Notes under the pieces: generated by a model
Told to the model about the DNA's origin: nothing
Databases searched by the model: none
Seen by the model: the letters and a program-made list of their open reading frames with translations, nothing else
Shown: positions 1 to 64,000 of the stretch, piece after piece
Layout of the letters: every line of letters starts with the position of its first letter
How positions within the stretch are numbered: the first letter of the stretch is position 1
Assembly (NCBI RefSeq): GCF_964355755.1
Contig: NC_092671.1
Location: 37,279,304 to 37,343,303 of the forward strand
DNA: 64,000 nucleotides
Direction of reading: 5' to 3'
Source: Antedon mediterranea
Lineage: Eukaryota; Echinodermata; Crinoidea; Comatulida; Antedonidae
Position numbers and translations under genes: made by a program

Positions 1-2060
1 AAAATCAGGGTAGTAAATTAATAAAAAGCAAACTTCTTTGTTTGCTCTTTTACGTAATTGTGCAATAGAGGTAAACAAAAGTCCGTTTACATAAGATAGT
101 GTTAACAATATATTTAATATTAACGTTATATTTTTACACACGAAAGACCATTTTGAGAAGTTGACTCAAACTTAATGAATAGGCCTATACTTTATATAAT
201 TTCTTATGCGGATTTTAATCCTAAGTTATTAATAAAAGTTAATGAGTGCCTGGTCCTCGAAAGACAATATGGGTTATAATGTTATTGTTTTAATACGTTT
301 TAATTATTAAATACGGTTTGTCAATGTTTACACAAATTAACTTGGAAAAAATAGGCCCTTTAATTTGAATTCATGAGCAATTTGTAACTATAATTAAAAT
401 TGGGAAAATCCAGTGTTCTGGTTAAACTTGCTTTATGTATTTGTGTTTGCCAGTTACGCTTAGCAACTAGAGTCAAAAAAAGCACCAATAGATTTATCAT
501 GTGACCAGCAGGTCCATGGATTTATTATTAACTTGTATAGACCAATAGATTTATCACGTAACCAGGTCCATGGATTTATTATTAACTTAGACCAATAGAT
601 TTATACGTCACCAGGTCCATGGATTTATTATTAACTTATATAGACCAATAGATTTATCACGTCACCAGGTCCATGGATTTATTATTAACTTGTATAGACC
701 AATAGATTTATCACGTAACCAGGTCCATGGATGTATTATTAACTTGTATAGACCAACAGATTTATCACGTAACCAGGTCCATGGATTTATTATTAACTTA
801 GACCAATAGATTTATACGTCACCAGGTCCATGGATTTATTATTAACTTGTATAGACCAATAGATTTATCACGTAACCAGGTCCATGGATTTATTATTAAC
901 TTGTATAGACCAATAGATTTATCACGTAACCAGGTCCATGGATTTATTATTAACTTAGACCAATAGATTTATCACGTCACCAGGTCCATGGATTTATTAT
1001 TAACTTATATAGACCAATAGATTTATCACGTCATCAGGTCCATGGATTTATTATTAACTTAGACCAATAGATTTATCACGTAACCAGGTCCATGGATTTA
1101 TTATTAACTTAGACCAATAGATTTATCACGTCACCAGGTCCATGGATATATTATTAACTTGTATAGACCAATAGATTTATCACGTCACCAGGTCCATGGA
1201 TTTATTATTAACTTATATAGACCAATAGATTTATCACGTCACCATGTCCATGGATTTATTATTATTGAATGAATGAATGTTTGGTTCAAACTATGTCCTT
1301 TGAACAATGATATTTCTTCCTACTGGGTGCATGATTTATTACAGTATTTTGTCATCATTTTTTCCAATCGTTCAATTTACACAAACAATTAACTCGTTGA
1401 ATGAGTAATGTTCGTACAAATTCTTTATAAATGGCAAGCATGCGCAGTCATATACAGCGGAATTACACATTACCAATCACTTATTTAGATTTGAAATGAC
1501 AATTGAAAAAGCTGAAACTTCAATCTTGTTTTATAACACACCTAAACTAAGTTTAAATTCAAATTCATTGTAAATTGCGAGCATGCACAGTCATACACAG
1601 CGCAATCACGCATTACCAACAATCACTTATTTTGATTGTAGAGAAAGTATTACTTGCATTGAAAATGTCGCAGACGTCTTTCTTTTTAAATGTTGACTGA
1701 AATTATTCAGGCGAACTTGTGTTCCCGTCTGATGTGTGTTAGCCAAATATACCTTTGGTCCCCTTTAACGTTATTTTCTATATAGGTGTATATCTTCTGC
1801 GATCAGTTGAAAATTGTATTAAGTTGTATGTTACAGGGGTTGCGGACACAAATGTGTTATGGCGCTCTGTCGCTGTCGCAACCCCTGGACCGCTTGTTGT
1901 CGAATAAAGAAATGAAAAATGAAAAAATGAAATATGTGAAGGATATTTTGTGACAATACGTCTGTTAAAAGGTGTATTGCACAATGTAAGGTACCAAGTT
2001 CACTGCAATGTACATATATATATAACAACGTTGTATTTGGATAACCAGGGTTGTCCCTCA
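1..2060. repeat. Paralogous non-coding block, left copy
   Basis: This block matches 9833-11403 in the same orientation. Shared landmarks are the opening words around AATCAGGGTAGT (2 and 10087), a TTTGCTCTTTTRCGTAATTG segment (about 45 and 10136), the CATGCGCAGTCATA segments, the TTCAGGCGAAC segment (1708 and 11159) and the end GGATAACCAGGG (2040 and 11390). No long reading frame is supported. It contains the minisatellite at 483-1256 and two tandem units of about 138 bp near 1433-1620. Confidence 0.75.
483..1256. repeat. Minisatellite, about 15 units of 48/54 bp
   Basis: About 15 tandem units begin with ACCAATAGATTTATCACGT and contain CAGGTCCATGGATTTATTAT. Units alternate between a longer form carrying TGTATAG or TATATAG at the end and a form lacking those 6 bases. 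Divergence between units is only a few substitutions, so the expansion looks recent. A single diverged unit is present at 10288-10335 in the paralogous block. Confidence 0.9.
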
Positions 2061-3180
2061 TCTTCCAGTTCATATAAGACAAGAAGAAAACAAGGCCATA
2101 TACATGGCTGCAGTCGCGTGCTCAAATTTGAGTTAGTGTTTACCGACCGACCGTCCGACCAACATAATCGCCCCCACGGGGCCGGATAGGAATTTTCAGA
2201 GATTCAATCATTTCCGGGGTTTTTTATTCTTTGTTTTTCGCCTATCCCAAGGTTAAGAGTGATTTAGAAAGATGATATGGTTAGCATACGTTTTCTTTCG
2301 GCTCATTAAATTATACGTTAACATGTAACAGGTTTTCACTGTTAGGCTTAAAGTTTATTTGTTTGTAACAAAAACCTTATCTAGGCTTCCTTCTACCAGG
2401 GAGTTGTAAAATAAACAACAACAACTCCCTGCTTCTACCCATGCTTTTTATTATGTTACATCGTGTATTTTGTGTATGTGTAGAGAATTGTTAATAAACG
2501 AAACGAAGCGAAAACGAAACGAAACTGATATAATAATTAATTCAACAAAAGTCACTTAGGATATTTTAACTTAATTTTAAATGCATATAGTATTATTTAC
2601 ATTATAAAATTGGTTCAACAGAAAGTATAAAAATACAAGGCTATTTAATTTTAATTTTGCTTACATTCCTTGGCATCTGAAACGAAGATATGTAATTAGT
2701 TTTGTTGGTTTGTTATTTACGATGTGCATATGTTTATGGTAGTTGGCGTGTGTGGACGCACCGTCACAGAATAAACATGTTTTAAACAGATAGTTTGTTT
2801 TTGTTGGTTCTTCTATGGGGTTAACGGAGACTGAGAAGAGATTAGCTCTTAACTTCTAACAATTGCTATGCTATAATTCATAAATTATAATAATACAAAT
2901 CCATTTTCCCATTTTTCAAAAATATCATTTATTTAACTTTAATACAGCATTGTTAATTTTATTTACAGTAATATAATAATTATTATGAGGCCTATACAAG
3001 TTTTTATTTCTGTTACCAGCGCGATTCACAGTCACCACTATGTCTTCTTCGGTCAAGATTTTATAATAATAAGTAAAATCATTATAATCTTATTATTGGA
3101 GTAACATGTATATAAGGCAATTATACTAGTGTCAATATTAATATTATTATGTAACTTCTTATTATAGAGAACCTTTGGGG
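2060..3180. other. AT-rich intergenic stretch
   Basis: No supported gene. It holds a perfect 11-bp stem (CAGGGAGTTGT / ACAACTCCCTG, about 2398-2433) and a short CGAAAACGAAACGAAAC-type simple repeat at about 2500-2525. Both look like mobile-element debris. Confidence 0.5.
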
Positions 3181-3189
3181 ACACCTTAA

Positions 3190-5870
3190 AGAACCAACTA
3201 TCGTTTCCTTTTAAAGAGGTGTCTGGTGGCGTCTGTCTTTATATTATGGATGATATTAATTTTAGAATGAGAGATGATTGGAGTTCTTTAATTAATAATG
3301 TAGCTGAAAATATCTGCATTGAAATAGAATTAAAACCAAAACATTATTTTTTCTCAGTAATATACCGACCACCAGAAAGGTCCATAAAAACTTTTAATGA
3401 AAACATATCACTATTATTTGATGTAATCAACACAGAAAAAAAAAAGTTTTTATGCTTGTGGAGATTTTAATATTGATTTGCTTAAATTCAGTTCACATAC
3501 ACTAACATCAGATTTTTTTAAATTGTATATATTCAGCTAATTTATTTTCTGTAATAGACAGACCCACGCGTCTCACCCGTACATCTGCTACGTTAATTGA
3601 CCATATCTACTCTAACAATTTTCATGAAAATATTTTTTCAGGATTACTGTATTGTGACATTACTGACCATTTACCTATATTTTTTATTTCTCATACATCC
3701 AAACCGTCTAATAAAATGAATGACCAAAAATATATATTTAAAAGAGTAATCAATGACACTACCACTTCATCACTAGGCATTGAATTACTAAATACTGACT
3801 GGTCAGAAATAATTTCGATTACAGATGACCTGGATAAAGCTTATAATTCTTTTCACACTAAATGTATGAACATTTATGACAAACACATTAGAATATGTAA
3901 AAAAAAAAAAAAAAATTCGCAAGCAAAACAAACCATGGATAAAAAATGGCATTATCAACTCCATAAACAAACGAAATAAACTATATAAAAGATATATACA
4001 ATCTGGCAAAGCCACTGATAAAACTAAATATACTGATTATAGAAACAAATTAACTAATCTAATAAGAATAGCACGTAGTATACATTACAAAAAGCAATTT
4101 GACACACATAAAAATTATATTAAGAAAACATGGCAAACTATAAATTCAGCTCTTGGCAGAAATATAAAAAGTAAACTTCCAACATATTTTTTATAAAACA
4201 ACATAAAAATTGGGAAATTTCCTAATGCGCTAAAAGTTGCCAAAATTGTGCCTATTTTTAAAAAAGATGACCCCCATAAATTTTCAAATTATAGACCGAT
4301 TGCTTTACTTCCATGTTTTTCAAAAATATTTGAAAAGCTAATATATGCTCGTCTAATTTCTTTTTTCACAAAACATAATATTATATACAACAATCAATAT
4401 GGCTTTCGAAAATCACATTCCACAGATCTCGCACTTCTCCACTTATATGAAAAAATAACTAAATCACTTGCAAACAAGCACCATACTATCGGTATTTTTT
4501 TAGATTTGTCAAAAGCATTTGACACCATAAATCATAACATTATTATTTCTAAATTATCGAATTATGGTGTCAGAGGTCTTCCACTACTACTTTTAAAAGA
4601 CTACTTTTATTCATTTCGCCAACAATATACATCAATAAACTCAACCAATTCTCAACTCTTGCATGTTACCTGTGGGGTACCACAAGGGTCAATCCTTGGC
4701 CCAATCCTTGGCCCACTACTCTTTTTAATTTACGTTAATGATCTTCCAAATGTTTCAAAATTATTTAATTTTATCTTATTTGCAGATGACACAAATGTTA
4801 TTATTTCTCACGAAAACAAAAATAATCTTGTATCTATAATTAATAATGAACTTAACAAAGTGTCTCTTTGGTTTAAAGCAAATAAGTTATCATTGAATAT
4901 TTCAAAAACAAATTATATTTATTTTAATATTAATAAAAAAAGTAACAAACAGCTAACAGAGCAATTATATATCAATGGCAACCAAATAAAGAGAACAGAA
5001 AACTTAAAATTTCTTGGAGTCACTATTGACTCGGAACTAAATTGGAAACCTCACATAACATATTTAACTAAAATAATCTCGAGAAACGTTGGAATTTTAA
5101 GTAAATTGAAGTACATACTTCCTTTAAACATCTTATTTTCCCTGTATAATACTCTTATTTTACCCTATTTATCATACTGCAATGTTGCTTGGGCTACAAC
5201 TGTAGATAAATTTACTGGATGCTGCCCCTGGACAGGTTCTGATAACACGAAAATTAATTCTCTCTTTAAATTATAAAAAAAGGCTATCAGAATCTGTTCG
5301 GGAGCACCTCCAAAATCTCATACTAAACCACTTTTTTATTCTCTCAATACTTTAAATATATTTGATATAAATAAACTCCAAACAGCTTTATTCATGTTCC
5401 GCCTAAATCATAATAAATTACCAACTCAATTTTACTCCTATTTTCAAAATTTTAATCATTCTTACAACACCAGATCTTCAACTGCAATAAATCTAATATA
5501 CGAAAAGCATACCATATTACTTAGAAGAACATCTTTTATTTACAATGGACCGTATGGAACAACTTACCGCTCAATCTAAAAGCAATAACAACAATAACAT
5601 TAGTAATTCACAATTGCCTTAAGACTGTTTTTTTTTTCTTTTCTGTGCCTTTTTGTTTAATTCTATTTGTCAATTTGACGAAAGAAAGAAGTTTGTTTTT
5701 GTTCTCTCACTTAAATTAAATAATTAAATATATTACTTATCTGGAGGACCAAACTTAAAGCCTTGGCTTATTGCGTCCTCCTCACACAATTGTATTTATT
5801 AATTTATGTTTCTGTTCTATTGTATTGTATTGTGTGAAACAATAAACTTGAAACTTGAAACTTGTGTCCT
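3190..5870 (+). mobile_element. Decayed non-LTR retrotransposon (Jockey/CR1/L2-like group)
   Basis: The element keeps pieces of an apurinic endonuclease domain: 3219-3470 with IYRPP, then in a shifted frame 3548-3702 with DHIYSN and TDHLPIF. A reverse transcriptase follows at 4207-5276 with NYRPIALLP, QYGFRKSHST, LDLSKAFDTINH, CGVPQGSILGP and the catalytic FADDT near 4780. A C-terminal part is at 5280-5579. Frames break at A-runs near 3438 and 3900, and the linker between endonuclease and RT appears deleted around 4196-4207. The 3' UTR carries a GGAGGAC/GTCCTCC stem (5741-5785) and ends in CTTGAAA repeats at about 5848-5865, as in L2/CR1-type elements. It cannot be active. Confidence 0.9.
4248..5276 (+). 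pseudogene. Reverse transcriptase domain of the non-LTR element
   Basis: This 342-codon frame covers the fingers, palm and thumb of a non-LTR reverse transcriptase. The conserved aspartates are in LDLSKAFD (about 4500-4525) and FADDT (about 4780). A 12-bp tandem duplication at about 4690-4715 turns SILGP into SILGPILGP within the conserved VPQGS block, adding four residues. The frame ends early, and the continuation (AIRICSGAPPKSHTKP) starts just after the stop near 5276. It is a fragment of the element at 3190-5870, not an independent gene. Confidence 0.85.
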
Positions 5871-6473
5871 CTGAATAGTATTAAAATAGTAAACATATTA
5901 TTACCCAATCGGTCGTTTCGCGGGAAAGTGTCCCCTTAGTGGGGGTATCCCGTTTAGGGGGTCACAAATGAGGGGTTCTACTGTAATTAAGAAACCTGTG
6001 TAAATTAAACAACAATTCCAAGTTAAAGATCTTAAAGTTACTGTATCATGTTATCTGTATAATATTTGATAATGTATACCCCCCCCCCCCCACACATTAG
6101 AATACACAGTACGTAATAAAAGATATTAATGTGTAGATTAAAATAAAAAATTGAAAGTAGAAATATTAAATATTAAACATCCAATTTGTATACACTATAT
6201 TAAAATAAGGTCATGTGATTGTGTCTTACGTAGTTAAATGTAAAACAAATATTTTTTATTAATTTTATATTTAAACAAAAATTAATATGCAAAAATATTT
6301 AGATAACAACAGAAAATTTAACTACACAATTTAAACAATAAAGACATAAATGGTCATAATTTTGTTTGTGGAAACATGCTTTAATAATGTGATTGTTCCT
6401 GGTCTGTTCTGATTACGAACATTTAACAGAAATTTATCAATTATCTGGATGCATAAATTTTTTTATGTTTTGT

Positions 6474-6480
<7 letters not shown>
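5870..6480. other. Repeat-derived intergenic stretch
   Basis: No gene seen. At 5905-5985 lies a G-rich segment with TGTCCCCTTAGTGGGGGT and GGGGTTCTACTGTA that looks like MITE debris, possibly the element the retrotransposon landed in (compare CCTTTGGGGACACC near 3170). A C-run is at 6079-6090. Confidence 0.4.
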
Positions 6481-6499
<19 letters not shown>

Positions 6500-6508
<9 letters not shown>

Positions 6509-6998
6509 TCAGTATATTACACAGAGGCGCCTTACAAGATGGAACCATCTTAGCTTCAAGGCGCCTCAGATTAACAAATACAACATTTTAAAACAACTAA
6601 CAGAAACATCAATTAAATCTTCCAGAATTAACAAGAAATTGTTGTACATAATAAAATAATAAAGCATTTTCACAATTCGAAAGAAGATCGGAACCAAAAA
6701 TAAAAATTTCACTTAAAAATGTAAAATTAAATGTTAAAGAAAAATCCTTGGCTAAGATATCCTCAATAATTGAGTTAGCGCTTACAAGTAGAATATCTCT
6801 TTGTGTATTATAATTAGGGCAGTAACATAAGAAATGAAGCGGATTCTCAACATTAAAGCCACAAGTACAATTTGGATTGTCCCGAAGTCCATGTAAGAAT
6901 AAATGCGAATTGAGACAGCTGAAACCAAGTCGGATTCTAGTGTGAATTTGGTTAATCTTCTTATCACCTGTATCATAATAAGAACGTTTTGTAGTTAA
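6500..6998 (-). mobile_element. 3' fragment of a second non-LTR retrotransposon
   Basis: Read on the minus strand from 6998, the frame encodes KRSYYDTGDKKINQ, then IHTRIRLGFSCLNSHLFLHG and LRDNPNCTCGFNVENPLHF, the Cys/His-containing C-terminus typical of endonuclease/RT polyproteins. The fragment abuts the TRIM stop codon at 7000, so it probably lies in the TRIM 3' UTR. Just below it are a poly-T run and a GGCGCCTTA / AAGGCGCC inverted repeat (6526-6567). Confidence 0.75.
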
Positions 6999-6999
6999 T

Positions 7000-9168
7000 T
7001 TAATAATTAAATAATTTTACATTGTTTGGTACATGATTTGCAACTACAACTCTCCTTGGTCTTTGTGAGATTACAGCAATCCCTGCTGGAACATCCAACC
7101 CATCATCTTCGTTATCTATTCGTTTAATGAACTTACCATTTTGATCAAATAGTTGTAGTTTATGATTACTGGATACTATCATATTCCCATCCATATCTAT
7201 GGTTATACCACAAGGAGCCAAGACTTTACCATCTTCTTGACCACAGCCTACAAGAATCTTTATCAGCTTATCATTAGCATCAAACATTTGTATTCTCTTA
7301 TTATCATGATCAGCAACAATCACATGACCATTCTTTGTTACAGCAACATCATCTGGTTGTTTCATTTGACCTGCTTCTCTACCTTCAGAACCTATCTTAC
7401 CCAGTAGACTACCATCATCAATATTGAATTTAAACACACAGTGACATTCACGGTCTGCTATATATAATATCCTGGTCTGTTGGTTTACTGTTACTCCATC
7501 AGGATATTTTAATACTCTTTTACCAAAGGTTCGGATTTCATGATATTGATTATCACACATTACAACACATTTACCTAAATGGTCACAATATACCATGGTA
7601 CCATTGCCTATTTTATGCATGCGAGTGACTTGTACATTTTGTGGTATTTGTATCTTAGAAACAAAACCACCTGATTGATCAAACTTTATTAGATCTTTAC
7701 TGCCACTTGACACTAACATACATCCATCACTATCCAATACTACATCTGTCACTTTGTTTGTTTTCGAATGTTCTTTATACTCTGATATGTTATCTATGGT
7801 ATGTACAAGTCCAACAGGTTCCACCTTGATACTCACTGGTGAACCTATGACATGTGACATATCTCCATCAGTGATATCCATGTGCCAGTCTCCTTCCAAA
7901 TCACATCTACCTGTTACGGTGTACTGTCCCTTTCTGCGTTTTACTTCAGTGGCTGATTTCGCACCTGATGAGTTGCTTAGTGTGGCTGTTAATTGAGCAA
8001 CATCACTCTCTGCTAGACTTGATACTTTAACACTAAATGGCTGTCCTTTTGTAACTGAAATGTTCTCATCTTCCTTATTAACATTGTGTACACCACCAAC
8101 AGTGATAAGTCTACCAACACCTTCGTGATTCATCAACTCAACCAGATGTGGAGATGGAATAAACTTTAGTGTAATTCTTGTTTTAGTAAATGATTTGTCC
8201 AATTCATCCGCTGCAGCGTCATTCTCAACTACAGTGATAGTCGTCTGGTATGATGCAAGGTTTTCTGTTTCTGTTGGTTTATTCATTGTTTTCTTGATTG
8301 ATTCCATCAACGTGTTTACTTGTGTCAGCTTGAATTCAATACTTTTAACTTGACGATCGATAACTTTGCTTTGTTCTTTATAAATCTGTGTAAGATTTGC
8401 CATCATTATCTTCGTTTCTTCCTTCACCTTTCTGATAATTGTCTTCTCGTGAATTTCAATCGCTGTTCTGCTTAACTTCAAATTAGATTCAAACTCTGAT
8501 CTCTCTTTAGTAATAACATCTAATCTCTCTTTTAGTTTTCTCTTAATGCCTTCAGCTGTCTTCATAGTTTCAGTAACAGTTTTGTTGATGTCATTCAGAG
8601 CTGTCTCCATTGGTATCACCTTATGTTGATTTCTATAACAACTGAGAATATGTTTGCAATCTTCACATGCAGGAAGTTTACATGTACGACAGTAATCTTC
8701 CAGTTTTTTATCCGGGTGATTTTGGCAGTTTAGTGAATCTTCACTTTTTTCTTCTATGTCTGTATCCAGTGTGTATAGTGAATGGTTTGCCAGCGCAGGG
8801 AACATCTTGTGCTGTTGGATGCATTGTCGACACATATACATTTCACATTCAGAGCAGTAGTCCTGAGGTTGATTCGCACATCTTGAGCATGTTTCTGGTT
8901 TTTCAGATTCAATCTTCTCAACGTATTCAACTAGGTAACTGATTGTTTCATTGCACTTCAAATGTTTTAAATCACCATCTTTAAGATCGTACGTCTGACG
9001 ACATTTTGGACATCGTATCTTGCCGTGTCTTCTCATCAAATCTTGCAGGCAGTTAAGACAGTAAATGTGAAGACAGTTAAGCGCCTTTGGATCTGTGAAT
9101 CTTTGTAGACAGATTGAACATTCCAGATCTCTTTTGTCAAAAAACTTTAATACTGTTTTAGCAGACAT
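7000..9168 (-). CDS. TRIM-NHL protein, intronless (TRIM2/3/71/56-like)
   Basis: A single 722-codon exon encodes a probable E3 ubiquitin ligase. Residues 17-56 form a C3HC4 RING (C17, C20, C32, H34, C37, C40, C53, C56). Two B-boxes follow: C94-H129 and C148-H182. A coiled coil spans about 190-295, a filamin/Ig-like region about 310-450, and NHL-type beta-propeller repeats run from about 460 to the end (for example KYPDGVTVN, QPDDVAVTKNGHVIVAD, APCGITIDMDGNMIVSS). This order is the classic TRIM-NHL layout, used in the family for ubiquitination and sometimes RNA binding. The ATG at 9166-9168 starts 16 residues before the RING, as is usual. The absence of introns next to intron-rich neighbours suggests an old retrocopy or a member of an expanded intronless family. 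The exact orthologue cannot be assigned. Confidence 0.93.
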   Translation of the reverse strand: MSAKTVLKFFDKRDLECSICLQRFTDPKALNCLHIYCLNCLQDLMRRHGKIRCPKCRQTYDLKDGDLKHLKCNETISYLVEYVEKIESEKPETCSRCANQPQDYCSECEMYMCRQCIQQHKMFPALANHSLYTLDTDIEEKSEDSLNCQNHPDKKLEDYCRTCKLPACEDCKHILSCYRNQHKVIPMETALNDINKTVTETMKTAEGIKRKLKERLDVITKERSEFESNLKLSRTAIEIHEKTIIRKVKEETKIMMANLTQIYKEQSKVIDRQVKSIEFKLTQVNTLMESIKKTMNKPTETENLASYQTTITVVENDAAADELDKSFTKTRITLKFIPSPHLVELMNHEGVGRLITVGGVHNVNKEDENISVTKGQPFSVKVSSLAESDVAQLTATLSNSSGAKSATEVKRRKGQYTVTGRCDLEGDWHMDITDGDMSHVIGSPVSIKVEPVGLVHTIDNISEYKEHSKTNKVTDVVLDSDGCMLVSSGSKDLIKFDQSGGFVSKIQIPQNVQVTRMHKIGNGTMVYCDHLGKCVVMCDNQYHEIRTFGKRVLKYPDGVTVNQQTRILYIADRECHCVFKFNIDDGSLLGKIGSEGREAGQMKQPDDVAVTKNGHVIVADHDNKRIQMFDANDKLIKILVGCGQEDGKVLAPCGITIDMDGNMIVSSNHKLQLFDQNGKFIKRIDNEDDGLDVPAGIAVISQRPRRVVVANHVPNNVKLFNY

Positions 9169-9832
9169 CTGTAAAATACAATACAGTATTTTTTCAGTTA
9201 GTGTAAACTATAAGATGTATTCCAGAAGGAAGGACAGAGTGTGAGGATGATCAACATAACCCTAATGTGGGCTTTGTTGGCTAAGAAAGAAAATAAGAAA
9301 ATGGTTTCTAAAAATGTCTACAATTAAAAAGAAAAGCAACCAACATAACAGTAATCTCTGCAACGAACATAACAGTAACCTCTGTCAATTTACGAAAACA
9401 ACAAAATCTAAACCATCACCGCTATAATAATACAAAGATAAACAAATATATACATAGTGAATGTTTATGATTTGAATGGGGTTAATTTTAATGATTTTAA
9501 AAATTGAGGCTGTCACGAATACAACATTCGTTATTTGCTTCATAACTGTCACACATTGTCTAACAACTTTTATTCAATTTCATGTATTGTAAATGGCGAC
9601 ACCACGCAGTAGATATCAAGTCGGATTTCACAAATATAACCCAACCTATCGTATCGAATACAATTATAAAAATGTTTACACAAAGCTAAGAAGAGTGGCC
9701 TACAATAGTAGGGACTACCTTCAATCATTACAATGAGAGAAAATAATACATAGCTGGATACAAAGATATTTTCCATGTGTGTTATAATACACATTGTATA
9801 TAGAACCTTATTTTATTATAGAACAAGTTATT
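9169..9832. other. TRIM 5' flank
   Basis: Upstream of the TRIM start codon. No coding evidence and no clear TATA box were found. The sequence is AT-rich and unlike the paralogous blocks that follow. Confidence 0.4.
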
Positions 9833-11403
9833 ACTTACTTTGAAAATGTTGTAAACTTCAAAAGATTGTAAATATTCAGACGAACCTTCTACTTGTGTTC
9901 CTATTGTCTGTTGTGTATTAGCCAATGTACCTTCTGGCCTTCAAATATTGTTATTGAACATTCTTTCATCCAGTAGACTGGAGATATGTACCATCCACTT
10001 GCGATCAGTTGAATGTGTGTAGGTGTTAAGGGTGTATTGCACACTTCAAGGTACCAAGTTCACTGCAAAGTACACATATCTTGATATATATTTAGAGAAT
10101 CAGGGTAGTGAGTTAACAAAAAACAAACTTCGTTGTTTGCTCTTTTGCGTAATTGTGAAATAGAGGTAAACAAAAGTCTGGTTCTGATTAGACTTGCTTT
10201 ATGTATTTGTGTTTGCCGCTTAGCAACAAGATAAAATAAAGCATCGTCATCAAAATGTGTTATCAAAGTTTATAGATTAAATTGTGTAGACCAATAGATT
10301 TATCACGTAACCAGATCCATGGATTTAATATTAACCTTTTATTTGTATTTCAATCAACAAATGTGTTATAGCCTAAAATAAGAATAAGGCTATTAAATGA
10401 ATGAATGTTTGTTTAAAACTATGTCCTACTAGGTGCATGTTTTATTACAGTATTTTTTCTGCAGTTTTTTCCAATTGTAAAACCAATCTTTCAATTTACA
10501 CAAACAATTAACTCGTTGAATGAGTAATGTTCGTGATATGTTTTATAACACACCTGAACTAAGGTAAATTAAAATTCATGTAAATGGCGAGCATGCGCAG
10601 TCATATACAGCGGAATCACGCATTACCAATCACTTATTTTGATTTGAAGTAAAAATTGAAAAAGCTAAAACTTCAATCTTGTTTTATAACACACCTAAAC
10701 AAAGTTTAAATTCAAATTCATTGTAAATGGCGAGCATGCGCAGTCATATACAACGGAATCGCGCATTACCTATGACTTATTTTGATTTGAAGTGAAAATT
10801 GAAAAAGCTAAAACTTCAATCTTGTTTTATAACACACCTAAACAAAGTTTAAATTCAAATTCATTGTAAATGGCGAGCATGCAGTCATATACAGCGCAAT
10901 CACGCATTACCAACATCACTTATTTTGAATTGAAAAAACTAAAATTCAATCGTTAAAATAATAGGCCTACATAGCGTAGCATAATGAGCGATACAACACC
11001 AACCAATCAAATGACAAAGACATGCATAGGTGTGCTCTGTAGGCCTAATACAACAAATTGTATAAAACCTCATTTTTACAACATAATATTGTAGAGGAAC
11101 TATTACTTACATTTAAAATGTCGCAGATGTCTTTCTTTTTTAATGTTGACTGAAAATATTCAGGCGAACCTTCTACTTGTGTTCCCGTCTGATGTGTTTT
11201 AGCCAAATATACCTTGGTCTCCTTCAACTAGTTTTATTCAACGTTATTTTCTATATAGGTGTATATCTTCTGCGATCAGTTGAATATGTGAAGGATATTT
11301 TCAGGTAATACGTCTGTTAAAAGATGTATTGCACAATGTCAGGTACCAAGTTCACTGCAATGTACATAGATATATAACGTTGTATTTGGATAACCAGGGT
11401 AAT
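9833..11403. repeat. Paralogous non-coding blocks, partial and full copies
   Basis: 9833-10085 matches the tail of the left block (about 1660-2060), and 10086-11403 matches the whole left block. The two are joined head to tail. Three units of about 140 bp with GCATGCGCAGTCATA lie at about 10583-10910, against two in the left copy. The minisatellite unit is present once here (10288-10335). Confidence 0.7.
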
Positions 11404-11479
11404 AGTACTGTAGTATTAAGAACTTTGCTCGTTTGCGAACATTTTAATTTATTAAGTAAATATAGGTAGACAAGCCGGT

Positions 11480-14400
11480 TTTTTTTCATCATATCATCTT
11501 AAGTAATAGTAGTAGTAATAGTAACCAGCTATGTCGAAAAATAAAAGGGTCGAAATGTGGTAATTTTTCGTAAAATTCCCTGTACTATAGTAAAGGAATT
11601 TTTTTCGAAAATGGCCAAAATATCTACTTTTTCAAATTCATTTATTATGCAATAATATTGCTATATATGCACATACATTGCGTTATCATCATCTTATAGA
11701 GTCATAGTAACCAGTTATGTCGAAAAATAAAAGGGTCGAAATTTGGTAATTTTTCGTAAAATTCCCTGTACTATAGTAAAGGGATTTTTTTCGAAAATGG
11801 CCAAAATATCGACTTTTTCAAATTCATTTATTATGCAATAATATTGCTATATATGATCATACATTGCATTATCATCATCTTATAGAGTCATAGTAACCAG
11901 TTATGTCGAAAAATAAAAGGGTCGAAATTTGGTAATTTTTCGTAAAATTCCCTGTACTATAGTAAAGGGATTTTTTTCGAAAATGGCCAAAATATCTACT
12001 TTTTCAAATTCATTTATTATGCAATTATATTGCTATATATGCACATACATTGCGTTATCATCATCTTATAGAGTCATAGTAACCAGTTATGTCGAAAAAT
12101 AAAAGGGTCGAAATTTGGTAATTTTTCGAAAATTTCCCTATAGGCCTACAGGGATTTTTCCAAAAATGACCAAAATATCGACTTTTTAAAATTGAATTAT
12201 TATGCAATAATATTGCTATATATGATCATACATTGCATTATCATCATCTTATAGAGTCATAGTAACCAGTTATGTCGAAAAATAAAAGGGTCGAAATTTG
12301 GTAATTTTTTGAAAAATTCCCTGTACTATAATAGTACAGGGATTTTTTCGAAAATGGCCAAAATATCGACTTTTTCAAATTCATTTATTATGCAATAATA
12401 TTGCTATATATGCACATACATTGCGTTATCATCATCTTATAGAGTCATAGTAACCAGTTATGTCGAAAAATAAAAGGGTCGAAATTTGGTAATTTTTCGA
12501 AAATTTCCCTATAGGCCTACAGGGATTTTTCCAAAAATGACCAAAATATCGACTTTTTAAAATTCAATTATTATGCAATAATATTGCTATATATGATCAT
12601 ACATTGCATTATCATCATCTTATAGAGTCATAGTAACCAGTTATGTCGAAAAATAAAAGGGTCGAAATTTGGTAATTTTTCGTAAAATTCCTTGTAAAGA
12701 GATTTTTTTCGAAAATGGCCAAAATATCTACTTTTTCAAATTCATTTATTATGCAATAATATTGCTATATATGCACATACATTGCGTTATCATCATCTTA
12801 TAGAGTCATAGTAACCAGTTATGTCGAAAAATAAAAGGGTCGAAATTTGGTAATTTTTCGAAAATTTCCCTATAGGCCTACAGGGATTTTTCCAAAAATG
12901 ACCAAAATATCGACTTTTTAAAATTCAATTATTATGCAATAATATTGCTATATATGATCATACATTGCATTATCATCATCTTATAGAGTCATAGTAACCA
13001 GTTATGTCGAAAAATAAAAGGATCGAAATTTGGTAATTTTTCGAAAAATTCCCTGTACTATAATAGTACAGGGATTTTTTCGAAAATGGCCAAAATATCG
13101 ACTTTTTCAAATTCATTTATTATGCAATAATATTGCTATATATGCACATACATTGCGTTATCATCATCTTATAGAGTCATAGTAACCAGTTATGTCGAAA
13201 AATAAAAGGGTCGAAATTTGGTAATTTTTCGTAAAATTCCCTGTACTATAGTAAAGGGATTTTTTTCGAAAATGGCCAAAATATCTACTTTTTCAAATTC
13301 ATTTATTATGCAATAATATTGCTATATACGCACATACATTGCGTTATCATTATCTTATAGAGTCATAGTAACCAGTTATGTCGAAAAATAAAAGGGTCGA
13401 AATTTGGTAATTTTTCGTAAAATTCCCTGTACTATAGTAAAGGGATTTTTTTCGAAAATGGCCAAAATATCTACTTTTTCAAATTCATTTATTATGCAAT
13501 TATATTGCTATATATGCACATACATTGCGTTATCATCATCTTATAGAGTCATAGTAACCAGTTATGTCGAAAAATAAAAGGGTCGAAATTTGGTAATTTT
13601 TCGAAAATTTCCCTATAGGCCTACAGGGATTTTTCCAAAAATGACCAAAATATCGACTTTTTAAAATTGAATTATTATGCAATAATATTGCTATATATGA
13701 TCATACATTGCATTATCATCATCTTATAGAGTCATAGTAACCAGTTATGTCGAAAAATAAAAGGGTTGAAATTTGGTAATTTTTCGAAAATTTCCCTATA
13801 GGCCTACAGGGATTTTTCCAAAAATGACCAAAATATCGACTTTTTAAAATTCAATTATTATGCAATAATATTGCTATATATGATCATACATTGCATTATC
13901 ATCATCTTATAGAGTCATAGTAACCAGTTATGTCGAAAAATAAAAGGATCGAAATTTGGTAATTTTTCGAAAAATTCCCTGTACTATAATAGTACAGGGA
14001 TTTTTTCGAAAATGGCCAAAATATCGACTTTTTCAAATTCATTTATTATGCAATTATATTGCTATATATGCACATACATTGCGTTATCATCATCTTATAG
14101 AGTCATAGTAACCAGTTATGTCGAAAAATAAAAGGGTCGAAATTTGGTAATTTTTCGAAAATTTCCCTATAGGCCTACAGGGATTTTTCCAAAAATGACC
14201 AAAATATCGACTTTTTAAAATTGAATTATTATGCAATAATATTGCTATATATGATCATACATTGCATTATCATCATCTTATAGAGTCATAGTAACCAGTT
14301 ATGTCGAAAAATAAAAGGGTTGAAATTTGGTAATTTTTCGAAAATTTCCCTATAGGCCTACAGGGATTTTTCCAAAAATGACCAAAATATCGACTTTTTA

Positions 14401-14935
14401 AAATTCAATTATTATGCAATAATATTGCTATATATGATCATACATTGCATTATCATCATCTTATAGAGTCATAGTAACCAGTTATGTCGAAAAATAAAAG
14501 GGTCGAAATTTGGTAATTTTTCGTAAAATTCCCTGTACTATAGTAAAGGGATTTTTTTCGAAAATGGCCAAAATATCTACTTTTTCAAATTCATTTATTA
14601 TGCAATTATATTGCTATATATGCACATACATTGCGTTATCATCATCTTATAGAGTCATAGTAACCAGTTATGTCGAAAAATAAAAGGGTCGAAATTTGGT
14701 AATTTTTCGAAAATTTCCCTATAGGCCTACAGGGATTTTTCCAAAAATGACCAAAATATCGACTTTTTAAAATTGAATTATTATGCAATAATATTGCTAT
14801 ATATGCACATACATTGCGTTATCATTATCTTATAGAGTCATAGTAACCAGTTATGTCGAAAAATAAAAGGGTCGAAATTTGGTAATTTTTCGTAAAATTC
14901 CCTGTACTATAGTAAAGGGAATTATGTCCAAAAAT
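11480..14935. repeat. Satellite array, about 19 units of 178-188 bp
   Basis: Units start near TAACCAGTTATGTCGAAAAA at 11525, 11711, 11897, 12083, 12266, 12454, 12637, 12815, 12998, 13186, 13372, 13558, 13741, 13924, 14112, 14295, 14478, 14664 and 14847. Spacings are mostly 186, 183 or 188 bp, with one of 178. Each unit has an inverted-repeat core of about 85 bp, from GTCGAAATTTGG to AAAATATCGAC. Three core types exist, with centres CCCTGTACTATAGTAAAGGG, CCCTATAGGCCTACAGGG and CCCTGTACTATAATAG/TACAGGG. No coding potential. Confidence 0.95.
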
Positions 14936-15180
14936 AAAAGGACAATAATAACCAATTATGTCAAAAATATTAGTATAGTACACATATTAAATTATAGTTT
15001 TTCAATAATATATTAATTACAAGTTTTAATGAACACCTGCCGTTACTTCTACAAATTTACTATAACATAATATACCTACTATAAATGTTTCCACATATGA
15101 ATCTATCTCAGATTTAAGCATAATTTATATAGATATCAATATTTTATACAATACATCATCAGACTGTAAATATATATATA
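14936..15180. other. AT-rich spacer after the satellite
   Basis: Nothing recognisable apart from degenerate satellite words at the start and a TA microsatellite near 15170-15185. Confidence 0.4.
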
Positions 15181-15184
15181 TATA

Positions 15185-15430
15185 TAAACATCACAGCCAC
15201 AGAATAAATTCTAAACCGGCCAGTGATATACTGAAATTTAATTAATTAATTTGAAACGATAAAGATGAGGAAATCTGTGAGAATGAGAAAAAGTCACCCC
15301 AACCGAGACTCGAACCGGGAACCTTCTGCTTGATATGCAGATATCTTTACCATTAGACCACTGGGGCTTTCATGGTATTGTTCAAACCCGATTGGATAGC
15401 GACTCTTTAATATTCTTGAGGTGGTATAAA
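15185..15430 (-). repeat. Element with tRNA-like module (copy 1)
   Basis: 15296-15367 read on the minus strand is tRNA-like. It has an A-box-like GTGGTCTAATGG, a B box GGTTCGAGTCT, a 4-5 bp anticodon stem around loop ATATCAA (anticodon ATC if functional) and complementary ends GCCCCAG / TTGGGG. The same flanks and module recur at 59050-59345 on the plus strand, so this is a repeat rather than a unique tRNA gene. Confidence 0.7.
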
Positions 15431-15607
15431 TTTATGTGTTATTCATTTTAATGTTGTGAAATGATTTTAATGTTTATATTGAATTTCTGAGATCTATACA
15501 TGTTACAGAGAGGAATATTGTACTGATTTACCCATATAATTGTCAGAATAATATATTTAAATATTTTGGAAACACGCCGAACGCTTTGCAATTTTTAAAG
15601 TATTTTA

Positions 15608-15735
15608 TATCAGCTTCTGCTTTTGCGGATTTTTTCGAAAGCCTTTCCAAGTTCCGTAAGTCCTTGATTGACAGCAAAGTGCTTCCGACAGTTGGAAAAG
15701 TTCTCAAAAAAATCTGTAAAAGCAGTAGCTGATAC
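15608..15735. repeat. Inverted repeat / hairpin in the NGLY1 3' flank
   Basis: Arms at about 15608-15650 (TATCAGCTTCTGCTTTT) and 15691-15735 (AAAAGCAGTAGCTGATA) are largely complementary, with a loop of about 40 nt. It starts 54 bp beyond the NGLY1 stop codon, so it is probably transcribed in the 3' UTR. Confidence 0.65.
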
Positions 15736-15788
15736 AAACTACCTAAAAAATTGATTTAAAGGTGAAAAAATAAATCATGATATAATTT

Positions 15789-18700
15789 CTATGCATTTTT
15801 AAGTGTAATCTTAACATCCCAAGGGTAGCTGTCCATATCATTTAGGCCCATCCTGAACAGCTGTGTGTGTTGCCATGCAACGTCACCTTTACCTCCGCTT
15901 AGCACGGCTTTTAACGTAACTACTCTAGCTCCATTTATTTCAGTGATTCGTGCAGACTGTCCATCTGAAATTTACGAATATCAAAATTGAAGATTTATTT
16001 TATATATTTATGTTTCTTGTATTGAATTGAAATATTTTATTTATACTGGGCGACCTCTTCAGTCAAAGACTGGTCTCCCAGAGGGTCGTTTATGATCAGT
16101 GACTGTGATGTACTAGTAAACCAGGGTAACTCCCTACTTGTCTTGAAAGATGTACTAGGGTCTTTAAAGTGTACATCAGGTGGATGTGTACACCGGGCAT
16201 ACAATTTAGAGTCATTATCCGAGAAGAAAAATTGTTCTACCACCAGAACCATGGAGCGAGGAAGCCTCAAACCCTTGCCGATGTTATGGCTACGTAATTA
16301 CGGTTCCAATGTCTTAACCAATCGGCCACTCACTCACTTGATCTTTGTAACTGATTAGACATATTGAACTTCTAGATGAGATAGAATTAATATGGAATAT
16401 TAAGCTTTATTGATAGTTAATTTTAAAAATATAAACCTACCTCCTTGAAGTAATACACAAGTTTCTCCATCACACAATGTCCAAACAATCCTGCCAGACT
16501 CAAATGTTGTACTAACCAGCTTAACATCAATGTGCTCTACCACTAACCCAGTGTTGGATACATCAAACCTCCAGCTAATGGCTGCTTCTGAAGGACCTCC
16601 TCGTGCTAGATACACCTGAAGTTAATAAAGTAGTATAGTACTGTCAGTGGGGTTGTATGTAGATATAGACAGATTAACTTTATTAGATGTAATTGTAAAA
16701 AAATAAAGCTCTGTCCTCACTATCAAACTGGTTTGACAATAAAAAGTGTGATGTGCCCAAGTATGGTAGTGATATTCCCAAATAGTGATATGAAATCATC
16801 ATGTCCGTATATGGGCACATGACATTTTTTTGTCACATAAAGGTTTCTAGTGTAGACAGAGCTTAGTGAATTGTACTTGGAACGAAACATAATATATTTT
16901 TGGAAATGACGCTGGATTAAGATGCAAGTTATGAATTTCAATTCCTGTCGGATAAATAAAACAACTTGACGTCCAAATATATTTTTATATGGGGGGAAAA
17001 ATCATTAAAAAAATTTAATTAAAAAAAATTCAAAAAATAGATTAAAAATAAATCAAAAATCCAAACAATCAAAGCTAAACCCAACAACAGCTGTGAATAC
17101 TGCCACCACTAGTTCCGTGACAATCAACATAATTGTGAGAACTCATAAAAACATAACAAATCTCACAAAATGAAGATACTACCTAGTGCAAGTTTGTCTT
17201 GCTTGGAAACAGTATTTATAAACGTATGATAACGTTACCGACCTTCTTCCAATCATATTCTTCTTTTAAATTTATATTGCTCATTGTAAACACGCCACTC
17301 TCCCAGTCTTCAAGCTCAGTATTGCCATTGGATACACGTCTGTAGATGTTACTAGACGGCGAATATTGCACATGTAGTGTTTTACTCGTCTTTTCCATTT
17401 CTGTCGGTTCAAACGTGTGACCTGTGCTCTCCTAAGAGAAACAAATAAAGAGTTAACTGGTGTCTTGATATTTGGCATCAGACAGTGTGGCGGGCTGGGT
17501 GAGCAACATTGCACTGCACTGGATCCAGAAAATCCCGAAGGCAAACTTTGGGGACACACTGGGACGGTCGGTGTGAAAGGTACCAATAACACTCTGGAGT
17601 TGTTAGATCAAAAGGTCATCCTCACACGATCAATCATTGCTTTAGTTTTATTTCAATATACTTTTAAATATTTGTATAAAAATATATAGCGGGTCTAAAA
17701 AATAACAAGTAATATCAATGAAACATTATATGACTTAAAAATAATTATTAAATTAAAAATATTATCAATTAAAATGATTCTAATGATCGTCACTATGTAA
17801 ACAAACAAAATAGAGGGTGGTATTTATTTTATAAACCCCGGTGTTGCTAGGTATGTATGAAAGTGGTATCTCCAGAGTTTTTTTTTTCTCTTGCCAATAT
17901 AAAATAAAATAATATGAGTACATTTTCAACATTAAATTCTAAAATGTAAATTAATAAAATTATTACTGTACTATATAAAAATATTTCAGCATACTGGAGA
18001 TATATTATTTAAAAACAGACATGAAATACCACAGGGATACAATCTTTCTTGACATCGCGAATGGTCACAACCCTGTGGTGTCTCCGGAGATCTCTGCATA
18101 GTTTTGGTGTGAAAGGGGTATTACTTACTGATATTGCGTTGGCAGCTCCCTGTGCACCCATTTCTCCTCTAGAACTTCGCCAGGCTACCGAGCCAGATAC
18201 CCTACCCTGCTCTTCACCATCTTGGGCTTTTTTAGTCGCTAAAAACTCTGCAAGTTCCAATGAAAACCTCTTTTTAAGAATTTCTTTTCTAAATGATGAT
18301 ATATTACGTTGCCTCTAAAAACAAAAGGAATTTGATGTAAAATTGAAGAAACACCAACAATTTTAAATTGCATTTAAAACAGCATATCATTTAACTGACA
18401 TAATTATGCACATATTATGAGAACACTTACATGTGTACTTAGCATAAGATACAGTTATGTCAGAGTAGGAAAAACATCTGACTTATTATCTTAGCTCCAC
18501 ACAGCAAACCTATTTCGAAGTAGTTATTCAATCATTACATAGTTACTACCCTCTATCTAAAGCTCTGTCCACACTATCTAACTAGTTTGACAAAATGTGA
18601 TGTACCTAAATATGGTAGTGATATGCTTAAATATGGTAGTGACTTGACATCACCATGTCCATATATGGGCACATTACATTTTTTGTCACATAAAGTTTGA

Positions 18701-21700
18701 TAGTGTAGACAGAGCTTAATAGAGATCACAGTGAGGAGGAGCAATACACATACCGTATTGTTGAGCTTTTCTAATCTGTCCATCAGCACTTCTTGACGGC
18801 ACTGAGTACGTCGCGTCAAAACTTCTCCGTGTTTAGAAGAATAACGCCATGTCACATCTACCACCTGAAATTATTAAAATGTATTTTAATGTGTATACAT
18901 AGAAATTAGCATACGAGACAATATATCAATTTTTCAAGGTTTGTAAGTCAATAGAGAGAAATGGCGAACCGACGTCTAAAATCCGAGTGGGTATAAAATC
19001 ATAACAAACCGTTGAGGGCGACACATTTCCTATGTTTATACACGTGAATCATGGCGTTGTCTAACCAATGTTGTTGCTGTAACGCTCATAATTCTTGTTG
19101 TATTTGTGTATTTACACAATAAAACAATGAAATATGTATAAAAATCATCCATCATTCACAATCATAATCCTAAAAATATCTCATATCTGTAGGTCTACAT
19201 TAGACTAGGCCTATAGTATTATAGTAGAATGGTGTTATCAAGTATTCATTACTGGCGGTAGCCCCCCTGCAGGAAGCATCACTAGCCACATAACAAAATG
19301 GCAGTTGTCAAGCTGAAACTAATGCTAGGCCTACATCTACTAGAGAGGCTCTATTTAGTCTTACTACCTAGCTAGGAGACGCCTAGCAGCACCCTAGCTA
19401 AAGTAGTAGTAGTGAGTACAGTATGCAATAACGAATTTCCAATATTATTATTATTATAATAACCGATAATCCGTGCTAGGCTCGACAGCATACAGGCCAA
19501 CTATCTAGGGCCTAGAGCTGGGTACAGTATATAACAAAAACGCGTCTTAATTCAATCCAAATTAAAATAAAATATGTTAAGATTTGCCCATATAACATTA
19601 AAATTGTTAAGGGTGTTGCCAAAAAAAAAAGATACTGCTATTATGTGTGTTTTAAACGTTCTTTTCTACCTTCCTTTTTAACTCAACCCATCGGAATTTC
19701 CCATACAAACACATGTGGCGAAATGGTTTGTTTACAATCTATACCCACTCGGTGAAATTTGAGTGACGTCATCGCGGTTCGCCATTTCTCTCTATTGAAT
19801 GGGTGAATGGTTACGAAAACAAGCAGTCAAAACTTTTTTCGTCAGTACACACGTGTTTTTTATTTTATTTTAAAGATGTATTGTCCTCCAAAAACATGAA
19901 AAATGAAGATTAATTAAAGCATAAAACATATTAGGTATAGATGTAGCACCTCTTTTTAATATGGTTTTGTTTTTTAGAAATAATAGGTTAAAAACATACA
20001 TAGAAACACTTAACAAATATAAATCTTGTTTACCAAGACTACCTACTTCTTCACAAGAAAATGCAATAATGTAGGTCAATTTCTTGCCCCATCCATTTTC
20101 ATAAAGCAACGGTTTATCACAAGTGTTTTCACATGCGTCACAATGCAACCAACGCTTCTGAGAATTTGAATAAACCTCCGTCCACACATGGTCTATTGAT
20201 GAGAGATATAGTAGTTACACACAAATGTTTTGTAGAAAATAAAACACAAAATTGGCGGGTGTGTTGTGTAAATATTGCTCTATATTTAGTGCATTGTACG
20301 GTGTATGCATTTGAATAAACCTCTGTCCACACATGGTCTATTGATAAAAGACATACACACAAATGTTGTGCATTGTACGGTGTATGCATTTGAATAAACC
20401 TCTGTCCACACATGGTCTATTGATAAAAGACATACACACAAATGTTGTGCATTGTACGGTGTATGCATTTGAATAAACCTCTGTCCACACATGGTCTATT
20501 GATAAAAGACATACACACAAATGTTGTGCATTGTTCGGTGTATGTACAAAATTGCTTTATAATTAACTATTTCTGCATTATACCCCATAGCTTTTGGAGG
20601 CGTGTTTTAAAAACTATGTCTTTTATTTATTAACATCTTTGATTGGCTGATTTGTTTTATTATGTAATTTTGTGACTGATATATGCTACATCCTTTGTTA
20701 CCATTCTCTTCACCTCATGATGAGCTATGCCTGAAACATGTCGTATTAATAAATTTATATTGAGGCAGTTTTAACTTGTTTTATTTTTATAAAATGATTG
20801 TATAGATATAAATAATAACCTGTCCAGTCAAGAACATATCTTGCTTCAAAGCCAGCAGCTCTACAACACAGGGTGAAACAATTTGCCCATTCACCACAGC
20901 GACCAGTCCGTGTCTCTAACAACTTGCCTGGGTCATTATACCTGCATAGTAAAGACATGAAATTATAGGTATTAACTATATGGATTAACCTAGTAAACTA
21001 TAGGTATTACCCTAGTTAACTATGTATTAACCTAATAGACTATTGGTATTAACCCAGTTAACTATAGGTACTAAACAATGTAAATAAACCTTTAATATTT
21101 TTGTTTTATATATTTAGGCAAATTGCCAAGGATAACCAACCATAAGCGAATTCATTCACTATCCTTCTTAAAAGTGGCAATCCTGTTCACAAGACAAACA
21201 TATACACAAGATGCTCTACATAAACAAAGTCTTTGGGAGTGGAGTTGTAATTTGTCATTAGAAAATCCTGACATATGACAGGACTTGAACCCAGGACCCT
21301 TGGATTGGTAGCCAAGCATCATAACCACTTAGAGTTGTTTACCTTGGAAAACGTGTAGTAAGAGAGCATACTGTACACCTATACGCCTCTACAGTTTGGG
21401 CACCCCATCGCAGGTCATCAGCTGTTGGTACCTGCGTACCAGAGGCTTGCGTACGTGCCTGACAATGCCGACATGGTGGCGAATCCATCCAGCTAAAAAA
21501 TCGACTTTTAAACCATTTTAGCAATTCTAGGAGAAGGTAATCTTGAAAATCATATGGTTTGTCATCTGCAAAAAAAAAAAAGTTGTAGGAATTGAATTAA
21601 AGTAGATTGAAACAAGTAGTAGTACTGTAGTAGTATTTTATAAAGCTCTGACAGTTTGACAAAAAAAATTGTGATGTGCACAAATATGTTGGTTATGTGC

Positions 21701-23710
21701 CCAAATATGGTAGTGATATGACATCATCATGTCCATATGAGCAAATCACTTTTTTTTTTGTCACATAAAGTTTGATAGTGTAGACAAAGCTTTAGAATAA
21801 ATATTTTGTATCCGAATGTTTGTTTAAATTCATTTAAATGAGTGGAAAATAAATAAAACAAAACCTGATTTTGTTTGTCTATGTTGAGCAGGGGCATGTA
21901 TTTATTGCTACTTTCATATATACATTACTGTATTAATAATATTTTCAAGTCCTTACTTGTAGATTCTTGGTTTCTTTGCAATTTTCTTTGGGCTTTCTGT
22001 TTAAGTTCATGGAGGGGCATCACCTGACATGCTTTTTGTTGTAAGGAAACTTCTTCATATAACATCACATGATCAAATGAAACTTGGATCTTCCTTAAAA
22101 ATGCTTGCTCCTCTGACTAAAACAAATAAACACTTAAAACTTTAGCTTTAGACACAGTTAGAAAATAAAATATAAACAGAAATAATATAACGTTGGACTT
22201 GATGCAAGGTATTATGCACTTGTCAATTGTATGACCCACTATACAACCTACAAGAGAGGTACGTCATTTGTCCGATCTGCGTCATGTATACCATGATGCA
22301 CCCCTGTTTCACAAAATTGACCTTTACGTGACAATGACGCACCAAGATTTTCGAGAGAACAAAGAGGAACCATGACTGTGTCCTTTTGTCGTAAAGTGAC
22401 ATTGACTCTCTGTTGTCTATTGAGGTGACGTACTATTTAGGTTTTTTAACGCACCACTGTGACATTAATTATTTGTAAATGACGCACCCGTGACACACCT
22501 CTCCCAGGGATCGTACAGTGCATCATACAATTGACAAATGCATTAACAAAGGGGCTAGATACAAAAGCATAACATATAAATCAAAACAATGAATTACTAA
22601 TGACTTACTGGTGATGGTTTACTAATTCCTCTGAGAGCATGTTGTGATAGAACCTTCAAACGGGCACTAGCTAGAGATGATTGGATTTCACAAACAACTG
22701 ATAAAGAATTAGTGTCTGGGAATCGAAGAAATTCATCATCCTGTGAATACAGTATACAGATAACAATTAGTAGTGGCCCAAAGCTTTGTCTAAACTATCA
22801 AAAAAAAGTGTTTGACAAAAAAAGTGTGATTGCCTAAATATGGTAGTGATTTGCCAAAATATGGTAGTGATTGATATCATCATGTCCATGTGCACATCAC
22901 ATAAAGCTTGATAATGATAGTGTAGACAGAGAGCTTTACTTTATATGGAAATAAGTAGTGCTGCAGTTTACAACAAAACATAAATTTACCCATATTTATC
23001 CTAACATTTACAAATTTATATTGATTTCGCCATGCAAACCTTCAAACAATATTTACCAATTCAGTACTATATTTGAAGGTGTTTTACTTACTTCTTCAAA
23101 TCCCATCAAAAGTAGACACTCAACGGCACCAATAGATGGTAACAGACGGTCATTAAAAGCTTTATTTACTAAAGGAATGCTACAATATTTTGGAACTTTT
23201 GGATATCTGAAAAACAAAAATGCCTTAAATTATTTGTCAGTAATATTATAAATAACATTGTCATTCAAGTGACATTATTATTGTTGATTGTTGTTTCTCA
23301 TTATTGAACAATCACTATTTTGTGATGCCAAACAATTTTTACAGATGTAAGAGAGTAATAATGTAGGCCTAGGCAGGCTAGGGCCTAGTTTATTGATATT
23401 TTATTAGGCTAAATAAAAATTTAACAAATTAGGCCTAGCTATGCTAGGCCTAGGCCTAGTAGACCATTGTTGTACTGCACTGCTGCTGTTATTAGAGTGT
23501 CTGTCTGGCTCGCGTAGTCCTCTCTCTAGCTAGCTAGCCTAGCGTTTTTCAAACAGCAGCAGTAGGCCTAGCACTATTTATTTAAAAATCTTACCGTATT
23601 AGATTATTCGCAAAGCGAAGTAATAAATTCGAAACATCTAAAAATACAGGTGTTTCATTTTTAAGAAGTTGTTGAACGTTTTCGCTTACGACGACGACAG
23701 CGTTCGCCAT
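15789..23710 (-). CDS. NGLY1: Peptide-N(4)-(N-acetyl-beta-glucosaminyl)asparagine amidase (peptide:N-glycanase)
   Basis: Twelve exons on the minus strand give 616 aa plus stop: 23710-23595, 23206-23092, 22740-22609, 22116-21957, 21565-21343, 20941-20820, 20192-20047, 18864-18754, 18314-18129, 17431-17243, 16615-16441, 15964-15789. NGLY1 is the cytosolic enzyme that removes N-glycans from misfolded glycoproteins during ER-associated degradation. Exons 1-2 encode a PUB domain ([39 protein letters not shown]). Exons 5-7 encode the transglutaminase-like core: zinc cysteines C206, C209, C238, C241 and triad C264, H291, D308, with the same spacing (27, 17) as the human enzyme. Exons 9-12 encode the mannose-binding PAW domain, ending [11 protein letters not shown] and a short tail. 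Human NGLY1 has 654 aa. All splice phases agree; donors after exons 6 and 10 are weak (GTTATT, GTCGGT). The 5' half of exon 7 has three extra tandem copies upstream of it. Confidence 0.97.
16040..16345 (-). repeat. SINE with Ser/Leu-tRNA-like head (copy 1)
   Basis: Minus-strand tRNA-like sequence has GTGAGTGGCCGA near the A box and a B box AGGGTTTGAGGCTTCC. It is followed by a body shared with 45745-46107 (CCACCAGAACCATGGAGCGA, AAAGATGTACTAG on the plus strand). It lies in NGLY1 intron 11. Confidence 0.7.
16706..16865. repeat. Palindromic MITE, copy 1 (NGLY1 intron 10)
   Basis: Terminal inverted repeats GCTCTGTC...ACTATCAAACT and TAGTGTAGACAGAGC surround GTGATGTGCCCAAGTATGG, a centre with GATATGAAATCATCATG and a complementary GGGCACATGACATTTTTTTG arm. 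Confidence 0.85.
18561..18718. repeat. Palindromic MITE, copy 2 (NGLY1 intron 8)
   Basis: Same family: AAGCTCTGTCCACACTATC on the left, TTTGATAGTGTAGACAGAGC on the right, and a doubled AAATATGGTAGTGA motif in the left arm. Confidence 0.9.
18948..19798. mobile_element. Terminal-inverted-repeat DNA element in NGLY1 intron 7
   Basis: Ends TCAATAGAGAGAAATGGCG and CGCCATTTCTCTCTATTGA are perfect inverted repeats. The similarity continues inward (GAGTGGGTATA near 18988 with TATACCCACTC near 19740). The interior has no transposase frame. No clear target duplication is seen. Confidence 0.75.
20193..20540. repeat. 79-bp tandem duplication of the NGLY1 exon 7 acceptor region
   Basis: The intron-exon 7 junction (CTATTGATGAGAGATATAG side and the first 29 bases of exon 7) is repeated. 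The CATGGTCTATTGAT word occurs at 20188 (true exon), 20332, 20411 and 20490, giving a 79-bp period for the extra copies. Each extra copy keeps the acceptor TATCAATAG and the codons for [10 protein letters not shown] but has no good donor. Confidence 0.9.
21170..21340 (-). repeat. SINE-like repeat C, copy 1 (NGLY1 intron 5)
   Basis: Minus-strand tRNA-like part AGTGGTTATGATGCTTGGCT and B box GGGTTCAAGTCCTG is followed by a body shared with 46535-46690 (ATGCTCTACATAAACAAAGT and GGGAGTGGAGTTGTAATTT on the plus strand). Confidence 0.65.
21642..21791. repeat. Palindromic MITE, copy 3 (NGLY1 intron 4)
   Basis: Left end is shortened (AAGCTCTGACAGTTTGAC); the right end TTTGATAGTGTAGACAAAGC is intact. 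Confidence 0.8.
22780..22936. repeat. Palindromic MITE, copy 4 (NGLY1 intron 2)
   Basis: AAGCTTTGTCTAAACTATCA on the left, GATAGTGTAGACAGAGAGC on the right, GATATCATCATGTCCATG in the centre. Confidence 0.8.
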
Positions 23711-24100
23711 TTTTGTTATTCTGCTGTAGTGGTCACGTGATAATGCTTCTTAGCACGACAGCGCCCTCATTTTTTCCTTTTTAAGTCAATAAAAAAACAC
23801 TCTTTTTTTAATAAACATTAAAAATAACATTTCGCAATAATGTGATTTAAAATGATGCTGTTCTGAAGTCTGGCTTTTTCAAATCATTGAAAATTTATTT
23901 CTTGTCAGGGAGGACATGATTTAACATTTATTTTTATTTACTGACTGAAGCATCAAAATACCAATTACAAATTAAATTTATTTATAGTGGAAAATTACTT
24001 CCATTTATTGTCATTTGCATATAAAATATACATAGAAATTCTGTTTGCTCTGAGATATACAAAAACAGATAAATGAAAAACTAACAAAAACAATTACAAA
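23711..24100. other. NGLY1 5' flank
   Basis: Region between the NGLY1 start codon and a retroelement scrap. It should hold the NGLY1 promoter. No TATA box is obvious near the start; the first 60 bases are relatively GC-rich. No genes seen. Confidence 0.4.
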
Positions 24101-24104
24101 GTGT

Positions 24105-24205
24105 CTCATCACTCTCGTATACCGTACTGACAAGCATTCAGTGCCCGAATGGCAGCTGGATAAAAGCTGTTACGAAACCTGTACGAGAGATGATGGACCG
24201 GTAAC
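24105..24205 (-). mobile_element. Non-LTR retrotransposon 3' scrap
   Basis: Minus strand reads YRFRNSFYPAAIRALN then stop, matching the usual C-terminal end of non-LTR polyproteins (YxNSFxPxAIRxLN). Confidence 0.65.
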
Positions 24206-24492
24206 GTCTAGCGCTATGTTACACCTCAAATACATTATGCATGATGGGATGGGAGTAGAATCTTAAATAGAATTCAATATAGAATGTGGAATTCTTAGAA
24301 TTCTTTAGTAAATATATTGTCGTTCAAATTATCTCTGAATACAAAATTTAAAAAAAAAAATTTTTATTTATACAACCAAAATATATAGAAACCTAACTGT
24401 TAAATTATAGAAACAGTGCTCGTATTCGGAACTTTCGCGTCGAGCATAGCTCATTAGCGAAAGTTTCATATTTTTTAGTTTTATGAAAAAAT

Positions 24493-24568
24493 ATCTCTGG
24501 CGGGATTTGAACCTGCAACCTCTCGCAACGCTTACAGGGCGAGTATCATACCACTAGACCACAGAGCC
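24493..24568 (-). repeat. tRNA-Pro-like sequence (pseudo-tRNA or SINE head)
   Basis: On the minus strand it keeps GTGGTCTAGTGGTATGATAC (A box), the anticodon stem CTCGC/GCGAG and GGTTCAAATCC (B box), all as in animal tRNA-Pro. The anticodon loop is 12 nt instead of 7, and the T stem has a mismatch. It is therefore unlikely to be a working tRNA. Confidence 0.7.
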
Positions 24569-24773
24569 ATATATGGTATCATCACAGATTTTCACCCACC
24601 TGATACATTCTCTCATACAACAAATGCCCTCATAATCAGTGGAGGCCTAACTAGTCATAACAAATTCCAAATTTAATACGCAACAGGTTTTTAAATAATA
24701 ATATTGTAAATATTTCTAAATCTATTGTGTTTAGAAACCTAAATGATTTGTTGTACATAAAATGATTCTGTTT

Positions 24774-27700
24774 TTAAATAGATTGTATAATTTGATTGAC
24801 TGCGTTGCGTGAATTGTTTATACAATCATTAACACTGACTCCATAGTAAGATGATCCTAGCAATGATAGTGGTAATCTCTCATCTATTATGTGCGACTCA
24901 AGATTTTCTGGAATAAAAAATATTTATGTATTTACAAATATTTATTTGAAAGATTATATAGAATAAAATATCAAAAACAAGAGGATAATAAAATTGTGTT
25001 TTATACGCCACCATATATTTATCATTATTATTTTAAAATATAATTTGATGACAAAAAAAATTGACGTTTCTGAGCCATCATGGAACCATGATATATGAAT
25101 AGTTAAATAATTAAATAATTTACAAGGTCAATCGGTGATCTCAATTTACATCATCGCGATAGCTTCGCACCTATGGAACTTTTTTTGTTCGGATTTACCT
25201 TTTAAATATGGCGCCATCTGGAGTTTTTAAAGTAACTTATTATAACAAGAGTACTATTCCATAATCAATTCAAAGTATTTTTAAAATTAAATAATTATCA
25301 ATTATTGTTTTTTATAATATTTTTCTTACCCAAAACTTTAAAATGACCTGGTTTGTAAGTTGGGATACATTTCTGATGAATTTTTACTGCAGTATTTATT
25401 AGTTCATCAACGATACCAAGATGGTCTTTGATATTGTCCTTAGCAACTGTCAATAAATGGTCGTTATCTACCGAGGTTACACTCCCAAAATGCTCCTGGA
25501 ACCAGCTTCCACCCATCATACACTGAAAAATAAAAGTACATTTTTTATAATAGGATTAAAACGACGAAGTATAAATGCTTCAGTTTGTGTAACCAGCTGA
25601 TTATTACATAATATAATGTGTGAGGTTTTACTGTATTAAATACTGTACTCGCTTGGTTGATTGAATATCACAGTTGTTTATTCAGTAATACGGTATATTA
25701 CACGATAAAGCAATAATATTAAGAAACAGGAACGAAGTGATGCTGTAAAGGCCAATTTACACAGACGAGCGGTAACGGTACGCGGTAATTGTAAGCGAAA
25801 AACCGCGTGGCTTTTCCCATTTACACAGCGCGCGGAGTTCGCAAACGGAGTGGTGGAAAGTAGGCGAGTGTAGGCCTCGAGGCTAATGCATGTTACAGTC
25901 ACTGCTGGCCTGGATGTGACTGACTGTCAGTAGGCCTAGCACACACAGATCTAAGTTTTAGAGGGATTTGTTGCCTAATAACGTACTAAAATGTATATTT
26001 TCTTTTCACTATCCATATAAAAACAATTATTCAGTTTCAGTTTCAGTTTTACGGCACTCGTATTTATTGTCGTCTTTGACTCGACGGACGCAAAAAAAAA
26101 GTTGTTGATAGATGACGTCATTTCAATCATATCGTTGGTTGGCCAGAATTCATAATTACCGCGCGGTAATTTCACAAAATTGAATCTGTTTCGATCCTGA
26201 GCAGACTTCCGCTCAACCGCTCGTTCGCTCCGCGTTCTGTGTAAATGGTCACAAGAAATAACATAGATTCTATTTTTGCGTTTTCCGCTCAACTTTACCG
26301 CTTACCGTTACCGCTCGTCTGTGTAAATTGGCCTTTTGTGAGGCATGGCTGTAGATGTGCTTTGTGTCTGGCCTCTTCTTATACTTGGGGGTATAATCGG
26401 CTTCTGTTCATTAGCATATGTAATTACATCATCTCTGGGCTTAACTATTGGGCCTAAGTTTGTCCTGGAGGCACCTTTTGAATGTGTGTATGAGGCTTAT
26501 AGTTCCATTTGCATTTTTCTATTTCGTTTGTGTGACAGAACAATTTATTTAATATGTGGTCAAGATAAATACAAAACAATAATTTGAGTTGCAAATAAAA
26601 CCATAAGGTAAAAACCAGAAGACAATTTTTCTTGTCCTGTTAGACCTTATATTTGATAAAAAATACAGATAAACGATAACTATATGTTGTTTAAAAATTT
26701 AAAATTTAACAACCATACTCACTGTTAATCTGGTTGATGGTGAATCTTGACTATCATTACTTGGAAATGTACATGAATCAAATATTACACCTAGAAGTTT
26801 ACTTTGTTGATTTGATGGAATAAGATAACCAAAGCCCTAAATAAACAGAAGAAAATGTAGTATAATATATATATAAGAATAATCCATTGTTGGATACAAG
26901 ATCTTGTAATAATTTACCATAACAGATACAGTAACTTAGTATCTACATGAACATTCTAGAATAAGATGTTTTGATTTAAGAAACCATGTATAAGTAATAA
27001 GAACAATCAGGAACATTCCAGAAGTGCTATTAATAGAAACTGTAATCCCATAGAATAAGAAGTATAAAGAATGATCTAGAAGGTTATGAACATATTGTAT
27101 ATAAGGGAAAGTATGACAATTGTAAGGAGGGAGAAGGATTTTTGATTTAAGCATTTATTTTGAAGAAGGTTGGATATTAGATTGTAAAAGTTATCAGGAA
27201 GCTTGTTTTTAAAGTGCTTACTGGATTGAAATGATTGAAATTAAAGCTTTGTTTTTGAGTTATTTTACAACTTGTATGTTTTTAACTGTTGTTATTTTTA
27301 TTGTAATTTCAACCTTGGAAGGCAAATTTCATTTACTGTGTATTTGACAATAAATTTTAACTTGAACTTGAACTTGAACTTGAACTTTGTAGATTTTGTG
27401 TGTATACTTTTATGTCACAAGGGAGTTCCTAAAGTATTTTCAACCGCTCGGAAACATACGTAACTAAGAGGAGTTTGTGACAGATCAAATAAGATCGAAA
27501 CAGTACTACTACTATTAATGTCTTAATTTGATATTACACTCCTCTACATACTGTTATATACCTATAGTATGTCGTTTTGTAGAGCACTCTTCAGTTCGAA
27601 ACGGTGCATTTTTGTTGTGAATACTATATTAGCATTTTGCAAAGCACGCTAGTTGAGTTTGTGCACTCTTTGTGTTCATAATTAGTGTACTATGTCCCAC

Positions 27701-30700
27701 ATAATTGGCTCAGCCTATATTGTGCCAGTTCTGTGGTATATACCATTTCGTAACCTGAGCTGCACTGACGAGAACTGCAGATTGGATATATACAGCATAT
27801 GTATGTTTTTAGTTTAAGGCAAAACTGACATACCTGTTGCTTTAGTATATTTCCGTTATATTGCAAATTAACAACAGCAACATCAACTGCATCCATCGAA
27901 GACAGCGCATCTCTAAAGGTAGAATTATGCTTCGATAAAACGGACGTAAGAGCTGAAATTGAAAAAAGGACACTGTGTAAAACTGAATCAATATGCTATG
28001 TACAAAATTCTGCCGCATGAATACAAGACTATGAAAGAAAATAATCCTACCACTTAAATTGTTGTGGTCTTAAGCAAGCATTGTCTACATTATCAACAAA
28101 ATTGTGATGTGCCAAAATATGGTAGTGATATGCCCAAATATGGTAGTGATATGACATCATCATATATGGGCACATTACATTTTTTATCACATAAAGTTTA
28201 GACAGAGCTTAAATGCAATTGTCAAGAATATTTATTAATTTCTTTTATATATGGGCTCAGGTTTTAACAGTATTTTAAACAAGTTAAAGAGTAAGATGAT
28301 ACACAGAAAGCTGCAACATATCAGAACCGAATTCGAGCCTTAATTAATGATGATTTTTTTTTTACAGATTTATGAAAAGGAATACTGTAGATGTTTACAA
28401 TGTTAAATTATTATATTTCATTAAAACATTTTGATTAGCAATAACCACTGATCAATGAATTTGAGACATGTAGTGACCTAAACTTATGTTCTATTAAAGA
28501 AGTAAAGCCTTATATTAATTTTTATATACATATTGACATTTATTTTATGAATTATTAATTAGTTCCTTTTTAACATTTGTTTGCTACGTAATAATATAAA
28601 ATGGTCATTTTGAAAATTAAAGTCTTTCTATCTCTCTCACCATACATTTGTCTTTATTTCTTCATTCCGGTGAAAACGCGTAAATGACCATGCAGAGTCA
28701 CTAAAGATATTCGTGATTTTGGCATTCATATCAACAAGGTGGTATTGTGTAAAATGTGGCTACGCTACACTGGCTAAAATACTCCCTGCATTTATAGGCC
28801 TCGTATTATAATAAGAAACAGTCTATTATTTACCCTTTAATCTCTAAATGGTATCATTTACCTTGTTATTTACCTTGTGAGGGTATTGCACTCAATACAT
28901 GATCAGCTTCAATGCAATTTCCTGAACTTGTTGAAACATTAGCAACCTTAAAGGAATGTAAACATACTTACATTTTCTACAAATACAGTTTTTTTTAAAT
29001 CTTAAAATTTGGATGAACACATACGATACGATAAAACTTTATTGTCACAACGGCAAAAATATACTGCTATGAGATATGGTTCCTTAGGTACACTCAAGTT
29101 AGTTTGAATATAACATAAACTAAAACTAAAGACTAAAATAAATAATAAACAGAGAAATGTAACAGAAACATGAGTAATAAGCGGACTAGCGTTTGAAATC
29201 TCTATTGAACAACCTGATAGCTGATGGAATATATGTGTTTCTAAATCTATTTGTTTTGACATGGCAGCCTTTAGAGAAATGCATAATTAAAATACAATGT
29301 TATAAACGTAGATCTTGCGTACACCAGCAGTGAAGTCAACTGATGCTAACGCCCGTATTCTTAAACCGGACTAGTTGTAGTTTGAAGTTTGACTTGAAAA
29401 AGTCGTAGTTCGAGCTATTACTTCAAATTCGATTAAAAAACGAAGTAGTCGAAGTTTGCAGTTCGACTTAATGAAGTCGAGCTTTTAGTCGAGTTGCACA
29501 CGTCTGGGTAACAAAGGCTATACATTGGCCAATGACAAGAGAGTATTTGAGGAGCAGACGAAATTTTGCGCATTGATATCACTTTCCATTTTCTTACAAC
29601 ACTTTTTACGCATCAGGACTATATTATACATGAAAAGTAATTTCAATCGTTAATTATTAGAACAAGATCAGTATCAATTTAACAGTGAAGTACTTTTGAT
29701 TAACAACAAACAAAATATTCAAAATATATTCAGGAACCATGGCGGTACGGTAACTTTTATATTTTCTAGGCCCCCAACAAAGTATGATCGCGACGAACCA
29801 CGCACTTCTTCGCGTGACAAGAAAGCGCTAGGCCCCCTAAACATTCCATCGCGTGGTGAATTTCCGCATCTGTCATTGTCGCTATGGCGTGACGTTGTTC
29901 AAGTCGGACTTGCGCGAAGAAAATAATGTAATTTGTATACGGTTGTAAATAAAGATTATTTTCATTATTATAACTTATACCAATGTATACTTAATATAAA
30001 AATAGATATTTCATTTTTCAATATCTGGCCAATATAACAACTCAATGACTGTTACGTTTTTCATAAACATCGTTTAAAAACCATTTAGTCGACCATTTAG
30101 CCTGCCCCCTCCAGGATTAAAATAATCGATCAAAATTCGTCTCGATTTAGTCGAGGTTGGCCTGAATTAGTCAGCGATTTAGTTGAAGTTCGGTTTATGA
30201 ATTAAAATGACGTCATTTTACAAGTTTTAGCTCGAACTACGACTAAAGTCCAGTTTAAGAATACGGGCGTCAGTATCCATCAATGACGACTATGTGAATT
30301 TAGAAGAAGATGGCTACAAGAACAGCAACAGTAAAGATGGTTTTGTATATATATAATTTTTTAAGAACAAATTTATTGTTATTATATGGCTAGCTTTACC
30401 TTTTTACCTGCATCTGTTTCCTTGAAATCAATGGATGTACATGCTGTAGACTTTATCACACTAACTCCTGCATCGATTAAAGTTTCATATATTTTGTCGG
30501 GTAGCTTTTGAAGCCCTCCCTCTAATGACCACATTGTCCAACGCTCATTTGTGGATCTCTCAATCAGGTGGTTTGATTGGACGTCTAAACTACTCTCTAC
30601 AATAGATTGAAAAATGATCAATAATAATTAATAAATGAAAACACTCAGAAAATGAGTGAAGTACTTTTGAAAATATTGCCACAGAGAGTGCATATTGATA

Positions 30701-33131
30701 TTTTGGCCAATGTTAAAAGAATAGAATTTTCCTTTTATTGTTATTTGTGAAGCTATTAATGAACCGATTTTTATGAATTTCAATAGGCATGTTCTGTAAG
30801 TATATACTTATTTACAGAATGATAACTTGAAAATTGTAGGCACTATCGGGCTAACAAATGCATTAAATGGAAAGAATATTTTCATGAAATAAATTACTAA
30901 TAGAGAGATTGTAAATGCATGGCAAAGACATTCATTGCCTTTTTTTTTTTGGATGTGGTAAACGAAAAGCGAAGGTGGTAAATATAAAAAATAAACATAA
31001 AATAAAATTACCTTGTTTAGCTTTGGAAGGACTTAGATTAGCAAGAACAACCGAGCCACGGGACTGTTCCGCATCAAATAACATTGGAAAACATGACCTG
31101 ACACTAAGTTTACGGCAATCTGCTGCGAATACGCCAATACATAAAGCATCAACTAGATAATCTGCAATCTTAACAATACAAAAATATTTCGATTTATAAA
31201 TGAAACTGTAAAGGCCTCTAAGTCTAAAAAAGAAAGAAAAAACCCCTTCCCAAATACCACCACGGTATTTGGGGGTGGACATCTGCCATTTCTTGATTTA
31301 AACAGGGGAACAGACTAATTGTCTAATTTCATTCTATCAAGTGGTTTGATAGTTCTTTTAGGGCACATTCTTTTTGAAACCCATGCTTTAAAGTACAATA
31401 CTAATCTTTAGCTCTGTCTGTTTGACAAAAAAAAGTTTGATTTGCCCATATATGGTAGTAATATGCTTAAATATGGTGACAATATGACATCATGTCCATA
31501 CATAGGCACATCACATTTTTTGGTCACACAAAGTTTGATAGTGTGGACAGAGCTTTACTTACATCATTTGAAAATCTTCGACTAACAAACGAATGTATAC
31601 TTTCATCTTCTTTTAAAGATTTTTTCTTGAATATTTCTTTTATGAAAGTGGTGATAAGACGTTGACTAAAGAGTGGTTGTTTCTTGAAAAGCGCCCCCAG
31701 ATTGTTAGGTAGAGTATGAAGTTGTCCGTTGGCGTAGATGAATCGGTTTTGCGAACCAGGATGTGTCTGCAACACTGGTAAAACCTTATCAGATAAACCA
31801 AGATCATTTACCTGAATAAAACCAGGATGTTATAAACTATTAATTTAATTAAAGTGAATAAAAATGCAGTTTTGTAATTACAACTCCCTAGTGCAACCAT
31901 TTAACCAAATAATAATGAACATCAATATACAGTATTATATAACACCTATATAAATTCCTGTCATTTGATTGGACGAATGTGGGTCACATGGCGTGCAATA
32001 GTACGCACTATTCAACGATCGTTAAATAGTACTTTTTGAAACATTTTTGTGTACGAAAAAAAAACGTCTAGATGTTATATAAAACAAATAATGAATGTTT
32101 TGTATTCGTGTAATGGTACAAATAATGGCACTTGGTGAATGATGAAAGGTTATATCAACTCGGCTTTGCCTCGTTGATATAACCTTTCATCATTCATCTC
32201 GTGCCATTATTTGTACCATTGCACTCATAAACATTCATTATTTGTATACTATTTTTAAAATTAATAAAAAGAGATAAATATACCATACACGAATCCTGTA
32301 TAGATACAGGTATGTAAATCTTAACCTGCTGTGGAGTCAATAAAACAATTAAAAGAGTAATTTCTTTAGCAAAAGACATAAAAAATAAAATGAAAACATG
32401 ACTGAAAGATTACCAAATCAAGTGACGCCCTCCCAACTCCAAAAGGTCGTAGACTCCTTGGTCCATGCTCAAATATCGCTCCATTGTTCAGCTGAGTAGA
32501 TTCAATCCAGCCACCAATCCGTGGACTGTTTTCCAAGACCGTAACCTTTAAAACAAATTAAAATTTATATCGGCAGGCCTAGCGATGATTTTCGCGAAGC
32601 TAAGCTGGCGATGTATTTCCGAAGGGTGCTCAGTATTAATTTATTAAAAATAGTTTTAAATAAAAAATTATCGATTTTTTACAATTTTATGATTGCAGAA
32701 TGTTGTAGACAACTCGTGAGTAGGTTGGATGAAGATTTTGAGTAATTTTAAGGGGTGGGTACGAAACTGCATTAGCGCTCAATAATGGTTTGAACAAAAT
32801 ACTACTTTTTCACATTATAAAAGTAATTTAACTATTTTTTTCAAGGAATAAAATAGCGCCCTCATACTGTGCGATTACGTTTCAATGTTGGTTTTGGTAC
32901 GACTTGACCATTTATTGACAAACACCCTCCAAGTGTCACTTTCCTCCCTGCGAGACAACAGAAATTCTGGCCAGGTACGACGCTAGCATTTGGGGTACGA
33001 GTTTGCAATGCCCTTACCTTATTTAAACACCTTTGGTGTTTCAATCCATTTAACGACATCTGCAAGTAATAAGCAGCAGACAACCCACTTATTCCGCCAC
33101 CAAGAACGACAAAATTTCGTACTTTCTCCAT
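24774..33131 (-). CDS. PPOX: Protoporphyrinogen oxidase
   Basis: Ten exons on the minus strand give 493 aa plus stop: 33131-33018, 32545-32414, 31811-31563, 31168-31012, 30596-30400, 28946-28874, 27952-27834, 26836-26723, 25522-25330, 24907-24774. PPOX is the mitochondrial FAD enzyme that oxidises protoporphyrinogen IX to protoporphyrin IX, the penultimate step of heme synthesis. The N-terminal Rossmann motif is VVLGGGISGLSAAYYL (G11, G13, G16). It is followed by VTVLENSPRIGGWIES, FEHGPRSLRPFG, CRKLSVRSCFPMLFDAEQ, RWTMWSLEGGLQKLP, VAVVNLQY, GGSWFQ and the C-terminal YYGVSVNDCI FAD-binding segment, all in the order of human PPOX (477 aa). Phases agree throughout. An upstream in-frame ATG at 33161 exists; the one at 33131 is chosen because it sits just before the Rossmann strand as in orthologues. 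The stop lies 1.06 kb upstream of the NGLY1 start. Confidence 0.97.
25747..26336. mobile_element. Terminal-inverted-repeat element in PPOX intron 8
   Basis: Ends AAAGGCCAATTTACACAGAC and GTCTGTGTAAATTGGCCTTT are perfect inverted repeats that continue into CGAGCGGTAACGGTA. The trinucleotide TGT flanks both ends (25744-25746 and 26337-26339) as a likely target duplication. A second internal pair CCATTTACACAG / CTGTGTAAATGG is present. No transposase is encoded. Confidence 0.85.
27180..27390 (+). mobile_element. Non-LTR retrotransposon 3' UTR (PPOX intron 7)
   Basis: TTTGACAATAAATTTT followed by five AACTTG repeats (27358-27387) is the usual end of CR1/L2-type elements. No coding part remains. 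Confidence 0.6.
28074..28212. repeat. Palindromic MITE, copy 5 (PPOX intron 6)
   Basis: CATTGTCTACATTATCAA on the left, TTTAGACAGAGCTTAA on the right, two AAATATGGTAGTGATATG motifs and a GGGCACATTACATTTTTT arm. Confidence 0.85.
29020..29300 (-). mobile_element. Non-LTR retrotransposon 3' end (PPOX intron 5)
   Basis: Minus strand reads TNRFRNTYIPSAIRLFNRDF, the typical C-terminal box, and ends with CAATAAAGTTTTATCGTATC. Confidence 0.7.
29351..30268. mobile_element. Terminal-inverted-repeat element, about 0.92 kb (PPOX intron 5)
   Basis: Ends GCCCGTATTCTTAAAC and GTTTAAGAATACGGGC are inverted repeats, with further complementary GTAGTTCGAGCTA / TAGCTCGAACTACG inside. A 76-codon plus-strand frame at 29696-29926 has no recognisable domain. 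No transposase is visible, so it is non-autonomous. Confidence 0.75.
31411..31555. repeat. Palindromic MITE, copy 6 (PPOX intron 3)
   Basis: GCTCTGTCTG on the left, TTTGATAGTGTGGACAGAGC on the right; ends 8 bp short of exon 3. Confidence 0.8.
32085..32244. repeat. Long hairpin (PPOX intron 2)
   Basis: Arms 32085-32159 and 32173-32244 are nearly complementary along about 72 bp (for example GGTTATATCAAC / GTTGATATAACC and CAAATAATGAATG / CATTCATTATTTG) with a 13-nt loop. A compact fold-back MITE is the simplest reading. Confidence 0.85.
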
Positions 33132-36100
33132 GACTTTTTCGGACGCGAAGACGACGAACACACGGCAAACACGGGAAAACCGCCTGATAACTTATATGGC
33201 GCGCTATATATGCATAAATTTAAGTATAGAGCTCAATAACAGACGGACACATTTATAATAAATTCTATTTTGTGCTCTTTTTTTTTATTCAGAAAAAACA
33301 TTATACTGTATTTTATACAGCAACAAAAATTAGAATAAAAAGTGATCAATTTATGCTAAAACTATAATGTAATCTAGGCCTATACAGGTACTTCTTTGGT
33401 TACGAATCAATATGCATTCTCTGCTTGGAAAGAATAAATATTAATAGTTTACTATGTGTCATTGAGGTATACATTATACTATAGGGACCAGATTGCACTA
33501 AAAATTGCACTTGAAATTTACAAATTCAGCAACAAAAGCTAAAGTATCTGGCTACAATTAGGTATGGTCACTATGTTACAGACCTCTCAACTTTCCCGAT
33601 AATCTCCATCAAAGATACTTAATACATTGCAGATGCAGAAATGAAAAAAAAAAATATATCTTGATTTTATAATTTTCTATAGAGGGAATTACTATTATTT
33701 AGCATATTTTGATTGTTTTAATAGCGCCCTCTATGGTTTGATGTATTTTTCAAAATGTGATAGCACCCTCTATAGTTTCGACATGCTTTTATCCCCCAAA
33801 TACTGTACTTCATCTTTCCAAGTAGGAAAGCATGGATGGGAGTGGCATTTTATTATAAAACTCTCTTGTAACATGATTTAATATTTTTCAAAGATTTTCA
33901 TTGTTAATTTGTAAGGCACGTTACAGTGATTGGAACAACAATTATGCATAAGGAAATACAAAAATATTCTATTACCAATCTTTTTTCTGAGAAATTTCCT
34001 GAAATTGTTTCACCAAAGATTAAAAAGAAAAATGGATAATAGTAAGACTTCACACAAAAATATAAATATTGCTTTCTTCCTTTTGTTACCACAGCGGAAA
34101 TGAGGTAAAAAAATAAATTAAACGAAAAAGAAACAAATTACACGATCCGTCAAAATACGTTTTCATAACAGCAAGATTGCACAAAAATATAAATATTGCT
34201 TTCTTCCTTTTGTTACCACAGCGGATATGAGGTAAAAAAAAAACAAATTAAACAAAAAATGAAACAAATTTCAAGATATGTCCGTCAAAGTACGCAAGAT
34301 TGCTCAGAAAAAAATATTTCTTTCTTCCTTTTGTTACCACAGCGGAAGCGGATATGAGATAAAAAACAAATTAAACGAAAAATGTATCATATTACAACCA
34401 AAATAAGTATTATATTTAAGAAATATCAGGAAAAGAACAATAAAAACCTTCATTCTAAAATAAATGAATATTAAAATTATATATAAACAAAAAAATAACA
34501 ACAAGATAATAGGGAAGTTAAAACTATTTGATTTTGTTGATAAATAATCTTGGAAACGAAAAAATGCTGCGAGTGCATAAAAATTAAAATAAATATGACA
34601 TGACATACATGTCTCTCAAAGAACTCTGGGTTAAATTAGGCAATCAATTAGCATAATCATATTTTCTCTCGTCATGTTGTGCCATTATTAACGCGTATGT
34701 CTTGTTTTCGTGAAGAGAAACATTTGATGACAGGTCTACCACCAATGTATTTTCCTTACTACCATCTTTTATGTTGAAATAATCACAGATATGGTAACAT
34801 CATCAAGGAACGTGTCTATCAACCGACAACGTTCCTTGCCCGCTGTCATACTCATTGCTGTAACGCATTCTAGAAGAGTATTCCCTTGATTTCAGAGAGT
34901 CAAATATCTATGGTTCGGTTTTAAACTGTGGAACCTAAAGTCAATAAGAAAAAATTTATATATAAATAATTATGTACATTCATAAAGATATAATCAGTAC
35001 ATTGATAATTAATGTGACATAATAATAATTATTTTGAATTCAAATTTGTAATGCGCTAATTCCAGTAGTAAGTGATCAATGCGCGGTGTATGAGAGCTCA
35101 ATTTGAAAGAAAAAGATGAGTTTTCAAGGCAGATTTAAAGGCGATAGTAGAAGAACATGACCTAAGAGGCGGGTAGGTCAGGTATACCAAAAGTTGAAAT
35201 AAACAGGCCTATTCCTATGAATAATATGTATTTTCCTATTTCAAAAAGAAAATATTATTATTGATTATTAAAACAAGTGTATTACTGTCAGTTGTTTTCT
35301 AGTGTGGGCCTGATTGTTAATTTTAAGTCAACTTGCAGACCAGATAGATTGTAGAATTATAGATGCGGTCTTTTTACGCCATACTTTATATGGAGTCCAG
35401 AGGAAGAGGTTTAAACCTGAAAGCACATTTGCTTTAAGGATATATACATACAAAAACAATTTCAAAATTAAAAATTTATTTTCAGCAGTAGCTCTTTGTG
35501 GTCCATAGGAAATGCACTTGCATTTGCCAGTTGAGACCCCATGAGTAAACTGCTGTTTCATTTTCAAGGGCAGTAAAAATTTAAAAAAATTCAATTTGTA
35601 TTTAAAACGTTAGTTAGACATTATTTATCCAGTATTGTATTTATTTGAATAAAAAAAATAATAATAAAAATTCGCTCCAGGGCGTTTATTGGTCAGGAAG
35701 GTTTGCATGGGGGGGGGGGGGGCATTTATTCAAGGGTGGCATTCCTTTTTTGGTGTAATATGGTAACATGTATAATCAAATAAATACCCAGTAGATATGA
35801 AAAAATACAACACAAATATCGAGTAATATCGAGAAGTGATAAAATAGAGTGAAAATTGTATCAAAATGCTTGGTAAATTTTAGGTCATGTCAATCAATGA
35901 ATTCTACTAAAAATAGAAATAAGTTGTAGGCCCTAATACAATATTGTGTAGCTATGTATGTGGAAGGTGTTTATTCGAGTAAATAATTAAAGGCCCGGGG
36001 CGTTTATTCGAGGGGTGGGGGTGTTTATTTGGGGGAGGCATTAGTATTCAAACCGGCGCATTTATTCGATAAATACGGTTGTATTTGAAGAAACCAACAA

Positions 36101-36354
36101 ATGCTACTCAACAAAATTGACAAGTATTACCTGGCGGCGTTATTTCTTTTCGTTGAACACTTTCTAAGAAAAATAAAATTAATATTTAAAGTGAGCTTGC
36201 AATCTGAATTAAGATATGCGTAATGTAATTATCTGCGCATTTTTTATTCATGCTCTACTAAAAATAATTTTTAAAATATTACCTGAAGCTGATGCAAGCA
36301 ATGTATGAGTAGCTATTGATTTGGTAGAACTTTCTAAAAAAATAAGTATAGATG

Positions 36355-36472
36355 CTTTGGTCATTTCAAAGTGTGACGTGCCCAAATATGGCAGTGATAT
36401 GACATCATCATGTCCATACATGGGCAAATCACATTTTTTTTATACATAAATTCGATGTGTAGACAGAGCATT
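36355..36472. repeat. Palindromic MITE, copy 7 (degraded)
   Basis: Only the right end GTGTAGACAGAGC is clear, with GTGACGTGCCCAAATATGG and GACATCATCATGTCC retained. It is shared with 43018-43126, so it predates the segmental duplication. Confidence 0.75.
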
Positions 36473-36489
36473 AGAAACATTGGTAGTTA

Positions 36490-36750
36490 ATAAAATGCTA
36501 ATATTTCCTGTCTTTCTCTCCGAGATGGCCAATTTATTTAATTCATTTAAAAAAAAATTAATATTACTCTTTTGATTCTAATTATTTTGTGCATTATATT
36601 TATTTTGTTTATCTTTATAAATTCTATTTATTTAATTTTAATTGTTACATGTTTATGTCTGGTCATATTGTATTTTTGTGAGGGTCCCTAATGATCAGCT
36701 TCAGCTGGATGGACCACCCTCGTAAAATATTGTGGAAATAAATAAATTTA
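36490..36750 (+). mobile_element. CR1-like retrotransposon 3' UTR (also at 43140-43405)
   Basis: A GAGGGTCC...GGACCACCCTC stem is followed by AAATAAATAAATTT. The second copy is part of the segmental duplication. Confidence 0.65.
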
Positions 36751-37150
36751 CTGTTTTGTGCCACCATTAATATTAAAGCAGTTTAAAAACATATTTTTTT
36801 AATGAGGTCATTTAGAATACAATTTTTTTTTAGACTTTTTTGGAATGTACAATATGGTTGTTGATGGTATCCAGAAAACAGTGACACAACAGAGTTCATC
36901 TGAACCCAAATACATTTCAATACAACACACAAATTACCTGGTGTGGATATGTCTGTCATCAGACTAGTAGAATTGTTTGTTGGTTTGAATATTAGAGTAG
37001 TAGAATTGAATGGGGCGACTGAAAAAACAGAAAACAGAAAAAGTTATTAATAATTTATTGAAATATTCTACAAACTATAATGAAAGCTGGAACAGGAATA
37101 GAAACAAAGAATAATTTGAAAAAAAAAAGATTGAAAATTACCTTGAAAGT

Positions 37151-37681
37151 TTTCACGAAGGATAGTTTAATAATATTCCTATATTTAACTTGTTTCTGGT
37201 AAAACAAATAAATGTTAATGAAATTTAACATTTTATCCTATTAATAACATGTATTTTATACTAATTTATATCATAAAAACAATACTTAATTTACCGGGCG
37301 TAGAGTAGTACGCGGCAATGGTAAAGAATAGGCCGTGTTGAGTAACGATTCGTTGATTATTGGTGTTGCTGTGTAAGGCCTTTTTTGTGAACTAATTTAG
37401 CATGTTAGTAAATAATTGTCTGTAAAAGTGAATGTACACTAGTTTGTTAATAAATATGTATTATAAAATAGTTTATAATTGCAAAATATATTATCATAAT
37501 TCTATTTAATGTGACATGTATAATATCTATTAAATCAAGTCTTATTTGGTATGTATACATCCGCCCTTATGAGGGCGGGCATCACTCACTGGAACTCTCT
37601 GTTACAAATTTCTCATGCAAAAATCGCGGAATACTCATTCTTGTGATATATATATTCTTTGCCTATACCTAGCTAGCTCAG
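37151..37681. other. Spacer between the duplicated blocks
   Basis: No gene found. It contains a GCTGTGTAAGGCCTTTTTTG segment like the end of the element at 25747-26336, and a CGCCCTTATGAGGGCG palindrome at about 37562-37577. Confidence 0.4.
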
Positions 37682-39142
37682 CTCCACACCGGGGGAAAAC
37701 CGCCTGATAACTTATATGGCGCACTATATATGCATAAATTTAAGTATAGAGCTCAATAACAGACGGACACATAATTAATAAATTCTATTTTGTGCTCTTT
37801 TTTTTTTATTCAGAAAAACATTATTCATACAGCAACAAACATTTGAATAAAATGTGATCAATTTATGCTAAAACTATAATGTAATCTATACAGGTACTTT
37901 TCTTTGGTTACGAATCAATATGCATCCTGTGCTTGGAAAGAATAAATATTAATATTTTACTATGTGTCATTGAGGTATACATTATAATAGGGACAAGATT
38001 GCACTAAAAATTGCATTTTAAATTTACAAACTCAGCAACAAAAGCTAAAGTATCTGGCTACAAAAGTGTCACTATGTTGCAGACCTCTCAACTTTCCCAG
38101 TAATCTCCATTCAAAGATTAATACATTGCAGATGCAGAAATGAAAAAAAAAATATATCTTGATTTTATAATTTTCTATAGAGGGAATTACTATTATTTAG
38201 CATATTTTGATTGTTTTAATAGCGCCATCTATGGTTTGATGTATTTTTCAAAATGTGATAGCACCCTCTATAGTTTGGACATGCTTTTATCCCCCAAATA
38301 CTGTACTTCATCTTTCCAAGTAGGAAAGCACGGATGGGAGTGGCATTTTATTATAAAACTCTCTTGTAACACGATTTAATATTTTTCAAGGATTTTCATT
38401 GTTAATTTGTAAGGCACGTTACAGTGATTGGAACAACAATTATGCATAAGGAAATACAAAAATATTCTATTACCAATCTTTTTTCTGAGAAATTTCCTGA
38501 AATTGTTTCACCAAAGATTAAAAAGAAAAATGGATAATAGTAAGATTTCACACAAAAATATAAATATTGCTTTCTTCCTTTTGTTACCACAGCGGAAATG
38601 AGGTAAAAAAATAAATTAAACGAACAATGAAACAAATTACATGATCCGTCAAAATACGTTTTCATAACAGCAAGATTGCACAAAAATATAAATATTGCTT
38701 TCTTCCTTTTGTTACCACAGCGGATATGAGGTAAAAAAAAACAAATTAAACAAAAAATGAAATAAATTTCAAGATATGTCCGTCAAAGTACGGAAGATTG
38801 CACAGAAAAAAATATTTCTTTCTTCCTTTTGTTACCACAGCGGAAGCGGATATGAGATAAAAAACAAATTAAACGAAAAATGTATCATATTACAACCAAA
38901 ATAAGTATTATATTTAAGAAATTATCAGGAAAAGAACAATAAAAACCTTCATTCTCAAATAAATGAATATTAAAATTATATATAAACAAAAAAATAACAA
39001 AAAGATAATAGGGAAGTTAAAACTATTTGATTTTGTTGATAAATAATCTTGGAAACGAAAAAATGCTGCGAGTGCATAAAAATTAAAATAAATATGACAT
39101 GACATACATGTCTCTCAAAGAACTCTGGGATAAATTAGGCAA

Positions 39143-42100
39143 TCAATTAGCATAATCATATTTTCTCTCGTCATGTTGTGCCATTATTAACGCGTATGTC
39201 TTGTTTTCGTGAAGAGAAACATTTGATGACAGGTCTACCACCAATGTATTTTCCTTACTACCATCTTTTATGTTGAAATAATCAACAGATATGGTAACAT
39301 CATCAAGGCTGTGTCTATCAACCGACAACGTTCCTTGCCCGCTGTCATACTCATTGCTGTAACGCATTCTAGAAGATTCCCTTGATTTCAGAGAGTCAAA
39401 TATCTCTGGTTCGGTTTTAAACTGTGGAACCTAAAGTCAACATAAGAAAAAATTTATATATAAATAATTATGTACATTCATAAAGATATAATCAGTACAT
39501 TGATAAGTAATGTGACATAATAATAATTATTTTGAATTCGAATTTGTAATGCGCCAATTCCAGCAGTAAGTGATCAAAGGCGCGGTGTATGAGAGCTCAA
39601 TTTGAAAGAAAAAGATGAGTTTTCAAGGCAGATTTAAAGGCGATAGTAGAAGAACATGATCTAATAGAGGCGGGTAGGTCATTCCACAAGGAGGAAGAGG
39701 CAGCAGAAGTAAAGGTGCTAAAGCCATACGTTTTAGTGTTAAAATTCCGGAATGGAAGGAGATTTTTTAAAAAGACGAGCAAAGGCATGTGAAGAGGAAG
39801 AAGGTCAGAGATATAACGATATACAATCAGTAATGAGAAATCTGCTGAAAAAATAAAAATACTAAAATAATTTCACACTCACTCTATAACCAGCAGGAAC
39901 ACCGGGAAATTTTGGATCAGGAATTTCCCAAAACAGTTTCTTAACAGCGACTCGAAAAAACTGGACTGCGAATATACCAATAGTTGAGATAAACAGCCCT
40001 ATTCCTATGAATAATACGTATTTTCCTATTTCAAAAAGAAAATATTATTATTGATTCTTAAAACAAGTGTATTACTGTCAGTTGTTTTCTAGTGTGGGCC
40101 TGATTGTTAATTTTAAGTCAACTTGCAGACCAGATAGATTGAAGAATTATAGATGCGGTCTTTTTACGCCATACTTTATATGGAGTCCAGAGGAAGGGGT
40201 TTAAACCTGAAAGCACATTTGCTTTAAGGATATATACATACAAAAAAAATTTCAAAATTAAAAATTTATTTTCAGCAGTAGCTCTTTGTGGTCCATAGGA
40301 AATGCACTTGCATTTGCCACTTGAGACCCCATTAGGCTAGTCAATCTAGCAAAAAAAACAGCCCAAAGTGAAACAAATTGCAAACAGAGATTTTTCTTTT
40401 TTAAATGGTCATATATGATGAGGAGATCAAAATTTGAGCATCACACCTCTGTCACTCATCCCGATGATATGCAAATTAGCTTAAATATGCAAATTAGGGT
40501 GAAATTACAAGGTTACCATATCTCAAAAACTACTAGTCCGAGAGAGTTGGTTTTTTCACTGATCTATTCAAAATGTATATATTTATATTTACTCTAATGA
40601 AACATTTTACGAAAAAATGACCGGAAGTACAACATTTGACCTTCGACCCCATTTCTCAATGTTTGCATATACAATGTGACTAAAATGTCTGTAGAGACTT
40701 TATTTTGCCCTCAAATGACCCAGACATAGGTTCCTAATGGCCAGCATAGGATCACTTTGTAATTCCCAAAATCACACCTTTGTCACACACCTCGAAAGTA
40801 TGCAAATTAGTAGTACAATTTAAATAAAATATGCAAATAAGGGGAAAAAATTACAGTTGTCCTATATCTCGAAAACCACTAATGCTAGAGAGCTGATTTT
40901 TTCACAGCCGTATTCAAAATGTACATATTTCTATTTGCTCCAATGAAACATTTTACAAAAAATTGACCGGAAGTATGACATTTGACCCTCGACCCCATTT
41001 CTCAATATTGCATATATAAATGAAACTAAAATGTCTGTAGAGACTTTGTTTTGCCCTCAAATGACTCCGATACAGGTTTCTAATAGCCAACATAGGACTG
41101 TTTAGTAGATCTCAAAATCACACCTGTATCACTCACCTCCAAAGTATGAAAATTATTAGTACAAGTTACATGAAATATGCAAATTAGAGGGTGAAATTAA
41201 AGGTTCCTATATATCGAAAACCACTAAGGCTAGAGAGTTGATTTTTTCAATAACTTGTTCAGAATGTACATATTTATATTTACTCTAATGAAACATTTTA
41301 CGAAAAAATGACCGGAAATACAACAATTGACCCTCGACCCCATTTATTAATGTTTGCATACATAATGCGACTAAATTGTCTGTAGAGACTTTGTTTTGGA
41401 CTCAAATAACTCGGATACATGTTTCCTATAGTCAGCATAGGACCGCTTTGTAATTCCCAAAATCACGCCTAAACCTGTATCCGAGTCATTTGAGGGCAAA
41501 ACAAAGTCTCTACAGACATTTTAGTTTTCATTATATATGCAATATTGAGAAATGGGGTCGAGGGTCAAATGTCATAGTTCCGAGCATTTTTTTGTAAAAT
41601 GTCTCATTACAGCAAATATAAATATATACATTTTAAATATTTTAGTGAAAAAATCAACACTCTAGCATTAGCGGTTTTCGAGATATGGCAACGCTGTAAT
41701 TTCACTCCCTAATTTGCATATTTAATATTACTTGTACTACTAATTTGCATACTTTCGAGGTGCGTGACGAAGTTGTGATTTTAGGAATTATAATACAGTT
41801 CTATGGTGGGTATTGAAAAACAATATCCAAGTCATCGAGTCCAAATTAAAGTCTCTACAGACATTTTAATCACATATTTAAGTAAATATTGAGAAATGGG
41901 GTCAAGGGTCAAAATTTGGTACTTCCGGACATTTTTATGTAAAATGTCTCATTAGAGCAAATATAAATATATATATTCTGAACCAGACTGTGCAAAAATG
42001 AACTCTCTTCGATTAGTAGCTTTTAAGATATGGTAACCCTGTAATTTCACCCTAATTTGCATATTTAAGCTAATTTGCATACCTTCGGGATGAGTGTCAG

Positions 42101-45100
42101 AGGTGTGATGCTCAAAAAATAATTACCTTATCATATGTAACCATTTAAAAAAAAAAAATCTCTGTTTGCAATTTGTTTCACTCAAAATGCTAGATTGACT
42201 AGCCTACATGAGTAAACTGCTGTTTCATTTTCAAGGGCAGTAAAAAAAAATTCAATTTGTATTTAAAACGTTAGTTAGACATTATTTATCCAGTATTGTA
42301 TTTATTTGAATAAAAAAAAAAATAATAAAAATTCGCTCCAGGGCATTTATTGGTCAGGAAGGTTTGTATGGGGGGGGGGGGGGGGCATTTATTCAAGGGT
42401 GGCATTCCTTTTTTGGTGTAATATGGTAACATGTATAATCAAATAAATACCCAGTAGATATGAAAAAATACAACACAAATATCGAGTAATATCGAGAAGT
42501 GATAAAATACAGTGAAAATTGTATTAAAATGCTTGGTAAATTTTAGATCATTTCAATCAATGAATTCTACTAAAAATAGAAATAAGTTGTAGGCCCTAAT
42601 ACAATATTGTGTAGCTATGTATGTGGAAGGTGTTTATTTGAGTAAATAATTAAAGGCCCGGGGCGTTTATTCGAGGGGTGGGGGTGTTTATTTGGGGGAG
42701 GCATTAGTATTCAAACCGGCGCATTTATTCGATAAATACGGTTGTATTTGAAGAAACCAACAAATGCTACTCAACAAAATTGACAAGTATTACCTGGCGG
42801 CGTTGTTATTTCTTTTTGTTGAACACTTTCTAAGAAAAATAAAATTAATATTTAAAGTGAGCTTGCAATCTGAATTAAGATATGCGTAATGTAATTATCT
42901 GCGCATTTTTATTCATGCTCTAATAAAAATAATTTTTAAAATATTACCTGAAGCTGATGCAAGCAATGTATGAGTAGCTATTGATTTGGTAGAACTTTCT
43001 AAAAAAATAAGTATAGATGCTTTGGTCATTTTAAAGTGTGATGTGTAGTGATATGACATCATCATGTCCATATATGGGCAAATCACATTTTTTTTATACA
43101 TAAATTCGATGTGTAGACAGAGCATTAGAAACATTGGTAGTTAATAAAATGCTAATATTTCCTGTCTTTCTCTCCGAGATGGCCAATTTAATTTAATTTA
43201 TTAAAAAAAAATTAATATTACTCTTTTGATTCTAATTATTTTGTGCATAATATTTATTTTGTTTATCTTTATAAATTCTATTTATTTAATTTTAATTGTT
43301 ACATGTTTATGTCTGGTCATATTGTATTTTTGTGAGGGTCCCTAATGATCAGCTTCAGCTGGATGGACCACCCTCGTAAAATATTGTGGAAATAAATAAA
43401 TTTACTGTTTTGTGCCACCATTAATAGTAAAGCAGTTTAAAAACGTATTTTTTTAATGAGGTCATTTAGAATACAATTTTATTTATAGACTTTTTTGGAA
43501 TGTACAATATGGTTGTTGATGGTATCCAGAAAACAGTGACACAACAGAGTTCATCTGAACCCAAATACATTTCAATACAACACACAAATTACCTGGTGTG
43601 GATATGTCTGTCATCAGACTAGTAGAATTGTTTGTTGGTTTGAATATTTGAGTAGTAGAATTGAATGGGGCGACTGAACAAACAGAAAACAGAAAAACTT
43701 ATTAATAATTTATTAAAATATTCTACAAACTATAATAAAGCTGGAACAGGAATAAAAAAAAAGGAGAATTTGAAAAAAAAAGATTGAAAATTACCTGGAA
43801 AGTCAATAGTAGATGAAATAGGTTTTGGTTTGGAAAATGAAACATTTCCTAAAAAAAAAAAAAAAAAAATGTCGTACTAATATTAAATGATAATAATATT
43901 TAATTTAATAGAGCGCCAAATGCAGGGCGCGGCTAAGTGTTGAACAATCAGCAGAAAAAAGAGCACAAAATTATTGGCGCAAATAAAAAAATTCACATAA
44001 TAGCTCCTGTACCAGGGGGATTACCAACTATCTGATAGGGAAACAGTGACTAATATAATAATAATAATAATGCGCTTCTCTCACAGCATTTATTTGGTCC
44101 AATAAAACATATCAGAAATATACTATTGATAATCCGTGGCCACATGTGGCTAAAGACATAAAATAAAAAAGGTGGGATTTAAGGAGTTGTTTGAATGTGG
44201 CGAGTGATTCAACTTTCCCGATTGAGTTTGGAAGGGCGTTCCAAAGAACATCAGCTGACCAGGAAAATGCGTGTTGTCCATAACATTTTATTATTTTAAT
44301 ATTTTCCATAATACTGAATACTGTTGATAAATTAATTATTAATAATATATGACTTCAATTTTTTTTGTTAATAATGAAATTATCTTCAAATATTCAGAAA
44401 AGAGAACTGTCTATCAATTGAAATAATAACCAAATAATTACCTGTTGATGTGACCGGTTTGATTGATTCGGCAGCATTTTCTAAATTAATAGGAAATACT
44501 TTAGTTATTTAAATTCGTGTTTGTTATTCTGGTTTGACTCAGTACTCAGAATTATTTGTTTTGACTCAGTACTCAGAATTATTTGTTTTGACTCAGTACT
44601 CAGAATTTTATGTTTGGACTCAGTACTCAGAATTACTTGTTTGGACTTAGTACTCAGAATTATTAATTTTAATTGAAAAATTCTTGCTACTGTAATTAAA
44701 CATTTAGAATTACTTCTTAAGCTCTGTCTACACTATCAAACTAGTTTTGACAAAAAAATTGTGGTGTGCCCATATATGGTAGTGATATGACATCATCATA
44801 TATTGTCCATATATGGGCACATCACATTTTTTGTCACATAAAGAGAGCTTAAGAATTTATTTGTTGGGTTTGAGGCTTTCTAATTTAGTGAGACTGTGGT
44901 TTGGTTGCTTGTTACCCAACCCTAGGGTCATGGTTCAAATCCTGTTACAGTTCCCTGTTTTTCTGATGTCGAATACAGCACCACTACCTAAACCTCATAT
45001 GAAACTTTGTTTAAAAAGCATGTGTTTAAAGCTCAGTCTACATTATTAAACTAAACGAGTGTGATGTCCCACATATGGTAGCGATATTCCCAAATATGGT

Positions 45101-48100
45101 AGTGATATGACATCATCATGTCCATATATGGGCACATCACATTTTTTTGTCACATAAAGTTTGATAGTGTAGACAGAGCTTTATGAGTTTATTGCTTGCT
45201 GTTTGATTTAAAACAAATTAAATAAAATTACATAGAAATTTTCAAATGACCATTTTAAAGGTTAAAGTTTTTCATCGGAATTAATGTTTATTCAAACTTT
45301 AATGAATTGTGGTACTCACCATCTGGTTCTGTTGTAAATTCAACCCGTTTTGGTTCACTCCATGCTCTGACATTTTTACATCGAGCTTCAAATATGTATG
45401 TTGTATTAGGTTTCAGTCCATATTCGGTCCATTTCTTCTTTTTTTCAAACTACAAGATAAGCAACAAAAACTAAAAACAACTGTTATGACTTCCACTAAA
45501 ATTTATTTTTATAATTCCACCCCCCCCCCCCCCACCCCACCCCACATTTAGGCTAAATTTGGACACAAGAGTTTGGTAAAAACTTCTATTCTTAATGTTA
45601 TCCGTGTATAATCCCAACATACACTATTTTTCAAAGAAATTGTACCTAGTACAAATGACACAATACTCTATATGGCGGTTTAATTTTGTGGCACAATAGC
45701 AACGCTTTTAATACTTGCTGTTTAAAGCTCTGCCTACACTATCTTATTTTTTTATTTATTTATTTATTCGACTTCTCACTAACTCAGTTAGTGAAGGATC
45801 TGGACCAACAGGTGGTAAACACCTCTAAAACGGTCCAGTCCCAATTTGCACAGTGGCTGTGTGTGACAGTGGCTGTGTTTGTGTGGACTAGTACACCGGG
45901 GTAACCCCCTACTCGTCTCGAAAGATGTACTAGGTTCTTTAAAGTGCGCATGAGCTATGTGTACACTGGACCTACGGTTTATAGTCCTTATCCGAGAAGA
46001 CTCGTTTTACCACCAGAACCATGGAGCGAGTGAGCCTCGAACCCTTGCCAATGTTATGGCTACGTAATTACGGTTCCACTGTCTTAACCGCTCGGCCACT
46101 CACTTGCTATCAAACTTTATGTGACAAAAAAAATGTGATGTGCCCATATGGACATGATGATGTCATATCACCACTATATTTAAGCATATCACTACCATAT
46201 TTGGGCACATCACACTTTTTTTGTCAAACTAGTTTGATAGTGTAGACAGAGCTTTGTGTCATTACCTCTACGCATGGACTCTCTGGGTCATTGGGCTGTA
46301 TCTGACAAATCTGTTTATCTAAATCTGATCTGAGAGATACGCTATTCCAATCTGTAGGATCTCTAAGACGGAGCTTTACTGTCGTGGCATTCAACATTTT
46401 GTGATCAAAATAATCCGGAGGATTAGGTATAGCTGGAAGAAAGAAGACTTAAGTCAATTATGTTTCATTTTTTGAACATTAATAAGGCCCACTTACAAAT
46501 TTTTTTTACCATATTTAATGAGTGTGATCCATCCAGCAATTGCTGATCATAAGGGACCCTCAGAGGTTCACAAGACAAACTATACACAAGATGCTCTACA
46601 TAAACAAAGTCTTTGGGAGTGGAGTTGTAATTTTGTCCTTAGAAAAAATCCTGGCATGCGACGGGACTTGAACCCAGGACCCTTACCTCATAGGCCGGCC
46701 TCCTAAATTTAGAAAATTGTAGTGAAAAAGATAGGACATGAAGGTACTGAAACCACCCCCAGATCCGCCACTGTACCTACCTACAATACTGGCTCTTAAC
46801 TTGTATTTTATACCATACACTTTCATATACTCATTCATATAATCAATTCGAACTCCAACGAGACCTGTGTTACGCAAATCATCTGGACAGCACTCTGTTA
46901 CATTTCCAATCTTTCTTTTGTTTTTGCACTCTCTGTACCTTCGAAAATTGCCCATTTCATAATTTCCCCTTTAAGAAAAAGACATTTTTTTGTATGTAAA
47001 TGCTTTTAAAGAGTCTTGGGTTACATGTATATCTATATCCTACATATGATACCAAGGCAATCTAACAACAAGACGTTGTTAAGATAGGAACTTGTAACAG
47101 TCGTTTGATCTTATGTCTGGCTGCGACAAATACCAACAGTACTGTAATTTGTACATTCTCCACAATGTTAAGGGGTGTGCAACTGATCGTGTCGCAGCCA
47201 CAGATAAATCTCCGGTTCTCAGCATCCTGTTGTTTGATTGCCTTGATGATGCACTCAGATCTTATAAACATTTTAGGAGAGAGCGTAACTGAAAAATTCC
47301 CCCCCATTAAATATGGCAAGCTCAATTTTCTAAACAGATAATGTATTGCAGCCAATACAAACTAGTACTTTCAATATCAACGTCATAACAAATCTGAAAT
47401 TTTCCAAGAGATTTTAAGTTTAAATGACAAAAATCAAGACAAGTTTATATAGAAAGCATATTTCAATTTGCAATTATACTTACCTCCCATAATACATTGT
47501 GTAGTTTGTTGAACTTGAATTTTCTTTCCATGTAAAACATAAGTCTGACCCAGTTCTTGACATGTATGTAATGTCCTCTGGTTGTTCTACAACAAATAAG
47601 GTTGTGATGTTTACATTATTTTAGAATTTTGATTTTGTGTCTCCCAACATTATACAGGATACAGTGGTGGATCCAGGATTTTGAAATGTGAGGCCCAGCA
47701 GTGGCGTAATGGCTATGAGCGCTCACTGGCTAAACCCAGGGACACCGGAGCTCATGGGGGAACAATGTGCAATGTACAGCAAAACAACATACTTTCAACA
47801 TATTTTTGTTAATGTGATGCTCTTGACTTACGTGGTCTAAGCTTCTCATCGGTGCAATTCTGGCAACCTTGCGTGCACCGTACAGAATATTGAGGAAACT
47901 TTGCGTCTTTATCATTCAACTGCAGATTCCAGGAGACACTATAGTCTTGCACAACCTAATGTGTAATAAAATGTTAATGGAGGCACTACATATCTCAATG
48001 GAAAATTTTTGTTTATCATTTGTTGACAAATGTATTTATTTTCATTTGTTTGTAAATACTGAAAGATGAGGGCGTATCATTTGATCTCTGGTGCGCGTGC

Positions 48101-48611
48101 GTACAACTGAGGACTAGTGCTGTTCTGCCGTACCACGCCGAGAATGTTAAAGAGTCGCTATCCAATCGAGTTTGAACAATACCATTTCAAATGCAAATAA
48201 TACAATACAAATTTCAGTATATCACCGGGCGGTTTCGAATTAATGTTCATTGCCTAATGTGTTTATATATAATATGTTTGAAATAAATTTGAATTTTTTT
48301 AAAGGATTTAGGTTTATAGGATTACCTATATACCCGGAATAAATCTGGGTTGGATGTTGACTGGAGTATAATAGTACTGTCTTTACAAATATATTTAGGC
48401 TTAGTACAGGTAATGATAACATTTGGTTTATTGCTGATGGTACAATATAAAGTAATTTCAGGGCTTATGACTTAACACCTAATTCTGGATCCCTTTCTTC
48501 ACAAAAAAATTCTAACCTCTCTATTGGCTTGTACGTTCCACTCATATTCAAAATATCCGGTTGCAGACATCAATAAGTCTGCCTCACATACTTCTTTGAC
48601 AATTTGACTGT
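39143..48611 (-). CDS. Class I cytokine receptor (gp130/Domeless-like), 5' exon(s) not found
   Basis: Fourteen minus-strand exons join in one frame for 536 codons: 48611-48503, 48433-48334, 47955-47832, 47586-47484, 46968-46781, 46432-46266, 45449-45320, 44480-44442, 43848-43795, 43673-43593, 42998-42948, 42829-42794, 40025-39883, 39430-39143. The extracellular part has fibronectin III-like domains with cytokine-receptor marks: the Cys/Trp strand SDLCFTWKE (exon 4), TECCPDD, and near the end of the last domain VRAWSEPKRV in place of WSXWS. Five short exons (8-12), all opening and closing in phase 1, code a Ser/Thr/Pro-rich stalk. Exon 13 holds a transmembrane helix (YVLFIGIGLFISTIGIFAV) followed by KKLFWEIPDPKFPG, a good Box1 for JAK binding. 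Exon 14 codes a short 95-residue tail with several tyrosines (DYFNI, TYALI, KYDYAN-stop) and no YxxQ. The donor of exon 1 (GTGAAG) is the least certain junction. Signal peptide exon(s) are missing. Confidence 0.85.
39540..39800 (-). mobile_element. Non-LTR retrotransposon C-terminal fragment (receptor intron 13)
   Basis: Minus strand reads YGFSTFTSAASSSLWNDLPA then SIRSCSSTIAFKSALKTHLF, the typical end of L2/CR1-like polyproteins. The end of this fragment is also in the duplicated block at about 35040-35175. Confidence 0.8.
39883..40025 (-). CDS. Receptor exon 13: transmembrane helix and Box1
   Basis: This exon is the strongest evidence for the receptor call. After two bases finishing a Gly codon it encodes KYVLFIGIGLFISTIGIFAV, then QFFRVAVKKLFWEIPDPKFP. 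The Trp, aliphatic, Pro-x-Pro pattern directly after the membrane segment matches Box1 of gp130-family receptors (W..VPDP). Acceptor AAATAG, donor GTGAGT. The duplicate at 35183-35235 has lost everything after the first half of the helix. Confidence 0.88.
40333..42206. mobile_element. 1.87-kb non-autonomous TIR element with internal repeats
   Basis: Ends TAGGCTAGTCAATCTAGCA and TGCTAGATTGACTAGCCTA are a perfect 19-bp inverted repeat, flanked by CAT on both sides (40330-40332, 42207-42209). The other duplicate has the empty site GACCCCATGAGTAAAC near 35533. The inside consists of about three direct units of roughly 345 bp (with TCTCAATRTTTGCATAT-like and TATGCAAATTAG words) followed from about 41460 by inverted units. 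No protein is encoded. A 3-bp target duplication would fit CACTA- or PIF/Harbinger-type transposases; the family is not settled. Confidence 0.93.
43018..43126. repeat. Palindromic MITE, copy 8 (degraded)
   Basis: Copy of 36355-36472 within the segmental duplication, with a further deletion of the AAATATGG part. Confidence 0.75.
44055..44310 (-). mobile_element. Non-LTR retrotransposon C-terminal fragment (receptor intron 8)
   Basis: Minus strand reads AFSWSADVLWNALPNSIGKV then ESLATFKQLLKSHLFYF, ending near an AAT-rich tail at 44055. Same C-terminal box as other L2/CR1-type copies. Confidence 0.75.
44528..44665. repeat. 27-bp tandem repeat, 5 units (receptor intron 7)
   Basis: Unit TTGACTCAGTACTCAGAATT plus TATTTGT, at 44535, 44562, 44589, 44616 and 44643. 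The first three keep TGACTCA; the last two read GGACTCA/GGACTTA. Confidence 0.9.
44716..44852. repeat. Palindromic MITE, copy 9 (receptor intron 7)
   Basis: CTTAAGCTCTGTCTACAC on the left and GAGCTTAAG on the right; the right arm lacks the GTTTGATAGTGTAGACA part. Confidence 0.85.
45027..45183. repeat. Palindromic MITE, copy 10 (receptor intron 7)
   Basis: AAGCTCAGTCTACATTATTA on the left, AGTTTGATAGTGTAGACAGA on the right, TGACATCATCATGTCC in the centre. Confidence 0.9.
45723..46254. repeat. Palindromic MITE, copy 11, split by a SINE (receptor intron 6)
   Basis: Left end AAGCTCTGCCTACACTATC stops at about 45743 and the element resumes at about 46108 with GCTATCAAACTTTATGTGAC, running to GATAGTGTAGACAGAGC. 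It lies in the opposite orientation to copy 10. Confidence 0.85.
45745..46107 (-). repeat. SINE with Ser/Leu-tRNA-like head (copy 2), nested in a MITE
   Basis: Minus strand begins AAGTGAGTGGCCGAGCGGTT (A box) with B box GGGTTCGAGGCTC, and ends in AAATAAATAAATAAAT. CTATC occurs on both sides and is the likely target duplication. Confidence 0.85.
46535..46690 (-). repeat. SINE-like repeat C, copy 2 (receptor intron 5)
   Basis: Shares ATGCTCTACATAAACAAAGT and GGGACTTGAACCCAGGACCC (plus strand) with 21170-21340. Confidence 0.65.
48055..48245 (+). repeat. Element like 59050-59345 without the tRNA-like module
   Basis: AAATACTGAAAGATGAGGGC, GTGCTGTTCTGCCGTACCAC and TTTCAGTATATCACCG are shared with 59050-59345, but CAATACCAT runs straight into TTCAAAT, skipping the tRNA-like segment of about 115 bp. 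Confidence 0.7.
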
Positions 48612-48734
48612 CTGTAATAAGGAAACACTTTTTATTATATAAATGCCAAACCCATAGATAAATTAGTCACAGGGTTTTTGTTAAAGCATACATGACCTTT
48701 TTAATGCAGATATGTTATGTGCGATTTGAACAAT

Positions 48735-50140
48735 TTTCACATTTAAAATACTAAATTCAAATTGCACAAGATATTTTTCATCATTTGATGCCAAAGATCG
48801 TAATTTTTAAACTTTTATGAATATATATTTAGGTTTTGGTGGATATGTCTGCTTAACAAATCCTATTTTATTATTATTAAATCTTATTATTATACAGTAT
48901 TTATAAAGGCAAGTAAAATAAATAAATTATTATTAATTATACAAAGAATACGATTTATGTTTTAGGTAAAGTGCTCTCAGTCAGAGTGCAGTGTGAATTA
49001 AGACGGCGATTCCTCCATTTCGTTCCGTGTGTTCAAATTGTGCAAGGGTATTGTTATATTCAATACGTTTAAGACTACGTAGGTTCTCAGTGAAATAAAC
49101 ACAAGAAATCGTCAAATTATAAACTAGTAACTTTATTAACGTCCTGTAAAAACTAGGCTTCAGCCTGAAAGACCCACAAGTATGTTCAAAGTACACGTAT
49201 GCGCTAAAACTGATACGCGCAGCTGAATAGTACGTGCTTGAGCATAAACAATAACACCACAAATTGCCTAACAGGAAAAGACTCACAATAAAACTATCAA
49301 TGATATAAAACAAGAATATTGTGGTCAAATTTATGAGTCAATTTCTGTAACTTGTTACTATTTATGAATATTATTAGCAATCAGTCACTGGACAGTGAGT
49401 AATTGGTATTTCAATATACCGTAATGAAATTCATTGCAATACCAAAACTATTGTACAAAACAACAACAATTTTCACATTTAAAATACTAAATTCAAATTG
49501 CACAACACAATTTTAAATAGTGCAAGATATTTTTCATCATTTGATGCCAAAGATCGTAATTTTTAAACTTTTATGAATATATATTTAGGTTTTGGTGGAT
49601 ATGTCTGCTTAACAAATCCTATTTTATTATTATTAAATCTTATTATTATACAGTATTTATAAAGGCAAGTAAATAAATTAATTATTATTAATTATACAAA
49701 GAATACGATTTATGTTTTAGTCTAGTCTATGTAGCCAAGGTAAAGTGCTCTCAGTCAGAATGCAGTGTGAATTAAGACGGCGATTCCTCCATTCCGTTCC
49801 GTGTGTTCAAATTGTGCAAGGGTATTGTTATATTCAATATGTTTAGACTACATAGGTTTTCACTGAAATAAACACAAGGAAACTAGTAACTTTATTAACG
49901 TCCTGTAAAAACTAGGCTTTGCCCGAAAGACCCACAAGTATGCTCAAAGTGCATGCATGTGCTAAAACTGATACGCGCTGCTGAATAGTACGTGCTTGAG
50001 CATAAACAATAACATCACAAATTGCATAAATTTAAACAAGAGAGATTGCATAACAGGAGACGACTCACAATAAAACTATCAATGATAAATTAAAAACAAG
50101 ATTATTGTGGTCAAATTTACGAGTCAATTTCTGTAACTTG
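48735..50140. repeat. Local tandem duplication of a 600-700 bp repeat
   Basis: 48735-49340 and 49470-50140 are direct copies sharing CAATTTTCACATTTAAAATA, GACGGCGATTCCTCCATT and GAATAGTACGTGCTTGAGC. Later pieces (CTGGACAGTGAGTAATTGGT) recur near 49390, 51905 and 52122. The repeat is unclassified; no coding part is seen. Confidence 0.75.
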
Positions 50141-53100
50141 TTACTACTAGATGATCATCTAGTTCGTGCCCACAGATGGTTCTCAAATACATAGTAATTT
50201 CAGCGTTAAAAAAATGGCGATTTCAAATATACGTACGGCAGGACTATAAAACATTGTCGTTTACAGAAACAAATAAATAGACACAATGATTTATGTAGTC
50301 AACCAAAATTAGCACCTAGAAACTTGTCACAAATGAGTCCAAATTTTTTATTTGGACTCATTTAAACAAACCCAATTTGTGTTTTGTATCTAACATTAGA
50401 GTTGAGGGTTGGGGATGAGGATAGGTACAAAGAAGAACAATGTTTTAATATATTCTTTATATTAAATCATTCTTTATATTTCTTTATTATCCACTCAGTA
50501 ACGAAATATTTTTTTTATAGGCCTATAAATAATATACCACTAAATAGAGTAAAACATTTCCGATTTCTGCTCTAGCCCGCTACGTCACAAGAGATGACGC
50601 AATCAGATATAAAGCTGCAGCAAGTTTAGTACTGAGAGAGTGACATAAATGTGAAAATGGATCATCCACTATAATTTATAGGTCCAGCTGTTGCATCCAC
50701 AAAACGTCTGGAAAAGAGTCTATGAGTGCTCACGGTTGAACGATTTTGGATTCTTGCCCTTTGATTGGTTGACGCCAATCAACAGATTGTGGAAGAATTT
50801 CCACTTGTGCCAACTTGAAGTAGTCAAGTTGTCTCTAGAGAGTATTCAGTTGCATGCATAAAGTTCACCTGTACAAGATCAAGGTCATCACCCAATTGAA
50901 GTTAAACAAAATAAGGAATTATACCGCTTTCAGATTTTTTTGTAGTTAATAGAAGAAAAAGGAAATCAGCTGTAAATCACTTGTTTCAAATTCACGATCA
51001 TCTGTAATGGATATAAATAACTAAGAGAAAAGAAACTTTTTATTATAACTCAAAAACCATTGTCTGACATACAATTTAAGTATTTTTCGCTTTAAATTAC
51101 ATTTTTTCAGGTAAAATAACTATTATGTGACAATAAAATGACATTCAAAAACAAATTTGAAATAAAAAAAATATTTTTCAGAGGGACAATATATCTTTAA
51201 AACTGTTACGTCAATAAGCGAGCAGCGTTTTTTGTAAGAAATATTTCTTGTTTATATTATATCTAACAGTACCAACACACTTTTGATTCAAATGGCGATC
51301 AAAAGTATTTGCAGTATTGTACAGTATAGCATTACAACTATTTATTTTTATTCTCCAAGGGCCCATAAATTTACCTACTTGTGTTAAACCATGGAGGTAT
51401 GCAAGTATAGTTAAACAAAATAATTTGGAATGTTCCATTCATTGCAAATCAATACATTTGTATAAACGTATATTAAATCTATCAAAATAGTATTGTTTAA
51501 AGAAAATCGGCCTGTCTTCAACATTATGACGCTGTACTTGAGCTGTTCAACCGGTTTTCAGCCATTAAAAACAATTATCGTAGGAGGAGATAGGAAAATG
51601 CGAAGCATCCTCGTATTATTGTATGTGGGTATTTTTCACGATGGACATGCATTAGACAGTGTATACCACGATCGGTAAACACCCCTATTTGTGGCAAATC
51701 GTTGAACCTAAATTCGTTTTAATTGTCAATAACTAATTATCTAACTCAATTTAATTAGTAAACAGGATTACATCAGGTGGTTAAAATCAGTACCGAAAGT
51801 ACGAACCAACTTTATATACCATCGAGTAAACATTCTAGAAGTAACGCGCGATTTACCGAATTTTGCCCTTACGTAAATTTATATATAGATTTTTTTTTAT
51901 TACTGGACAGTGAGTAATTGGTATTTTAATATAATGAAATTCATTGCAATACCAAAACTATTGTACAAAACTATTTTAGGATATTATATGTTTTTTTAAT
52001 TTTAAACAAGAGGAGACGACTCACAATAAAACTATCAATGATAAACAAGATTATTGTGGTCAAATTTACGAGTCAATTTCTGTAACTTGTTACTATTTAT
52101 AAATATTAGCAATCAATTACTGGACAGTGAGTAATTGGTATTTTAATATAATGAAATTCTTTGCGATACCAAAACTATTGTACAAAACTATTTTAGGACA
52201 TATTATGTTTTGTTTCAAAACCCAAAATGATGCAACCTCCTGTATCATTTTTGTATTATTGTTTAATGAATAGAATAGATTCTAATCAAATCACCTTGTT
52301 TTAAATTTAAAGATATATTGTCCCCCTAAAAAAAAAAATGTTCAATATGCCATTTTAATGTCACATAATAGTTATTCACTTTAACCAAAAACTGGATCCA
52401 AAAAAAACAAAAATGTTTTACCTGAAAAAATGTAATTTCAAAGCAAAGCATACTTAAATTTTCTATCAGACAATGTTTTTCGGTTAAAATTAAACGTTTC
52501 TTTTATCTTTTGTGAAAAAAATCAATTATGCAATTCAAGACAATAAATAGCTTTAAAAATAGTGTTAATAATTATAATATACCCGCTTTTGATAATGATA
52601 TTATCGCCAGAGAGATGAACCAAAATAAACACCTCATTCCTCTGTCAACTCCTTCCTCACTATTAACTACAGCAACCATATATTGTGCTTCATACACAAT
52701 TTCTTTCTAATTCTCAGAAATTCTTGGTAAATTGCGCATACTCTAATGAGGAAACAAGAATACCTAATGTTACTTAAAATAAATTATGATTACTTTCAGT
52801 ACATAAAAATGGTACATACTACTAAATTAATTAGAGAGAAAGGACGTGTCAGTTATGCAAATTTTATCAATCATTCTTATTCCCAGTTATTGGTTACACT
52901 ATCAGTATCCTGAAAAAACCCTTTCTATAATTATAGTTAAAAAATGAAATCTGTTATTTAAACTATGAATTATAATAAGTCAACAAAGATGTTTTAACGA
53001 TGTATTGTCTCCCAAAAATTTAAAAGTAAAGATGAATAAAATTTGAATTCAGTAGATCATTTTGCAGTTTAATAAACTGTTTTTTTTGCCAAGAAAAAAA

Positions 53101-53150
53101 AAATAATCAAATTTAAAAACACACAGTTATATATACGATGGAGTTTTTCT
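50140..53150. other. Repeat-rich non-coding stretch
   Basis: No supported gene. An inverted pair 51000-51190 / 52310-52520 shares TTACCTGAAAAAATGTAATT (as printed near 52420), its reverse complement near 51100, and AAAGATATATTGTCCC words. A TATA-like site with CRE-like TACGTCA and TGACGCAA is at 50581-50617. A 26-codon plus-strand frame with a signal-peptide look (MRSILVLLYVGIFHDGHA, 51598) ends at a possible donor, but no following exon was found. Confidence 0.4.
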
Positions 53151-53153
53151 TGT

Positions 53154-53301
53154 TAAGCTCTGTCTACACTATCAAATTTTATTTGACAAATAAATGTCAT
53201 GTACCTATATATGGACATGACGATGTCATATAACTACCATGTTTGGGCACGTCACATTTTTTTGTCACATAAATTTAGATAGTGTATAGATAGAGCTTTA
53301 C
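53154..53301. repeat. Palindromic MITE, copy 12
   Basis: TTAAGCTCTGTCTACACTAT on the left, GATAGTGTATAGATAGAGCT on the right; the centre is shortened. Confidence 0.85.
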
Positions 53302-54280
53302 TCTTTGCTGGATGTGAAACCGGGAAAAACAATAAAAATCAAAACGATATTGCGACAACCAACCAATTATCGCCAGTGAATTGTAAAATGAGCTAGGCCA
53401 TATTATAAGAAACTGAACCGTCAGATAATGCTCCAGCTACTGTACTGTACACACCCATGGTACAAAACAATTGTAATGGGCGTCCCTGAAATTTAAACAC
53501 CGTGAGGTGGTTTCCCGAATGATCGTAAAATCAAAAACGGCGGTACTGGGTATGACCAACTAGCGTTCTTGTCACCAACTAGTCATCCATTCATAGAAGT
53601 ACTGATGTAGTAGCCTACCTGTACGGTGACCATAGAATGTGACCCGAGACATGACTAACTACGACTTTTAGTTGATAGAAGATTGAAAAAATTGAGTTGT
53701 ACTGTATGTGGATGTATAATGAAATTATGTCAATAATGTTTACACACTAGCCTAGTAGGCATATAAATAGTAATGTTTGTTAGTAAAAATAATTTTGAGT
53801 TAATAAGAATAAGATATAAGGAAGAAAAGCAAAAAGGCTATTAGCGGCTATTCCTGAATATACAATACTAAGTATCGTAGTTTTAAATTATAAATTTTAG
53901 GCGATATTGTCAAAGGTCAAGCGCCTATAGCCTGCCACGTTTCGATATTCAATATTGTCTATTGAACATATGTATGTTTGTTTGTTCAGTCACTCACATC
54001 CAGACATTGATTGTTAATAATCAACCACCTATTGTTGCATAATTGTACTTATTATCATATTTTATTAAGAAATGTTGAATCACATATGACTAACAGGCCT
54101 TGTCTTTTTAAAATTGTAGGTGTGCTACAAAGCACTCCTCAATACATTCAGGGGTGTTAAAATTTTGGTGTGTGTAGAAGTTTACCAAATTTAAGCATGT
54201 TGCTCCTCAAGGGCATGTAAGAGTGTGTCAGGTGAGTAATCACACTCGCTCACATCAGAAGGAAAGGTCTGCTAATAGTT
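53302..54280. other. Intergenic stretch, mostly unique
   Basis: No coding region was found. A minus-strand donor-like CGTACAGGTAGGC near 53620 could end an untranslated exon of the receptor, but nothing else supports this. Confidence 0.35.
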
Positions 54281-54439
54281 AATTCAATTCAATCTTTATT
54301 TATTTCGTTAAAAAACATGATGAGTACAATAAAAAAGACTATAAAATGACTGTTGAAAATGGAACTCAATAAAACCTTAAATAAAATAGGTCACTTTGCA
54401 GTTAAAAGTTAGAAATAGGAATATATATAATGGTAGAAT

Positions 54440-54900
54440 TACATACCATATTTATTCGAATACGAATAACGCCCTGCTTTGAATAAATGCCTCACTCAAA
54501 CAAAACCCTCCATAGAATATCAATAAACGCCCCCACCTCGAATAAACGCCTCAGGGCCTTTATTTCCTCAAATAAACACCTTGCCATGTGTATATATACA
54601 CAACCCAATACCAATGTGATATTACAACACATTTTTATTTCTAGTAGAATTCATTGATTGACATGATCTACAATTTACCAAGCATTTTGATACAATTTTT
54701 ACTGTATTTTTTTTCACTTCTCGATATTAATTGTATTGACAATTGTATTTTTTTTTTAATCTAGGCCTAGATGTGGTATTGTAATTATTTGATTAACACG
54801 GTTTACCATATTACACACAAAAAAATAAACGCCTCCCTCGAATAACACTTCCCTCGAATAACACTTCCCTCGAATAACACTTCCCTCGAATAAAAGGATT
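54440..54900 (-). repeat. GAATAAACGCC repeat, inverted relative to 35690-36070 and 42350-42740
   Basis: Shared, in opposite orientation, with the duplicated blocks: GAATTCATTGATTGACATGA, TACCAAGCATTTTGATACAA and many CGAATAAACGCC words. 54833-54895 is a four-unit 17-bp tandem repeat (CTTCCCTCGAATAACAC). Confidence 0.75.
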
Positions 54901-54944
54901 TAAATGGACCCGCCGATTGAACCTCACCAAAATTGTGCCCGATC

Positions 54945-56174
54945 GCGATTTTTTTTTTCGTACATAAGTTGGGGACCCCATCATGAAACGTCACAAAATA
55001 AACATGAATAATTCATCAGTTAAATTTTCTTGTTCCGTGTGCACCCAAGCGTATAGCAACAAGAAGTGATTACACAAGTGCGGTACGATTCTAGGCCTAT
55101 CTCCGCTGTGGTTGCCGCGTGCGATTTCATAATAGAATAGCGGAGTTTTGTGTGGATTGTCGAAATAATCAGCCTTTAGTTTATGGTGTTTTTAATATAG
55201 TTTATTACTAAGAATTACGTGTTAAAATTATAGTTTCTATTGATACTATTAGGCCTAATTACTAGTCTCTAATCTAAACCCCTGTATATTCTAGTAGTAG
55301 CTGTGTGGGTGTGTGTGACTTGTGTCTTTGGGCTATGTCCAATTACTACTTAGTTTAATGTTTTGCCTAGCTGTCGATTAGCCTCGACACATTTTGCATA
55401 GTGGACGTGTGTGTGAAGAAGAGTGCGCGAAGGCAATCACGTGAATTGACCTAGAATCCTAGGCCTATTATTGTAGAAAGAATCGTATCGCAGTTGTTGT
55501 TCCGTGTGCACCCAAGCGTTCTTGGACATAGCCCAAAGAAAGCTTAGACCCACAAGAATAAAGAATGTGTATAATTTGTGTACTGTATTTTTTAAATTCT
55601 GCTATCAATTATCAAACAATATGCAATGTACTCAAAGGAACTTTAAAAATGCGCGTATATGAACACATGAGATGGGAAGATTTGACCCACGAGAATGAAA
55701 AATGTATTTTTGTGTAATGTTTATTGTTTAATTTTGCTGACTTATTACTCGGATTGTGTCATACCAAAGATAGTGTAACTATTACCCAAGATAGTGTAAC
55801 TATCTTTGGTCATACCAAACACACACACACACGTCACACACAGCTACTACTAGAATAGACATGGGTTTAGAGACTAATAATTAGGCCTAATAGTATTAAT
55901 AGAAACTATAATTTTAACACGTAATTCTTTAGTAATAAATTTTATTAAAAACACCATAAACTAAAGGCCGATTATTTCGACAATCCACACAAAACGCCGC
56001 TATTCTTCAACAGCGGAGATAGGCCTAGAATCGTACCGCACTTGTGTAATCACTTCTTGTTGCTATACGCTTGGGTGCACACGGAACAAGAAAATTTAAC
56101 TGATGAATTATTCATGTTTATTTTGTGACGTTTCATGAGGGGGTCCCCAACTTGTGTACGAAAAAAAAAATCGC
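54945..56174. mobile_element. 1.23-kb fold-back element with 9-bp target duplication
   Basis: Ends GCGATTTTTTTTTTCGTAC and GTACGAAAAAAAAAATCGC are inverted repeats, and TGCCCGATC flanks both sides (54936-54944, 56175-56183). The arms are about 370-400 bp (GTGTGCACCCAAGCGTATAG near 55035 against CTATACGCTTGGGTGCACAC near 56064). The spacer at about 55335-55815 encodes no protein. Long arms with a 9-bp duplication fit Mutator-like (MULE) non-autonomous elements. Confidence 0.9.
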
Positions 56175-56329
56175 TGCCCGATCGTCCACAGGAATCTTGT
56201 GTACCCTCGATCGTTTGGTTTGGCCGGCCCCATCGACATTTATAGGCTAGGCCTAGTCTAGGCCGGTCGGTGTTACGTTAGGCCTACTTCCAACTAATTA
56301 GTATAGTATATTATAAGGACGTCTAAAAA

Positions 56330-57025
56330 AGCATACTTACTCGTCGTCAGCTAGCCCTAGGCGTCAAGAAAATACAAATAACTTGCAACGAATGACGACA
56401 CTTGAAAACAAAAACCCACATAATTTATTTCGGTGACACTAGCCCACGTGCTGAGAGCTATTCGATTCGATTCGATATTCATCATCATCATCTGCTATCA
56501 TCAGTGTTGTTAAATCTGAGCGCATGCGTTATGACGTATTACCTGTACTTTATTATTACGTAATAATAGATAGAAGCATGGAGGAGGTATAAAGTTAGTT
56601 TGATTAAAGATTTTTCACCCTCAAAAAATTGTTTTTTATTTAAATTTGTATTTTTTGATACACAATTTTAGAAATGTGTAGCGATAAGGTTGTTTTGTAT
56701 AGCTTTTTGCTATGCTACACTGGCGAAATTATTCCCTGCGCTACAGTGAAAAAACACATTGTCTTTTAATAATTACGGGTTTGCTTGTAATATTAGTCGA
56801 GTGGCTCAAAAGTAATTTTGATTAAGTATAATGATTTCGATTGAATGATCTTAACGCATGCGCTCAGATTCAACAACACTGATTCGATTCGATTCATCAT
56901 GCAGCGCATGTGCTAGTGTCACCGAAATAATATGTGGATTTTTGTTTTAAAGTGTCATTCGTTGCAAGTTATTTGTATTTTCTTGACCCCTAGGCCTTAT
57001 AGCTGACGACGAGTAAGTATGCTTT
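56330..57025. repeat. Inverted pair of first-exon-like segments
   Basis: 56330-56535 and 56845-57025 are inverted copies. Each ends outward in GACGACGA followed by GTAAGTATGC, a strong splice donor (minus-strand donor at 56340, plus-strand donor at 57013). Both copies carry GCGCATGCG, an NRF1-like motif, on the inner side. Confidence 0.7.
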
Positions 57026-57420
57026 TTTTTAAAGAGTTACATTGGCTGCCTATTAAACATAGAATTGTTTTTAAAATATTGTTAATTGTTTTCAAAGTTA
57101 TTAATGGAATTGCTCCAGAGTATGTGACTGATAATATGCTGTGCTTATACTCTCCTAAATGTAATTTACAATCAAATAATAAGTTGCTTTTATTTAAACC
57201 AAAATCTCACCACTCCTTTGGAGATCGTGCTTTTTCTATTAATGCTCCGCGTCTGTGGAATGACATTCCTGAATGGATTGCCATACAATTAATTCTTTTA
57301 AAAAATCATTAAAATCATACCTTTTTGCTGAAACATATAGTATAAATGAAGCATAAACAAACAGTGTTGTATTAGCGCCTTGAGCACTTTTAGTGGATAT
57401 GTGCGCTATATAAATTGTTT
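57026..57420 (+). mobile_element. L2-like retrotransposon C-terminus and 3' UTR
   Basis: The frame reads KELHWLPIKHRIVFKILL, then FGDRAFSINAPRLWNDIPEW, the usual end of L2-type polyproteins. A 3' UTR with GCGCTATATAAATTG follows. Confidence 0.85.
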
Positions 57421-57421
57421 A

Positions 57422-58068
57422 CCTCCGCCAAGGAGGTATACGTAATCGGTAGCGTGTGTTTGTTTGTTTGTTTGTTTGTTACCAGGATTACTCAAAAAGT
57501 AATTACAAGATCTTTACCAAAATGAATATACAGATATGTGGTCAAGGACCATTCCATTAAATTTTGGGACCATGGTCCCAATTCTGGACCACTTTTTGAG
57601 TATACTTTTCAGACCTGCTAGTGTTAAAAAGATAGGACAGAATTTTTCAAAAGCCGGCGAGCAGTCTTAAAGTAACAAGTAAACTGAAATTGCATTTTCT
57701 CGAGAACTTGTCCAAAAACCTTCATTTTTGTACAAGAGGCAGGAGTTATAATTTGTGATTTGTAATTTTAAAACATAATTTGATTTAATGTGGACGTTTT
57801 TTGATGCGAGTAGTTTAAAAAACCTATTTCTTTTCAAATTTACTCGTTTGATTTTCGCGTTGCTGTTCTATTGTTAGTCAACTGAAGCTATTGTTAATTG
57901 AAATGACACCAAACTCGCATACACATGCTTGTAGTGAAATTAGCCTAAATCACCAACAGCATTAAGACACACACAAATATATATTTTTTTTTTTACCGGA
58001 GAAATCTTATGTAGGAGAATTTTACAGTAGGCGGAGGTATGCACTCTCGGAGTGGCTTTCTAGTTATA
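57422..58068. repeat. CTCCGCCAAGGAGG repeat (widely distributed in animals)
   Basis: Starts CCTCCGCCAAGGAGGTATAC with TTTGTTTGTTTGTT and CAGGATTACTCAAAAAGT, and ends GCGGAGGTATGCACTCTC then GGAGTGGCTTTCTAGTT. I recognise this end-to-end pattern as a repeat common in many animal genomes; it encodes nothing recognisable here. Confidence 0.65.
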
Positions 58069-58944
58069 TTATATATTATTAACAACATTTGGCAAAAGAC
58101 CACATTTAGATTTTAAAATGGTTTATTTTTTCAATGCATATGATTTTTTAATTATTTGACCAACATTTACAGAAAGATATTACAACATACGTAAGAAAAA
58201 TGAAAGGCCTAAGCAGAGTTAAGCTTTGCTCGGAGGTCAATAAATAAATAAATAAACACTAACTTCCAGAGAGCATCGAGCAATATCATCTGCCGAGATG
58301 CACTTTCACTACTGTGATAGTAGACTTACCTTTCCGGTAGAAGTGCAGTATTCACAGTACTATGACAAATACCCCCACGCTACCACTAAATAAACCAATT
58401 GATGTACCGTAACTTAACTATTGTATTAATCTTCATATTGCTCATTGTGTTTAATTCTGTATATTTTGTATAATGTATTTAACTACTCAGTTCGCAATTC
58501 AGTTTATACTGCCATGAATTGTTTTATGTATATACTTTTTGATGAATAAAGATACCAAAATATAATTGATGCATAACATAAAATAACAGTACAATAATAC
58601 TTGACTATAAGTTCAAACAATAATATTCCATCTTTACAGGTATGACCAAATTTACATTAAACTCCCACATACTATATTATACCATATTTTTTCTAATACA
58701 ATCATTTATAACTATTATACCACCCACAGTCGAATACAATAATAAAACCAGATTGACAATTCTAATTTCATTTGAAAAAGTACTCAAGAATTCTAGTTTG
58801 TATACCTAAAAGATTAATGAACTCCCAAGAAAGTAAGTCTACACCATATAATATATCTATATAACTTTATTTATATTAATTGCCAGGTATATGTCACAAC
58901 TTCTTAGAGGATGATTCAAGGATGTTTCACTCGCTCGTTAGCAT

Positions 58945-61900
58945 CTAATCAAGAAACTTCCTGTTTTCATTAGCACCAAACAAAGCTGTTCGTATCTGTG
59001 GTAACATCTAAAAATAAAATTGTTTAAATATTTAAATATATATGTAAAATGAAATACTGAAAGATGAGGGCGTAGCTATTTGATCACTGGTGCACGTACA
59101 TACAACTAGTGCTGTTCCGCCATACCACGACGAGAGTCGCTTTCCAATCAGGTTTGAACAATACCATGAAAGCCCCAGTGGTCTAATTGTTAGGACAGCT
59201 GCATATCAAGCAGAAGGTTCTGAGTTTGAATCTCGGTTGGGGCGACTTTTTCTCATTCTCACAGATTTCCTCATCTTATCGTTTCAAATTAATTAATTAA
59301 ATTTCAGTATATCACCGAGCGATTTAGAATTTATTCGGTGCCTGTGATGTTTATAAAATATATATATGAAATACTATCAAAATACAGACTGATGAACTAG
59401 CAACATAAAAAAATTGAGCAAATATTAAACTTAAATATTTGTACTGTAACTTAACAGCTTCAATAAGGGACCACCTCAAATTAGAACAGAGAATTTATTC
59501 ATTTGAAAAGCCACAAAAGGTTTGATGGGCCGATTATGTAGATATATGGCTAAGATTCAATAATCAATATTGCTGCCGGGTCCTATCCTGTAAATTTTCC
59601 CTGGGGACACCAAATAAGGGGGGTAAAAAATCGATTTAATCATGTGAAAAGTCACACAGAAAAAAGTTGTTGGACATCGTCCCCATATGTGTATACAATG
59701 CTAAAACTGCAATGACAGCAACTTTATCCTGTAAGTTGCCCGAGACAGTAGCCTCAAGTGACCAATGGTGTTATTCACGTCAAGAGCCACACGGCTAATT
59801 CCTTTTGCATTGTAACACATTGGGATGCACAAAAATACCACTGACAGCAACTTTATCCTGTACAGTAAGTTGCCCCAGACAGTAGCCCAGTATCCAAACA
59901 ATTTCCGATTCACCCCCTACAAGATTTAATAACTCGAAGAGTCACACAGCTAGTTCCTTTTGGATTGTATCTATTACCCATGACTTTGGGATAGGCCTAT
60001 ACGAAAATACCATCGACAGCAATGTCTCAAATTTCCGATTCCGGTCCTCTACAAGATTTAATAAATCGAAAACAACGGCTAATTCTTTTTTTTAACTGTT
60101 ACACATTGAGCTATACGAAATTATAATAATTACAGTATAATATAGATATATGGTAATTATGTGAAAACATACGGCATTAGATCTGACCCTTCGGGATACA
60201 TTGTGTCACAGATTAACCCTAAAATATAAGATGAATCATTTAAAAACATAGATGCCTAAATGATTTAATGTGTCGAATGACTAAATTTCTTAATTATCAT
60301 TGTCTTCTTCTTCTTTGTCCCATCATCATTCCATGGATTGCTTACATACTGTATCTATGTTATAGGCCTACATAACTATCTGTATCAGAACCAAAATCCG
60401 ACTACAGGCCACATTTTCTTCATATAAGTTATCAGGATCACATCAAATATAACGTTTCCTGGTTCTTATTCTCCTGTCAATGTTTAGTGGTAGCGATGGC
60501 CCATCGAGGCACTTAGTGACCATCCCATCATTATAAATCCCAAATTCAGCGGATGCGGATTCTGGGCAAGGGTGTGTACTCACAGGGGGCAGTAAAATAG
60601 ATATTATGCGGAATTAAAGCTATGGCTATATAAGATATCGTGATAGAGGAATAACTAAAGCAAGTCCGTTTAGTAAAAGCACTATTCTTTCGAATTGCAT
60701 GTTAGTAAACCTGGACACTGACTAAACTCAAGATCAGTGCTTTTGAGTTATGATATCATAATTGGCGTATGCTACATCGAAAATTCAGAAGCTAACAGGA
60801 TAAAGTTGTAGCCTGTCATGAGTGTATCCGAATGTGTACAGTTCCAATAAAAAAGAATAAGCCATGTTAGCTCTTCACATGATGAAACCTGTCTGGGCCA
60901 ACTTAGAGATTAAAGTTGCTGTCATGAGTATTTTCGTATTGTAAGTGGAATTAGTCGTCTATTCACACGCTTAAATTTTAGTATAGGTTGATAGTAATTG
61001 TTTGGGTTACTGTCTGGGGAAAACATTGCTGCTGGCTAACATGTATTTTTTATATCTCAATGGTATTTTCGTATATCCCAAGGGTAATAATTACAATGCA
61101 AAACAAATTATCAGTGTGGTTAAATCTTGTAGTGGCTGGGGAATGTGTAGGCTACTGTCTTGGGCAACGTACAGAATAAAGTTGCTGTCAATGGTATTTT
61201 CGTATATCCCCTGCAATGGAAAGTTATAACAATATGCTGTGTGGCTTTTTCTCATGCTTAAATCTTGTATGGCCCAACAGCCTTTTTTGGGCTACTGTCT
61301 GGGGCAACTTACAGGATAAAGTTGCTGTCAATGGTATTTTTACATTATGTACACATATGGGGACGATGTCCAACAACTTTTATCCGTGTGGCTTTTCACA
61401 TAATTAAATCGATTTTTCCACTTTACTCTGACCAATAAGTCATCTACTCTAACTAAATTGTCTAGATATTGGTACTGGTATATTGATATCACAGATGTCA
61501 ACCAGCCTTTTGGAGATAAATCTATGCATTATAAACCCATGATTTACTAGTAAACTGTGATTGATTGATATTGATTATTTGGTAGCGAGACAATTCGGTC
61601 CGGGACTATTTGTCTCACCAAGTGGGCTGAATTGCTCGTGGCCATACCGTCCTGAATTTGATTATTTGCCTACCTGCTGGTTGATCTGGTTTAGTCTACT
61701 GTCAAGAGAATTGCTAACTTTTATCTTTGCATTTTGAGCCAGTAACTCAATACCACCAGAACTGTAAAAAAATATTGAATTGAAAACAGCATGATTAATT
61801 AATTTGCTTCCAATTATAAATTTGTAATACATGAAGAACACGAACTGCAGCAATTGGCTGGTATGCAAGATGACGATAGCAACAGAAGTGACAAAATTAA

Positions 61901-62535
61901 AGACCCATTTCCTACGTTTTTTTAGATCTAATTTAAGGTCACAAACTACATTAATGTAAACATAAATACTATATGGTCCTATTGAGTTCTGTTCTTCTGT
62001 AATTCACCCACTTTTCGATCAATCGATCGTGAGGCCAAAAATAAATAGAAGACTCCTAACTTTTCAGCGAAAATACTGGGTTTCCCCAATTTGTATCAAC
62101 GGAGTCAAAAACAGAAAGATAATTAATGCAGCAACTATACAACGTCAGGCAAGGCCTATAGCTCAATTTCAATCATACGATGTTCGTACATTACCGATGT
62201 TAACCAGCTAGGCCTACAAAACTAAAAGACCGTCCACGAGAGGTCATTCGCCGCGAGCTACTTTAGGTGGTGCATTGTTTCTCTCTTTTTATCATAATTT
62301 AGCATAAAACATACAGTACATTCAAGACAAGGAATATATGCATTATTTTTACAAACGTCAAAAATTGTAGTGAATGGGTCTTTAATGAACAAAATGTATG
62401 ACAAATAATAATTAACATATAACATTAATGTATAACTTACACGTGAGCTCCTAAATGATGATCCTTACTAACGGTAACACTCACATCTTTCTTAGTTGCT
62501 TCTTTGTATTTTTCTATTGTTTTATCGATTACACC
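58945..62535 (-). CDS. ATP6V1E1: V-type proton ATPase subunit E, C-terminal three exons
   Basis: Minus-strand exons 62535-62441, 61761-61674 and 59007-58945 join in frame to give GVIDKTIEKYKEATKKDVSV, HVSGGIELLAQNAKIKVSNS, LDSRLNQINQQ and MLPQIRTALFGANENRKFLD followed by TAG. This is the conserved C-terminal third of the V1 peripheral-stalk subunit E (IKVSNTLESRLDLIAQQ and MPEVRxxLFGANxNRKFxD in vertebrates), which with subunit G links the catalytic head to the membrane sector of the proton pump. Splice sites: acceptors TTAAG, TACAG, TTTAG; donors GTAAGT, GTAGGC. Upstream exons were not found before 64000 and should lie beyond the window. Paralogue E1 or E2 cannot be told apart; the symbol is by family. 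Confidence 0.93.
59050..59345 (+). repeat. Element with tRNA-like module (copy 2, V-ATPase intron)
   Basis: 59172-59243 is tRNA-like: GCCCCAGTGGTCTAATTGTT, anticodon stem CTGC/GCAG around ATATCAA, B-box region GAGTTTGAATC, end GGTTGGGGC. The flanks match 15185-15430 (opposite strand) and 48055-48245. Confidence 0.75.
59624..61419. mobile_element. 1.8-kb long inverted-repeat element (V-ATPase intron)
   Basis: Ends TAAAAAATCGATTTAATCAT and its near complement at about 61402-61419 delimit arms of several hundred bp. The arms hold repeated units with AGCAACTTTATCCTGTA on the left and TACAGGATAAAGTTGCT on the right. Arms are about 450-500 bp with an unrelated centre at about 60200-60850. No protein. 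Confidence 0.75.
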
Positions 62536-62539
62536 CTTA

Positions 62540-64000
62540 AAAAAAATTGACAATTTTTTATTGAGAAAGTGATTCAACTAATTTATTAGTAAAAAGATAT
62601 GGCACACATGGCGTTTCATATATACTTGAGCTGGAATCTATTTAAAATACAAATGATGATGGACTAACATCATAAAAAGACAATTACTAGACACTTTGTG
62701 CAAATACAGTATCAGACTTCTAAAAATCGTCAATGAATTAATTTAATTGGCTGATAACGTTTGTTTACAACCAATATACATATATAATTTAAAGTAAAAG
62801 ATGCACAATTATAAACAGTATAGAAAAAAAACTATATATTATAAACATAAAATACAATATTATTCGTTCATAAAATTAAGTACGTTGTTATTATTATTAT
62901 TATTTAAGATTATTATTAGTATATGGGTCATTCCATACAAAATCACCCAAAAAAAATGACATTTTAAACCCTACTTTCTTCAAATTTGCCCAAATTTGGT
63001 TTTTGGGTTAGTTTTAGCCAAAAAACCTGAAATTTTTAATTTGAGCGGCATACGACCAACGGTTCGCGCGCTACGCGTCGTCGTTTCTTTGCGATTTTGC
63101 GCAAAATATAAATTTCAATCATCTGTTGATAATAAGACAACTTATTACGACCAAATCGATATTTCATTTGTCTAATTATGGTCTAACAAATAATAACTGA
63201 CAGAATTCAATATCAATAAAGCTCAATATTATGAACAATTCAGTACAGAATTTTATGAGGTGATATTTATACAGAATTTATATTACTAACACGAACTTAA
63301 TCATAAAAACTACTAAGAAATAAATGAACAAAATACAATGAACAAAAATGTAAAATAATGATGAACAGCAAAGAACAATCAATGTTTTCAAAGTTATCAT
63401 CAAACAAAAAAAATGATTCAATTTGCTTGAAAGTGTGAAAAGAGTGCCATAAACTGTACATCCTTGGCTAACCAAATGGGGTAATCAAATGGTGTACAGA
63501 TGTTTACCTAAGTAATAATTATTTTGTATGGAGCATGAAAATATAATTAAAGCATTGTTATAGTCTTGAGAGTGACACCCATAGTATTAAGAGGTAAATT
63601 TGGTAGTGATATAACTGAGAGTAAAATATCGGTATTTTTTATATCGTCGATGTATAAGACGCACCTTATATTTCATCAAAACAATGTTGTAATCAATATT
63701 ATTGTAATACTATATTTTGTTATATCTACAACGGCGTCCTTTATTTAGGTTTTTTCTTACCTAGGCTCGGCCGCGCCCAGCCTCAACAAGTTGTTTCTAA
63801 CTTGTTATTCATGAGTTTCGCACCCGCAACATCGAGTGCATGACCGTGTGTGTAACACGCACGTGTGTGGGCTAGCCTCGCTCGATTATTTCGAGAGGGC
63901 GCACGTTTTCACGGACAATCGTATTCGATTAGTATCTATGTATTCGAGAAGTGTGTACGCTAGGTCCATGCTATAATCAACTGGAGAATATACTAGTCGA
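62540..64000. other. V-ATPase upstream intron, repeats
   Basis: No further exon was recognised. A GGTCATTCCATACAAAATCA repeat with CGGCATACGACCAACGG is at about 62924-63075, and a GC-richer segment (CTCGGCCGCGCCCAGCC) is near 63764-63900. Confidence 0.4.

Follow-up and report, generated by a model that had tools for sequence, protein, structure and literature searches.

The minus strand of the window (the whole 64,000-nucleotide stretch of Antedon mediterranea DNA analysed here) carries a complete 14-exon gene whose product, of 520 residues, is very probably a chain of a class I-type cytokine receptor in which Box1 would dock a JAK. The gene is most likely a divergent, short-tailed class I relative and not the gp130/Domeless gene of the original prediction. 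Thirteen of the exons lie between 48,611 and 39,143; they join in-frame, are open for 498 codons, and are bounded by an AG acceptor in 13 of 13 cases and by a GT donor in all except the last. As this open frame runs through 13 spliced exons in DNA of 31–36% G+C, it is not due to chance. Fourteen exons had been predicted in this interval, and while the in-frame joining stands the count there is 13, the fourteenth lying at 51,438–51,375. This predicted exon 1 would supply the start codon and the signal peptide MEHSKLFCLTILAYLHGLTQV, joined as MEHSKLFCLTILAYLHGLTQV followed by D, and it ends in phase 1; it is the sole minus-strand candidate within 48.6–64 kb with a hydrophobic N-terminus and a matching phase-1 donor. 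It is very improbable that exons of separate genes have been wrongly joined: splice sites are canonical, the frame is unbroken, phases are coherent in 14 of 14 exons, and the gene is single-copy with its exons in order. The one exception to single copy is an incomplete, broken tandem duplicate of the 3′ end (33,173–37,150, minus strand), recognised from blocks of about 97% identity and from its translation. It corresponds to exons 10–14 (the third stalk exon onward) and has decayed, so that its helix ends before Box1 and its tail exon carries an early stop and frameshifts.

The encoded protein consists, in order, of signal peptide, N-terminal domain, two-domain cytokine-binding-type module, stalk, one helix, Box1 and tail. 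Exons 2 and 3 (48,611–48,517 and 47,955–47,832; phases 1-0-1) encode an extracellular domain at the N-terminus, about 73 residues long, with four cysteines and no profile match. The first module domain is encoded by exons 4 and 5 (47,586–47,484 and 46,968–46,781; phases 1-2-1), where the intron is positioned as in GHR, and contains the LCFTW strand and C143-x11-C155. Exons 6 and 7 (46,432–46,266 and 45,449–45,320; phases 1-0-1) encode the second, which is fibronectin III by Pfam and hhalign and contains the AIPNPP linker, YIFEARC and AWSEP. Five tiny phase 1-1 exons, 8–12 (44,480–44,442, 43,848–43,795, 43,673–43,593, 42,998–42,948 and 42,829–42,794), make up a Ser/Thr-rich (34%) stalk of 87 residues. 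Exon 13 (40,025–39,883, phase 1 to 0) carries the transmembrane helix (residues 380–401) and Box1, WEIPDP (residues 410–415; 39,930–39,913), and exon 14 (39,430–39,143) the remaining cytoplasmic tail and the stop codon.

Gene structure is the strongest argument for kinship with class I receptors, sequence profiles alone being weak, and the family tie of the window gene rests on Box1 and intron positions. As in class I genes, the module is built from four exons, with introns in phases 1-2-1-0-1, and the exon with the helix and Box1 ends in phase 0. The exon ends of human GHR (c.266, c.439, c.618, c.784 and c.945; PMC5983672) yield the same phases at matching positions. The phase-2 intron after strand C lies 12 residues ahead of the third cysteine in GHR and 14 in the window gene, and the following phase-1 intron falls exactly two residues ahead of PDPP in the former and PNPP in the latter. 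One phase-0 intron is 20 and 18 residues, respectively, ahead of the F-strand Tyr, and another is 11 and 10 residues past the last Box1 proline, the remaining tail being in both genes a single last exon. Under a rough null the joint probability of these four matches is about 5e-7. The two genes differ in that GHR has an additional phase-2 intron between helix and Box1, absent from the window gene, and a tail of 350 residues as against 119, whereas the window gene has the additional N-terminal domain and the Ser/Thr stalk and is without the canonical C-x9-C-x-W. On C6, a different chromosome of this genome, a gene that clearly encodes a class I receptor has phases 1-2-1-0; its linker is AIPFPP, and the intron there is placed as in the window gene.

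The motifs on which the original prediction was based (SDLCFTWKE, WSEP, the helix and WEIPDP) were all found in the sequence, and its fibronectin III-like domains and Cys/Trp strand stood in part. The second domain scores 20.3 bits against Pfam fn3, under the cut-off of 25, and its best database matches are fn3, sidekick-2 and PTPmu; a class I profile gives it 33 and an ordinary fibronectin III profile 31, with no clear separation, while the first domain alone scores at noise level. On the two-domain module the class I profile scores 43 (shuffled maximum about 21), or 45 over 167 columns when the C6 receptor is included in the profile. The first-domain signature of class I receptors is C-x9-10-C-x-W-x26-32-C-x10-15-C (PMC1963337). 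In the window gene half of it is present: the third and fourth cysteines are correctly spaced (W-x28-C and C-x11-C), but the first is missing and the second, in SDLCFTWKE, is one place off (CxxW rather than CxW). Nor is WSXWS complete, VRAWSEP keeping the second WS alone. WSEP by itself is weak evidence since similar C-terminal sequences are also found in ordinary fibronectin III domains and in IL10RB. GHR likewise departs from WSXWS (PMC6997183), the motif being degenerate in both.

Box1 (LFWEIPDP) has its Trp nine residues past the helix, in the juxtamembrane position of class I receptors. When the tail was shuffled, a Box1-like match fell within the first 30 residues in 20 of 20,000 shuffles. 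The genome has 121 DNA matches to W-x(1,2)-[VIL]-P-[DN]-P, and among the approximately 110 inspected only the WEIPDP of this gene is closely preceded by a helix and an open frame. Two WEVPDP matches on C2 (L040 and L041) are antisense to an apparent Cys-rich repeat gene, and a Box1-like exon at C5:5705272 (L119) has no helix or receptor exons across the surrounding 11.5 kb. The tail extends 119 residues after the helix (about 111 had been predicted) and has seven tyrosines, with the motifs YSNE, YDSG, YFNI, YALI and YDYAN; a YxxQ STAT3-type site is not present in it, as predicted. As tails of 50–90 residues occur in several class I chains of vertebrates, the description of this one as unusually short is not borne out.

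Elsewhere in the genome there are about 14 gp130/CRLF1-like (class I-type) receptor loci, including a cluster of more typical relatives; an IL6Ra-bind match on C10 (L024) appears non-coding and was rejected. The window gene shares with gp130 and Domeless a signal peptide, a cytokine-binding-type module, a helix and a P-x-P Box1, but differs from them in having the 87-residue stalk in place of three membrane-proximal fibronectin III domains and in being without a recognisable Ig domain, YxxQ or CxW. Since the membrane-proximal fibronectin domains are missing and typical gp130/CRLF1-like receptors are found elsewhere in the genome, the gp130/Domeless assignment was rejected on the basis of architecture. 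The broader prediction of a class I-type receptor with Box1 is supported by the position of Box1, by the intron match to GHR and the C6 receptor, and by the presence in the genome of a JAK FERM gene on C8 (FERM_F1 3.4e-8; PDB JAK2 1.7e-5) and a STAT5-type STAT gene on C2 (5e-45). The product would cross the membrane once, bind a helical cytokine through its two-domain module and hold a JAK at Box1, close to the inner face of the membrane. Ligand would drive pairing, perhaps as a homodimer or with one gp130/CRLF1-like chain, and the paired JAKs would phosphorylate each other and the tail tyrosines; YFNI and YALI may then recruit the STAT5-type STAT, while adaptor proteins would bind at the YxN sites.

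Within the class I reading, there is a substantial, though less than even, chance by analogy that the chain is a co-receptor alpha chain that gives a gp130/CRLF1-like chain its ligand specificity and adds one JAK. IL-5Rα, IL-13Rα1 and the common gamma chain combine a module with a short Box1-bearing tail, the alpha chains adding an N-domain, and the window gene resembles IL-13Rα1 and IL-5Rα in its N-domain, module and short Box1 tail. Candidate partners are present in the genome, but a homodimer is equally possible, orthology to these chains is not detectable, and they differ from the window gene in its long stalk from five tiny exons. A decoy or dominant-negative chain, which would bind ligand or pair with a long gp130-like chain and so block signalling, has a precedent in Drosophila Latran (PMC2914635), likewise short, without YxxQ and encoded alongside gp130-like receptors in one genome. 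This is nevertheless unlikely here: Latran is described as being without the intracellular domains required for signalling, whereas the window gene retains a full Box1, keeps seven tyrosines along its 119-residue tail and has no adjoining long receptor. Its tail exon is intact while that of the tandem copy decayed, and YxxQ is not required by a STAT5-type STAT.

The database matches of the second domain and its generic fibronectin score would also suit another kind of fibronectin III membrane protein, of the sidekick or receptor phosphatase type, with Box1 arising by chance; the combination of the intron map with the position of Box1 and the lack of a kinase or phosphatase domain make this improbable. 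Slightly less probable again is that the gene encodes a receptor of class II (interferon/IL-10-type), or one surviving from the class I/II ancestor, even though phases 1-2-1-0-1-0 fit the class II pattern exactly (PMC8863823). The class II profile scores 15.7, under its own shuffled maximum of 21.5 and against 43 for class I, and a class II assignment was rejected on this profile; the second domain is also without the F–G cysteine pair, and Box1 and the PxPP linker have the class I form. We consider it conceivable, if doubtful, that this gene stands for a short signalling chain of its own kind, which has kept GHR/class II-like introns and lost CxW and WSXWS; its lineage would lie outside gp130/Domeless, close to the root of class I and class II, and would escape surveys based on motifs.

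In the published surveys considered here, class I receptors of invertebrates are few (two in Ciona) and were identified by gp130/Domeless similarity or the class I motif (PMC1963337, PMC13203501), criteria that the window gene would probably escape. Together with the roughly 14 gp130/CRLF1-like loci in the one genome, it suggests that some invertebrates own a diversified cytokine-receptor repertoire. It also points to the existence, outside vertebrates, of a short receptor whose intron map was GHR-like. The GHR-like (GHRl) protein of amphioxus likewise provides a GHR-related class I module from outside vertebrates (PMC9010856), but is reported as an ectodomain only, whereas the window gene has helix, Box1 and tail.

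The 13 exons of the receptor gene at 48,611-39,143 (minus strand) are bounded by AG acceptors and GT donors and join in a single open frame of 498 codons, a reading frame that cannot have arisen by chance. A scan of the 15 kb upstream for an exon that combines a start codon with a hydrophobic core and a phase-1 donor gave one candidate (51,438-51,375, minus strand; encoding MEHSKLFCLTILAYLHGLTQV|D), which from its phase match and hydrophobic core we infer to be exon 1, carrying the signal peptide; with it the protein has 520 residues. The original prediction of fourteen exons is thus right for the gene as a whole but wrong for the interval to which it was assigned, which holds 13. The putative signal peptide is followed by an N-terminal domain (~73 residues), a two-domain module of cytokine-binding type (residues 95-291), a stalk of 87 residues (Ser + Thr 34%) spread over five very small exons, each of phase 1-1, a transmembrane helix (residues ~380-401), a Box1 motif (residues 410-415) and a cytoplasmic tail of 119 residues. 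Across the 354 Mb of the genome the gene is single-copy: a whole-protein search matched nothing but its own exons, an adjoining partial copy and, weakly, one further place (E 9). The partial copy (33173-37150), ~97% identical, runs from the last stalk exons through the helix exon to the tail exon; in translation its helix breaks off short of Box1, and an early stop and frameshifts disrupt the tail exon. As an intact original stands next to a decayed copy, the arrangement fits constraint on the original. Between exons 12 and 13 the intron of the original contains a ~2-kb repeat block (40336-42206; internal period ~345 bases, present at dozens of genomic places), which is absent from the broken copy.

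The best evidence for the kinship of this gene is its structure. Human GHR exon ends, taken from mutation tables (c.266 = R71, c.440-1, c.618, c.784 and c.945; PMC5983672), give intron phases 2, 1, 0, 1 and then 0 after Box1. In the receptor gene the phase-2 intron after strand C lies 14 residues before the third Cys (12 in GHR), a phase-1 intron lies exactly two residues before PNPP (two before PDPP in GHR) and a phase-0 intron lies 18 residues before the F-strand Tyr (20 in GHR). A further phase-0 intron follows the last Box1 proline by 10 residues, against 11 in GHR. On a rough null the joint chance of these matching positions is ~5e-7. The maps differ at one point, the GHR phase-2 intron between helix and Box1 (at exons 8/9), which is absent here. 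By itself the map points to class I or class II, because class II receptor genes show phases 1-2-1-0-1-0 (PMC8863823); with Box1, the linker and the profile added, we favour class I.

Taken by themselves, the sequence profiles are weak evidence. With Pfam, fn3 was the only family of note (20.3 bits against a cut-off of 25), beside weaker unrelated ones, and the PDB matches were sidekick-2 and PTPmu (E 0.03-0.1). Against a class I panel built of modules from twelve vertebrate receptors (10 of the 12 matched PDB chains end to end among the matches listed, CNTFR and IL7R not being among them) the module scored 43, with shuffles at or below ~21 and the alignment spanning the second domain alone; Fibronectin 9-10 scored 40 against the same panel. 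A provisional class II panel gave no signal for the module (15.7, under the shuffled maximum of 21.5), the first domain scored at noise and the N-terminal domain had no match in these comparisons. Judged by profile the second domain is a fibronectin III domain, but its kind is not settled in this way, as it scored 33 with class I and 31 with a provisional panel of generic fibronectin III and Fibronectin 9-10 does nearly as well as the module. The signature published for class I receptors combines C-x9-10-C-x-W-x26-32-C-x10-15-C with WSXWS (PMC1963337). In the module the first Cys is missing and the second stands in CxxW, while W-x28-C and C-x11-C agree with the signature. The WSEP that had been read as a remnant of WSXWS is present, as VRAWSEP, but is weak evidence because ordinary fibronectin III domains and IL10RB end likewise. 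GHRs too deviate from WSXWS (PMC6997183).

Box1 is the strong motif: the WEIPDP placed just inside the membrane by the original prediction is borne out as FWEIPDP, starting eight residues past the helix with W as the ninth. The genome was scanned at the DNA level with W-x-[VIL]-P-[DN]-P (60 matches) and W-xx-[VI]-P-[DN]-P (61 matches); among the 110 matches read (the remainder have the same matched letters as nearby read ones on contig C5) the receptor gene alone had an in-frame helix directly upstream, in a scan that sees only receptors lacking an intron between helix and Box1. The genome also has the machinery that a JAK-docking receptor would need. On contig C8 (1.978 Mb; L027, 1978074-1978340, minus strand) one 272-codon open frame of a JAK gene encodes FERM F1 and F2 (FERM_F1 3.4e-8, above cut-off; JAK2 FERM 1.7e-5), and a STAT5-type STAT gene (5e-45 vs STAT5A) lies at 2.98 Mb on C2 (L022/L023, 2982547-2983309, minus strand), the chromosome shared with the window. 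The tail tyrosine motifs are YRVP, YSNE, YDSG, YFNI, YALI, YDYA and YAN, so that, as had been claimed, the tail has no YxxQ STAT3-type site. STAT5-type sites have the pattern Y-x-x-[LI], which YFNI and YALI resemble, and YSNE and YFNI may be sites of the Y-x-N class.

The product is most likely a class I-type chain, predicted to bind a cytokine and to dock a JAK. A decoy receptor is possible but less likely, because Box1 is intact and the tail is tyrosine-rich; in the decoy precedent, Drosophila Latran, the signalling parts are missing (PMC2914635). The class I-type chain would signal to the STAT5-type STAT, acting either alone or paired with a gp130/CRLF1-like partner.

A Lep_receptor_Ig search of the genome supplied candidates for such partners and, with them, a yardstick for the receptor gene from within its own genome. 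At 1.2578-1.2598 Mb on C6 (L140, 1257300-1259900) four exons encode an Ig domain, LNC-x9-CEW, WRTC-x8-C and AIPFPP; this fragment matched CRLF1 (4.7e-8), the thrombopoietin receptor (3e-6) and also the IL-11 receptor in the PDB, and scored 75 against the class I panel. Its introns run 1-2-1-0 in phase, and the one of phase 1 falls at A|AIPFPP, just as it falls at A|IPNPP in the single-copy gene. Searching the genome with the fragment gave about seven gp130/CRLF1-like tandem loci with Ig and CxW domain exons on C6 (1.242-1.315 Mb; 1242314-1314576). Six others lie on C3 between 20.6 and 25.3 Mb, and C4 has one at 0.142 Mb; for an invertebrate this would be a large family of class I-type receptors.

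Eleven large contigs carry 353.5 of the 354.4 Mb, which suggests a chromosome number of eleven; taken with TAGGCCTA-rich sequence, this may point to an echinoderm, perhaps a crinoid. Elsewhere in the window are a single-exon gene of TRIM-NHL type with RING, B-box and NHL repeats (7003-9207, minus strand) and exons of a transglutaminase-fold gene (19873-22794, minus strand; Transglut_core 2.2e-11 for one exon), by eye peptide:N-glycanase (NGLY1). By eye, the exons at 25301-33191 (minus strand), two pieces of which had no Pfam match, resemble those of protoporphyrinogen oxidase (VLGGGISGLSAAYYL), and the reverse transcriptase of a non-LTR-type element lies at 3168-5576 (plus strand; RVT_1 8.7e-33).
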